Assembly: GCF_026210795.1 (NCBI RefSeq)
Contig: NC_089439.1
Coordinates: 4,960,001 to 5,024,000 of the forward strand
Origin: Rhizophagus irregularis
Taxonomy: Eukaryota; Glomeromycota; Glomeromycetes; Glomerales; Glomeraceae
DNA length: 64,000 nt
Direction: 5' to 3'
The notes beneath the pieces are model-generated. The model had not been told where the DNA came from. It did no database searches and saw nothing but the letters and a program-made list of their open reading frames with translations. A program made the position numbers and the translations under genes. Of this stretch, positions 1-64,000 are shown in pieces. How positions within the stretch are numbered: position 1 is the first letter of the stretch; every line of letters starts with the position of its first letter.

Positions 1-1850
1 TTTTTTGATTTTTTAATAACAAAAACGTCAAGTCTGACGTTTTTAATTTAAAAAAAACCAATATTTTTTTGATTTTTATTTTTTAATCACAAAAATGTCA
101 AGTCTGACATTTTTAATCAAAAAAATCATTTTTTTTGATTTTTTAATTACAATAACGTCAAGTCTAACGTTTTTAATCAAAAAAATCATTTTTTTTGATT
201 TTTTAATTACAAAAACATCAAGTCTGACATTTTTAATCAACAAAATCATTTTTTTGATTTTTTAATTACAAAAACGTCAAGTCTGACGTTTTTAATTAAA
301 AAAAACAATATTTTTTTGATTTTTAATTACAAAATGCCAAGTCTGACATTTTTAATTAAAAAATCAATATTTTTTTTGATTTTTAATCACAAAAACATCA
401 AGTCTAACATTTTTAATTAAAAAAAACCAATATTTTTTTTGATTTTTAATCACAAAAACGTCAAGTCTGACGTTTTTAATTAAAAAAATCATTTTTTTGA
501 TTTTTTAATTACAAAAACGTCAAGTCTGACGTTTTTAACTAAAAAAATCAATTTTTTTGATTTTTAATTACAAAATTGTCAAATCTAATGTAAAAAATGA
601 TTTTTTGAATCATAAAAATGTCATGTCTGACGTTTTTAACTAAAAAAATCATTTTTTTTTTGATTTTTTAATTAAAAAACGTCAAGTCTGACGTTTTTTA
701 ACTAAAAAAGTCATTTTTTTGATTTTTTAATTACAAAAACGTCAAGTCTGACGTTTTTTAACTAAAAAAGTCATTTTTTTGATTTTTTTAATTACAAAAA
801 CGTCAAGCCTGACGTTTTTAACTAAAAAAGTCATTTTTTTGATTTTTTAATTACAAAAACGTCAAGCCTGACGTTTTTAATTAAAAAAATCATTTTTCTT
901 ATTTTTAATCACAAAAATGTCATGTCTGACGTTTTTTGACTAAAAAAGTCATTTTTTTTTGATTTTTTAATTACAAAAATGTCAAGTCTGACGTTTTTTA
1001 ACTGAAAATGTCATTTTTTTTGATTTTTTAATTACAAAAACGTCAAGTCTGACGTTTTTTAACTGAAAATATCATTTTTTTTGATTTTTTAATTACAAAA
1101 ACCTCAAGTCTGACGTTTTTTAACTGAAAAAGTCATTTTTTTGATTTTTTAATTACAAAAACGTCAAGCCTGACATTTTTTAACTAAAAAAGTTATTTTT
1201 TTGATTTTTTAATTACAAAAACGTCAAGCCTGACGTTTTTTAACTAAAAAAGTCATTTTTTTGATTTTTTAATTACAAAAACGTCAAGCCTGACATTTTT
1301 TAACTAAAAAAGTCATTTTTTTGATTTTTTAATTACAAAAACGTCAAGCCTGACGTTTTTCAACTAAAAAAGTCATTTTTTTTTGATTTTTTAATTACAA
1401 AAACGTCAAGCCTGACGTTTTTCAACTAAAAAAGTCATTTTTTTTGATTTTTTAATTACAAAAACGTCAAGCCTGATGTTTTTCAACTAAAAAAGTCATT
1501 TTTTCGATTTTTAATCACAAAAATGTAATGTCTGACGTTTTTAACTAAAAAAATCATTTTTTTTGATTTTTAATCACAAAAATGTCATGTCTGACGTTTT
1601 TAACTAAAAAAAACATTTTTTTGATTTTTTAATTACAAAAACGTCAAGTCTGACATTTTTAATTAATAAAATCATTTTTTTTTTGATTTTTTAATTACAA
1701 AAATGCCAAGTCTTACGTTTTTAACCAAAAAAATCAATTTTTTTGATTTTTAATCAAATCTAACGTAAAAAATGATTTTTTAATCATAAAAACGTCAAGT
1801 CTGACGTTTTTAATAAAAAAATCAATTTTCTTTATATTTAATTATAAAAA
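1..1850. repeat. Tandem array of ~60-bp units with a palindromic core
   Basis: About 30 head-to-tail copies of a unit of roughly 60 bp run from the window edge, so the array is cut on the left. Each unit holds an imperfect hairpin, AAAAACGTCA then AGTC or AGCC then TGACGTTTTT (10-bp arms, 4-nt loop), followed by an AT-rich spacer containing CATTTTTTTGATTTTTTAATTAC. Units between about 660 and 1500 are the most uniform. The outer units carry more changes (ATGTCA, CATCAA, TCATGT) and are sometimes shorter, as expected for an array homogenised in its centre. No ORF of note lies inside. It is not a CRISPR array: the spacers are as conserved as the hairpins. Confidence 0.95.
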
Positions 1851-1955
1851 TGTTTGATGACCCGACCCAAAATTTTCAAGTCAATCTGACAGTATAATGA
1901 TTATAACTCACTAATAATTACCAAGTTACTCTAGTTGTTATGAAAATTATAAAGC

Positions 1956-2207
1956 TTACCTCATTTTTGTATAAACTTCAAAAAACAGTATATAGGTCAC
2001 GGGAGATTTACTATTAGCTCTACGCACTTCTTCAGGGCCGGCACTATGTAATGCTGGTCGGAATGATCCACAAATGGAAGCGATCTTCATAATTTGGCTC
2101 ATTCCAGGACCTGACCTTTCTATGTAAAGCTTGGGGTCCTCATTAGACTGGATGATAATTAAAAATAAATATATAATAATTGTGAAACAAAGAATTTTAA
2201 CAATCAA
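1956..2207 (-). CDS. Small hypothetical protein with hydrophobic N-terminus
   Basis: An 83-codon frame on the minus strand begins with a run resembling a signal peptide or membrane anchor (MIVKILCFTIIIYLFLIII), followed by a polar part containing one cysteine (ASICGS). I do not recognise the family. Near its 3' end the sequence reads AAAATGAG then GTAAGC, a good 5' splice site, so the true gene could continue past the stop. No homologous copy is visible in the window. It may be a genuine small secreted protein or a chance frame. Confidence 0.3.
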   Translation of the reverse strand: MIVKILCFTIIIYLFLIIIQSNEDPKLYIERSGPGMSQIMKIASICGSFRPALHSAGPEEVRRANSKSPVTYILFFEVYTKMR

Positions 2208-2439
2208 TTATTAGCTGATCAAATTGATTGCCAATATTTATATTTATTATTTTAAATGCAAAGAAAAGTTGGTAATAATCATCGTTGTTAGATATAATTC
2301 CAGTAACTCAGTCATTTACTTTCCAACAAAGTATATTTATGATTAATGAAAATTTTTAAAGCCTTAATAAATTTCCGTTATTGTAGACAAAGAAAATTTA
2401 AACGAAATTAAACTACAAAAATAATAACAAATTTTATTT

Positions 2440-3015
2440 TTTATATTCAATCTTCAATTTACTAACTTCATTTCTTTTAGCCTTACGCGACTTTTACTAG
2501 AGTTTCACGAGCGAAATTTTCCAAACTTGCTTTCATCTTAGATTGTAAATCCTTCCGGAATATGAGTTTATTTTTATCTATTTTTTTGGTATTCCCCGAT
2601 CTATTCTTAAATATAATTCTTCTCTTCCTGAAAGAAAGATGAATATAAATAAAATGAAAGCCAAACTAATTCAATTTTTTAATTAAAAAAAAAAGAACAG
2701 AAATGTAATTCAATTTAAACTTACAGCGAGAATAAAGTATGTTACGTCAACTAAATTTTACAAAATAAAAGTTTATTTACTTTTTTTTTTTAAGAAATAA
2801 AGTAATAGAAATAGGTTAAATGGCTTTTCCATTATAACGATTAAGCCAATTCTACGAAAAGATTCTTTGATGATTTTTTCCATTTTTTCCTTATAATTTT
2901 CTCTTCTTAAATAGTAAAAATAAATAGTTTAATTTTTATTCTTACATACATCTTCATCTATTGTTTTATCTATATTATTGGCATGTTTTTTTAGTAGTCA
3001 TCAATTTTTTTAGCC
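2440..3015 (-). pseudogene. Decayed Myb-like gene copy, minus strand
   Basis: On the minus strand this stretch aligns piece by piece with the intact genes at 5524-6414 and 14931-15986. The last-exon segment is at 2460-2640 (reverse complements of GCGAAATTTTCCAAA and TCTTAGATTGTAAATCCTTCC), the 26-nt exon region near 2727-2755, and the first-exon and intron-1 region near 2885-3010 (ends ACATACATCTTCATCTATTG). Stops and indels interrupt every exon. It lies divergently to the intact plus-strand gene at 3843, the arrangement seen at the other loci, so it is the dead half of a pair. Confidence 0.75.
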
Positions 3016-3050
3016 TTCTGTTTTGTGATTAAAACTCGTGGCCTTAAATT

Positions 3051-3300
3051 GTGTAAAGCTCTGCATGAGCCGGCTCGAGCTGAGTAGAGCCAAAATTCAA
3101 GCCAGCTTAACTCGATTATAATTGGCCGGACGAGATTTTAAATATATAGAATGATCAGCTGATGATCACATGCGCAAATCATAACTCGTGAGCCAGCTCG
3201 AACCAATTGATTGCGAGCCGCTGCTCGGCTCGGCTCACTCTACCTGGTTCGAGAGCTGTCTCGAGCTGGCATGGCTCGTGTGGAGCATTACATTTGTTGG
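3051..3300. repeat. Word-reiterating element, word GAGCTCG/CGAGCTC
   Basis: A GC-rich island in AT-rich DNA. Short words such as AGCCGGCTCGAGCT, GAGCCAGCTCGA and CGAGCTGGCATGGCTCG recur in both orientations. The ends are imperfect inverted copies: left AAAGCTCTGCATGAGCC, right GGCATGGCTCGTGTGGAGC. It sits between the two divergent Myb-like copies. A related island occupies the same position upstream of the gene at 63232. No coding capacity; most simply a non-autonomous transposon. Confidence 0.6.
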
Positions 3301-3439
3301 TCAAACCTTTTTTGGCCAGCAATTTTTCATGGTTATTTTTTTTTTAAAAAAAAAGTCAATTAATAAACAGGAGTGTTTATTCATAATAATTACATATAAA
3401 TTTGTCATTATTACAACCTGAAACTTTATTCAAATGCAA

Positions 3440-3640
3440 TGGCTTTTTTTGATTGTTAAATTATAGTTTGAGAAACGTAATTTATTTAGTATTTATTTAG
3501 TATTAAAAAAAAAACTGTTATTAAGTTTTACACATCCTTTTTTGATTATAATAATTTTGAACAATAGAACGTTCCTTTTTTGATTGTGAAATTTTTGTAC
3601 AATCAAATTTATTCCTTTTTTGATTGAATAAAGTTTTTGT
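3440..3640 (+). promoter_or_regulatory. Direct repeats of CCTTTTTTGATTGT upstream of a Myb-like gene
   Basis: Four copies of a CYTTTTTTGATTG-type motif lie at about 3445, 3532, 3572 and 3613, some followed by GTGAAATTTTTGTACAAT or a relative. The same motif, repeated two to three times at 35-45-bp spacing, precedes the Myb-like loci at 6680-6740, 16128-16250 and 62976-63065. It is a candidate promoter element or duplicated upstream block. Function is inferred only from position and recurrence. Confidence 0.5.
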
Positions 3641-3842
3641 CCGACATTTGATTGTTATTAATTAATCACGTAATCAAATTGTACTCGGTGATGGATCACG
3701 TGATAGAACAATGACCATTCAAAAGCTACTAAACATAGTTAAATAACTTTTCTTCCGATGTTTATATATTATATTTTGAACTAAAAAGAATGTATAAATA
3801 CTGTATCGAAGAATTTTATTTATTTTTTTTTAAAAAAAAAAT

Positions 3843-4665
3843 ATGGTCGAACCAAAAAAGAAACAACAGAAAAAGTTACAAACGAAAAAGATAAAAACAG
3901 AAAAGATAGAATTAGTACGTATTAATTTTTTGAAAAAAAAATTCTTTCCAATTCATCGTGTTTTTTTATTTTATTTTTTTTTAAAAAAAAATTCTCGTAG
4001 TTTGATGATGAGATTATAAGTGCTATGAATGAATATAAAAATGAACCTAACCCATATATAAAGATTAGTAAAAAAATCAATAAAGGATTTACCTCAAAAC
4101 AAATTCGTCAGCGGTAAATATTAATTTAATTATGATTTAATTTTTTTTTTCGTAAAAATTTATTTTATTTTATTCATAATTTAGTTGGATAAGTCAACTC
4201 GATCCACGTCGTAAGTAAATTTTACCTTATTTAAGCTTTCTTAAATTGATTGTGTAATTTGATTTTTTTCTAGTCTGTCACAATGAACTCGATGAGGATG
4301 AAAGATCATACATCAATGAATGGGTTAAAGAATATAAAAACCAGAATCCATCTGATAAAATTTGCTGGACAAAATTAATTTTAAAGATGGACAAAAAATT
4401 CGGTAAATTACGTACCGAAAATAGGGTGAAAAATTTTTGGTACTTAAAAAAAAGACAAGAAAGACGACGAAGGCAACTACCTTCAAAAGTTGATGCATCA
4501 TCTTCCCCTCAAGATAACAACATCTTAAAAAGCGTGTCATTTTGTTCTCAAGATAACAACATCCCAAAAAGCGTTTTATTTTGTTTTCAAGATAACAACG
4601 TTCCAACAACCATATCGCCTTCCCCTCAAGATAATAATATTCCGACAGTATCACCTTCACCTTAA
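3843..4665 (+). CDS. Two-repeat Myb-like DNA-binding protein
   Basis: Four exons: 3843-3914, 4001-4113, 4185-4210 and 4274-4665, each joined by GT-AG (donors GTACGT, GTAAAT, GTAAGT) with phases 0, 2 and 1. The joined frame encodes about 200 residues. A lysine-rich N-terminus is followed by a first Myb-like repeat (EYKNEPN, ISKKINKGFTSKQIRQ, RWISQLDP) and a second (LDEDERSYINEWVKEY, a WTKL segment, FGKLRTENRVKNFWY). The tail repeats the word QDNN five times. Ordered tryptophans and the R-W...LDP joint are typical of R2R3-type Myb repeats, so nuclear DNA binding is likely; the target is unknown. The copies at 17546 and 63232 share the exon sizes 113 and 26 nt. A T10A10 run directly precedes the start codon. 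Confidence 0.85.
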
Positions 4666-5523
4666 GATAATAAACGTACTAAAACGCGTATCAAGCCAAG
4701 TTTCTGACAAGATGAAAATCAAAAATTTTGTTAATTTAGTAAATAATACACCCTAATTAGCATAAAAAAACAATCATGTTGTTTTATTGTATAGGATAGA
4801 AATACTTATAAAATTATTATATATTTTAATCAACAGATTTATTATGTGAAAATGAATTAATAGAAAGTCCAACATATTTGCAAATATTAAACTCTAGAAA
4901 TAAAAAAATCTTGATAACATGAAAGTCTAAAGAATAAAATTCGCATTTCTTAATCACGCAATCGATCAGCGTTACATTATAAACTTCAAGTGAAATTATT
5001 TACATCATATTCGAATATCTAATTCGTAAATACTCTTATCTTTTGTCTTAAAACTACATATAACTAATACATGCCTGTAACAGAATTTTAAAATTACAAC
5101 TCCTTTAAACGAAATTAATGAAGTAAACCGATCATATTTTATATTATAAAAACCTGACATTTTTCAAAATTAGAATATACTAATGTATTTTAAGATGTAA
5201 GAAAGGTGATCAGATCGTTTACTTTCTAACAATAATGAAAATTTTAATTTATAATTGATTGAAGAGAAATTCTTTAGTGTCTTATAATAATAATAATTGC
5301 CGTAATTGTAAACAAGCAAAAAATTTTAACGGTTTGTTCTAAATACGTTATTTATTTACTTTTGGATTTGAAGAAGTATAATTAAAAATATAAAAGTTAC
5401 AAAAAAAAACATTATAACTACAAGTTATTAAAAAATATAACTGAAAGCTAAAAAAAATATAATTAAAAGTTATAAAAAAGAAAGAAAATATAAAGATACA
5501 ATAATGAAGAGTGCTTAAATAAA
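4666..5523. other. Intergenic, duplicated 3' flank of the minus-strand Myb-like gene
   Basis: No gene seen. The stretch about 4930-5170 (CGCATTTCTTAATCAC, then CGTTACATT) is closely repeated at 34570-34870, next to another copy of the same gene family. Whole loci with flanks were therefore duplicated, not just coding sequence. The final 150 bp before 5524 are A/T tracts. Confidence 0.6.
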
Positions 5524-6414
5524 TTACAAATTCATATCAACATTTTTATCATTTTCATCTTCATCATTCAACAGGTATCGAAGTTCAAGTTTTTCTTGTT
5601 TGGTAAAGGGTCCAACTTCATTAATTGGAAAAGCGAGTTGGTTCATTTTTTCAGTTACATCTTCAATTTTATCTTCATTTCTTTTAACTTCTTTAGCTAA
5701 TCGATCGGTACGCCTTTTATTGGAGTTCCAAACGTTTTTGATACTATTTCGCGAGCGGAATTTACCAAATTTCTTTTCCATCTTAGGTTGTAAATCCTTC
5801 CATGGTTTATCACCATCTTGACATTTACTTGCCCATTCGCAAATATAATTTTTCTCTTCCTGAGAGTAAGGTGAATGGTCAACTAAATAAAGCGATAAAA
5901 GTACATTCAATTCTTCTTAATAAGTAAAAGCATAAATAGAATTTTTAGAACTTACGGTGAGGATCAAGCACATTCCAATAACTAAAATTTATAAAATAAA
6001 AAGTTAATTTATTTTTTTTAAAAAAAATCACTCGTAATAAATGAATTGATAACTTACTAGTCACAAATAGCTTTTGAATTATAGTCATAGTCACAACTAT
6101 CCTTTAATTTTTTAGCCAACATTTTAAAAGGATTACTAGGTTTTCTTCCCCTTTTTATCCAGTCTTTCATATAATCTAATATAATTTTCTTACCCTAAAG
6201 AGTAAAAAATAATTTAAGAATGTGAATATTTTTTTTTTTCATTAAATTTTAAATTTGTTCTATAACATACCTCTTCACTTATTGTTTTATGTATTCTATT
6301 GGTATTCCCCCTGGCAACATCCTTATTCACTTCTTCAGTACTTTCGCTTTCTTCAACACTCTTATCGTCATCAATTTTTTCGTGGTCAGCAAAGTCGTGG
6401 TTTTTCATTTCCAT
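5524..6414 (-). CDS. Two-repeat Myb-like DNA-binding protein, minus-strand subfamily
   Basis: Four exons on the minus strand: 6414-6271, 6194-6058, 5981-5956 and 5882-5524, all GT-AG. The frame closes to 221 residues. The N-terminus is acidic (KIDDDKSVEESESTEEV). The first repeat contains LDYMKDWIKRGRKPSNPF and joins through the 26-nt exon to ...WNVLDPH. The second has EEKNYICEWASKC, PWKDLQPKMEKKFGKF and NSIKNVWNSNKRR. A C-terminal acidic tail follows. The exon pattern (137 nt, then 26 nt) matches the plus-strand subfamily, so the two arose from one ancestor and now diverge in sequence. It is probably nuclear. It faces a relic plus-strand partner starting at 6911 across about 500 bp, suggesting a shared promoter. 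Confidence 0.85.
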
Positions 6415-6679
6415 TTTGTGGTCAATATTTTTTATAAATCAGAATATTTTTTTATTGTATATCAATTAATAAAATCAAATTTAAAGTGATATTTTTTTGA
6501 ACGAAAATAAAGAAGAAGATTTTTTACTCTCTATTCTTATTGTTTATATTTAAATTTTTCGTCACATAAATTACCACAACTATTTATAATAAATATAATA
6601 ATGTACTTTTCAGTTTTTTATATTAGTTTTTTTGAACTATACTTGATATAAAAACTTTAAAAGTTTTGTTTGTACAAAG

Positions 6680-6935
6680 AACTTTATCTTTTTTTGATTG
6701 TTGAAATTTGGACAATAAAATTTATTCCTTTTTTGATTGTAACTGCCAATCGGTGTGTCAAAACTGTTCTTGACGAAGAATCTAAAATTGATTACTAAAA
6801 TGCTAAATATAGTTAACTTTGTTTCTCATGTTATGATTAATAAATAAAATGTATAAACAGCAATGACTACCTTGATAGATTTTAGTATTTTTTTTTTTAA
6901 AAAAAAACAAATGAGCAAGCAAGAAAATATATAAA
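6680..6935 (+). pseudogene. Truncated 5' end of a plus-strand Myb-like gene
   Basis: The upstream block of the intact plus-strand genes is present: two TTTTTTGATTG motifs, then CTAAATATAGTTAAC, AATGTATAAACAG, and a T/A palindrome directly before ATG at 6911. The coding start resembles exon 1 (MSKQEN) but hits a stop after seven codons, and no exon 2-4 sequence follows. This is the lost partner of the divergent pair with 5524-6414. Confidence 0.6.
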
Positions 6936-8259
6936 CTATGTAAATTATGGACCAAAATCAACTGTACATTTTATGTAGTATCCAGATTCTAGAGATTTGT
7001 TAAGTCACTTCGAAACATTTATTTCCTATTTAAATGTATCATTCTTCCTATATGCAACATTTAATCATGAGATATAATAAACGGAAAAAGAAGTTTTATT
7101 TTATTCTCCCTGCGTAACCAATAAGTTTGATGCAAATACAAATAATAAATAAACAAATGATTTAATTAGTCCGTTATAAATTCCACAATTTATTTCTGTT
7201 TATTTGTGGCTGAGTCATTCATCTATTTCCTTTCTATTGATTGTGAACAATAAAATAACAGATCACTTTGATTTTCATCTGAAAGGAAATAGGTGAATGC
7301 TATCAAATTATACTAGCCTTTTTTAAAGAAAAAACCCAGGTATTTCACGTACAACCAATTTTCATGTAAAGCTGTTACGGGATTATTTATTATGTATTAG
7401 TAATGCATAGCGCAGACTAGTAATTTACTGCATGATTATGTTAAAATAACCCTATAAAAAAATTCTGGAAAAAGTTCCGATAAATGAACATTTTCTAGTT
7501 TTCATTCCGAAGAAACTCAGGCATGTGATCATTTTTCTGAAAAATTTTTTATTGGTTAAGTATATATGGCTAATTTCAAAATTTCGCTTCATAAATAATA
7601 TTATAATTATTATTATCGAGAATTTGCAAAACATGAACTCTACCCAAAATTCTTGATAATAACTTTATTAATTAACGCAGGTAGTATATCTAATACGAAT
7701 TTATATGCTTTAAATATTAATATTATTAATATTGTTAATACTGCAACTTCTATGACCAAAACCATTTACTATATAATACACGTACTATCTATTGTGATAC
7801 TCATACCACCAGAAAACGTTAATAGTGGCATACTGGCACTAATCCCTCTCATATCCCTCGAATTACAATTTTCACGTAGTCATTGATCGAATCAACGAGT
7901 TCAACAATCTGTTCAACAACTTTGCTGAAACCTATCGATTTTGAAAAATATGGTAAAAGCATTGTTAAAATATGATTTTACATATACATTTCTAACTCCG
8001 TTGTAACTCGATAACAGCCAAATGCTGAACATAATTATGTTAAAATACAAGATCAAAATACATTTAATATATGTTAGAAATATGAAATAGGAGTGTTTTG
8101 TTATATTGAAAATATGTTGTGTTTTTGTCATTTATCGAAAATTTAAAATACTATATAATTTTTAATATTATTATTCTGTAAAATCTAAAACTTACCAATT
8201 CTAAACTTAAATAATAAATAAAAAAATGAAATTGAAGTTACAAGATGAATGAAATTTAC
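6936..8259. other. Gene-free AT-rich stretch
   Basis: I see no supportable gene. The segment 7680-7885 has weak similarity to 33915-34085 (shared ATATCTAATACGAATTTA and spaced matches), which may be a decayed common repeat or gene fragment. Short frames here are interrupted or very low in complexity. Confidence 0.4.
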
Positions 8260-9269
8260 CATTTCCACCCAAAATTGAAACCCTCCGCCCTCTGGGATCT
8301 ACGAAAAAAAAATAAAAAGAAACGTTAACATTTATGTAAATGAAAAACGTGAGTTTCGCAAAAAAAACTTACCGTTTCCAAACTTTAACACCTATAATCG
8401 ACGCCTGGAGAACCTAAAAAAAATAAAGAAACGTTAGAGACATTTCTGTTAAAAAAAAAATTAGATGGTAAGTTTCTCACCATTTCCAAATAACCATAAA
8501 CAAAATTTAATGAAAAGCTTAACAACAAGAACTTTTAAAATATTAAAATTCCCGATTGAACCAGTTAAATCTTACAAATAGAATAACATTATTTAACGTA
8601 TTATTAAAAAATCAAAAAAATGTTAAGTTTCGTTAACTTACCATTTTCATCCTGACCCAGAGATTAGTTCTCGAACCCTACATGAAAAATTTTGGTTTTT
8701 TTTTATTTTTTCGGTTTAAAAAACTGAAATTTTTTATTTTTTATTTTTATTTTTTTATGTAAAAATCTTCTTTTTATTAAAGTTCGGGTAATGAAGTTTC
8801 GAACTTTTTTACGAAACTCACTTGAGAATACAGTGCCCACGTAAGAATCAATTTCCCTATAAAAACAAAAGTTAAAAGAAAGCTTTTTTTAAAAAAGGTT
8901 TCTTATCTGGTCTTATCTGGGCTTCTGGTTCCTGATATTCCACAAAAGAAACAGATAAAAATAAAGTTAAAAAAACTTGATCTCTTTTCGAAACTCACTT
9001 GGAATTCTGGTATCAATTTTTCTACAAAAAAAGGGAAAAAAGTTAAAAAAACTTTTTCTTTAAGTTTTGAGTTCCTTTTTTGAAACTTAACTATTCCACA
9101 TGTTCAGACCCGTCTATAAATAAGAAAAAAACTGAGGTGATTTCTTATCAAAATCTTGTATATGTGTCCAGTCTAAAAAAAGGAAAAAATTAGTACCCGT
9201 CTTTAAAAGAAAAAGAAATTAAAAATTAATATACTCACCGAAATCCCGCATCCAAAGAGCAAAAGCTAC
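8260..9269 (-). other. Ladder of possible micro-exons with canonical splice sites
   Basis: On the minus strand, GC-richer islets of 23-41 nt are bounded by T-rich AG acceptors and GTAAG/GTGAG-type donors: 9269-9239, 9021-8999, 8856-8822, 8677-8642, 8413-8373 and 8298-8260. The spacers are 74-228 bp and very AT-rich. Joined in order with consistent phase they stay open for about 68 codons and meet a stop just past the last islet. Several islets resemble one another (AAATTGAT near two acceptors; TGGAAATG, ATGAAAATG and TGGAAACG before three donors). It could be a real multi-micro-exon gene, a repeat whose units mimic exons, or chance. Further islets near 9100 and 9170 have acceptors but poor donors. 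I cannot name a family. Confidence 0.35.
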
Positions 9270-9409
9270 CTAAAGAGAAAATGGAGTGAAATATTAATAA
9301 TTGTTTCATAGGCTAAAAACATTCCTCCTTACCCAAAGAATACCGAAATTTAATTATTAACATATGTATATATATTTACATATGTTTAACCTTACGAAAA
9401 GCCCTTCCT

Positions 9410-9454
9410 CTATAAACAGGTTGAGGTACCTATAGGGAGAGAGCCATCGCTGCT
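9410..9454. repeat. Left half of a small palindrome split by the MULE; ends in the target duplication
   Basis: CTATAAACAGGTTGAGGTA (9410-9428) is matched in reverse complement, with two mismatches, by 14139-14157 on the far side of the MULE. ATCGCTGCT at 9446-9454 repeats at 14131-14139. The MULE therefore landed in the loop of a roughly 80-bp hairpin-like sequence, creating a 9-bp target duplication. Confidence 0.8.
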
Positions 9455-9640
9455 GCAAATATATCGTTTTTGATTAAGGAGGTGATGCTTTTTGATTATA
9501 GAAGTTAGTTGTACAAACTGTTGTATCGTTTTTGATTATTGAAAAAATAAATGTATCATTTTTGATTATTGAAAAAAAAATTCTATCGTTTTTGATTATT
9601 GAAAAAAAATGTATCATTTTTGATTATTCGATAGTATCAC
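9455..9640 (+). repeat. Left terminal inverted repeat of the MULE
   Basis: A 186-bp repeat containing five or six iterations of TATCRTTTTTGATTATTGAAA after an outer tip GCAAATATATCG. The internal iterations are probably multiple transposase-binding sites. It is the reverse complement of 13945-14130. Confidence 0.93.
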
Positions 9641-9873
9641 ATGGTCACATGCATAGATTCGACATACTGTACATATCGGAGACTTTATTCACTAAATAAT
9701 TTCAAATTACTAAACTTATTAATCGTTATTTTTGTTTCCTTACTATTTACTGTTTCTTGTATATTTTTATTAAGCCATTTAAAACAAAGAATTGCCAACA
9801 TTCATATGTCATAAATTTAATCCTTATTTTCTCAAAATTTGTCTTTATTACAACTAAAAGACAATAGTATTAA

Positions 9874-12800
9874 TCAATCATCTATTTCATTGCTATGCAT
9901 ATAAACTCCAAATTCAATACTATCATTTAAAATTTCTTTCGCATCTTCAAGTGTTATACTATTATTACGGTCCTCTTGAATCAGACGTAATGTTACTTCT
10001 GGTACTAGAACTTCGTAAATAAAATCCATAGGGTCTAATGGGTACGTTTTGTCTTTTGTGAGATTATTAGAGTTAACAAACAATTCTATTAAAGTATTAA
10101 CAATAGTATATAACCCATTAAACCCATAATAACCTGGCTGTAAATTAGTAAAGCTAATTAATAAAATATAAACAAAATTTATATTCAAACAGATAATTAC
10201 CAACCTGAAAAACTTCAAATCGATTCATGAGCATCATTGGCGCCTTGGCTTTATTATATCCGACTTCTTTATATATTGAAGATGCAATATCCCAATAGTA
10301 ACTTGAAATATTTCCGTTAATAATTTCAATGAGATCTTTTTCAAATTTGATTATGCGTGATGGAAGTACATTAAAATCGATATATTCAGGATATCCTTTT
10401 GATAATCCATGTGGAACAATATTCAATTCACCATGATGCATTATACAAAAAGACCAACGTTCTTCTTCTGTGATTGGCTTGTTTTGTAGATTTTGTAACT
10501 GGTCTTTTATCTTTTCTGGTAAAATATCTGGTAGGATATTATCACAATAGGGGCATAAATTGTGAGAATTAGGTACTAAATCAAATTCTAAATCCAAGTT
10601 TAAATCATCATTAGATGGCAGTTCTGGAAGATATTGAAATACATTGCGGGGTGGGCTTGGCATTATAAACGATGATGATGATGCAAATGAAGATGTACTT
10701 CTTCTATCTATTAAATAAATATAGGTAAAGAAATTAATAATACAGATATTAATGTTATTACGTTAAATATATATCTTTACCAGTACTAATTGAAGATAAA
10801 TTATCTTCTCGTTTTCGTTTAAGATTTCGAATTTGTTTTGTTTTCCTTTGTTGTATAGAAAACGTATTACCAGATTGTGATTGGTTTGGTAAATTTATTC
10901 TATGGGACGATCGAGGTTTAGCAGATAATTTAGGAGGTGCGCCTAAATTTGATTTTGTTCTTTCACTTAATTCTGCTGGCCGAAATGGATCTTTAATCTC
11001 CTGAGATGACCGTTTAAGTGGATAAAATATTTTATTACCTAATGAGCAAAAGTAAGATTAATATAATAAATAACAATAATAATTTTTAAAAAATTATTTC
11101 AAACATCTTACCTTGCATATTATATAATCTAATAATTTCTTGATAAGAATCTTCCATGTCACCTTGATATATTACATTATTTTTTATAGACGCGGGAACT
11201 ACTCGTTCCTTATTACGAAAATAGAGAACAAGATTTTTCTTTGCTTCGTTTACAACTTCTAGATGTCCTTTTTGTTGTGTTTCTATAAGCAAAGTGGCTG
11301 CATGACAGTGCCTACATTTATCACGTAATGAACTATTCCATATGTATTCCCAGCATGTACATTCACCAGTAATAACATTACATATATGAAATCCTTGTTC
11401 TAATATTACATTTTCGGATAATAAAGATTTCATAAGAAAATTGATCATATCATTTAATTTTCGTACAATTTCCTCATCTAGACGCAAAGGCTTATCATCA
11501 TAAGAAGATACGAATAAATCATCAGATTTTTTTTTAACAAGAAAAGTATTTTGGTCTGATGATATCTTAACCATATTAAGAAGAAAATCTAATCTTCCTT
11601 GATTTAATCTTCGAAGTTTATCACAACATATCATATCATCTTTAGTTTGCTATAAATAATTTAAAATAAATTAATTTAATAATATTATTTAAAAATGATA
11701 ACGAAAAAATTCTTACCTGTTCAATCGTTTGAGTATTGAATAAAGTAACTAAACCAGATTCAAACTTATTTAAATCTTCATGACTTACAATAGTTTCACT
11801 TTGAAATTTTATTCCATACATTCGTTCAACAAATGTCAATGGTGTTTGTTTACCACTATATACTGCTTCAATTGTCCTATTGATCCGTTCTGTAAAATTG
11901 TTCGTAGTCCATGGAAATCTGTTTGTAATGTTTTTGGAAATACGACCAGCATCAATAAAACTTAATTTCCACTCCGTGCACATCCAATTTTTAGATAAAT
12001 CATCTATTAATTTATCTTTTTTAGTTTTTTCCAATGGAAGAGTGTTAATAAATTCGATATATTTCTTAGCCATTTCAATGGCAGTTTCTTCAGTTCGACT
12101 ACGACCTACAATTTTAAACGCTAATGCTATTGGATATCTAAACAATAAATAATTAATTAGTTATCAATTTTAATAAAAAAAAATTAATATAATATATAAC
12201 TTACCTGAATTTTGCAGGTATCTGCCATTTATTTAAATTTTCACTAAAAGTTTTCATAATATGAAACCAACATAAAATTGGTTTATGTGAAGCATTTTGG
12301 ATAGCAAGTTTAGATGGTCTATGCTTATCAATTAAGATATATGGCTTCCAATTATTGTTTTGACATTCACGAACTCGTTGAAATCCGTTTCCAGATAAAA
12401 GATTTTCATAGTACCACTTGTGTTCACAGAACTCGTTATCACATGGGATATTTTTTTTAATAGCGTCAATAGCCAATTTTATAGTATGATGATTTTCCTT
12501 ATTAAATAGCGCTAATATATATATTTTATTTACAATTTAATAAATTACAATAAATTATATACTAAATAATTTAATATATGTCAAATTTTACTTACCAAAT
12601 GCAACAGGCAATCCGCAACCAGCACTATTCTCAGTAACAATTGATAATACCGGTGCACGGTCCAAATTTAAATCATATTTACCATCTATTCCGATACAGA
12701 TTTTACCGTAATCACGAGCATTTTTTAACCAAAACTCATCAGAAATTGTAAGTTGATAATATCGGTCAGGTGAATCAGCTGGTTGATTAATGTCTGCTAT

Positions 12801-13676
12801 TTGATAATATAATATAAAACCTTGAGATTTTAATATATTATTTACTAAACTATCAAGCTGAGTCCAAGGACCAGTATCATCCTTTAATTTCTTATCATCT
12901 CTGGCAACAAATTGCCGGAGTTTGTCATTATTACATATTATACGTTGGCTTGCTAATGCATTGTTAATTACTTCTTCTGATGCACCATTAAGTGATGTTA
13001 ATAATTTCGCTTTTATCCCTTTGGCTGTCCTGTGGTCTGCTCTTCTGCTTAATGCTATCGAATCTCTGACAGAATAAGTTAAATTTATTCTTGAAATTTT
13101 AGGAATATTATTATTGTAAAATGTACGATGAGTTCCTTGAATGGTAATTCGCAATGGATTTTCTAATGATAGCCAAGATAACCGACATTCAGAAATAACT
13201 CTGACACTACAATGGTGCATATCATTTCCATTTTTCAAATTATTTCGTAAATTATAATTTTCACAATTTTCATTACATTTTCCAACACTACCGCATAATC
13301 TTTGACAGTTGCCTCCATCACCTGAACAATACATAACCCAATACCAACATTGTTGGTTTTTGGCTAATCCTAATTCAATTTGAGAAACCAGATCTCTTCC
13401 TAAACTGGTTAAAACTAAAACATCATCAATACGATTTGTTGATTTTACCGTTCCAGTTTTAGTTTTCCATGCTAAGTAATCTATTGCCCCTTGTACACGT
13501 TCTACCGTTAAGATTCCAGCTTTAACAAGTTTAGGAGTAACTTGTCTACTTTGATTTTTTAAGCGATAATTTTTTAAAAGATTTGCATTTGATATATACC
13601 ATTCTGCAGCACGACCAAATGGTACATTTACTGAGCCATCATCGTTGTATTTGATTTGATTTTCGTAAGTTTCCAT
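9874..13676 (-). CDS. MULE transposase with SWIM zinc finger fused to a C-terminal RTC4-like domain
   Basis: Seven exons (13676-12596, 12511-12205, 12137-11717, 11649-11112, 11038-10781, 10707-10205, 10137-9874) join in phase to 1,123 residues without a stop. I chose the ATG at 13676 over an upstream in-frame one because it opens the hydrophilic domain. A cysteine-rich N-terminal part is followed by a DDE-type core: Asp331 (IGIDGKY), Asp422 (ILIDKH), C441-x2-H444, and Glu546 (TTNNFTERINR). A SWIM finger (C700, C702, C715, H717) and a basic linker ending KRKRE follow. Residues about 920-1115 match the pattern I know for RTC4-like domains: CPYC, FCIMHHGE, GYPEYIDFN, PGYYGFNG, EVLVPE, LIQED. RTC4 in yeast is linked to telomere capping. 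The fusion suggests a targeting or chromatin role, which is inference. Confidence 0.88.
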
Positions 13677-13944
13677 ATTATAATATATAGTAACGTTACA
13701 CAAATTTATAGAAAGAAAATTATTACAAATAATTATCACGTAAAAAATATAAACAAGGTTATAAAACGCAAAATATATTATAAAAACTATTATATAATAA
13801 AGAAAAAAATATCAAAAGAGAAATCAAAATTTTTGGAAAAGAAAAAGAATTGAACCATTTGTCGTGTGAAAAGTATTATGTGAACGCGTTAAATGTTATA
13901 CAATGATACATTAACTTGTTAAGTATAAATTAAATAAATAAAAC

Positions 13945-14130
13945 GTGATACTATCGAATAATCAAAAATAATACATTTTTTTTCAATAATCAAAAATGAT
14001 AGAATTTTTTTTTCAATAATCAAAAATGATACATTTATTTTTTCAATAATCAAAAACGATACAACAGTTTGTACAACTAACTTCTATAATCAAAAAGCAT
14101 CACCTCCTTAATCAAAAACGATATATTTGC
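13945..14130 (-). repeat. Right terminal inverted repeat of the MULE
   Basis: Inverted copy of 9455-9640. The transposase start codon lies about 270 bp inside it, so this end probably also carries the promoter. The duplication ATCGCTGCT follows at 14131-14139. Confidence 0.93.
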
Positions 14131-14157
14131 ATCGCTGCTACCTCCGCCTGTTTATAG

Positions 14158-14930
14158 TGATATAAGAGTGAAATTAGTAATTTAACAAATGGTTAAAAAA
14201 TCATTTATAAACTTAATTTATAAAATATTTTGACCATATTTTTATAGTATTATAGTAATATTTTTGAAATATTTGTTTTTATTTTTTTTGTTTGCGTAAT
14301 TATCATTAAATTATATTAAGTGTAGCTCTAAACTTTAAATTTCAGCATATATTAAAGATATTATATTAATAATATGTTGAGTATATTTGTCAGTAATATG
14401 TTTATCACATTTTCAAAATCAATAGGTTTCTGTAAAGAGTCTGAACCTGTCCAGCAATAATTTTTGATACTACAAGAACGCAACCTACTCAAATGTATTG
14501 TATTTGATGTAAAATATGAGATATGACGGCGTTCTTAATATTAGAATAATCCTTGACCAATCACATGCATCACTTAAAAATTACTTTATCTTTTTAATTC
14601 TTCTTTATTCTTTTCTTTTTTCTTGAACTTTGGCTGCAACTATTTTAATTTATTTCGATAGGAAAAGTTATAAGTTATATCTATTTACATATTTATATTA
14701 TTATTACTTGGATGTAGTTATAATTACAATTAGGACATTTTTTACGAAGCAATGGCATCCTAGTAATTAGCACTATCACTTGAATAATAATTACCAATTT
14801 GTCACAAATCTCACATTGTACTTATTATAGGTTAAAATTTTTGCTGTGAAAGTTATAAAAAAAAGGAAATATAAAGAGATACAAATAAAGAAGAAGAGCA
14901 ATTAAAATAAATTATCACTTTAAATCCATA
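14158..14930. other. Gene-free; duplicated 3' flank of a Myb-like gene
   Basis: The part from about 14545 to 14815 (CCTTGACCAATCACATGCA, and TAGGACATTTTTTACGA followed by CAATGGCATC) recurs at about 34155-34380 next to the Myb relic at 34985-35240. It is the shared downstream flank of this gene subfamily. The first 380 bp are AT-rich with nothing recognisable. Confidence 0.6.
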
Positions 14931-15986
14931 TTATAATATATCATTATCATTTTCATCATCATCATTCAACAGGTATCGAAATTTAAGTTTTTCTTGATTG
15001 GTAGAAGGTTCAATTTTATTAACTGAGAAAGCGAGTTGGTGCAATTTTTCAGGTACACCTTCAAACTCATTTTCATATTTAATTTCGCCTTTATCTTCAT
15101 CATTATTATCAATTAAACTTTTATCTTCAATTTCATTATTATATTCAATTTTATCTTTATCTTCAATTTCAAATTTGTCTTTAATCGTATTAAATTCACC
15201 TCTTTCAAATATAGCCAATCGATCATTCCGTCTTTGACCAGCGTACCAAACGTTTTTGATACTGTTTCGCGAACGAAATTTACCAAATTTCGCTTTCACC
15301 TTAGGTTGAATATCCTTCCATGGAATAGGGCCGTTATTTGTTCTTTGATATTCTACAACCAATTCGCAAATATAATGTTCCTCTTCCGGGGAGAAAGATG
15401 AACGGTCAACTAAATAAAACGATAAAAGTCAATTCAATTCTTAATAAGAAAAAAACATAAATAAAATTTATTAAAACTTGCCGTTAGGATCAAGTATGTT
15501 CCAGTAACTGAAATTTATAAAATAAAAAGTTATTTTTTTTTTAAAAAAAAAACCACTCGTAATAAATGAATTGATAACTTACAAATGACAAAGTGCTTTA
15601 GAGTCATAGTCTTGGCCACAACTATTCTTTAATATTTTAACCAATTCTTTAAAAACATTACTAGGTTTTCTTCCCCTTTTTAACCATTCGTCCATATGAT
15701 CTATTATAATTTTCCTACCCTAAGAAGTAAAAAATTAATATTTTAAAAAGGTGAGAATATTTAATTTTAAATTCGTTTCATAACATACGGCTTCGTCTAT
15801 TGTTTTAGTTAATCTATTGATTTTACGGCTATTACGAATTTTATATTTTTTTGGTTTGCGGTTGTAATCAATGTCACTTTTATTGTCTTCAGTACTTTCG
15901 TCGTCGTCTTTAACACTTTCATTGTCATCAATTTTTTCGAGGTCTTCCACATTTTGGTAAACAAAGTTATAGTTTTTCACTTCCAT
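14931..15986 (-). CDS. Two-repeat Myb-like DNA-binding protein, minus-strand subfamily
   Basis: Paralogue of 5524-6414. Exons 15986-15789, 15719-15583, 15507-15482 and 15409-14931 give 279 residues in an open frame. The third intron needs a GC donor (GCAAGT) where the paralogue has GTAAGT; phase and exon size (26 nt) are otherwise conserved. Start at 15986 (MEVKNYNF) matches the paralogue's MEMKNHDF; an in-frame ATG 45 bp upstream is probably not used. The first repeat has IDHMDEWLKRGRKPSNVF; the second has PWKDIQPKVKAKFGKF and NSIKNVWYAGQRRND. A tryptophan conserved in the paralogue (CEWASK) is leucine here (CELVVE). An acidic region is expanded in the C-terminal half (repeats of EDK and NNE), explaining the extra length. 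It probably acts in the nucleus. Confidence 0.82.
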
Positions 15987-16095
15987 CTTGTGGATAATAT
16001 TTTTTTTTATAATAAGAATATTTTTTATCAATTCATAGAAACAAATTTATATTTTTTTAAACGAAAATAAAGAGGAAGAAATTTACTTTCCCCAA

Positions 16096-16440
16096 CCTGA
16101 AACTTTATTTACAGTTACATAATATAATGGCTTTTTTTATTGTTAAATTATTACTATATTTAGTAGTTAGTACAAAGGATTTAATCCTTTTTTGGATTGT
16201 TTGATTGTGAATTTAGACAATGAAATTTATTCCTTTTTTGATTGTAAACTCTGCAAACTGCAAGAATAATCACGTGATCATAATTAAAACTGCTCTCCGA
16301 CAAATTGATCACCAAAATGTATGAAAATATAGTGAAATTGTTTCTTATGTTATTATGAACAATTGAAGCCAAAAAAAGCAATGAATTCTTTGAAGGATTA
16401 TAATATTTTTTTAAATTGGTTTTTATTTGTTATTCTGTTT
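16096..16440 (+). promoter_or_regulatory. Upstream block of a plus-strand Myb-like gene, now without its gene
   Basis: CAACCTGAAACTTTATT, two or three TTTTTTGATTG-type repeats and the following sequence to about 16440 align with 3411-3640 and 6680-6905. Where the gene should start (about 16440) unrelated DNA begins. The region is the intergenic space of an ancestral divergent pair with 14931-15986. Confidence 0.55.
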
Positions 16441-17435
16441 AGGAAAACAACTGAACCCTACTTATAAAAAAAAAATAAAGGATGGTAATGAATGATCGAC
16501 CGACCGACCATCAAAATTGGTAAAATAATTACATACCATTTTTATTCATATGTCACATTTATTCCTCAAATAAACATATCACAGGAGTCTTGGCAGATAC
16601 ATAATTAGCATTATATGCAATTAACAATGGTAAATTTATGGGTTAGAGTTTCATTTAAAAAAAAATTGGAAAATTCCATTGTACAGTCAAGAAAAAAGAA
16701 TCAAAGAATTTTATTGTACAATCTGTACAATCAAAAGAAGTTTCCATATTCTTTTTTTAAAAAAAAGGTAATTGTATCAGAAATTGTAATGTTTTACAAC
16801 AGATTTTTGAGACTGATGTTCATATAAGAACTTTATTATACAAATGACTACGTTGCTGCTGCGGCTGCGGCAATGTCATAATTTTTGTCTTTCATGCGGT
16901 AAATCAGGCTTTCGACCTTGTTTTATCATCAATGTCATACTGTATCATGCGCGGCTGCGGCTGCGGTCCTTGTGTGTGAGACTTCGGCCTTGTTTTTCCG
17001 TCTTTTATTAAAAGTTGATATTTATATTAGAGCTTATAAAGAATAGTATTATTACTATTTATTAAATAATACTAATACAAATATTATTACTATTTATTAA
17101 TACTAATACAAATATAAGAAATATAAATTCTTTTTATTTCATGTTTAATAAAAAGAATTTAACGAACGTACTGTAGTTTTTAGATGATTGTCAACAGTAT
17201 ATATAGTAATATATTTTACAAATGTGTAAAAGTAATACTATAGTAAATGTTTTAAAATTGAAGCAATGGGTTTTGGATTTTATCTAAGATCAGCATTACG
17301 TTGCATCCTTAAATAGATGATAAAGATCCTTTACCCCTCAGTTTCAGGATAAAAAAGTAAATATACTGACAAATTCGAAGTGTATTTATTCCTTAAATAA
17401 ACATATTACCGGAGTTTTGGCAGATAAATAACTAA
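16441..17435. repeat. Inserted or duplicated block with direct repeats and a GCGGCTGCGGC island
   Basis: Near-identical segments of about 45 bp (TTTATTCCTYAAATAAACAT, then a GGAGTYTTGGCAGATA stretch) lie at 16558-16605 and 17385-17432. Between them is a GC-rich island, 16853-16990, reiterating GCGGCTGCGGC. Only low-complexity frames occur. The block may be an insertion with long direct repeats or a local tandem duplication. Confidence 0.5.
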
Positions 17436-17545
17436 ACATAGTTAATAACTTTTCTCCTGTATTTATATATATTATTTTAAACCAAAAAAATGTATAAAAT
17501 ACTGAATCAAAGAATTTAATTTTTTTTTTTCATGAAAAAAAAATT

Positions 17546-18380
17546 ATGAACAAACCAAAAAAGAGGCAATCAAGAAAGCAACGATCAAAAAAGATAGAAA
17601 CAAAAAAGATAGAATTAGTACGTATTAAATTTTGTTTTTTTCTTTTCTTTTGAGAAAAAAAAATATTTCTTGCCAATTTTTCCATTTCATTTTTTTTTTC
17701 ATTTTTTTTTTTAAAAAAAAAAATCTTGTAGATTGATAACGAGATTATAAGTGCTATGAATGAATATAAAGCTATGCCAAACTGCTACGTAATGATTAGT
17801 AAAAAAATCAATAAAGGATTTTCCCCAAAGCAAATTCGTCAGCGGTAAATATTCAAATTATTATAATTTAATTATAATTTAATTTTTCTTTGCGTAAAAT
17901 TTATTTTATTTTATTCATAATTTAGATGGATAAGTCAACTCGATCCACGTCGTAAGTAAATTGTACCTAATTAAAGTTCTTGATTTGATTGTAACTCGAT
18001 TATAAATTTTCTTTGTAGTTTGTCAATGGCCACTCGATAATAATGAAAAATTTTACATTATCCACTGGGTTGAAGGATATAAAATTAAGAATCCATCTAA
18101 GAACATTAACTGGAAAGAATTAATTTTTGAGATGGAAAAAAAATTCGGTAAATTTCGTTCAGAAAGTAAAGTGAAAAATTATTATTCCTCAACGTTAAAA
18201 CAAAGACGGAAAAGACAATTACCTTCAAATGATAACGTATTCAATCAAAATAATAATGTGCCAACAACCGTATTACCTTCACCTCAAGATATTAACGTTC
18301 CAAAAGGCTATCTTCATGATATTGACTTTCCAATAATTAAAGGTTCTGACCGGATAAAAATTAAAAATTTGTTAAATTGA
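17546..18380 (+). CDS. Two-repeat Myb-like DNA-binding protein
   Basis: Paralogue of 3843-4665 with the same four-exon structure: 17546-17617, 17732-17844, 17926-17951 and 18019-18380 (72, 113 and 26 nt, then the last exon), all GT-AG. The ATG at 17532 is unusable because it meets a stop after five codons. About 190 residues: basic N-terminus, first repeat (EYKAMPN, ISKKINKGFSPKQIRQ, RWISQLDP), second repeat (NEKFYIIHWVEGY, NWKELIFEMEKKFGKF, VKNYYSS). In the last motif the paralogue's tryptophan (NFWY) is tyrosine. The C-terminus keeps NNVPTT and PQDINVP but has fewer QDNN words and a longer, unique end (DFPIIKGSDRIKIKNLLN). The tail resembles the end of the minus-strand subfamily, supporting common descent. 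Confidence 0.84.
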
Positions 18381-21300
18381 TAAATAATACATTCTAATTA
18401 GCTTAAAAAACAATCATGTTTATACGATATATATATATTTTAAATCGACAAAAATGAAGATTAAATGTGCTTTGAGCTATTTTAATTTTTTTAATTATTT
18501 TTCGAGTATAAGAAAATGAATTGTAACTGTATATATTCTTAAATTTATATGCTTAGATTTTATATGCTTAAACATTAAATGCAGTAAGTTTACATTTGTG
18601 AGTTTACTCATATATAATTCAAATGTAAACTTTTTAATATTATTTATGAAACATATTTGTTATTTATAAATTACCCTTCGTATTTTTAATTTGTAAAATT
18701 ATTCTTTTTTTATTCGCAAAAATGAAATTTTATTAAATATTTAAAAATATTGTGTCTTTTAAATATTTCCTTCCAATTGTTCTAGCTATAGTAGAGATTA
18801 TACAGTATATCAACAAGTAAGATAGATTAATTCTGTTAAAAGGTACTGTTTTCCCGTTAAGTAGGGAGAGATAAAGACCCTAAAGAATAAGCTTCTAAAC
18901 GGTAAAGAAACAGACATTAATAAACGTTTCGTTATGGAAGTAAATAAATAAAAATTGCCCTACCAACTACTTGTCCAGACCCGTCTAAAAAAAGTAAAGA
19001 AGTCGGAAAAGAGAACAAGAGAGCGAAAGAGAAGGAGGAAGTTTCGTTAGAGAAAAGATTTTTAAAAAATATAGTGATCACTGGAACTGCGGTTATTAAA
19101 ATGTAAATCATATGATACATGTCGTTAACCGAAATTAGATTTTTTTTATAAATCCTAAGGATTAAATTAAGGATCCACTAAACTATAGAATCCTTTAGGA
19201 TCTTGAAGCTTTAAAATTCAAAATTTTAGGATTCCGATCTTTAAGGTATCTAATTCTTAATACAGTTAGAATAAGATATACTGTAATTTTATTGGCTATG
19301 ATATTATCAGACCTGTCTATAATCACCCCATATATAATCACATCCTGTTTATTATCACCAAATTTCAATGTCCCAAAAATCATATGATACTATTTATGAT
19401 CACTGACCCTCATATGCTAATCACTTATTTTATTTTTTATTTACATAGTAGCACCGTATAACAAGAATAGAATCAACTAAAACTAAAAACCCCTAAGACT
19501 TCTAAAAGGGACCCGATCAAAATACCGACAATCAAAAGACCGACAGGTACATGCTGGCCCGCATTATGGATAATCCTGCCCAGATGTGTCGGTCTTTCGC
19601 CATTTTATTTATTGTGTTTTTTTTTTGGATTAGGCTATTAGGGCAGGTTAATCAAAATTTTATTACTATTACTTGTTACGCTCACGCACTACACTCTTCC
19701 TAACAGAACTTATTTGAACAGGAGATGATGTTTATTGCTTTATCCTCTTAATAATTAAATAATTAGTAATTATTTCATTTTTATGATATTTTTACTTCGT
19801 TGCGAATAATTAAAAAAAAAATTCTTTTTAGATTTTAATAAAATAACTGACTCTTGATGGTTGCAACAATCAACTAACAAATAATCCGTGTAAGATTCTT
19901 AAAAAATTTTTTGTTTTAATGATAAAAATAGAGTTACACAATTATCGTTATTTTTTTAGAACAAACATCATAATCGCATGCAATGTCGACATATTTTCAT
20001 AAACGAGATAATATTAAATAATAAAGAAATATCCCATATATAATGCGAAAACAATGTAAATTTAAATTTAACGATAATAACTGAAAGTGAGATTATCACA
20101 TTTCACAATAAACTTTGTTTGATGCCATTTATTATGAATATACCTCGATTTCGCTTCTTACCAAGTAATAAAAAAAATTAATAACAAATTAAAAATCAAG
20201 CAAATCAAAACAAATCAATTCTCAAAAATCTTTCACCTCTCGATCTTACAATCAATATTTCATAATGCAAACAATAACCGTTGAGCACAAAAATGAGAAC
20301 ATTTTAAGAAGAAATGACCCTTCAATGAAATTTTAATTAGCTGGTGAAGAAATTTTACAAGATAAAATTATAAATTGAACAAATAAATTTTAGACGTTCA
20401 AAGTTAAAGATAGATTATCATTCATTTTATTTTATTTATTTTCCATCATTATCCCTTTTCTACGCATAACATTGTTCGTTTTTAATAGTCAACATAAGTT
20501 TCACTAATTAAATATGTCCCTCTAACACATCCCAGCACGTGATCGTAGAAAAAAAATAACGCAGTGCAACTGATAGATACTGATGGATTACGGAAACGGA
20601 AAGGAAGAAACAGTGATGACAAATAAAATCTATTATTAGAAGCGACTGATTAACTTTTTGGTAAAATCAATCAATAGTAATTAAAATAGGTTGGATTTAC
20701 GGGACCTTTCTCAGCAACACCAACAAATTTTCTACTCCCACGTGACCTAAAATATTCATCACCGGGATCACACCCACCGCGTTTGGTGTATAAACATAAT
20801 AAACATAAATGAAAATAATGAATAGTTGAAAACACAGTAAACAAGATTAGGAAAAAAGATTTAAACCTTAGAATTTAAAATAATTCAATTGATCAAATCG
20901 AAAGAAAAATTTATATTGAACTGCATAAATAATTATAAATTAAATATTCTTAGATGCGTTGTCAGACTTCCAAAAATCCATTTTCTCGACATATCCTTTA
21001 TTTTCCCAACAACAATTTCCCAACAAGACAAATTCCTGAGTGGAAATTTCCACAAAAAGCATTTTTTCCCAACATGATGTTATCCCGACATGAAATTTTC
21101 CCAAAATCAAATTATTAAAAATGTAAGTATATAATATCTAACAATAAATAACACATTATAACTGATAGATCGCAAATATTTAATTATTGATTATAAAATA
21201 TTGTTTTGCGAGACTACACAAACAATGTTTTACAAATAGATATACAAAATAAACTGAGCAAAACAATCTATTTAGAAAATAATTGTTATCCATTTCATAT

Positions 21301-21966
21301 TAATACTATCTAATACTTTTAAATATAAATTAAGATTTCGTTAATGTTAATTTCATTTATAATACTTCAAATTAATAAATTTGACGATATTCCTAAATTG
21401 TTAAATTTCATGAAATTTTTAACAGTAAAATTCCATAAAGAATTGATTGAAAAGTTTTTCATAAGATCATTAATATTATTTATTATATAAAAAATTTACT
21501 TGGGCAATTCGGGAAAATGTCCATTCAGGAGAAAATGGACATCGAGAAATCATTCCGTAACCATTTCAATCGAGAACATATGTCTAGAAGCTCCTTTAAC
21601 AATGCAGTTTAGTTTTCCCATACAAATTTTTGAATGCTCTAACAGCCTAACTGTTATCACTTTTTTTAAACCATTTTTGGTAAGACTCCTAGTAGTTAGC
21701 TGGAACATATTTTATTATGGTAAAAATGTTTTCAGGATTAGGAAATAAATATTTTTAAGAGGTCAAAGATAATAAACAAGTTAAGAAAAAAATACATTAA
21801 GCACAATATTTGTTTTCGGTATAAAATTTGTGCGACTAAAATAACTTCAATTTTAGCAATCTAGGGTACACAAGTGGTACACAATGTACAAAAATAGGTT
21901 GCCTTTAATAAATGTGTTAACTCATGTGACTCAGGAGTCTGGATTAACGAAATATACACCATATTA
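18381..21966. other. Gene-poor region with several small palindromic-word islands
   Basis: No convincing gene. Islands: 19151-19235 reiterates TTAGGATTC and its complement; 19505-19600 has inverted GACCGACA words; 20965-21110 reiterates TTTTCCCAACA, with inverted partners (GGGAAAATGTCC, GAAAATGGACAT) at 21500-21560. At 18970-19000 the minus strand shows a T-rich AG followed by ACGGGTCTGGACAAGT, closely like a sequence at 9095-9120. The rest is AT-rich and unassigned. Confidence 0.5.
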
Positions 21967-24900
21967 TATGGCAAGCCATTCAAGTCAAAAGTCCGCCGCT
22001 ATTGCAGCAGGTACCTGTTGCTTTCGCGGCAGGTACCTGCTAGATTTGCAGCAGGTACCTGCTGAATTTGCGGCAGGTATCTGCTGGATTCACGGCAGAT
22101 ACCTGCTAGAATTGCGGCAGGTACCTGCTAGATTTGCGGCAGGTACCTGCTGAACTTGTATGGCAAGCCGTTCAAGTCAAAAGTCCGCTGCTATTGCAGC
22201 AGGTACCTGTTGCTTTCGCGGCAGGTACCTGCTAGATTTGCAGCAGGTACCTGCTGAATTTGCGGCAGGTATCTGCTGGATTTACAGCAGATACCTGCTA
22301 GAATTGCGGCAGGTACCTGCTAGATTTGCGGCAGGTACCTGCTGAATTAGCGGCAGGTACCTGCTGAACTTGCAGCAGGTACCTGACAGGTTACAAATAT
22401 GGTATTTTATTTTTTCTGGGTCAAAAAGATTTTTTTAATTTCCATTTATAGTAATCTACCGAATTATTGGATCCAAGTTAGTTTATTTCTTTTTTCAGAA
22501 GTGATCTTCATCTCATAATTCGGCCCATTACTTTAAATTTTGCTAAAATTAATGATATATAAGGAATCTATATTAATTATAAATAAATTTTTGAAAAGAT
22601 CGTTTAATTGAAAAAGATTACTGCAGAATACATTTTACAATAAGCTTAAAAATCAAACTATAAAAGTTATATTATTTATTTTTTATATACTATTATTTTT
22701 ATTGAAGTTTTGCTTTATATATCATTATTAGTTGAATTTATAAGAGTTATGACAATGGGATTGATATAAAATGAGTCTTTGTCATATTCACACATCTGCT
22801 CATAATTGTTTTAGATTTCCTGCCCAAATTCAAAATAAAAATAAATAGTTTATTTATGATTTTTAGCAAATCAACAAACATTTCTATAAAAAAAATATAC
22901 ATATAATGAGCTATCAATAAAGTTAAATTTACTGGAGTTGCTTTTCTTTTTAAAAAAAAAATATTCCCTATATGTAAATTTTTGTTCATTAGTTCTTTTA
23001 ATGGTTTTGCAAAGATTTCATAATTTAAAATTTTTTTTCTAAATGATCAGAGATTTCCAGCCATAATCCACATATAAGAAAGTTTTTGTGATATTGGTTT
23101 AAAATTAAAAGAATAATATTAATGATAGTGGCATCAATAAATTTAAACCAATATAGTTAAATTGGGTATATAAATAATAATATTCTGGTAGTGTATTTTG
23201 TTATACTAATCATTTAATCAAATTGTAAATTTTAAAATTATTTAAATTGATTTTTATATTGCTCATTTGAATTTAAAAATTTTATAATAATTTATTAGTA
23301 TTAATTCTTTCATTTATAATTTTTTTATACTTAAAAGTTGAGTTTCAAGTTATTTTTTACATTAAACCTTATTTTAAAAAATACTTTGAATTTACAATAT
23401 AAATTAAAACTATTAAAGATTTTAGTATTGATTATACGATTAATTCTAGCCAAATTTATAGTGATGGGCAGAATTATGAGATGAAAATCACTTCTGAAAA
23501 AAGAAATAAACTAACTTGGATCCAATAATTCGGTAGATTACTATAAATGGAAATCAAAAAATTTTTTTTGACCCAGAAAAAATAAAATACCATATTTGTA
23601 ACCTGTCAGGTACCTGCTGCAAGTTCAGCAGGTACCTGCCGCAAATCTAGCAGGTACCTGCCGCAATTCTAGCAGGTACCTGCCGCAAATCTATCAGGTA
23701 CCTGCCGCAATTCTAGCAGGTATCTGCTGCAATTCTAGCAGGTACCTGCCGTGAATCCAGCAGATACCTGCTGCAAATTCAGCAGGTACCTGCCGCAAAT
23801 CTAGCAGGTACCTGCCGCAATAGCAGCGGACTTTTGACTTGAACGGCTTGCCATAGAACTTGCAGCAGGTACCTGACAGGTTACAAATATGGTATTTTAT
23901 TTTTTCTGGATCAAAAAGATTTTTTTAATTTCCATTTATAGTAATCTACCGAATTATTGGATCCAAGTTAGTTTATTTCTTTTTTCAGAAGTGATCTTCA
24001 TCTCATAATTCGGCCCATTACTTTAAATTTTGCTAAAATTAATGATATATAAGGAATCTATATTAATTATAAATAAATTTTTGAAAAGATCGTTTAATTG
24101 ACATTTTACAATAAGCTTAAAAATCAAACTATAAAAGTTATATTATTTATTTTTTATATACTATTATTTTTATTGAAGTTTTGCTTTATATATCATTATT
24201 AGTTAAATTTATAAGAGTTATGACAATGGGATTGATATAAAATGAGTCTTTGTCATATTCACACATCTACTCATAATTGTTTTAGATTTCCTGCCCAAAT
24301 TCAAAATAAAAATAAATAGTTTATTTATGATTTTTAGCAAATCAACAGACATTTCTATAAAAAAAATATACATATAATTAGCTATCAATAAAGTTAAATT
24401 TACTGGAGTTGCTTTTTTTTAAAAAAAAAATATTCCCTATATGTAAATTTTTGTTCATTAATTCTTTTAAATGGTTTTGCAAAGATTTCATAATTTAAAA
24501 TTTTTTTTCTAAATGATCAGAGATTTCCAGCCATAATCCACATATAAGAAAGTTTTTGTGATATTGGTTTTAAAAGAATAATATTAATGATAGTGGCATC
24601 AATAAATTTAAACCAATATAGTTAAATTGGGTATATAAATAATAATATTCTGGTAGTGTATTTTGTTATACTAATCATTTAATCAAATAAATTGTAAATT
24701 TTAAAATTATTTAAATTGATTTTTATATTGCTCATTTGAATTTAAAAATTTTATAATAATTTATTAGTATTAATTCTTTCATTTATAATTTTTTTATACT
24801 TAAAAGTTGAGTTTCAAGTTATTTTTTACATTAAACCTTATTTTAAAAAATACTTTGAATTTACAATATAAATTAAAGATTTTAGTATTGATTATACGAT

Positions 24901-25271
24901 TAATTCTAGCCAAATTTATAGTGATGGGCAGAATTATGAGATGAAAATCACTTCTGAAAAAAGAAATAAACTAACTTGGATCCAATAATTCGGTAGATTA
25001 CTATAAATGGAAATCAAAAAAATTTTTTTGACCCAGAAAAAATAAAATACCATATTTGTAACCTGTCAGGTACCTGCTGCAAGTTCAGCAGGTACCTGCC
25101 ACAAATCTAGCAGATACCTGCCGCAAATCTATCAGGTACCTGCCGCAATTCTAGCAGGTATCTGCTGCAATTCTAGCAGGTACCTGCCGTGAATCCAGCA
25201 GATACCTGCCGCAAATCTAGCAGGTACCTGCCGCAATAGCAGCGGACTTTTGACTTGAACGGCTTGCCATA
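21967..25271. mobile_element. Non-autonomous element of CAGGTACCTG words containing a nested copy of itself
   Basis: Outer ends are TATGGCAAGCC and GGCTTGCCATA, flanked by ATATTA at 21961-21966 and 25272-25277. The ends carry blocks of CAGGTACCTG separated by CTAGATTTGCGG-like spacers, then an inverted-repeat inner region with GAATTATTGGATCCAAGT, surrounding an AT-rich core. There is no transposase. A second copy (22159-23855) sits within its left word block, so the interval holds two copies of the core. Without the nested copy and its duplication the outer element is about 1.6 kb. Confidence 0.88.
22159..23855. mobile_element. Inner copy of the CAGGTACCTG element
   Basis: 1,697 bp, same termini (TATGGCAAGCCG / CGGCTTGCCATA), flanked by a perfect 7-bp duplication GAACTTG at 22152-22158 and 23856-23862. 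The interrupted host reads ...CTGCT-GAACTTG-CAGCAGG... once the insert is removed. Its core (about 22385-23605) and the outer core (about 23880-25065) differ by few substitutions and small indels, so both are recent. Confidence 0.88.
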
Positions 25272-25434
25272 ATATTACGGATGAAAATCTGGTTATCAAT
25301 AAAAAAGTGATTTCTTCGTAATGTAATAATGATATCGGTTGTGTTATATTTTGCTTGTTAACAGATTATAGTTTCATTTGTTGATATGGTATGACAGTTA
25401 GGTAAACCGTATTTTGTTTAAATCGTGTTGTAAC

Positions 25435-25620
25435 GGTATAAGGACATTTCACCGAAAGCTGTTTCGCCGAAGCCATTTCGTCGAAGGGATGTTTCCCCTG
25501 AAGGGACATTTCCCAAAGGGATGTTTCTCTGAAACCCATTTCACTGAATTCGCTTCGGTGAAATGGAATTCAGTAAAATGGACGATTCGGCGAAATGGTT
25601 CGGCGAAATGTACCGTAACC
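25435..25620. mobile_element. 186-bp MITE with 9-bp target duplication
   Basis: Flanked by TGTTGTAAC at 25426-25434 and 25621-25629. Imperfect 22-bp terminal inverted repeats: GGTATAAGGACATTTCACCG on the left, CGGCGAAATGTACCGTAACC on the right. The interior is almost entirely the word GGCGAAATG / CATTTCRCCGAAG and degenerate versions. The 9-bp duplication suggests mobilisation by a MULE-type transposase. Confidence 0.83.
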
Positions 25621-25629
25621 TGTTGTAAC

Positions 25630-26736
25630 ATGTCAATTGTATTCTCCGTTTTATATAAAGAATTAATTTTTCTATTTTCATTTGATATTTCTTTTGTAAC
25701 ACCTAATATACACCGCAGCTCAACAAATGCTTAACAATGACAAGGTCACGGTCATTTTATTTCATAGTTTGTAATCAAAGCATAAAAGAAGACGAAAAAT
25801 AGAGCTAATATATGTTTTTACGAAAACATTTCTCAGATCTAAATGGAGAAAAGTCTTAGGAAACTAACTATTCACAAAAAAAAACTACCTTCGAAATCGC
25901 TAAATGAAATATGCATATTTGTGAATGTTTCTTAATCGTAATCAAATAATTTAAAATTAAAATGCAGTAAGGAACTATAAAGTAATTTTCATGTCGGTAA
26001 AATCTGACCATAGTATCGTAAAACTAAATCCATTTAAATGAGTATAAAAAAATTTTGATAGTAAAATTCATAAATAATTAAGCGAAATAGCAATAATAAG
26101 AAACGCTTTAATAGATAAAGGGAAAAAGTGATCCATTTTTTACATTCCATCTTTTTTCCGTAAAAGACTCAAATTTCCGGAATTAATAATCTTATATCAC
26201 GGAATTTATTGCATTTCTTTTATTCATCCCAAAAAAAAAATAAAAAACCTAATAATAAATACTAATAATAAACACAAAATGAATAAAATAAAATAGAATA
26301 AAAAAGAAATAGAACGAAATAGAATGGATAAATATATTTTTTAAAAAATTAACGCTATATCAGATATCGGGCGGGATGTGCGAATTTTTTTGTCAATTAT
26401 AGGCTGATTTAAACGAACAAATCAAGCCAAGATATCTTGGCGGAAAATCATTGAAAATCTAAGTTTGAAAATATATATAACTTTACCACGGCCACCAAAA
26501 TTTTGTTTTTACAGAATCATCATCATAAAATAACAAATAGCATCATAAATCTAGCACCGCTAACTTAACTAGTCAGTTAAACCCGCCACTTAAACTTAGA
26601 AAAAGAAGCATAGATTGAAACTTTAAACTCCCAAATTGAAGCATTAAAACATTCAACTTCCGTTTTACTACAACTACCCAAACTACTGCTCCTCCAGGTT
26701 CATCAACCAACTGAAAAGAGTTATAAGACCATCAAT
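25630..26736. other. Gene-free, with one copy of a TTCCG-type repeat
   Basis: The segment 26131-26225 (ATTCCATC, TTTCCGTAAAAG, TTTCCGGAATTAATAATC, CACGGAATTT) is closely related to the reverse complement of 40565-40680 and more distantly to 54825-54970. The last 250 bp before 26737 are the presumed promoter and leader of the secreted-protein gene. Confidence 0.55.
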
Positions 26737-27167
26737 ATGAAACTTCAAAGCTTTTACCTTCTTACTTTCATTTTCATGTGTTTCTATATAATGGACATCA
26801 AAGGTAAAGTTCTTACATTCAGTATGTTCTCCATTCTCCTTTCTAATAATTCGGCTATTTGGTTTAATGTATAGCATATAATTCTGACACAAATTTGGAT
26901 TTGATTCTTTGCAGTTGTAGAATTTGGGTAGAGGATTCAAATGGTAATCGCATAGCTGGTGACAAAAACTACCATGATTGTAGTTACAATTCCTATGGCT
27001 CAAATTATCATGAAACCCTTAATTTCTCAGATCAAACATACACGGTTTATGCTAAAGTTGAAGCTAGTTTCGAGAAAACGAAAAAACGAGGACCTTATAA
27101 TGGAAATACCTGTTTCCATATACATGGCAATGTTGATCATTGGGAATTTGACGAAACATCTTGTTAA
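26737..27167 (+). CDS. Small secreted cysteine-containing protein
   Basis: Two exons, 26737-26803 and 26875-27167, joined by a 71-bp intron with donor GTAAAG, branch-like CTAAT and acceptor TATAG, give 119 residues. The N-terminus is a clear signal peptide (MKLQSFYLLTFIFMCFYI) ending near DIKA. The mature part has six cysteines (LILCSCRI, YHDCSY, GNTCFH and the C-terminal residue among them) and many Asn, Tyr and Gly. I do not recognise a domain. The length, signal peptide and cysteines fit a fungal small secreted protein, possibly acting at the plant or soil interface; that role is inference. A second acceptor (TTTGCAG, 26911-26917) would put the second exon out of phase, which is why I chose TATAG. 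Confidence 0.65.
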
Positions 27168-28046
27168 TTGTTTATTTGGCTATTATCCCAGTATGTTGAA
27201 GATGTGAACCAATTAAATCAGTTTCTCTAGTTCCTATTATGATATATGTCTATTTATTATTTTAATTTATTATATTCATATTATTTGACACACAACAAAT
27301 TTTTTGAGAGATTTTTTTCATCAAAAGTAGAATCTTGATTTATAATGATTCCATTAGAAATTTAGTTATTTTTTTTTTAGTTTATGGAAATGATTTCCTA
27401 AAAGTCCCAATTACTAGGACCGAAAAAATTTTGTAATAAAATAAATAAATAAGTTAATTAAAACCAATTCATTTATCTACATGACTAGATATTAAAATAC
27501 GGAGTATATTCACATTTGATATTTTTTTGCATTTTGATAGTCATTCGATTCTCAATAAAAAATTTATTACATGAAGAGATATAAACATATTACGGATTTT
27601 CTCATAATATTTAATAGTAATCATATTGTTATTGTGACTTTGACTTTATAAAGCTTAATATTAAAAAGAGAATCATCTCGACCATTCTTACTTGAATCGC
27701 TCTAAAAACTCGAAAACGGAAAATTATTGTGGTATATACGCCGATAAAAATTAAAATTTTTTAATATATGTGCATACATAATGTGAAAAGTTTGTATATT
27801 ATTTAAACTTCTAGAATCATGTTCTCAAATAAAATATTTTTTTCTTTTCATTTCAACATCCATTTTAATGAATTATTATGATTTATTATTGATTAATAAT
27901 TTGGAATCTGCAAAGGAAGTTCTGGTCTTATTATAAAGTTCAGAATATATTTCGTATCTTGCAAAACTGTCTCATAAAAAAAAAATCAAAAATAAAATAA
28001 CAAAATAAAAAAAAAATAAATGAAAATAATAATGATAATAATAACT
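27168..28046. other. Gene-free AT-rich stretch
   Basis: Presumed 3' region of the secreted-protein gene, then unassigned AT-rich DNA. An A-rich tract spans 27975-28040. Nothing else recognised. Confidence 0.5.
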
Positions 28047-28055
28047 GTTGTTATT

Positions 28056-28763
28056 AGTGCTTCGATCCGGATGAAATCCGTCATCCGGATTACACAAAAA
28101 AAAAATCCGGATTATATCCGGTTTGATCCAGATTGAAATCCGGGTCAGAAATCCGAGTGAAATCCGGAATCCGGATCAGATTTCATATATAAAATTTTTT
28201 AGATTGCATATATTAGAGATAATGGTACTTATTAATACAATTTGGTAGGTTTTTTTAAATTTTGTAGCCTTTTTTCCGATTCGATTATTGAATTTGAATT
28301 AGCTTATTTTATCGTAATTTGGGCCGGCACTATTAATTTGGCTTGAGTTACAAATTTTATTCAAATTTTGATAAAATCAGGCTTAAAAAACAATATCGCT
28401 TCTTAAATTATGATTTTACTTAATAAGATTAATAAAAATGTAAAAATAATTTTCACTTTAATTATATTAAATAAATTAATAATAAATAAATAATTTTTTA
28501 CTAATCATCAATTTATCGTTGTTCATGACAAAATTTATATATTACAAAATTATTTATCAGTTGCGAAACTAATAGACTATTTATTTATTACAAAATCTAT
28601 AAAAAATATTAGAAAAAATTTTTTTTTTCTATCCGGATTCTGGATGAATCCAGATATTTTTCATCCGGATCAAAATCCAGATCAAAACCGGATATCCAGA
28701 TGAAAAAAAAATCCAGATTCATCCGGATTCATCCGGATGGACTAGAGACGGATCGAAGCACCA
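28056..28763. mobile_element. hAT-type non-autonomous element of TCCGGAT words
   Basis: Ends are AGTGCTTCGATCCG and CGGATCGAAGCACCA. GTTGTTATT flanks both sides (28047-28055 and 28764-28772). If the tip is taken as TAGTGC the duplication is 8 bp, the size usual for hAT elements. Each end carries about 130 bp of reiterated TCCGGAT/ATCCGGA words around a 430-bp AT-rich core. No coding frame. A shorter relative is at 55824-56042. Confidence 0.85.
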
Positions 28764-28772
28764 GTTGTTATT

Positions 28773-30272
28773 GCTTCATCTGCATCATGTGAACTAGAAA
28801 AAAAGAGGACGGTATAAACGTCGGATTCGTACCAAAAGAAAGAATCTTTATATTATGGTTTAAACTTTTTTTCTTGCTTTGTGAATTTTATATTTAAAAT
28901 TTTTTTTGTTTTGAAATTGCGGTAGAAGTTTCAATACTTCTTTCTCTAAAAAAACTACTATAACAAAAATTTCAAAATAAAAAAAATTTTTTTTTTTTGT
29001 AACAGTTTCTTCATTTTATGAGAGTAGCGGTTTCTTAGCATACTAAACAGATAATACAGATAATATACTTTCTTTTCTAAGAAATGCTTTATTTGAAATT
29101 TAGATATAAGTTTTGTGTAAATATTTGTTTTACAATAAAGTAATGTATTTTCTTTTTTTCTTATTTATGAACAAAATTCAAACGAGAGGGACTGCTTATT
29201 AGTTAAATTCAATGGTAATGTTTTGTTAGGAGTTTAAAACAAATTAAATTTTCTTTCTCTTTTTCTATATTTGAAATAGTTCTATATAAAATTTAGTGGG
29301 TAGAGTTATTATTTTATTTTACATTTTACTTTTCTATCGCAAAGTTCAGGAGGAATAACTTGGTTAAGGTTGAAAAGATTTAAGAGAAAAATATAACAAT
29401 GCAGCAGAAAATGAAAATTAAGAAACACTACTCTATATCAATATAATTTAAGCAACTGTTACGAATTGGAAAAAAAATTGAAGAATTATTTGACAAATTA
29501 TTCAAATTAAAATTTTTTTTATTAGTTTATTTAGGGTCATATTTATTGTAGTTTTGAAATAAATTTTTTTTTTTTATAATTAATTACATTATTATTTTTT
29601 TTATATAAACATTATAAAGCTTTTATTTAAAAATATATGTAATGTATAAGTAAATATAATAATAATAATAAATGAGGATATCATCTACAGGAGATAGAGT
29701 CTTGACGAATCACAGCCACAGTTTAAGAAATGCAATTGCTTGATCTTAAATCTGCTTTTTTTTTGAAAATTAATGAATAATTAAAAAAAAACATGTTTTG
29801 ATGATGATTACTTAACTGCATAGTAACAAAGCACAGATTTCTGCAAAGAAATTAATAAAGTAATTTGCAAATTATATTTTTTGATTATAATTATTAGTCA
29901 GAAGCACCCTGTTATGTTAAATTTTTACTTGTTATTAATCATAATTAGTTTTAGTCTAATAGCAAGTTCCAGATTGCAGATCTGATAATACTAATGTGTT
30001 CAGTTACAATAAATGACCACTTCTCAAATGACATATGACCTGTTATTTGATACAAACCATGTAATAAGATGTCAAACAACCAAAATAAAATAACAAATGA
30101 TTATGAAATAAGGACAACAAATCCTTTAAATGGTCAAATAACCGCAGAATATAAGTAATTGACTTTTTTTAATATTATAACCGTCATAGTGAATCACTAA
30201 AAATTTCTGATTATCAACGTACAGATATATGTCAACGTAAATCTCCCTCTCTTCTTCATTCTACCTCTAAAA
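28773..30272. other. Gene-free AT-rich stretch upstream of the F-box gene
   Basis: No gene or repeat family recognised. Long A and T runs are common. A pyrimidine-rich leader (CTCCCTCTCTTCTTCATTC) lies 5-30 bp before the F-box start codon, and tracts such as AAATGACCACTTC and AAATGGTCAAATAACC occur 150-270 bp upstream. Confidence 0.5.
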
Positions 30273-31658
30273 ATGTCTTTATCTATGTCTTTACCTAATT
30301 TAAATTCAGACATTCTTCTTGAGATTGTCAGGGAGTTAAAAGATAATAGAGGTAGTTTATTCAACTTCCTTTTTGCAAATAAATTTTTCTGTGAAATCGC
30401 TGTATCAGTTCTTTGGAGTAATCCATTTAGATATAAGGTCGGTAGTTATTCAATCATACAAACTTATATTAAACTTTTTAATGAAGAGGAACAGAATGAA
30501 ATCAAAGAAACCCTTGATAAATCCTTTAAATTTAATAATGAACGAGAAAAACAACTTCATTTTCAATATGGAAAATATTTAAAAGTTTTTAAGCTTGAAG
30601 AAATAAAGGATGCAATAAAATTATGGTGTATTCGACTAAAGAATCGACGACGAGATTATGATATAGATTATGAAAAATATATCATGAAATCAATTATGAG
30701 ACAATGTCAAACATTAGATTGCTTGGAATTGAATGTAAGTTATGTGAATGAAGATTTATTAAAAATTATGCAAGATAAAATTAAGGATTTGAAATATTTT
30801 GTAGTACATTATAGTAAATATGGTAATGAGAACCAAAATATTTTTGGTTATTTAAAAAATCACAGTAAAAATATTTCAAGTTTAATAATAGAAAATATGT
30901 GTGATGATGAAATTGCTAAAAAAGAATTGATTTCTTTTATTGAATTACAAAATGATCTAGATGAATTCATTCTTAATCATATGAAAAAAAATTATGAGTA
31001 TAAAAATCTTATCATAAGCACATTAGAATTTCAAGCTAATAATTTAACTAAGGTGATAATAATTGAAGTAGATTTTAGCGACATATCATTTGATATTATT
31101 GATAAGTGTATTAATTTAAAATTATTAGTATTAAGATCTAACAAAGGGTTAAAATCTAATGAGATGGATTTATATACTTCATTTAAAAATCTTAAAGTAT
31201 TGGATTTAAGTTATAATGATTGGCCATCTGAAGTAACTATTTTGATTATTAAAAAAGCAGGAAAGAGTTTAACTTCTTTGACAATTGGAGAAAATAATAT
31301 TAAGCAAGCAATTAATGATGATACTTTAACTGCTTTGGCAGAATCTTGCCCAAATATTTATTCATTATCAATTTCCAAAACTTCTAGAGAAAGCATTGAA
31401 ATGGTTCTATCATATCTTAAATATTTAAAATTAGTTACTTTACAATTATTTCAAACTGAAAATGAAGGAACAATTATGAAATCTAAAGTTCTGTTGAATT
31501 ACATAAAAAATGAAAATTCTCTATTTAAATTGGGATTAGGTAGAAATGACAAGTATTGGGATAGTTATAATAATGTACGTAAAAATTTTGAAAAATTTTT
31601 GAAAGAGCATAATGTTAGAATTATTGCATATAAACCAAAATATAAGATCAGATTATAA
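30273..31658 (+). CDS. F-box protein with degenerate leucine-rich repeats
   Basis: Single exon, 461 residues. The N-terminus (about residues 7-52) fits an F-box: PNLNSDILLEIVRELKD, then SLFNFLFANKFFCEI and VLWSNPF, a pattern shared with the decayed copies at 36020, 41193 and 55141-56420. The remainder alternates leucine-rich strands and helices (LKVLDLSYNDW, LTSLTIGENNIK, NIYSLSISK), as in leucine-rich substrate-binding regions. The expected role is as the substrate receptor of an SCF ubiquitin ligase via SKP1; the substrate is unknown. The start is the first ATG after a pyrimidine-rich leader. A second Met four codons later could also serve. It is the only intact member of its family in the window. 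Confidence 0.85.
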   Translation: MSLSMSLPNLNSDILLEIVRELKDNRGSLFNFLFANKFFCEIAVSVLWSNPFRYKVGSYSIIQTYIKLFNEEEQNEIKETLDKSFKFNNEREKQLHFQYGKYLKVFKLEEIKDAIKLWCIRLKNRRRDYDIDYEKYIMKSIMRQCQTLDCLELNVSYVNEDLLKIMQDKIKDLKYFVVHYSKYGNENQNIFGYLKNHSKNISSLIIENMCDDEIAKKELISFIELQNDLDEFILNHMKKNYEYKNLIISTLEFQANNLTKVIIIEVDFSDISFDIIDKCINLKLLVLRSNKGLKSNEMDLYTSFKNLKVLDLSYNDWPSEVTILIIKKAGKSLTSLTIGENNIKQAINDDTLTALAESCPNIYSLSISKTSRESIEMVLSYLKYLKLVTLQLFQTENEGTIMKSKVLLNYIKNENSLFKLGLGRNDKYWDSYNNVRKNFEKFLKEHNVRIIAYKPKYKIRL

Positions 31659-32159
31659 AGTTATGGATTATTACATTTACTTACTATTTCATATTGTACG
31701 AGAATAAATTGTTAGTCAATGATTTAACTATGCTTTTTTATTGTTGAAAGAAATAAAATCCATATTGAAATAAAGCATACAGTATTTACTATATTTGTAG
31801 TTTGCAATATAAAGAAATAAAATTAAGCTATTCTATATAGAAAAATTTTAAAAATCTATTAATAATCATTACAACATTTTCGTACAATCTAAATTTTATT
31901 TATATTCAATGTTTTTATGGAAATTTAACTATTAAATTTGGTAATACAATTTAACAAAATACCAGTTATCCTGTTGATGATGCCGAAGCAAATGGTTTAG
32001 TAAGGCGATGATTTCTAAGTCTCTTCATTATTAAAAAAAAAATTTATTTACGTAAATTAGACAAAAAAATTATCGGATTTTTTTTTAAAAAAAAAACGCG
32101 TAAAGTAAAGATATGTTGCATTACTATAATTTATAAATAAAAATCTGCAAATTGCTAAT
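31659..32159. other. Gene-free stretch downstream of the F-box gene
   Basis: AT-rich 3' flank; includes a T9A9 palindrome near 32079-32096. No gene recognised. Confidence 0.5.
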
Positions 32160-32340
32160 TTTGGTATTGGAAGAATTGGAAGCTTCCATTGGTCATTGGA
32201 AGCCTCCAATAACTATGTCCAACGTTCCAAAAAATTTGATTGGAAGTTTTCAATGCCCATAGAACAATGGAAGTTCGGAATCTTCCAATACTTCCAATCT
32301 TTCCAAAAGAACTTCCAATGCCCATCACTGTATAGGTGAT
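32160..32340. repeat. Word-reiterating element, word TTGGAAG/CTTCCAA
   Basis: ATTGGAAG and CTTCCAAT recur about fifteen times in both orientations. The right end, CTTCCAATGCCCATCACTG, reads inward as CAGTGATGGGCATTGGAAG, a hAT-like tip. The left end is degenerate and I cannot define a target duplication. Confidence 0.65.
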
Positions 32341-33283
32341 AAAAATAATAAAATTGATTTCTTTTTAGGTAACGTAAACATGTACTGTACTGTTTCTATA
32401 CATAGTATGTATGGTGGTCGATTTATGGTATACATTTGTGTAACTATTTTACATTTGAATTTTAATAGTACTTTTAATGAATCCTTATCCTAACGAAAAT
32501 AGAATGGATAACGTCAAAATAAACCATGATGATGAAGATCGAAAGAAGTAGTTGTAAAATGTTGATTTTTCACCATATTCACCCGTAAAAATATGGATTA
32601 AATATTTAATTTGATTTATTTCATGATTTTTGTTTCTCTAAAAAGTTTTATTTTTACTCCAATACTACTAATACCTAATTTCACAAAATCACTATCAAGA
32701 TAAGATTTGAATATCCAAAACATCTATAGATCATTTTTCTAAAAAGCAGGTATTCTTTTGGCTTCCATTTATATTATCCAAATTCTCCGAAAGCTCTTGA
32801 TAGTTGGAATAAGTTTACTACCAGATGATGGAAAAATTGTAGAAGATTGAGAACTGAAATTAAAAATTGGTTGAGATTGTGTGGAGAGATAATTGTAAAA
32901 TGGTAAAGATAAGATAAAAAAAAATTTTTTGGTTGTTGTGCTGGTTTCTAGGAGGTTTATTGTTTATCGTAGATTTATTATTAAACATGATAGAAAAGGA
33001 CTCATTAATTTACCTCCTTCTGTCAATTTATGAATTATTTTTTTCATGATTTGATAGATGTGAGAATTTTTTTTCGAATGGGATTTATGAAATTCAGTTA
33101 AAAATCTATCATGTCCGTTAATTATTGAATTACAGAACCTGCTTCCTTTCTTAACCTATAGTTAACAATATAATCATCATATCCTACCTACTCATCCAAT
33201 TTGATTTTGTATTAAAAGGTTAATTCTTTCTTAAAATTTTTAAAAATAGTTTGACTAATATTTTCCCATTTTGCTGCACTACT
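32341..33283. other. Gene-free AT-rich stretch
   Basis: Nothing recognised on either strand apart from homopolymer runs. Confidence 0.4.
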
Positions 33284-33520
33284 TTACCAGAAATTTCCTT
33301 TAGACTTATAATTAAACAAGAAAGAGAAAGTTACTTTGAATTTCTTAACATCCAAATCATCATCAATTTTTGTACCTGTTTCTTCATCTGTAACTACTGT
33401 ATCTTCGTCAAATGGCTCGTCCATACTAGTATTTTCTTTATTCAATTCTTCTAATATTTCTATTTTGTCTTCATCATTATATGATGATATTTCATCAGCT
33501 TCTTTGATAAAAATTGTATG
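33284..33520 (-). pseudogene. Fragment of an acidic protein gene
   Basis: On the minus strand an AG-bounded segment reads as a strongly acidic frame: ADEISSYNDEDKIEILEEL, NKENTSMDEPFDEDTVVTD, then a lysine-containing end and a stop. An inner donor (GAAACAG-GTACAA) could mark an exon end. No start codon or other exons are visible. I do not recognise the family; it is probably a relic exon. Confidence 0.35.
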
Positions 33521-34984
33521 GTATAATCAAAGATCATTACAAAAGGAATGACTGTTGCTTTGTACTTAGTACCTTAATTTTCATAGTGTACGAACTTTGT
33601 CTATTTTTTTCCACGCTCCCACTTCCCAGTTAACCCAATTATAGAAACCATTTTACGCCAAGTTTACCACTGATTTTTTTTTTAAACCAAATTGACAAGT
33701 TGCTTAATTAATTTGATGAGAAAAAATTAAATAAATTGTGAATTTTCAACATAAAGAAAAAGGAAAATCTTTAAAACGATTTTGGTAAATATGAATTTAA
33801 ATAATGATTATACCATAAAAGGTTATTCTAGTTCGAATTGAAATTAGCTTCGCCTTTTTTATAATGGAGATGAAAACATCCAATACAGTATACTTTAATT
33901 AACAACATAGATAACATAGGAATATCTAATACGAATTTAAACACCTTTCACATTAATGACAACTTTTATGACTCAAAATAATACATTTGCATTTACCAAA
34001 TGATGCACGTATCTATCCATCGGTGAACATTCGACCATTAAATCGTGACATTATTCCCGAATTTCAATTTTATGTCATTATAATGTAAGGACTCAAATTT
34101 ATTTGAATATGACTATTTGTGAATATTTCTGATAATATGCAAAATATGGAATAGATTAATCCTTGACCAACCACGTGCAAAACTTAAGAATCATTTTATC
34201 TTCTTGAATTTAGTTTACAATTATTTTGATTTATTTCTTTAGAAAAAGTTATATTTGTTACTATTTCATTTATTTATATTTTTACAACTACTAGGACATT
34301 TTTTTTTACGATTCAATGGCATCTACCAATTATATTATTACACTATCATGTGAATAATAATTATCAATTTGCCACTACTTATTATGCTCTATAAAGGTTA
34401 AAGAAGGGTTTATGATAATAACTTATATGGCATAATATGAAGATTTAAACTCAAAACTCAAAAGTACTTTCACTACTTAATTTACTTGGATCAATTTTTG
34501 TAATATGAAATGAATTTAAAATAAATGGATAAAAAAATAACATTTTATCCTATTAACGGTAAGACTAAAAAGCAAAATTCGCATTTCTTAATCACACAAT
34601 CAATCAACGTTACATTGTTAACTTCATAAGTTATGTATTTGAGCTTAAAGTATCAAAGAGAATGTCATTTTAAATTATTTGATATAATAAAGATATCATA
34701 CCTGAATATCTAATTGTATAAATACTCTTATATCGGCGTAACTTTACATTAAATAAAACGAAAACATTTAATTTATGTCTAAGGATTTATCTTTTGTCTT
34801 AAACTACATATAATCAATACGAATTTTAAAATTACAACCTCTTTAAACGAAATTAAACGAAATTAATGAAGAAAATCGATCATTGAAAATATAATTAAAA
34901 AATATGAAATTTACATATGAATATACAATAAATAAGAGGAGTAGCTAAAATAAATTATTAATCTAGCACTTATTAATCTAAATC
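33521..34984. other. Gene-free, with duplicated flanks of the Myb-like loci
   Basis: 34155-34380 matches 14545-14815, and 34570-34870 matches 4930-5170. Both are 3' flanks of minus-strand Myb-like genes, here preceding the relic at 34985. The part 33915-34085 weakly resembles 7680-7885. Confidence 0.55.
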
Positions 34985-35240
34985 CATATAACATTATCAT
35001 TCAACAGGAATCGAAGTTCAAGTATTTCTTGTTTGGTAGAAGTTCCAATTTCATTAACTGGAAAAGCGAGTTGATGCATTTTTTCAGATACGCCGTTTTC
35101 ATTTTTTATCTTCAATTATATCTTCCTTACTTCATTTCTTTTACCTTTAATTAATCGATCATTACGAATTCTATCAGAGTTCCAAACATTTTTAATACTG
35201 TTTCGCGAGCGTAACTTACTAAATTTTTTACTTCGCCTCG
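34985..35240 (-). pseudogene. Truncated last exon of a minus-strand Myb-like gene
   Basis: Aligns with the last exon of 5524-6414: NSIKNVWNSD and the tail region (GKASW reversed, TTCAACAGGAATCGAAGTTC) are clear. Similarity stops abruptly at about 35240 within the second Myb repeat, and no upstream exons follow. Frameshifts occur in the tail. Confidence 0.75.
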
Positions 35241-36019
35241 TATTAATTAGCACATAGTGTGACCAAGTTTCCACAAAAAAATAATCGCAATGTATAAAGT
35301 ACACCCATGAAATAATTTTAATAATTGTGACACGACAATTACATAATCATTCGATAGGTATCCAAAACATATTAGTAATATTGAGCAATCATATATTTTA
35401 ATATGGTTACCATTAATGATTTATTATGTAATATACTTTTTTTTACTTTTCATTTATTTCGTCATATCAAAATAAGTATAAATATTCCTTCTTGAATATA
35501 CCTTCTCAAGTGAATATACCTTCTCGTGACAAGTAATTTCTCAAATATTAACCATTTCTAAACTATTTTAACAATTATCTATTTTAATAAGGAAAATCTT
35601 GATTTTTCTAAGTTTACATTGTAAATTAACTATTTATGAACAATAATTTATATTAATGGTATTAGAGGAAATGAATGTATCAATTACTATTATAAGAATT
35701 CTTAATAATAAGTACTTGATGAATTTTTGCTAAAAGCAATAAAATTTTGATATTAAAGACTAGGGGAGGTTTTTCTAACAACATTAGAGAAAGCTGTTTT
35801 TGTAAAGCTGAGAACTTTCTAAAAAAAAAACAATAAAAATTATGAAAATTGACTTTGAAATAATAAAATTTTGGATTTTTAAAATTTCTCTTATAGTACG
35901 TATAGATCCTTGTATCAATTCCAAAGAAACTAGTATCGCTTCTATTTCTTATTTTGAATGCAACGTAAATACCAAAATTCATAATTTCTAAATTTTGACC
36001 ACTGCCTTTAATCATAAAA
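35241..36019. other. Gene-free stretch between two relics
   Basis: AT-rich. A 111-codon minus-strand frame (35680-36015) exists but is biased in composition and matches no family I know. Not called. Confidence 0.4.
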
Positions 36020-37401
36020 TTATCTACAGAAAATTAATGATAAATTAAAAGAAAATAAATCAAAAGAAAAATTTTTTAATATAATACTTAAACAACTTTT
36101 ATTTGATAATGGTATTAAATTACCCTCAACAATTCTTTTAAAACCACCTTCATTTAATTATATTATTTATTGTAAATTTCTGAAATCTAAACTTATTAAA
36201 GAAATTATAGAAATGGTATCTGGTGAAATATTTATAACTGGAAGTTATGGAAAATACAAATATTTAGAACAAGAGTTATACAAATTATACATTAGTCAAT
36301 GTAATGATATTAAAGGATTATAATGGAGAACCTTACAACCTTTATTATCATTCCCAGGAGCCTCAACATGTTTTTCTCAACTTCATGGTTTGAGTATTGA
36401 AATTGATAAAGTTGATACTGATTTGCTTTATAAGATGTCACAACTTTGTAAAGATTTAACGTATTAATTATTCATGATTATCCTCAAGAAAAAATTTCTG
36501 GATTAATCTCTTTAGTTGATGTACAAAGAAAGTTAAAAAGTGTATCATTCGAATTTCATATTAAGAAAGGCCCTACTTGTAAAGAATTAAGCGAAGCATT
36601 AGCAAGGAAAGGAAATACGATTAATAAACTTAATTTACGTTCAGTTAGAATTATTCCGCCTTCATTCTTAACATCACTAAAAAAATAACAATTTATAGTG
36701 ATTATGATAGTGATGAAGATACTAAAGAAGAATTTCAAAATTATCTATTTCAAATTCTTTCTTTGTCTTAATGGATTATCATGTTTTAAAGAATCTGCAA
36801 CTTTAGTTGAAAAAACAAGAGGAGATATTTCACAAGTCAATATTTATACTGTTGCTGAAAATACAGGAATATTTATTAAAGCAATAGCTAATAATTGTTC
36901 AAATATTGAACAATTATCAACATATCTTGTACCTGAAGATTTCGATTATGTTAAATCATTGTTATTGAATTGTAAAAATTTAATATATTTAGGATTAAAC
37001 AGTTTAGATTATTTACGAATATGAATGATGAAAATGATAATATAGGTGATAATTTATTAGATATATTAACAAAATTTTCACCAAAGTCTTTTTTAATTGT
37101 AATTAGTGCAGGTTGTAAATATTCTGTTGATGCTTTTGAAAGATTTTTTAAAAGTTGTAGGAAACGAAAATTATATTTTTTTGGAATCACTTATAATAGT
37201 GATAATTTTGAAAATATTACATATAAACATGTAAACATTATAAAAAAATACATGGATGAAAAAGTGATTATCGAATTTTTCGGATCAATTTTGTGGGAAA
37301 ATATTACAAAAAAAGATATGACAATAGGAAAATTTAGATACCGACAGATAGTTTGCATTTGTGAGTTTGTGCAATTTTTTTGTCATAGGTTGTATATTTA
37401 A
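36020..37401 (+). pseudogene. Decayed F-box/leucine-rich protein gene
   Basis: Clear family segments in successive frames: IKLPSTILLKPPSFNYI, ELYKLYISQCNDIKGL, LLSFPGASTCFSQLHGLSIE, LISLVDVQRKLKSVSFE, LARKGNTINKLNLRSVRIIP, IANNCSNIEQLSTYLVPEDF, FERFFKSCRKRKLYFFGI. They are separated by in-frame stops (near 36321, 36465 and 36685) and a frameshift near 37021. The F-box itself is missing. Related to 41193-41940 and 55141-56420. Confidence 0.85.
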
Positions 37402-37541
37402 TCTGTTTATGATGTAACTGTTGATTTATCATGATAAACTCCACATTTAGTAATTGTTGTAATTATGTAAATATGATTGATTTATAAGAGCAGTTTTTAT
37501 ATTTAATATAAGCTAAATCTTTTATCTAGTAAAAATTATTT

Positions 37542-37739
37542 TTACAATATGTAAGAGAAAAAATAAGCGGGACGAATATTTTGATATAAGCCCATATTCC
37601 TTTTAAGCAACATTATACTTTTAAAGAGTTCTGGAGCAATACGAGTTCTCTTTACAGATATCAAATTACCTGCATTGCTAAATAATCTTTCAGAAGCCGT
37701 TGCCAATTTTGAAAGAATTGGAAATTGTTTGGCATGCAA
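37542..37739 (-). pseudogene. hAT transposase dimerisation-domain remnant
   Basis: Reads FPILSKLATASERLFSNAGN, then ISVKRTRIAPELFKSIMLLK, the signature of the hAT C-terminal dimerisation region (SERLFS.AGN, L.P..V/LF). The segment usually linking the first leucine-rich part to SERLFS is shortened, and the rest of the transposase is absent. It shows that hAT elements, the presumed mobilisers of the TCCGGAT elements, existed here. Confidence 0.8.
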
Positions 37740-38904
37740 ATCCTACCAAGTAAAAGGGTCTCAGTAAGATTTATATTTCATAATTTTCGACCATCTTTTC
37801 TCATCATGGGTAGATATGTACCGCATGTTATTCTATCATTACTGGGTTTACCATGCTTATTAAAATGACCATTTCAGTACCAATCACTCACATCTTAATG
37901 GCGATAATGGTTACTTCACATTAAACGAATGATTTTTTTCATAATTTTCATTATCCAAAAATGTTTATAATACTAAAAATCACATGATAGACTATAAATT
38001 ATTCAACATACTGAACATAGAATAGATGTAAAAACCCATAGTAATTTTAGTATGTATTATTTATTAGAATTTAAGTATACTTTAATAAAACAAAATGCAA
38101 ATAAAATAATATTCATCTGCTATGGATATTTTAAAAGTATTTTAAACTATGACAATTTTATAAAATTATCTATTTTTATTTTTTTTAAATGTTTGCGCTC
38201 GACCTATTCTTAAACCATTATAATGCTTATGTAAAAAATCAAAATAAAATTAGAAATTAAATGTTAATCTGCAAGTTTGTTTTATTACTTTATAATGTAC
38301 TTCATGATGTCACTTATACATACCTAAATTGGGAGAGTGTGTAAATTATATGAAGTTAAATTTTTTTAGTCGATTATCTAAAATTTTATTCTTTTTTTTT
38401 TGTTACCAGAATTTTTGTGTGTTCTACCCTTTAATTTTCTTTAAGTGTTCGTTATTTTAATACATTACTTATAGTTTTATATTTTTTACTCATGGCTCCA
38501 GTTGTTTTAAAGTATAATAGGACATAAACATAAAATTTATTTCTTTGATTGTATTGTATGCTGAATTATTATATAAAGGGAATTAAAAATAAATTATTCA
38601 AATATAAAACTTACGAAAAATCTAATAAATGTCACAGAAAAATGTGCAATAAATATTAGTATTGTCGCATAACTAAATCCTATCAATCTTCACTTCTGCA
38701 TTACTATTTAATAATTTTCCTCTTTGAAGGAATTAATAGATGATCATTTAGAAATGATTGTCTACTCGTGTAAATGGCTTGGATTAGGTATTTAGCGAGC
38801 GCAGAACCAAGCTTTTCTGATTTTAATAATTTCCATTCTTTGCTTTATTGAATATTTCATTATCTTTATTTTGAAAGATCAACTACTGCAAGCACTACAG
38901 AATT
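37740..38904. other. Gene-free AT-rich stretch
   Basis: Nothing supportable on either strand. Confidence 0.4.
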
Positions 38905-39152
38905 TTATTTGTTGGCCTTTTTTGGAATCAGGATCTCAACAAATTTTCATTTAATTTACATAACTTTCTGGTTTATCTTCAGTAATTTCAGATCATTTTT
39001 CATCAAGAATTTCAAAATGAGATTAATATCATGTTCAAAATTAGCAAATGGCTTACAGCCTGTTGCAATTTCCCACATAATCATTCTCATACTATAAACA
39101 TCAGATTCTTTAGAAAATGAAGACCCTTTAGACATTTCTGGTGCAATGTATA
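38905..39152 (-). pseudogene. Protein-kinase fragment
   Basis: On the minus strand: YIAPEMSKGSSFSKESDVYS, MRMIMWEIATGCKPFANFEH, then a stop, with DPDSKK further on in a shifted frame. This is the APE to subdomain IX part of the fungal kinases related to 49089-53417. The rest of the domain is missing. Confidence 0.8.
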
Positions 39153-40505
39153 TAATATGTTACCATTATAAATATCTTATATGTGAATTAGAAATCATCA
39201 TAAGTATTTATAATAAAAATACATTAATATAAACAACCTTCTGAAAATTTCCATAAAATAATTTATTCCACGTAATTTTTCACCTAATTTAAGATTATTA
39301 AACACCATGAATTCTAATAATATGATATATATTGATTTGATTTTAGTAACTAAAATTCAATAACAAGAATTTTGAATTAAATCATTTTATTAAATGAATA
39401 ATATAAGTATTTAAAAATATGAATATTTACTAACTCATCTAAAAATATTTCTAGTATATTGAGAATACAATTATTTGAACCTAATTTGTACCGATATATG
39501 ATGTCATTTCCTTTACACTTGAAAATTGAGAATATGTTTATAGATCTAAAGATTTAACCAGGTGATATTATTATGAAATAATCTTTTGTAGATTAAATGA
39601 AAATATATCTTCAAAAGTGTAATACGTCAGTTGTATTTACTAATATTAAAAATCATATTATTTTTATACTTTGTAAGAAAATCTAATTATTTTTTGTTTA
39701 CTAATTGTAATCATAATATATAATATTTATTATTACATTTTTACAACAAATTGAATTACTCATATAGCCAACTAAATTATAATTGCTTAAATCATCTTAC
39801 GTCTAAATTACAGAAAAAGAAATTGGTCAAGATTTTAAAATTTGAAACAGTATTTTAAATTTTCTCAATTGAATTTATTTAATTGCAAAGAAAGGAAAAT
39901 TTTATTGACTCGATTAAAATTATGTGAAATGATTGTTTTTAATCAATTTTAAATTTTGTAACGTCAAAAAACCTTTTTGCCAATAACATATGATTAGGTA
40001 AATATAACCCTAACATGCATAGTTTATCAAACATATATTATTAAGAAATTAAACATATAACATAAACTAAAAGAAATCAAATGTAATACAAAGTTTATGT
40101 TTTAACATATGGTAAATATAAGTAGCAAGAGATGAGCTATATAGAAAATAATCTGTTAAAATATTCAATTTAATGTTAACACCTACTATTTGACAATTAA
40201 TTGGAAGTCACAAACTATACTAGGTAAACAGAAACAGTTGAAGTCGAAGTCTGTCGCTTATTATGATTCTCCGTAAATATTGTAAATATAAATCACGTAT
40301 TACAAATAAATTATAAGTATTACAAAAAATTGTTTTTGTAAAAAGGGGATACAAATATAAAGGGGAATAATGAGCAGGGGAAGTTTTATTCAAGAAAGGG
40401 AATTATGATATAAGTGAATAGAAGGAAGAGAAGGAAAATTGTATGAGTTACTAAAAAAAATAAAATTTAAAATAGAATATACCTTCATGCATTAACTAAA
40501 ATTAG
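39153..40505. other. Gene-free AT-rich stretch
   Basis: Very AT-rich, nothing recognised. Confidence 0.4.
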
Positions 40506-40690
40506 GCCTTATAAAAAATTTTATCCATTATTTCTGTAAAAACTCTGTAAAAATGAGCCTTTTACGGATCCATTCACGGAAAATGTAAATAATTCGATAA
40601 ATTCCGTCATATACAGTATATAAGGTTATTAATTCCAGAAATATTAGCCTTTACGGAAAAATGATGGAATATAAACACTGATTGACTTTA
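40506..40690. repeat. TTCCG/CGGAA word element
   Basis: CCTTATAAAAAATTTTATCC at the left matches the tip of the element at 54810-55008. The interior (TTTACGGA, TCACGGAAAATG, AATTCCGTCA, TTACGGAAAAATGATGGAAT) is the reverse complement of a relative at 26131-26225. Right boundary uncertain. Confidence 0.55.
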
Positions 40691-41192
40691 TTTATAGGGA
40701 GAAATTCTGGATTATTAATTTTCGGACTATATTTTTTATGATGCATCATGATTGTTTACATTATTAAAATTATACTGTTAAACAAGGACTTACTCATAAT
40801 CCTACCTTATTTGTTAGTAGAAATAGAACTATTTGTCCACTAAATTTTTTGGAGAAAAATGCTGATAAGAATGTTTCTTATAATCTTAATGTGAGAAAAT
40901 AAACAAGTTTAATTTTGTATCTTTCTTTTATGTTTACAACGGATAGAACTACATGATTATGAATCACACCCCATTTTTCTTTTCTTTTTTTTAGTAGGTA
41001 TTTCGGGTACAGTATTTTTTCAGTTAGTGGAAACCTATTTGTCATACACCTTATTTGTCACAAGTGTAATTTCTTAATGCCGCAATGCTGGCCAAAACTA
41101 CTCCGCTTTAAATTACCTATGGTTGGAATTTTTCATTGCAGATCAGTACATCGGAAATAATACGGAATTTTTTTGAACAAATGTAATATAAT
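40691..41192. other. Gene-free stretch before an F-box relic
   Basis: AT-rich; nothing recognised. Confidence 0.4.
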
Positions 41193-41940
41193 ATGGCAGT
41201 ATTAAATATTGATTGTCTTAATCTTATTTTTAACGAATTATGAAAAGATAAAGAAACTTTATATTCATGCCTTTTAGTTAATAAAAGGTGGTGTCTTTTA
41301 GTTGTTCCTATATTATGGGAAAAACATACATGGGATTTTTATCATGAAGCAGAAAAGAAGTTTTATAATAATCTCTATCATCATCATCAAAACAATTTTT
41401 AAGTGATAATAATATTAAATTACCTTAACAATTATTTCAAAACCATTAACATTTAATTATATTAGTTTTTGTAAAATTCTTGAATCTAGGACTATAGATG
41501 TATGGAATTATAATAAAAGTTTTATAGGATAAAAATTGAAAGATGATAAAAGAAAACTTTTAGAATAAGAAATTTACAAATTATTTGTTAAAGAATGTAA
41601 AAATATTAAAGAAATAGATTTATATACATCACAACCTTTATCATTATTTCTGGGAGCTTCAACATTCTTTTATAATGTTAATAAATTATCTATTACAATT
41701 AGTTATATATTACCTAACACACTTTATGAAATGGCAATTTTTGTATTTATTTAAATGAATTAATTATTCATAATTGTTCTCAAGATAATTCAGGATTAAT
41801 TTCTTTAATTGATTCTCAAAAAAATCTAAAAATTGTATCAATTTATCCTGATAGTAAAGCGGAAACTTGTAAGGAGTTAGGAAAAGTATTGGGAAGAAAG
41901 GTGAATACAATAAATGATTTTAATTTATATTCCCAGTAAG
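41193..41940 (+). pseudogene. Decayed F-box protein gene
   Basis: Begins with an ATG and the family's F-box (NIDCLNLIFNEL, then a TGA, then SCLLVNKRWCLLVVPILWEK). Later pieces: EIYKLFVKECKNIKEI, SLFLGASTFFYNVNKL, LISLIDSQKNLKIVS, CKELGKVLGRKVN. Several stops and frameshifts; the gene ends abruptly at a TATACTGAAA-rich sequence. Confidence 0.82.
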
Positions 41941-41944
41941 AAAA

Positions 41945-42265
41945 ATTGTATACTGAAAATATACTGAAAATATACTGAATTTTAATAATATATAAAGTTT
42001 AATAAATGTATTATTTAAGTATAATTTGGGTATATTTTTTATAAGTTAATTATATACATAATTAATACTGAAAATATGTTTAAATATATTGTTTTTGATA
42101 TGGAAATAACTTACAAAACATCCTTAAATTTTGCCCGTTTAAGTATATTTTAAGTGTAAATATTTTATATTTATTTTATTATTAATTTCTACTTTAGTTT
42201 AAGTATAATAAACGGATATATTATATATTAAAAAGTATATTTGAATATATTAAAATGCATTTTCA
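41945..42265. repeat. AT-rich island with TATACTGAAAA words
   Basis: Left side has three copies of TATACTGAAAA, right side ends in AAAATGCATTTTCAG. It may be another small inverted-word element that truncated the F-box relic. Ends not resolved. Confidence 0.35.
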
Positions 42266-42269
42266 GCAT

Positions 42270-42430
42270 CAGGAAATTAAGTGCACGTGAAACAGTGCAT
42301 TGTTTTATGTCAGCACAGATCAGCGTAAAATCACATGATTCTGTGAAGGCAACACAGAACAGTGCGTTAAATCAGCCTGTAACATTGCACAAAAAATTGC
42401 TACGAACAGTGCGATATTTTATTATTTTTA
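42270..42430. repeat. Subterminal-like cluster of CAGTGC motifs
   Basis: AACAGTGC occurs three times, with related GTGCACGTG, CATTGCAC and CAGCACAG, in 150 bp of higher GC content. It may be the outer end of the element carrying the two genes that follow. A matching cluster on the right was not found. Confidence 0.4.
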
Positions 42431-42674
42431 TTTACTGCTTTACATAATAATATTATATTATTACATTATATCATAACAACTCAAATTATCTAAATAATAA
42501 TATTATGCCAGTTTTACCACATTTTCCAAATTTTATTATTCGGCTTCTTGCGAAATTTCATTTTCGTCTAATTCACTATTATATTCACTATTAATTTCAT
42601 TTTTTTATTAAGCTAAAATTTAAAATGTTTGATTAAAATAAGGAAAAAAATAAATATATAAAACAAAATACAAA

Positions 42675-44414
42675 TTAATTTAATACTTTACATACCCATT
42701 TTTGTATAATAGAATCAGTATCCCATTTATCCATCCGTTCTTGTACTTTTGATGATGATATTTCAACCTGATCATATGATGGATCTAATAACATCCATGC
42801 AACTGTAATACCGAATTTAATGTTATTTTCATTTTGCAGCTCTTCTTTCATAAACACTTCTCGCAAAATATCTTCAATAAGTGAAGGAGAATTTGGTTCA
42901 TTATCTATTTTATTCCACAAATTAGATCTTGCTTGTTTAACTTGTTCCGATTCTTTCCAAGATCTGACTTCCGTGGGACTGGCAAACTTGTTAAGTTTGT
43001 GAGAAATTAAGTTGAAAGTAGCGTAAACTGCATCTTTTATCTTGCGTACGTAAGAGCTCCTATAATTACGAAAATATTCCAATGTCTATAATATAGATAT
43101 TAAAAATTGTAAATTGAATTTAGTTTTTATACATTAAAATTTTGATAAAATTTCTTACAATTGAATATCCAGCATTCCAGAAATTATCCCATCCACTTGA
43201 ATCTACAATTTCTTGTAATTTTTTGGGATAATCAGTTTGAATTTTTGATTTGAAAGCACGTTCAATATCTGCATCTGACAGATTTTTATTTTCTTGAAAC
43301 AATTGATGACAAGCTTCTGTCATTGGAACCTAAAAGAAATATTATAAAATAGTTATATTTATATCTAACTAAGATAAAAATTTTATATTATTACCTACAT
43401 CCCACCACAAATGTTTTGTATCCTTTCTTTTCAAACGTTGCTTTACTTTTCCCTCCAGTTGATGTGCTTGATTATTAGTAGTTAATGATGGTTCTTTTGT
43501 TAAAACTGCAAGCACGTTTTGTAGGAGTTTATGATTTTCATAAATATCACTTTTTAACTCTGCATATTTTTCCTGCAAAGTTTCAATTGTCATACGTTGC
43601 TTCAGCTGCTCTTTGAGGATTTTTTCAAGAATAGAATGAGTATTTGCATCAAGTTTAACACCTAAATTAAAAAAAATAAATATAAAATTATAATTTGACG
43701 TAATATTTATCAAAAATAACTGCTTACATTTAGATGGTAAATTACTAAGTTCATGCAATTTTTTACGCTTAAGCTGTGCATCTTTAATTGTAAATACAGT
43801 TTAGATAATCAAAATGATACTATATATAGAAAAAATTTTGTAACACTCACTTGTCCTTTCGGTTAGATGAGATGTTGATAAATCAGGTGTATCAGATTCA
43901 CTGTTTATCGATTCTCTTTGATTTTCGCTAAATATTAATAAATTTCATTATTAGATATAATTTTAATGTTATAAACCCCTTACAAAATGCATATACCTTT
44001 TATTAGTATTATTAATCATAGAATCGTTCAAATCATTACTATCAGATACAATAGTTACAACCGGAAAATCTTGAGAAGTAGCTTGATGTTCAATATGTTC
44101 TTTTGATAATGATATGTCTTGCGATATGGAAACTCGAGAATTTTTTTGTTTTTTATTTTCTTTCAAATCATTCCTTCTTTTTTTTCTGTTTTGTACTTCA
44201 TCAGTTTTACTTAATTCAACCTATAAAATTCACGTAATAAGGTATATATAATATACATTAATGTTAGAAATATCATAAAAAATATTAAATAATTCACTAC
44301 AGTTGTTTTCTCATGAGAAGTTTTATTAGTTTTGAGTAATTCTCTAAGGGATATGGCATATTCACTATCTGTAGTAGTATTACAGTTTTTTCTCCTTCCT
44401 CGTCTTGATGACAT
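42675..44414 (-). CDS. Unrecognised 7-exon gene, divergent partner of the Plavaka transposase
   Basis: Exons 44414-44301, 44220-43997, 43927-43851, 43781-43728, 43661-43399, 43329-43159 and 43085-42675 join in phase to 437 residues. I do not recognise a family. Visible parts: a basic start (MSSRRGRRKN), a Lys/Arg stretch (RKKRRNDLKENKKQK), a serine-rich middle, a probable coiled coil (about SILEKILKEQLKQRMTIETL), a basic patch (KQRLKRKDTKHLWWD), and a C-terminal alpha-helical region rich in aromatic residues (GWDNFWNAGYS, LEYFRNYRSSYVRKIKDAVY). The exon 5 donor is GTAGGT rather than the better-looking GTAATA because only that keeps phase. It starts 258 bp from the transposase on the other strand, so it may be an accessory protein of the same transposon; a host gene is the alternative. 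Confidence 0.7.
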
Positions 44415-44671
44415 TGTATTTAAAAAAAAGAAAAATGTTTGATCTTCTAAGATATGAAGATTATAATATTATGATGTGATTTGATCAATTGATCGTAATG
44501 CTAATATCATGATGTAATCCAACAAATTAATAATTTCAAAATCACAAGACTTAATTAATATATATATAATTAATTGAAGTTACCTAGGTAGATAAAATTT
44601 TTTGTATTTTTTGTATCTGATTTAATGATAAAAATCTATTGTATATTAAACAACAAAATTTTTTGTGCAGA
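44415..44671. promoter_or_regulatory. Divergent promoter region
   Basis: 258 bp separate the start codons of the two divergent genes. AT-rich, with ATATATATAATTAATTG near 44560. Shared control is inferred from spacing only. Confidence 0.45.
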
Positions 44672-47600
44672 ATGTTTAACTGTCCATATCAGAATTGTAA
44701 AAGAACCTTTTCACGCCATGCTGCTCTTCGTGAACATACAAAATCTCATAAAGGTCAGGCCTATTGGGAAATATTAAACAGTGTTTCGGAAGATTCTTGT
44801 ATAGAAAAAGTAGAGTGTTCCAGAGAATTTGTGATAACGGTAATTATAACAATGTGTACTTAAATTTTATACTTTTAATTAATATTGTATAACCTTTTGT
44901 ATACTTTTTATAAAGGATAATGTAGATGAACGTGAATACAATGTAGATAACGATCATAATGTAGATGATGATAACAATGCCATTATGGAAATTGTAAATG
45001 AAGATGTTGTCAATGAAAATATTGCTGATGAAAGTGTTGTAGACAGAAGTGTCATAGATGAAAATATTATGGATAGAGGTATTATGGATGAAAGTGATAG
45101 TGATACTGATTTTGAAACATCTGAAACCATCATCGATATTGAGGAAGAGCCAGTTTATGATCATATTCATAACTACACTTTATATACTCCTGAACAAACT
45201 GATAAAATATCCTTAATTGATACAAGGTCTATTTCAAGTCGTAATATACCACAATTTCCTGATGCTGCATATTCTGAATTTATGGAGCTCATATCAACAC
45301 ATCACTTATCTAATTCAGCTGGAAATGATATATTGAAATGGTTTCGCAAACACCATCTCCGAGACGATATTTTTTACCAACAAATACAGTACAAGGTCGC
45401 GAATTTGTTAGTTCTATGGATATTAAACATTTATTATATCTCAAAACAAAAATATTAAAATATGAAGATGAAGAATATTTTCTTTATCATCGACCTATTT
45501 TTGAAGCTATCAAAGAACTATTATCTAATATCGATATCATAAATCATTGCCAATGGAATTGTTCACCGGATTATATTACCAATGAAAATGGACATCGTGA
45601 GCGTGTATATGGAGAGCAATGGTCTGGAATGTGGTGGGAAAACGCTCAAAAATCAATTGGGACAGGATTAAAAAAGGTCTTATCTATAATATTATATTCC
45701 GATGCAACTACATTAGACCATTTTGGCAAAAGTTCAGAACATCCTGTTTATTTATCATTAGGTAATATACCTAATTGGCGTAGAAACAAACGGGATGCTA
45801 AAGTCTTATTAGGAATTTTGCCTAAGCTGAAACCACTTCATAATCGTAAGGAAAATAAATCAGAATTTGCATCTGCTAAAAGGATGTTATATCAATATTG
45901 TTTTGATATTATGACTAAACCAATATATGAATGTGATGGATTAGATATTAAAACAGACAATCAAATAATTTGGGCATTTCCTTTTCTATCAGAATTTATA
46001 GGTGATCTGCCTGAAGATGCATCATTAACGTTAACTTACAGCTCATCTCGGAGTAGTCATCCTTGTCATATTTGTACTGTAACAATTGATGAATTAAATA
46101 ATATTAATTTATCGCAATCTCAAATAGAACTAAGAACTCCCAATAATATGCAGGTTGTAATAAATAACAACCTTTGTCATGAATATTCTATTCATCCAAT
46201 GCGAAATATCTTTTGGAAGTTCCCGTAAGAATATTTTATAAAAATTACTTTATCCAATATTTAACTTTAAATAACTTAAAATAATTTTATATCCATTTTA
46301 TAATGAATTGAATATTTATAGTGCTGCAGTACCAGATCGCATGCACCATTGCGATCTTGGTTTATTCAATTATCAAGTTAATTTTGCTAGAAATTATATT
46401 CAATTATATTGTGGGAAAGATGGAATTGATGAATTTGATAAACGTTTGGCAAAGATCCCACGTTTTCCCGAGCTAAAGATTTTTAAGAGTGGTCTTGGTA
46501 ATATTGCACATTTTACAGCAGCAGAATTTCGAAATATGATGAAACAATTGGTCTTTGTTATTGATGGTCTAATTGTTGCAAAACGCAAATCAAATTTAAG
46601 TTTATTTCAAGCAAAACAACATGATTCTAAGCTTGTAGATTTATTTGTATCCTGGAATAGAATATATATTTTTAGCCGTAAGGATACTTTTACAGATTCA
46701 GAACTTGATAACTTTCAGGTACATTATAAAATTTTAAAATATATAATTATAAGTATTTTATTAATATTCTTTGATCTATTATTTTAGAAAATGATTATTG
46801 ATTGGGCAAATAAATTTATTAATTTATTTACACCAATTGCAGATACTGAAATGAAATACCCAAAACTACACAATTGGCAACATCACATTATTGATGCTAT
46901 ACAAAACTATGGTGCAATTAATGGTTTCACGACTGAAACTTATGAGTCGTTACATAAATTTTATATTAAAGCTCCATATAGAATGTCCAATCGGCGGGAT
47001 GCAACTTCACAAATAATTAATTTGGTATAGTTCAATTATCATACCGTAACTATTAATTTATTATATAAAATTAATCAATCATTTATATCATATTAGGTGC
47101 GACATGATAGTATTTTAAATTATCTCCAAAAAATAACATCTCCACCTTCAATCAAGAAGCATCGTCAAATTAGAACATTAGGTGGAATTGAGGGCAGCTT
47201 TACATTAGATACCTTTAATGACTTTGTTGATGAATATAGAACTACTCACTTTTTAGCATTAGAAGCTGAAAAAGCATTTGAAGTATTAATTGACTCATTA
47301 AATCAATATTTTGATCTTATCGAAAATATTACTGATAAAGATGTTGAAGCAACAATTATTAAGTGGTATACTAGTGCATTTATTAGAGAAGTTGATACTA
47401 TACGAGCTAAAAGCAATTATTACAATGCACCTACTTTTAGTGATATTGCAATTAATATGAACGAAGAGGAGGCTGAAAAATATAATACAATTGATGGAGT
47501 ATGTTTTGCAAAGGTAAAAATAAGAATTATTATTTTGCATATTTTTATTTATTTATAAAAAAATTTTTTTATTGGATTTTAATGTTATTTGGATTAAAAA

Positions 47601-47812
47601 TTCCCGGTCATGATGAACAAGAATTGGCATTAGTTCATTGGTATGATTTTAAATACAATGACTTACACCGCTTATTTAAATATGATTGTCCATACGTAAA
47701 ACGTATTCCAATGTTTACTGTTATAGCAATTGAATCTATTATTGAACCTGTTCACATTATTCCATGTTTCAATAAAACAAATGAATATTTTGTAAATTAT
47801 TTTATTTTTTAA
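44672..47812 (+). pseudogene. Plavaka-type transposase, nearly complete but damaged
   Basis: Exons 44672-44839, 44916-46224, 46322-46718, 46788-47024, 47097-47513 and a last part about 47580-47812. N-terminal C2H2 finger (CPYQNCKRTFSRHAALREHT), an acidic stretch repeating DE and VD, then the core typical of fungal Plavaka (CACTA-related) transposases: VYGEQWSGMWWE, IILYSDATTLDHFGK, YLSLGNIPNWRRNKRDAKVL, LLGILPKL, VPDRMHHCDLGLF, KYPKLHNWQHHIIDAI, GFTTETYESLHK. Two lesions: a one-base loss in the T-run at 45370-45375 shifts the frame between RDDIF and PTNTVQGREF, and the last intron lacks an AG acceptor before LFGLKIPGHDEQELALVHWY. Otherwise little decayed. Inactive as written unless these are assembly errors. 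Confidence 0.87.
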
Positions 47813-48635
47813 ATATAGTTCATCTATTTTTTGAGATTAGTTAGGTACTGTATATTTTTCTTTTTTGTATTTATTTCTTGTGTTTTATTTTCTTACTAAC
47901 TTATTTTATTTCTTTTATTCTTTAACTTTATGGGTTTTGTTCTTTATGGAATTATGGTTTTCATCCTTTTGACCTTTTAAATTATTTTCGTTCTACCCTT
48001 TTTATTTTTGTTCTTAATCACCTTTCTATATATTTTCTTCCTTTTCGTTCCCTTTTCTTTTTTTTGTTCCAATTTTTCCTCTTTCGTTTCCTTTTTGTTT
48101 TTACTTTCTCATTTTATTTGGTATTTCTTTCTAGATTTAAAGACACGTCTAATATTAAGTTTGGAGAAAATAGAATTTCGTCCTTTTCATTCTTTAACCT
48201 TGGCATTTCGTTATTTTTATTCTTTTACTTGTTATTTTCATTCTTATCTTTGATGTTTTGCCCCTTTCATCTTTTTAACTTTGAAATTTCATTATTTTCA
48301 TACTTAACATTGCGGTTTTTGTCTTTTTATCTTTAATATCAGGGGTTTTGTTTCTTTGTAAAATGTGACATGAATATAATAGAAGTATGGAAGTTATTTA
48401 TGTTTCATATAATTATTTGGTAAAATAAAATGTATTGCTTTTCAGGTTATGTAGTCAAAATTATCCATATTTTTGTTTTTACTGATAGTCAAATATAGTG
48501 CAGAGTTGTATTTTTTAATACTGTAGTCATTATCAAGCTTTTTTATTATATTTTATTTTTATTCGATATCTGGAAAATGTCTCAATCATTAGTGCTGAAT
48601 GTACCACCCTACTGTATTACTGATAGCAGTTTGAC
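47813..48635. other. Gene-free, strongly pyrimidine-rich on the plus strand
   Basis: From about 47850 to 48340 the plus strand is dominated by T and C (TTTCCTCTTTCGTTTCC and similar). The long phenylalanine-rich frames are products of this composition. It follows the Plavaka gene and may be part of that element. Confidence 0.5.
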
Positions 48636-48745
48636 ACTGAACTGACATGAGACAGTTTGAACATTTCAAATTTGATTCAACCGGTTCAAACTGTGGCTTC
48701 AACTTGTGGTTTTGTGGTTTCAAACCACAGTTCAAGCCAATTTTA
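48636..48745. repeat. Word-reiterating element, word GGTTCAAAC/GTTTGAACC
   Basis: CAGTTTGAAC, CAACCGGTTCAAACTGTGG, TGTGGTTTCAAACCACAG and TTCAAGCC recur in both orientations within 110 bp. Ends uncertain. Confidence 0.55.
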
Positions 48746-49088
48746 ATAATATGATTAACGAATTGAACTTTTTTATCTTTTTTATTTTTATTTTTAGGTT
48801 TTTATAACATATGATTATTCTTTATTCCTATTTTTTTATCCAATTTTCTAAATTTGTGTAAATTTTTAATTAAAGAATTATAGCCATTAATTATATAATC
48901 TTTACTTCTTTAATAACAAAATAAATATAAGGCACATTGATCAAGGAGTTTAATTTTCCTTAACCTTCTTACCTTTGAAAAATGCAAAAATATCTAGTGA
49001 ATATACTTTTGATGATACTAATAATAATGCTTTCTATATGCAGTAATAACTGATAAATAATCCAACAAATAAAGAATATTTAATAGAA

Positions 49089-52000
49089 TTAATGATCCTC
49101 AATCATGCAATCAAAACCCTGAGACTCTTCTTGAACTAAAATTTCAGTAAGTTTGCGACTTGTATAATATGCTTGTGGATGAGATTGCATAATATAAGCA
49201 TTCGCTTGTCCTTGTAATAAAGCTTGGTCTGCCTCTACAAATTCTTCCATATCATTTTTTAATTGATTATCAGTAATAGGTACTATATATATATAATTTC
49301 CATCCCTGTTTATTTCATAATATTTATTAATACATCTAATCCATTCAGATATAATATTTTCAAGCATTATTATGGTTGGTCTATTGGAAGGATTTAAATC
49401 CCAACATTTTTTCATTAAATCTATATAACATTTTGGAGTATTTTTTATAATTTCAGGACGTTTCCCTTCACAAATACTTAAACTAAGCTGAAGATCATGT
49501 GCTTCATGATTAAATGGAGGGATACCTGATGTAAATTCCCACATTATTATTGAAAAACTATAAATATCACTTGCTGGTGTATAAGGTTTTTTTCTTAATA
49601 TTTCAGGCGCCATATAAGGTAAAACTCCATAAATTTCATTAACTTTATTGACAGAATCTTGTAAATTACTTATAGGTTTACATAATCCTAAATCAATAAT
49701 AAATAACTCATTATAACTATCTGATACTAAAATATTACCATCATGAAAATCACCATGAGTTAAATTTGATTCATGGATTACTTTAAGTCCCAATATTATT
49801 TTTTTCAATAATTGTAATTTTTCTTGCCACTTGGATTTAATTATATCAGATAAACATTTTCTCAAACTTCCTTTTTTCGCATAACTCATTACTATTATAT
49901 AATTTAAATTATTTGGATCTTGGGTAATTCCAAAAAATTGAATAAATTTCGAAAATGACTTTTTCTGACAATTGTAATGATATTTCCACTATGTAAATAA
50001 CAAAAAAAATTATTAAACTTTTGCACAAGGAAATAAATTTGCTATTAAATATAAATACTATACCTCATCAAGAAATTCACTATTTAAACTTGATGAATTA
50101 TTAAGTTTTTTAAGAATAACCTCAAAACATGTTTGTCTATTCCATTGTTGTTTGTCAAAATTCCAAGTAAAAATAGGCCCGTCTGACCAGATAGCTTTAT
50201 GAATTTCACTAAATCCTCCTTTAGTATAATAATCAATACTTGATAAATTACTGTAAGGGATCCACTCTAAAATTTCATAACTATTTTTAGCATTTATTTG
50301 TGCTTCTTGAATAAATTTATCAATAAATTTATTTTTACTAGTCCACTTTGAAAAATCTTGTTGAAATCGTTTAGTATTACATTGTTGGCACCATTGGTAG
50401 TCAGTATTAGGTTGCAAGCATTCATAACAATATACAACTTCATTTTTAGAATTTGTTTTGTTACTTTCTACTGCTTTTTGATGCCAATAAAAAGCTTTAT
50501 TTAAATTCCTTTCTGTTCCTTCTCCATTTCTATAACATGCAGCTAAATTAAATATTGCGTTAATATGACCTTTTTCTGCTGCTTTTTGACACCAATGAAA
50601 GGTTTTTTCTAAATTCTTTTCAGTTCCTACTCCATTTCTATAACATATGCCTAGGATATTCATTGCAACAATATGATCTTTTTCTGCTGCTTTTTGATAC
50701 CAATGAAAAGTTTTTTTAAAATTCTTTTCTGTTCCTTTTCCATCATAATATTTATTGGCTAGATTAAACATAGCATCAATATGATCTTTTTCTGCTGCTT
50801 TTTGACACCAATGAAAGGCTTTTTCTAAATTCTTTTCTGTTCCTATTCCACTTTCATAACATATACCTAGGCTATTCATTGCAATAATATAATCTTTTTC
50901 TGCTGCTTTTTGATACCAATGAAAAGCTTTTTCTAAATTCTTTTCTGTTCCTTCTCCACTTTCATAACATACACCTAGGTTGTTCATTGCAATAATATGA
51001 TCTTTTTCTGCTGCTTTTTGATACCAATAAAAAGCTTTTTCTAAATTCTTTTCTGTTCCTTCTCCATTATAATATCTATCAGCTAAATTAAACATTGCAT
51101 CAATATGATCTTTTTTTGCTGCTTTTTGATACCAATAAAAGGCTTTTTCTAAATTCTTTTCTGTTCCTTTTCCGCTTTCATAACATATACCTAGGTTATT
51201 CATTGCAATAATATGATCTTTTTCTGCTGCTTTTTGACACCAATGAAAGGTTTTTTCCAAATTCTTTTCTGTTTCTTCTCCATTATAATATCTATTGGCT
51301 AAATTAAACATTGCATCAACATGATCTTTTTCTGCTGCTTTTTGACACCAATGAAAGGCTTTTTCTAAATTCTTTTCTGTTCCTTCTCCACTTTCATAAC
51401 ATACAACTAGGTTGTTCATTGCAATAATATGATCTTTTTCTGCTGCTTTTTGATACCAATGAAAAGCTTTTTCTAAATTCTTTTCTGTTTCTTCTCCATT
51501 ATAATATCTATTGGCTAAATTAAACATTGCATCAATATGATCTTTTTCTGCTGCTTTTTGATACCAATGAAAGGCTTTTTCTAAATTCTTTTCTGTTCCT
51601 TTTCCACTTTCATAACATATACCTAGGTTGTTCATTGCAATAATATAATCATTTTCTGCTGCTTTTTGATACCAATGAAAAGCTTTTTCTAAATTCTTTT
51701 CAGTTCCTTTTCCACTTTCATAACATATACCTAGGTTATTCATTGCAATAATATGATCTTTTTCTGCTGCTTTTTGACACCAATGAAAGGCTTTTTCTAA
51801 ATTCTTTTCTGTTCCTTCTCCACTTTCATAACATACACCTAGGTTGTTCATTGCAATAATATGATCTTTTTCTGCTGCTTTTTGATACCAATGAAAAGCT
51901 TTTTCTAAATTCTTTTCTGTTCCTTCTCCATTATAATATCTATAGGCTAAATTAAACATTGCATCAATATAATCTTTTTTTGCTGCTTTTTGATACCAAT

Positions 52001-53417
52001 GAAAGGCTTTTTCTAAATTCTTTTCAGTTCCTTTTCCACTTTCATAACATATACCTAGGTTATTTATTGCAATAATATGATCTTTTTCTGCTGCTTTTTG
52101 ATACCAATGAAAAGCTTTTTCTAAATTCTTTTCTGTTTCTTCTCCATTATAATATCTATTGGCTAAATTAAACATTGCATCAATATGATCTTTTTCTGCT
52201 GCTTTTTGATACCAATAAAAGGCTTTTTCTAAATTCTTTTCTGTTCCTTCTCCACTTTCATAACATATGCCTAGGTTGTTCATTGCAATAATATGATCTT
52301 TTTCTGCTGCTTTTTGATACCAATAAAAGGCTTTTTCTAAATTCTTTTCTGTTCCTTCTCCACTTTCATAACATATGCCTAGGTTGTTCATTGCAATAAT
52401 ATGATCTTTTTCTGCTGCTTTTTGATACCAATAAAAGGCTTTTTCTAAATTCTTTTCTGTTTCTTCTCCACTTTCATAACATATGCCTAGGTTGTTCATT
52501 GCATCAATATGATCTTTTTCTGCTGCTTTTTGATACCAAAGAAAAGCTTTTTCTAAATTCTTTTCAGTTCCTTTTCCACTTTCATAACATATACCTAGGT
52601 TATTCATTGCAATAATATGATCTTTTTCTGCTGCTTTTTGATACCAATGAAAAGCCTTTTTTAAATTCTTTTCAGTTCCTTTTCCACTTTTATAACATAC
52701 ACCTAGGTTATTCATTGCAATAATATGATTTTTTTCTGCTGCTTTTTGATACCAATGAAAAGCTTTTTCTAAATTCTTTTCTGTTCCTTCTCTATTATAA
52801 TATCTATAGGCTAAATTAAACATTGCATCAATATGATCTTTTTCTGCTGCTTTTTGATACCAATAAAAGGCTTTTTCTAAATTCTTTTCTGTTCCTTCTC
52901 CACTTTCATAACATATGCCTAGGTTGTTCATTGCAATAATATGATCTTTTTCTGCTGCTTTTTGATACCAATGAAAAGCTTTTTCTAAATTCTTTTCTGT
53001 TCCTACTCCACTTTCATAACATACACCTAGGCTATTCATTGCAATAATATAATCTTTTTCTGCTGCTTTTTGATACCAATGAAAGGCTTTTTCTAAATTC
53101 TTTTCTGTTCCTTTTCCACTTTCATAACATACACCTAGGTTATTCATGGCAATAATATGATCTTTTTCTGCTGCTTTTTGATACCAATAAAAGGCTTTTT
53201 CTAAATTCTTTTCTGCTCCTTCTCCATTCTTATAACAGTTGGCCAAATTAAACATTGCTTCTTTATCACCATTTTCTGCTAATTTTTCTAAAGAATTAAT
53301 ACATTCTTTACACCATAACTCTTCAGTAAAAGCTATATTACAATATGAACAATTTTTTGTGTCTATTGTAACAGTATCTTCATCTGAGATATTTAATTTA
53401 TTAAATTCAGTTTCCAT
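49089..53417 (-). CDS. Sel1-repeat protein fused to a C-terminal protein kinase domain
   Basis: Two exons, 53417-50064 and 49988-49089 (GTATAG donor, ATAG acceptor), give 1,417 residues. N-terminal CxxC...CxxC knuckle (CSYCNIAFTEELWCKEC), then 26 consecutive 36-residue Sel1-like repeats (pattern AMNNLGICYESGEGTEKNL), a second knuckle (CYECLQPNTDYQWCQQC), and a kinase domain: GGFS at 1067-1070, VILKKL lysine, HGD at 1196-1198 with Asn1203, DLG at 1217-1219, APE at 1245-1247, and the Arg of PSNRPT. HGD replaces HRD and DLG replaces DFG, variants compatible with activity. Sel1 arrays act as protein-binding solenoids, so it is probably a scaffolded signalling kinase. The kinase part is unlikely to be the separate gene a frame search suggests: exon 2 opens in phase 33 codons before its first ATG. 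Confidence 0.9.
50490..53270 (-). repeat. 26 nearly identical 108-bp coding repeats
   Basis: Each Sel1 motif is one 108-bp unit. Most units differ at only a few positions, many of them amino-acid-changing pairs (MNNLGICYES versus MFNLANRYYNG types) that recur as a two-type pattern. The high identity indicates recent expansion or gene conversion. Repeat number may be miscounted by assembly. Confidence 0.95.
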
Positions 53418-54809
53418 TTGTTATTAAGTAATTTGTTTTACTAAAAAAAAAAATTATTTTTTTAACAAAATTTTTTTTTCTTATTAGCTGTGAATGAAGC
53501 TTCTAAAAAGAAATATTCTAACCAAATGTAGAAATTACAACAAAGAAAAAATTTTTCGGTTAAAAGAAATTAAACGCTGATTATTATAGTAAAATTTAAG
53601 AAATTCACATACAAATTAGGATAGTCATTTATTATTTTTGTCACGTAATAAAAGTGGTGTTACATACGTTTCTTAATCCTATTGGGTTTGACAAGGGGAT
53701 TATTGACAATCTTTGTCAAACAATAATTGCATGAACTGTTTAGCCTAGAAGTCTAGAACATTCATCATAGTAAACAAACATACAATATAATGATGTTTTC
53801 ATATAAAGGAATTATATATACCACATTTAATTTATTTATTTATGCACATTTCTCATTTCTGTAATTGATCATATTTAATCCAAAAACGGTTAACAAAAGC
53901 GGCAAATATTTGTACAAAAAATTCGTTTTAAACTTCAAACGGGTATAATCTGTTTTGAAATCGGACACATTTTTTTTGTAACCATCTAATTCCATTGTTT
54001 TCCGATAGTTTTTTCCATAGATTTAACAGAGAATAAGCAACGTTTAGATTGTACAAAATATAATAGAGTCATATACAATATGATGAAAATGATCATCATT
54101 AATGGAAAAGTGACGTCCAACATTTTCCTGAGGCGATAATTATGATAATTTATGAGATACTCAATTTTTTACAGAATAATTTTCTTATATGATAAATACG
54201 AATCTATGAAAAAAAATATTTTTCCATTATTCAAATTTCGAATAATATCTATCTTATTCTATTGAAATTTTCCTACTCATAGATGAACTTAATTCTGGGA
54301 AGCGCAGTTATGTGATATGACTAAAGAAAAATATGAAAAATATTATGGATACTACCAAACCGTCAAGGTAATTTATTTATAATAATTTGCTGTATATATT
54401 AAATTTTTTGAAATTATAAAGGATAAAGTTGTAACTTTTATAAGAGAAAGCATTAGTAGACAAAATATTACTGTCGAAGATGAAAGCAAGAAAGGTTACT
54501 TTTCAAAATGATAAATTCTTAAAATGATATTTTTTTGGCTACCAAAAAAAATAAATAAATAAATAAATAAATAAAAGAAAAAAAAATATATTAAATAAAA
54601 AGTCTTATAACTATAACAGATAATTCATATTATTGCATTAACCATCGTATTGTACATTTTGTGTAACTGCGGCTACTGCGCCTAAATTTAATGATCAAAT
54701 GACGATGAAGGAAAATTTTTTTAATAGTAATAGAAAAAAATAAAAATCCGATTTATAGAGTTAAATAAATGCGTGCTAAACTATGTTCATTAAAATTGAA
54801 TCACTACAT
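53418..54809. other. Mostly gene-free; possible two-exon fragment at 54317-54511
   Basis: A short frame with good splice sites (exons 54317-54367 and 54422-54511, 46 residues: MTKEKYEKYYGYYQTVK, then DKVVTFIRESISRQN) could be the last part of a decayed gene. The KYEKYYGYY-KV helix loosely resembles the end of an HMG box, but this is weak. An (AAAT)n run lies at 54548-54575. The remainder shows nothing. Confidence 0.35.
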
Positions 54810-55008
54810 CCCTGTAAAAAATCTGATCCGTGTTTTATCTTTCCATGCTTTTTCCGTGAATGTATCATTTTCATAGAATTAATAACCTCAAATCATGGAA
54901 ATTTTCATCTCGCTAACACGGATATCCGTGAATGTATCATTTTCACGGAATTTTTACGGAAGACACGGAGAAATAATGGAAATATTCGGATAAAAATTTT
55001 TTATAGGG
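54810..55008. mobile_element. 199-bp element of TTCCG/CGGAA words with CCCTRTAAAAAAT tips
   Basis: Left tip CCCTGTAAAAAATCTGATCCG; right tip reads inward CCCTATAAAAAATTTTTATCCG. CAT occurs on both sides (54807-54809, 55009-55011), a possible 3-bp duplication. The interior reiterates CACGGA/TCCGTG. Related to 40506-40690 and, within the core, 26131-26225. Confidence 0.65.
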
Positions 55009-55140
55009 CATGTGGAAATACTTAACGATTAAATTTAAAATCGGAAAGAACCAATTTATTTAACAACCAGTAAAACTCATAATACAAAATCATTCACCAT
55101 ATAAAATTCCAATTCCACAATTTGAATCTATTATTACTCC

Positions 55141-56420
55141 TTATAAATATATTGACAAACAAGTACTCTGGGTAGCTGTAATATTATTACTTTTATTAAG
55201 ATCAATGATCCCAAAAAAATTTAAAGTTCGTTTTCGACAACTTTCAAATATTCTTTCAAATGCTTTTGTCGAATATTTCCATTTCCCACTTATCGATATT
55301 TTAACTAATGATTCTTGAGAAAAATTAGATAAAATATCCAAATAACTCAAAAACTATTCAACATTATGGAAGATAAATTTCTACAATTGAGTAATAATGA
55401 TTTTACATGAATAAAATCTTTTTGTTCAAAATATGTTGAAAATTCTTCAATTTTTGGACAATGTTTAGCAATAGCTTCCAGACTTCCAGTATTGTTAGCT
55501 TTCTTAATTGAAAGATTAATAGAAATTTTTATAATATTTCCAATTCTTTGAAACATGATATTTCTTTTAAATCAAGAATTTGAAGATCTGGAAATTCTGA
55601 AATTGCGAATTTTTGTCAAATTATTTCTTTATCTTCATCGTAAACATTATTTAAACTAATCTTCAGATTAATTATTGACGTTATGAATGAAGGTATAATA
55701 ATGCTAACTGAACTCAAAAGAAGTTTAGTTATCGTAACACCATTTTTTTCTAATGCTTTGGTTAATTTTTTACAATAAACTTTCCTATTATTATAAATTA
55801 ATACTTCTTTTAAATTTCTTTGTAGTGCTTCGATCCGTAGCGGTTTTATCCGGTTTTTCATCCGGATCTGAATTTCATTAAATTTCGCTGGCACTATGAG
55901 TTTGGCCAGAATTAGCATAAATTTTTGGGATAATAATACTTTAATGTTGGTTTAAACTATAATCTGTTTAAATCTGAAATTCATAATCTTTCTCAGCCAT
56001 AATCGTCACTGAAAATATTCAAGTTTTCATCCGGAAGCACTATTTCTTTGTGCATTAATTAAAGAAATTAATCCGTAATTTTCTTTAGAATATTCACATA
56101 TCATCAATATATTTAAACTTTTGCAAAATTTTGCCATCTCATAAAGTGCGTCAGAATTTACAAAATCTGCCATAATAACTAAACTATGAAGTCTAGTAGG
56201 AAAGCACCTTGAAACCCCAGGAAATAATGACAAAGGATGTGAGTTATTCCATGATAATTCTTCGATATTTTTACATTGACTAACAAATAATTTATAAATT
56301 TCTTGTTTTAAAAATATTTCTTTTTTCATATATTTTCGTATTAATTTCTTCCGTATTATATTTAAACACCATCCATGCCATACTTTCTACAATTTCAGTA
56401 CTTATTTGAATTTGTAAACA
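55141..56420 (-). pseudogene. F-box/leucine-rich protein gene broken by a MITE and frameshifts
   Basis: Minus-strand pieces in order: EIYKLFVSQCKNIEELSW, HPLSLFPGVSRCFPTRLHSL, YGLISLINAQRN, then a 219-bp insertion, then LKEVLIYNNRKVYCKKLTKA, IAKHCPKIEEFSTYFEQKDF, FERIFESCRKRTLNFFGI. The insert's 9-bp flanking copy TTTCTTTGT (codes ACAAAGAAA on the gene strand) is a duplicated part of the codons for AQRN. Removing the insert and one copy rejoins the frame there. Further frameshifts near 55560 and 55350, and loss of the N-terminal F-box upstream of about 56400, show the gene is dead independently. Confidence 0.85.
55824..56042. mobile_element. 219-bp hAT-type MITE inside an F-box pseudogene
   Basis: Tips AGTGCTTCGATCCG and CCGGAAGCACTA match those of 28056-28763. 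Flanked by TTTCTTTGT at 55815-55823 and 56043-56051 (8 bp if the tip is TAGTGC). Words GGATG/CATCCGG occur near both ends; core AT-rich. Confidence 0.88.
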
Positions 56421-56529
56421 TGATTTTTAATAAAAATTAGTTGTACTAATTATAAATAGGTCTTACACTAAAACGATGTTTATTTTTTTTTCAACTCTAC
56501 AAAAGGATTTTTAGAAACTCTTCCACTAT

Positions 56530-56842
56530 TTCAACTATTTCATATAATCTCTTATAATTTTCTTATTCTAAGAAGTAAAAATCCATAAAAGTTATTTTTC
56601 CAAAAAAACGAGAAGTTCTTTTTCATAAAATATTTTATTTATTTTTTAACATACATTTTCATCTTTTGTTTTATATTCTATTGATATTCTTCTCTTTTTT
56701 ATCGTTAATAGTTTGAGGGCCATTGCGGAATTTAATACTTTTTTTTTGTTTTGTGGTTGCAACCAATGTAATTTCTTCAACAGTTTCGTTGTATTCATTA
56801 CTTTCGCTGTCTTCAACACTTTCATAATCATCAACTTTTCGT
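56530..56842 (-). pseudogene. 5' half of a decayed minus-strand Myb-like gene
   Basis: Exon 1 (about 56840-56652, acidic: SVEDSESNEY-type frame, broken) and the start of exon 2 (about 56580-56530; TAGAAACTCTTCC and CATATAATCTCTTATAATTTTC match 6131-6194). Exons 3 and 4 are missing. Its upstream side is where the Helitron inserted. Confidence 0.72.
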
Positions 56843-56922
56843 GGTTAATATTTTTTATAATGTATATCAATTAATAAGATGAAATCTTTAGTATATATAT
56901 TTAAATGAATATATACTAGGGA

Positions 56923-59900
56923 AACGGTAAACCGTTACGTAGTCCGGAGCTCGTCACGTGATTTGTAATCATCTAGACGCTGAGAGGATAATTAGCTAAG
57001 AAATGTCACAGTCAAAGGGGGAATCAATGTATCGAGAAAAGTTTAATTAAAATATAATTTATCTGAATACAGCATAGGGTAGAAAATAATAATAAATTTA
57101 GTTGAAATAATTAGATAATTGTGTTGGCTAGTGATAAAATAAATCAATTAATGTATGAAACAATCATATTTTAATAAATAAAGAACAATTAGAACAGAAC
57201 AATTTGAACGTCAAAGCCACAAAATCACAATGTCCCAAATAACAATAAAATCACACACTAATTTTTATTTTCTCACTATAAAATAAAAGATAAAAACTAA
57301 ATAAGATGAATAAATTTTACTAATACAGGTATTTTGATAAGGACAAAAAAAAATCCAAGACACCAGAACATCAAGAGGCTCATCTGAGAAAAAAATATAA
57401 AATAAAAATATAAAAATGAATGATTCCACTAATCCAGAAACTATACGAAAACGAAACAAAAAAAAACAAGAGACAAATGAACAGCGATCAAAACGTCTTG
57501 CACGAGAACGAGAATTAAAATGGCAAAAAAGAGCAAGGGAAACAGAACAACAACATGAGGAGCGTCTTCAAAGTATTCGGGAAGGAAGAAAAAGGAAAAA
57601 GATGACGGAAACTAACAGTGATCGGGAAAATCGGAAAATCGGGAAAACCAACGTAGACAAGCTGCGCGTAAACGAACCCGTAAATTAAAAAACCGAAATG
57701 TATTAAAAGGAAGAAACATCAACCAACAAACACGACAAGATCATGAAGGACGAGAAATAGAGGAAGCTTACGTGGAAAGTGATAACACGGATTCCGACTC
57801 TCATCCTACACGGAATTCAGCCACCACCATGAGCGAAGAAGAAATCAGTATGTTGCAGGATTTCCGCATAAAAATGGAGAATATACGTTATAATCTTTGC
57901 AACGTATGTCAAGAGCGAATACCTTTATTAACGCTTGTCAAAGGGACATGTAAAAGGTGTTATTATGAAAAAAATACCGGGGGTACGCCAAAAAAGTTTT
58001 CTGGGGGTAATAATATGCATCCAGGTGACGTTCCCGATGAACTTAAAGGACTTAGTGAAATAGAAGAAATGCTTATTTCTCAGGTTTTCACTGTGATGAC
58101 AGTATACCGGCTGCGTGGTGGACAAAACGGCTATAGAGGACACGTGATTAATTTTCCTCAGGATATCCAGGGCTTTACGAAACAACTTCCGCGTGATCCA
58201 AGATCTCTGGATGTTCTTGTTGTACGCCGGCAATCATCAAACAATTCAATGGTGTTCAGGGATTTTACTGTACGAAGGAGCAAAGTGTGTAAAGCACTAT
58301 TATGGTTAAAGGAAAACAATCCTTACTATGAAGACATAATATTTGACACAAATATTCTTCAATCCTTACCCGAGAATGATTCCATTTTCAACATGCTCCC
58401 ACAACTTCAAGATGATGAATCGGGAGAAGATGACGGCGATAACATTGAAGACGGAGAAGACGTATCAAGAACGTTTGTACCATTAATGCCCCCAACACAA
58501 CGAGAAGGTGAAGCCATAAACGCAACTCTTGATCGAATGCAAAATGACAATCCTTCGTCGCTATGGCCTGAGATCGAAGGCGTACCTATAAACGAATTCC
58601 ATACGCCTGGTTACATGGTTAGAGCTTTCCCCACGCTTTATCCATATGGAAGAGCTGACCTTCGTTCAGCACGTGTTAAAGAAGTAAAGCCTGCCGAATA
58701 TTTCAGGCATCTTTTATGGTACAAAGATGGAAGATTCGCGCAACATCCACGATGGAGATATTTTGCGCTAAATTCATCTATGAGGTGGAGGGCATTACAA
58801 GAAGGTCAAATATACGTTAAGCAGAATCTAAAAGAAGAACAGATTAACGTATCGGATATACAAGAAATGATAGCCAACGGAGACAACAAAATAGCAGATC
58901 GCATAATGAGATATGGAGAAGGTTTAAGAGGAACCCGACAATTCTGGATAGCGAAAAGAAAGGAATTGTTAGATTTGATAAAACAAATAGGAGCAGACGG
59001 GCTAATATTTTTTACCTTTAGCGCCGCGGATATGCATTGGCCCGAATTACACAAACTGATGGAAAATAATGATCATAATGGAGATGAGGCTGAATCATCT
59101 AAACGTCGGCAACAGAACATAATTGATAATCTGCACATCGCAACGTGGTTTTTTAAACAAAGATTCGAAACATTCTTTAAAGATGTGTTGGTAAACCGAT
59201 GGGAATTAGAGGATTATTGGTACCGATACGAGTGGCAGCATAGGGGAAGTGTACATATACACAGAATCGGAAAGAAAAAAAATGCACCTAAAATAGACTG
59301 GAGTGCAATGAAAGATAATGAGGATGTAATGAATAATGTAATTCAATATCTTGATTCGATAGTGACAACAATCAATCCAGATATGCATGCTCCGATACCA
59401 GAAAGACATCCATGTCAGAAGAGAGCAGAAGAAATAAACGATGATTTACAAGACTATGTTGAATTGATAAACAAATTACAAAGACATACCAAATGTAGTC
59501 CATCATATTGTTTGCGTAGCAAACACGGACAACAGGTTTGTAGATTCGGATACCCAAAAGAGAGAAATGATCATTCGTTTATACACGAGGATAATCATGG
59601 ACAACCTGAATTAGTGACATCAAGGAACGACCCATATCTAAACCCGCACAACAGGTTGCAATTGCAAGGTTGGCGAGCGAATGTTGATATCAAACCTGTC
59701 CTCACCATACACGCAGCCTTGCAATATATCTCTAAATACGCGAGCAAATCCGAACCCAAATCAGTAGCTTTCACAGAAATATTTAATCAAATTCTAAACA
59801 AAAGTAATTCGGATGATAATTCACTTGCATCAATCCAGAAACTCTTACTAAACAGTATTGCAGAAAGAGACATATCGGCACAAGAAACGTGTCACCTACT

Positions 59901-62501
59901 TCTCGGCATACCACTTTATCATTCTAGTCGACAGAACGTATCATTAAATCTTAATGAGGAGGCTCCAAGGTGCGTTCGAGGTACAGGAAGTAGGGAAAAT
60001 GACGAAGATACAATCATGGAGCGCGGACGAACAACAAGGTCACCCTTAAGAAAATATTGGGATCGGGATGATCAATTAGAAGATTTTTCACTATATAGGC
60101 TATATCTAACCCACAAATACACAAACGGGAAGTGGGTAAAATGCAAAAAAAAAAACAGTTAGAATATTGCCTCGTCCATCAGGATTGCGTAATGGAGATC
60201 AATGGGCGGAATTCTGCTGTGTCAAAGTCATACTTCACGTTCCACACCGAAGCATCAAACAATTAAACGGAAACAGCGACATACCATGGTCAACAATTTA
60301 CGAACGACACATCGATATAATCAATTCCGATCCAATCGACTTGCTAGGACAAGCATTTGACGAAGAAGCAGAAATTAGTGAAGAAGAAAGTTATGATGAA
60401 ATCGAAGAGGAGGAACATGAAGAATACCGTTATGATTGGATGCATTTAGCAGAGATGGGTCCAAACGTGCACATACAAAGGGACGCCGACCTGGGATCAC
60501 GAGATATGGACCGGAAACACAATTGGACCAACGATGCACAACAACAATATTCAGAGGAAGATATTGCAAATGCAAGCGAATTTGTGTGACAATCCGCAAG
60601 CAACAACAATAACATAATTAGTGGAAGGGATAATGTGATAGAGTATCAGAATTTGAACGAAAAGCAAAAAAAAGTTTTCGAGAGAATTGAAAAACACTAC
60701 AACGATACCATTTCGGGGCAACATGTTGAGCCGTTAAGGATAATGATTATGAGAACCGCGGGAACCGGGAAATCATATCTCATAAAGGCAATACGAGAAC
60801 GACTTTTCACATTGGCAGGAAAAGACGCCAGTTCACCAGTGCTCATGATCGCACCAACAGGAGTAGCCTCGTTTAATATCAACGGAGCGACCATTCATTC
60901 AACACTTTCTATACCGATAAAGAACAATAAGGACGAGTTAAGCGGCATCCGTCTAAAAAAATTACAAGAAAGAGTACAAGACGTAAGGTACTTCATAATT
61001 GATGAAAAAAGCATGGTAGGATGAAGGATGCTAGGATTTATCGACATGAGGCTAAGAGAAGCATTTTCGGAAAACAAAAACGAACCTTTCGGCGGACGAT
61101 CGGTAATCTTGTTTGGTGACTTTGGTCAACTTGCTCCAGTACTCGACGTACCTATGTATGCAACTAACGCCGGATCGTCAAGCAACGTAATAGCAGTCTA
61201 CAGACAATTCAAAGAAGTGTACGAACTGGATATTATTCTACGGCAATCGGGTAATGATCAACAGGGATTCAGAGATATCCTTTTAAGATTACGAGATGGG
61301 GAAAGCACGTTAAACGATTGGAATATTCTCACAAGCAGGTTCGAAGAGAATCTAAATAGAGCTGAACGCGACAGATTTCAGGATGCCGTGTTTATACATA
61401 CAACATGGCCTGAAGTATATAAAGTCAACATCGAAATGCTCAGGAGATTGAATCGGCCAATAGCAAAAATCTGCGCAGTACATAGCGGTGGAAGAACAGC
61501 TAAACGCGCCAAATCAGACGTAGCAAAGGGACTTGAAGCGGAAATATTACTGGCGAAAGGCTGCCGTGTGATGCTAACTTCAAATATATGGACCGAAGCA
61601 GGGCTGGTAAACGGATCGATGGGAGTTGTAGAAGATATATTGTTCAAAGATCAGGGTCCACCAGCACTCCCTACTGCAGTGTTCATAAAATTCGAGAGAT
61701 ACGACGGACCAACTATAACTAGTCTGGAGGGTAAAGAAGTTGTTCCGATAGTACCTATCAAATGCAGCTGGGATGACAAAAATGGGCTGACGTGTTCCAG
61801 AACTCAGTTACCAATATGTCTCGCATGGTCAATAACCACGCATAAAAGTCAAGGTCTGACATTGGATAAAGTTAATATCGATATTGGTGTCAAGGAGTTT
61901 GCGGCAGGGTTAACGTTCGTAGCGTTGTCACGAGTTCGGACTCTAAACGATTTATGTCTTAAACAGTTCAGTTTTGATAGGCTTCAGCGTATAAAAGAAG
62001 GTATAAGACTTCAAGAAAGGAAAAAGGAAGAGGAAAGGTTGCGTTTATTTATACAATAATTTATACAATAACACGAAAAAAATCAAAAGAATTTCTAACA
62101 CAATAACACGAAAAAAAACAAAACAAAAAATAATTTTTTATTTCAGTGTGCTTTATTTTGTATTGTTAGAATTATACAAATACGTTTATTTTTTAAAACA
62201 ATAAATATAATAAAATAATCTATTTACAAAGAAATAAAATTAATAAAAAGTGGAACGAAAAACTGGTACAACTGATAAAATTTTTTTTTTCTAAATTCTA
62301 TTTTTTGTTCGAAAGTATACAGGTTAAAAGTGTACAGGTTAAAATAAGGAGATCAACACATGCTCAATTAACCGATCGTGTAATATAAGAACCAATAAGA
62401 ACCAATTAAACGTCAACTCACAGATCAAGCAGGCGGACAACGGGATACATTGTACCACCGTGGCTAGAACATATATAGTCCTTCGCTACGCTCCGGACTA
62501 A
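56923..62501 (+). mobile_element. Helitron inserted between divergent Myb-like genes
   Basis: About 5.6 kb with higher GC and different codon use. The right end is a hairpin-type sequence AGTCC...GGACT followed by CTAA and T, matching the Helitron CTRR|T rule. AGTCCGGAGC at 56941-56950 and its complement GCTCCGGACT at 62490-62499 form subterminal inverted repeats. The left end is placed by comparison: sequence homologous to 6471-6520 stops at about 56922 and resumes at 62502 (TAAAGAGGAAACTTTTTACTC). No classical 5' TC is visible, so the left boundary is uncertain by a few bases. Confidence 0.85.
57416..62059 (+). pseudogene. Helitron RepHel protein (HUH Rep plus Pif1-like helicase), with frameshifts and stops
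   Basis: A basic N-terminal part (repeats of RERELKWQKRARE) is followed by a CxxC region (LCNVCQERIP), the Helitron-type N-domain, and the Rep nuclease. Numbered from the frame opening at 57772, its HIH metal motif is at 495-497 and catalytic tyrosines 652 and 656 are in QYISKYASK. The helicase has RTAGTGKSYL (Walker A, about 60760), IIDEKSM (Walker B, about 60998), GDFGQLAPV, RVMLTSNIWTEAGLVNGSMG and WSITTHKSQGLTLDKV. Defects: frameshift near 57640 beside a GGGAAAATC duplication, an extra A in the A-run near 60150, TGA at 60587, TGA at 61022. The rest is well preserved, so it died recently or can be expressed only in pieces. Confidence 0.88.
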
Positions 62502-62579
62502 TAAAGAGGAAACTTTTTACTCTATTCGTATTGTTTATATTTATATTTATCGTTACATAAGGTTATCAGAAATGCCGTA

Positions 62580-62965
62580 CTATATAATGAAAAAAGCTTA
62601 TTCGGCTCAAGCCAATCTTGGTGCGGCTTGGCACATTTAGACTACTTCGAGCTTGGCATTTTTCAAGGCTGGGCCAAGCCGAACTGACTCGAAAAAAAAA
62701 ATTTTTTTACAGATCGGCCGGATAATTTAATGGACTTATTTACCCCAACCCGGTCGATCCATACAATAAATAAATAAATAAAAATTATAAAATTATAAAA
62801 TTATATATAGCTCGTGAACTGGCTCATTAGCTCGTGAGCTGACTTAATCGAGTTGAACTAAAGCTCGGCTCGAAATGAGCTGCGAGCTGCGGCTTGAGCT
62901 CGGACTTGACGAGCTGACTTGCAAGTAAGCTCGAGCCAGCTCGGCTCGTACGGGAGCTTTAGTAC
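62580..62965. repeat. Word-reiterating elements, words GGCTTGGC and GAGCTCG
   Basis: The left part (62600-62695) uses CGGCTTGGC/GCCAAGCCG; the right part (62805-62960) uses GAGCTCG-type words like 3051-3300, ending CTCGTACGGGAGCTTTAG. It may be two elements, one in the other. Lies in the intergenic space of the Myb pair split by the Helitron. Confidence 0.6.
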
Positions 62966-62969
62966 TATA

Positions 62970-63070
62970 GTATTAACCTTTTTTGATTATAAAAATTCAC
63001 AATGAAACTTATGCTTTTTCGATTGTAAAATTTGGACAATAAAAAATATTCCATTTTTGATTGTAGAATA
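62970..63070 (+). promoter_or_regulatory. Direct TTTTTTGATTG repeats upstream of a Myb-like gene
   Basis: Three copies (about 62977, 63013 and 63051: CCTTTTTTGATTAT, GCTTTTTCGATTGT, CCATTTTTGATTGT), the middle followed by AAAATTTGGACAATAAA as at 6690-6715. Position relative to the start codon matches the other loci. Confidence 0.5.
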
Positions 63071-63231
63071 TTTTAAATAAAGCTTTATAAAATACTTTCA
63101 ATAGAATTTTATAAAAGTACTAACTAAATATGGTTTTTCATTGAAACGCCAGTGGCTAAAAAGCTAAAAAGAATATATAAAATGGCAAAACGAATATATT
63201 TTATTTTTTTTAAAAAAAAAAAGAAAATAAT

Positions 63232-63895
63232 ATGGGCAAATTAAAAAGGAGAAGAACTAAAAAGATAGAAGAAGTATGTATAAGAAAATTTTTCTTACTA
63301 AATTTAATATTTCTTTTTTTTTTTTATCAGTTATTAAGAAAAAAAAAATTCTTGTAGATTGATAATGAGATTAAAAATGCTGTGAATGAATATAAAAACG
63401 AACCCAACCGTTATGTGATGATTAGTAAAAAAATAGGTAAAGGATTTACCTCAAAACAAATTCGTCAACGGTAATTATTCATTCATTATAATGAATTTAT
63501 TTTAATGTTTTTTTAAAACCTTATTTTCGTAAAATAATTTATTCTAAAATAATTTATTCTAATTTTTGTTTTATAATTTAGTTGGTTGAGTCATCTCGAT
63601 CCAAGTAGTAAGTAAATTTTACATAATTAAAGTTTTCTTAATTTATTTTAATTGATTGTAACTTGATTAAAAATTTTCTTTTTTAGTTTGTCACGAGGAA
63701 CTCAACGAGGATGAAAAAAATTACATTATCGAATGGGTTAAAGATTATAAAAATAACAATTCATCTGATAAAATTTGCTGGACAAAATTAATTTCAGAGA
63801 TGAACAGTAAATTCGGTAAATTGCGATCGGAAAATAAGGTAAAAAATTTTTATTACTTAAAAGAAAGGCAAAAAAAGACAACTACTTTCGAATGA
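63232..63895 (+). CDS. Two-repeat Myb-like protein with shortened tail
   Basis: Exons 63232-63273, 63358-63470, 63582-63607 and 63687-63895 conserve the 113- and 26-nt exons and the phases of 3843-4665. About 129 residues: short basic N-terminus (MGKLKRRRTKKIEE), first repeat (NRYVMISKKIGKGFTSKQ, WLSHLDP), second repeat (NYIIEWVKDYKNN, CWTKLISEMNSKFGKLRSEN, VKNFYY). After KERQ the frame differs from its paralogues because of a 1-nt change in the A-run near 63868, giving KKTTTFE and an early stop. The other frame would resume the family's RQL-SND sequence. Both Myb repeats are complete, so it may still bind DNA, but it lacks the tail. The final helix reads NFYY where 3843 has NFWY. Confidence 0.8.
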
Positions 63896-64000
63896 TCTTC
63901 CCGAAGAAGCGTATATTATACACATAATTATAATAGTTGTGTACTTTTTTCGATGAAGGGTATAGAATAAAGTTCGTCTGTCTAAATTATAAGAAATTTC

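Follow-up and report, generated by a model that had tools for sequence, protein, structure and literature searches.

An RTC4-like domain at the C-terminus of a Mutator-like transposase in Rhizophagus irregularis

Mutator-like elements (MULEs) produce target-site duplications of 8–11 bp, and the table of MULE groups lists FAR1, SWIM, CCHC, C2H2, PHD and others, with no RTC4 in the part of the table covered here (PMC6446971). RTC4 is otherwise a domain of a fungal protein connected with chromosome ends. In yeast, Rtc4 is located in the cytosol and nucleus and has a genetic link to telomere maintenance, its function being described as unclear in 2018 (PMC6162548). We analyzed a stretch of 64,000 nucleotides from the glomeromycete Rhizophagus irregularis (contig NC_089439.1, positions 4,960,001 to 5,024,000; hereafter the window). 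It contains an element that resembles the MULE superfamily in its long terminal inverted repeats (TIRs), 9-bp duplication, candidate DDE-type transposase and SWIM-like motif, but differs from it by an added C-terminal RTC4 module. A search of an open library of 5.39 million papers returned no description of RTC4 joined to a transposase, and the RTC4-like domain itself was unmatched there. An earlier note on this DNA likewise knew of no described MULE-RTC4 fusion. Public databases, however, already carry precomputed labels for both MULE (PF10551) and RTC4 on two close homologues from R. irregularis (P0002 and P0004).

Structure of the element and its protein

Positions 9455–14130 of the window comprise a complete MULE. 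The left TIR (9455–9640, plus strand) and the right TIR (13945–14130, minus strand) are 186 bp each, with two mismatches between the aligned arms. Comparison of the flanking 9-mers identified a perfect 9-bp target-site duplication, ATCGCTGCT, at 9446–9454 on the left and 14131–14139 on the right. Inside the TIRs, the splice model joins seven exons on the minus strand across six GT..AG introns into a frame of 1,123 residues with no internal stops. The earlier note had claimed a complete element on the strength of these same features, and the arms, flanks and frame all agree with it.

The transposase occupies the first four exons, all on the minus strand like those that follow. Exon 1 (12596–13676) contains the start codon, the N-terminal transposase, the start of the MULE domain and candidate catalytic residue D331 (12684–12686). 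Exon 2 (12205–12511) contributes the candidate second catalytic residue, D422 (12327–12329), which is invariant in all 16 alignment rows, and exon 3 (11717–12137) the candidate third, E546 (11888–11890); all three residues were assigned by motif. The transposase ends in exon 4 (11112–11649), which encodes a SWIM-like CxC..CxH motif at residues 700–717 (11308–11361). Exon 5 (10781–11038) is a linker. Exon 6 (10205–10707) encodes a PSPxRxxFxxLPE stretch recognized by eye, a CPYC..C..H motif and the N-terminal part of RTC4, the rest of which (PGYYG ... EVLVPE ... LIQED) is found with the stop codon in exon 7 (9874–10137).

A Pfam profile search matched RTC4 (PF14474) to residues 1000–1117 with an E-value of 6.4e-23 and a score of 81.6 bits, above the cut-off of 23.7, covering profile positions 2–120 of 121. 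By the exon table, this match corresponds to 9895–10315 (minus strand), split by the intron at 10138–10204. The RTC4-like domain proposed in the earlier note is therefore present, and its fusion to the transposase survives the profile search. Of the other two domains proposed there, MULE (PF10551), at residues 328–380, scores 27.1 bits, just below the cut-off of 27.6, as does the homologue from Rhizophagus clarus (P0003, 23.2 bits), and the SWIM finger has a candidate in the CxC..CxH motif, which the Pfam SWIM profile does not match. Upstream of the RTC4 match lies the C-x2-C ... C-x2-H motif (residues 920–959; 10436–10555, minus strand). Its three C and the H do not vary among the nine RTC4 modules aligned (four from MULEs, one from a transposase-free R. 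irregularis gene and four from basidiomycete proteins), across which 26 columns are invariant, and the motif is likely to bind zinc. A search of solved structures with the whole window protein gave no match up to an E-value of 1, and two weak matches to the alignment of RTC4 modules (best E-value 0.21) were read as chance.

Copies in the genome and their insertion sites

The TIRs have 37 matches genome-wide, and ten elements with two ends were taken as the full-length set. A perfect 9-bp duplication flanks eight of the ten. The fused frame is unbroken in three copies and broken in seven. The combination of TIRs, duplications and frames across the ten copies is more than chance. Two copies, on contigs C31 and C26, have identical unbroken coding sequences, each differing in coding length from the window copy by 3 bases. 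They differ at one position in 4,758 bp, have different flanks and are each bordered by their own perfect 9-bp duplication; the family has therefore moved very recently. Between the window and C31 copies, dN/dS is 0.164 for the transposase and 0.18 for RTC4, the latter value resting on seven changes (four synonymous and three nonsynonymous). Judged on these few changes, RTC4 appears to evolve about as slowly as the transposase.

The earlier note suggested that the fusion may serve integration-site targeting or the avoidance of silencing. The simplest idea of targeting, insertion at telomeres, is not supported in this small sample. Using contig ends as a proxy for telomeres, we found three of the ten full-length copies within 250 kb of an end against 1.1 expected (P = 0.09), and the distances to contig ends fit uniform placement (KS p = 0.40). 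There is no clear enrichment, and with ten copies a mild preference is still compatible with these values. Telomeric repeats have been reported at both ends in 17 of the 32 scaffolds of the assembly (PMC10234402). An open-literature search combining telomere-capping restriction with fungal transposition returned a sole match, which concerned rust fungi.

RTC4 in other elements and in cellular genes

The fusion is conserved in R. clarus, where the predicted protein (P0003) is 87% identical to that of the window over 100% of its length (transposase 88.7%, linker 82.6%, RTC4 86.0%). Within the same transposase clade, RTC4 is carried by another lineage, represented by a partial protein (P0040) and a locus on contig C12, with 54.2% identity to the window in the transposase part and 48.8% in RTC4. 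In a transposase tree that included 13 relatives without RTC4, P0040 groups with the window and R. clarus proteins at 85/91, below the star level of the tool. The C12 element has TIR arms of 82 bp that are 91% identical, and no target-site duplication was found around it by eye. In the RTC4 tree, the window module is not joined with the C12 module, and little of the branching order among the modules of this fungus is fixed.

RTC4 also ends transposases of a distant group, FAR1-MULEs of R. irregularis. One of these, on contig C23, encodes 1,006 residues in one unbroken frame after splicing and has RTC4 at the C-terminus, and its FAR1, MULE and RTC4 domains score 44.9, 84.4 and 76.3 bits, respectively, all above cut-off. 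C23 and its relatives share with the window MULE the C-terminal RTC4 and the intron before PGYYG, and the two RTC4 domains are 43% identical; in contrast, these FAR1-MULEs carry an N-terminal FAR1 domain and a very distant transposase. BLASTP between the transposases, over approximately the first 520 residues, gave no significant similarity (best E-value 0.051). The C23 element has no clear TIRs at its ends, only imperfect repeats with a common TTATCCTAGACC core, and its candidate duplications lie in a run of T and are indistinguishable from chance. A single origin of RTC4 within the FAR1-MULEs is not supported by the tree, in which the four rows do not group together (AU p = 0.0495, a borderline value from partial sequences). 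With the window MULE and these FAR1-MULEs taken together, this fungal domain has come to recur as a C-terminal module of MULE transposases in this genome.

An RTC4 gene without a transposase is found on contig C30 of R. irregularis. Its long N-terminal open frame (358 residues) has no Pfam match. The intron before PGYYG is common to the window gene, C23 and C30, and is in phase 0 in both the window gene and the transposase-free gene. Because this phase-0 intron is common to both, we infer that the module was derived from a cellular RTC4 gene at the DNA level. Seven further weak matches to the RTC4 part of exon 6 are found at C5 (2.54 Mb), C24, C26 (1.31 Mb), C17, C30 (1.85 Mb), C11 (3.35 Mb) and C6 (4.95 Mb). 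Outside this fungus, fungal RTC4 proteins (PF14474) resemble the window module in having the CPYC..C..H motif and a full RTC4-like domain, but those scanned lack a transposase domain, unlike the window protein. Long basidiomycete RTC4 proteins were considered as further fusions and rejected, as the four scanned of six found (P0041, P0043, P0045 and P0046) contain RTC4 alone. A transposase domain is absent from these four long proteins (two from Sanghuangporus and one each from Ramaria and Amanita) and from one Mycena protein.

Possible roles of the RTC4 module

We put at about one half the probability that this is an autonomous, recently mobile MULE whose single protein combines a transposase, a basic linker and an RTC4 module that contacts a host nuclear factor. 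The transposase would act on the TIRs as other MULE transposases do, cutting and joining there. The C-terminal module would contact a factor that operates on DNA ends or on chromatin, and this contact could help the transposase complex to find permissive sites, or its breaks to be tolerated and repaired. Such contact is the likeliest mechanism among those considered. The presence of RTC4 in a second, distant transposase lineage suggests that it brings these transposons some benefit. A broader proposal, which we regard as tentative, is that RTC4 was taken up from cellular genes at least two times by deeply separated glomeromycete MULE lineages and kept by selection as a C-terminal host-interface module, through which the transposons exploit or oppose a little-known chromosome-end or DNA-damage pathway.

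RTC4 could instead be an extra DNA-binding or oligomerization module with no link to the host, its CPYC..C..H motif aiding the binding of long TIRs or the formation of complexes. Conservation of the C/H motif is in keeping with this, but the two RTC4-bearing lineages have no significant BLASTP similarity in their transposases, so that a common TIR-binding role is less natural, and we know of no DNA-binding signature around PGYYG, VLVPE and LI.ED; we consider this role possible but doubtful. It is also improbable that the module is a decoy, mimicking cellular RTC4 and thereby blocking a host pathway, such as DNA-damage signaling or silencing, that limits transposition. A target for mimicry is present in the C30 gene, the 26 invariant columns extend over the fused modules, this gene and the basidiomycete RTC4 proteins, and the location and telomere-maintenance link of yeast Rtc4 (PMC6162548) would suit such a role. 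However, nothing observed here indicates that cellular RTC4 restrains transposons, and continued fusion to a transposase is not required of a decoy.

The propensity of MULEs for acquiring host gene fragments (PMC6446971) and the seven broken copies would fit a captured fragment without function for the element, but the fused frame kept in R. clarus, the low RTC4 dN/dS (on few changes) and the recurrence of RTC4 in the distant FAR1-MULE lineage make this very improbable. Least likely is a false joining by the splice model of two adjacent genes, because, although exons are left out of, or the end comes early in, some of the public gene models (P0002, P0004 and P0005), predictions from R. irregularis (P0002 and P0004) and R. 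clarus (P0003) and the partial protein of the diverged lineage (P0040) join the same parts, and the frame is open across introns 4–6 in three of the ten copies.

If a host-interface role for RTC4 were correct, cellular RTC4 would be part of a contest between glomeromycete fungi and their transposons. The same domain is found at the same place in two distant MULE lineages, conserved between species and in elements that moved recently, which offers an outside handle on the role of RTC4, as whatever it touches may benefit a transposon. Unlike the free-standing cellular gene, the RTC4 domain of the window lies fused to a transposase inside the TIRs, and the element provides a testable case of a transposase with a proposed host-interaction module of its own, in a fungus with 40 reported Argonaute-like genes (PMC11075540). 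Element-encoded accessory functions are also found in plant MULEs, in the ULP1-type KI-MULEs and in the anti-silencing proteins of VANDAL elements, which involve other domains and other hosts than the MULE described here.

The window element and its protein

The element at window positions 9455-14130 is a real, recent Mutator-like element (MULE) carrying a new accessory domain. The earlier note described an intact element, and its structure is borne out: terminal inverted repeats (TIRs) of 186 bp with 2 mismatches between the arms mark both ends, and a perfect 9-bp target duplication, ATCGCTGCT, flanks them. The seven-exon frame also stands, on the minus strand, with six GT..AG introns and 1,123 residues. 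The RTC4-like domain (PF14474), previously recognized by motif, is found by Pfam search at residues 1000-1117 (81.6 bits; cut-off 23.7). The MULE profile matches residues 328-380 at 27.1 bits, just below its cut-off of 27.6, and D331, D422, and E546 are the candidate catalytic residues, placed by motif position. For the proposed SWIM finger, a SWIM-like C700-x-C702 ... C715-x-H717 series is present by motif position, but the Pfam SWIM profile is silent.

Two further transposon-related regions lie elsewhere in the window on the plus strand. The region at 57622-62059 is a Helitron element or remnant, with DUF6570, part of a PIF1-like helicase (36.5 bits), and an N-terminal domain of Helitron type (109.5 bits); a fragment of a Plavaka transposase (123.9 bits) is found at 45329-46228. 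On the minus strand, 49089-53420 holds an unusually long, 1,120-residue Sel1-repeat frame followed by a protein kinase frame.

Copies of the window family

The left TIR has 37 matches across the genome (146.7 Mb, 32 contigs). Ten elements whose paired ends are separated by 4.7 to 8.2 kb comprise the copy set, which excludes single-ended matches and a pair about 23 kb apart on contig C26. Eight of the ten are flanked by a perfect 9-bp duplication, every one different. The C18 and C5 copies (loci L039 and L042) are the two without a duplication; both are full-length with both TIR ends present, and recombination between copies may account for the missing duplications. The positions of the ten copies do not support the simplest form of the targeting proposal, direct aiming at telomeres.

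The fused frame is unbroken in three copies (window, C31, and C26) and shifted or stopped in the other seven in the alignment of copies, some of which are nearly identical to the window copy apart from single-base gaps that may be assembly errors. C31 and C26 moved very recently: they share the same coding sequence, with 1 difference in 4,758 bases, but have different flanks and duplications. Comparing the window copy with C31 gives a dN/dS of 0.188 overall and 0.164 in the transposase; the value of 0.18 in the RTC4 domain comes from just 4 synonymous and 3 nonsynonymous changes.

RTC4 in other proteins and loci

A whole-protein search returned 17 database proteins, three of which (P0002, P0003, and P0004) carry a precomputed RTC4 annotation. 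P0003, from R. clarus, is also 1,123 residues long and is 87% identical to the window protein across its full length (transposase 88.7%, linker 82.6%, RTC4 86.0%). A fourth close protein, P0005, ends within the RTC4 module, that is, the CPYC..C..H motif plus the RTC4-like domain. The other 13 (P0006-P0018; 37 to 52% identity; sources including Rhizophagus, Diversispora, and Gigaspora) have no precomputed RTC4, and a Pfam rescan of nine found no RTC4 match, although some of these models may be cut short. By eye, the transposase end is joined to parts of the module in the truncated models P0036 (Glomus cerebriforme) and P0024 and P0027 (R. diaphanus); Pfam confirms RTC4 in P0036 (39.8 bits).

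A diverged lineage, represented by P0040 and the locus C12:3780852-3784876, has the same domain order as the window protein; the C12 copy contains stops within exon 1. Window, R. clarus, and P0040 transposases group together (85/91, below the tool's star level) among relatives lacking RTC4, a pattern that suits a single gain of RTC4 in their clade. Eight further exon-1 relatives occur in the window's genome (52 to 56% identity over at least 355 of 360 residues), and among the matches listed RTC4 is near one, C12, and near none of the other seven.

The RTC4 profile has 21 matches in this genome; 14 control genomes, not stated to be fungal, gave none. Inspection of the surroundings of all 21 places 11 in the window family, one in the C12 lineage, and five in a different kind of MULE (C23, C2:3.41 Mb, C13, C19, and C2:6.09 Mb, the last with the transposase end only). 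Two are pieces on C29 and C15; around RTC4, their DNA matches copies of that different kind at 96% and 93% identity. Searching with exon 6 was more sensitive and gave 35 matches; of the additional places, one on C3 proved to be a C12-lineage remnant.

The remaining two profile matches lie on C6 and C30. On C6:4751500-4760000 (L052), the module is found alone on the minus strand at about 4060-5300; it groups with the C12 lineage (96/99) and has, by eye, an upstream basic motif like those of MULE linkers. It may be a remnant that has decayed or been adopted by the host. The gene on C30:1671000-1679500 (L053; plus strand, about 2685-4569) has a long N-terminal stretch in which no transposase was seen; the upstream open frame at 1690-2092 may resemble a prefoldin subunit.

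The C23 gene (C23:2640000-2648000, L050; plus strand, 980-4286) joins RTC4 to a different transposase. Its predicted spliced frame of 1,006 residues is stop-free with four GT..AG introns, and four splice choices giving 997 to 1,008 residues score equally. Pfam finds FAR1 (44.9 bits), MULE (84.4), and RTC4 (76.3), each above its own cut-off, with SWIM at 15.1 bits, below its cut-off of 19.6. BLASTP of about the first 520 residues detects no significant similarity to the window transposase (best E 0.051); the RTC4 modules of the two are 43% identical.

Origin and possible role of the domain

In the RTC4 tree, all ten glomeromycete rows are separate from the five basidiomycete rows (100/100). Order within the glomeromycetes is poorly resolved, with C30 and C23 joined at only 80/41; the C12 and lone C6 modules pair, and the window trio is separate from C12. 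A constraint that keeps the four FAR1-type rows in one clade gives a borderline result (AU p = 0.0495). Three genes, those of the window, C23, and C30, have in common a phase-0 intron immediately before PGYYG. Since Pfam scans of five basidiomycete RTC4 proteins found a transposase in none, we infer that the MULE RTC4 was captured, at the DNA level and in one or more events, from a cellular gene.

The earlier note knew of no described fusion of this kind, and searches of the open literature, with most subscription papers outside their scope, likewise found no description of an RTC4-transposase fusion. Passages of a MULE survey (PMC6446971) do not name RTC4, and the main text of a screen for transposable element-domain fusions (PMC12062965) contains neither "RTC4" nor "MULE". 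The recurrence of RTC4 in a distant MULE lineage is more interesting than a single fusion. In the window protein the transposase part would cut and join at the TIRs, and the RTC4 part would most likely contact a nuclear factor of the host that acts on chromatin or at DNA ends. Among known RTC4 proteins, yeast Rtc4 is described as genetically linked to telomere maintenance, its function being called unclear (PMC6162548), and a paper on rust fungi gives 45 in Puccinia novopanici versus 15 in P. sorghi (PMC9370660).
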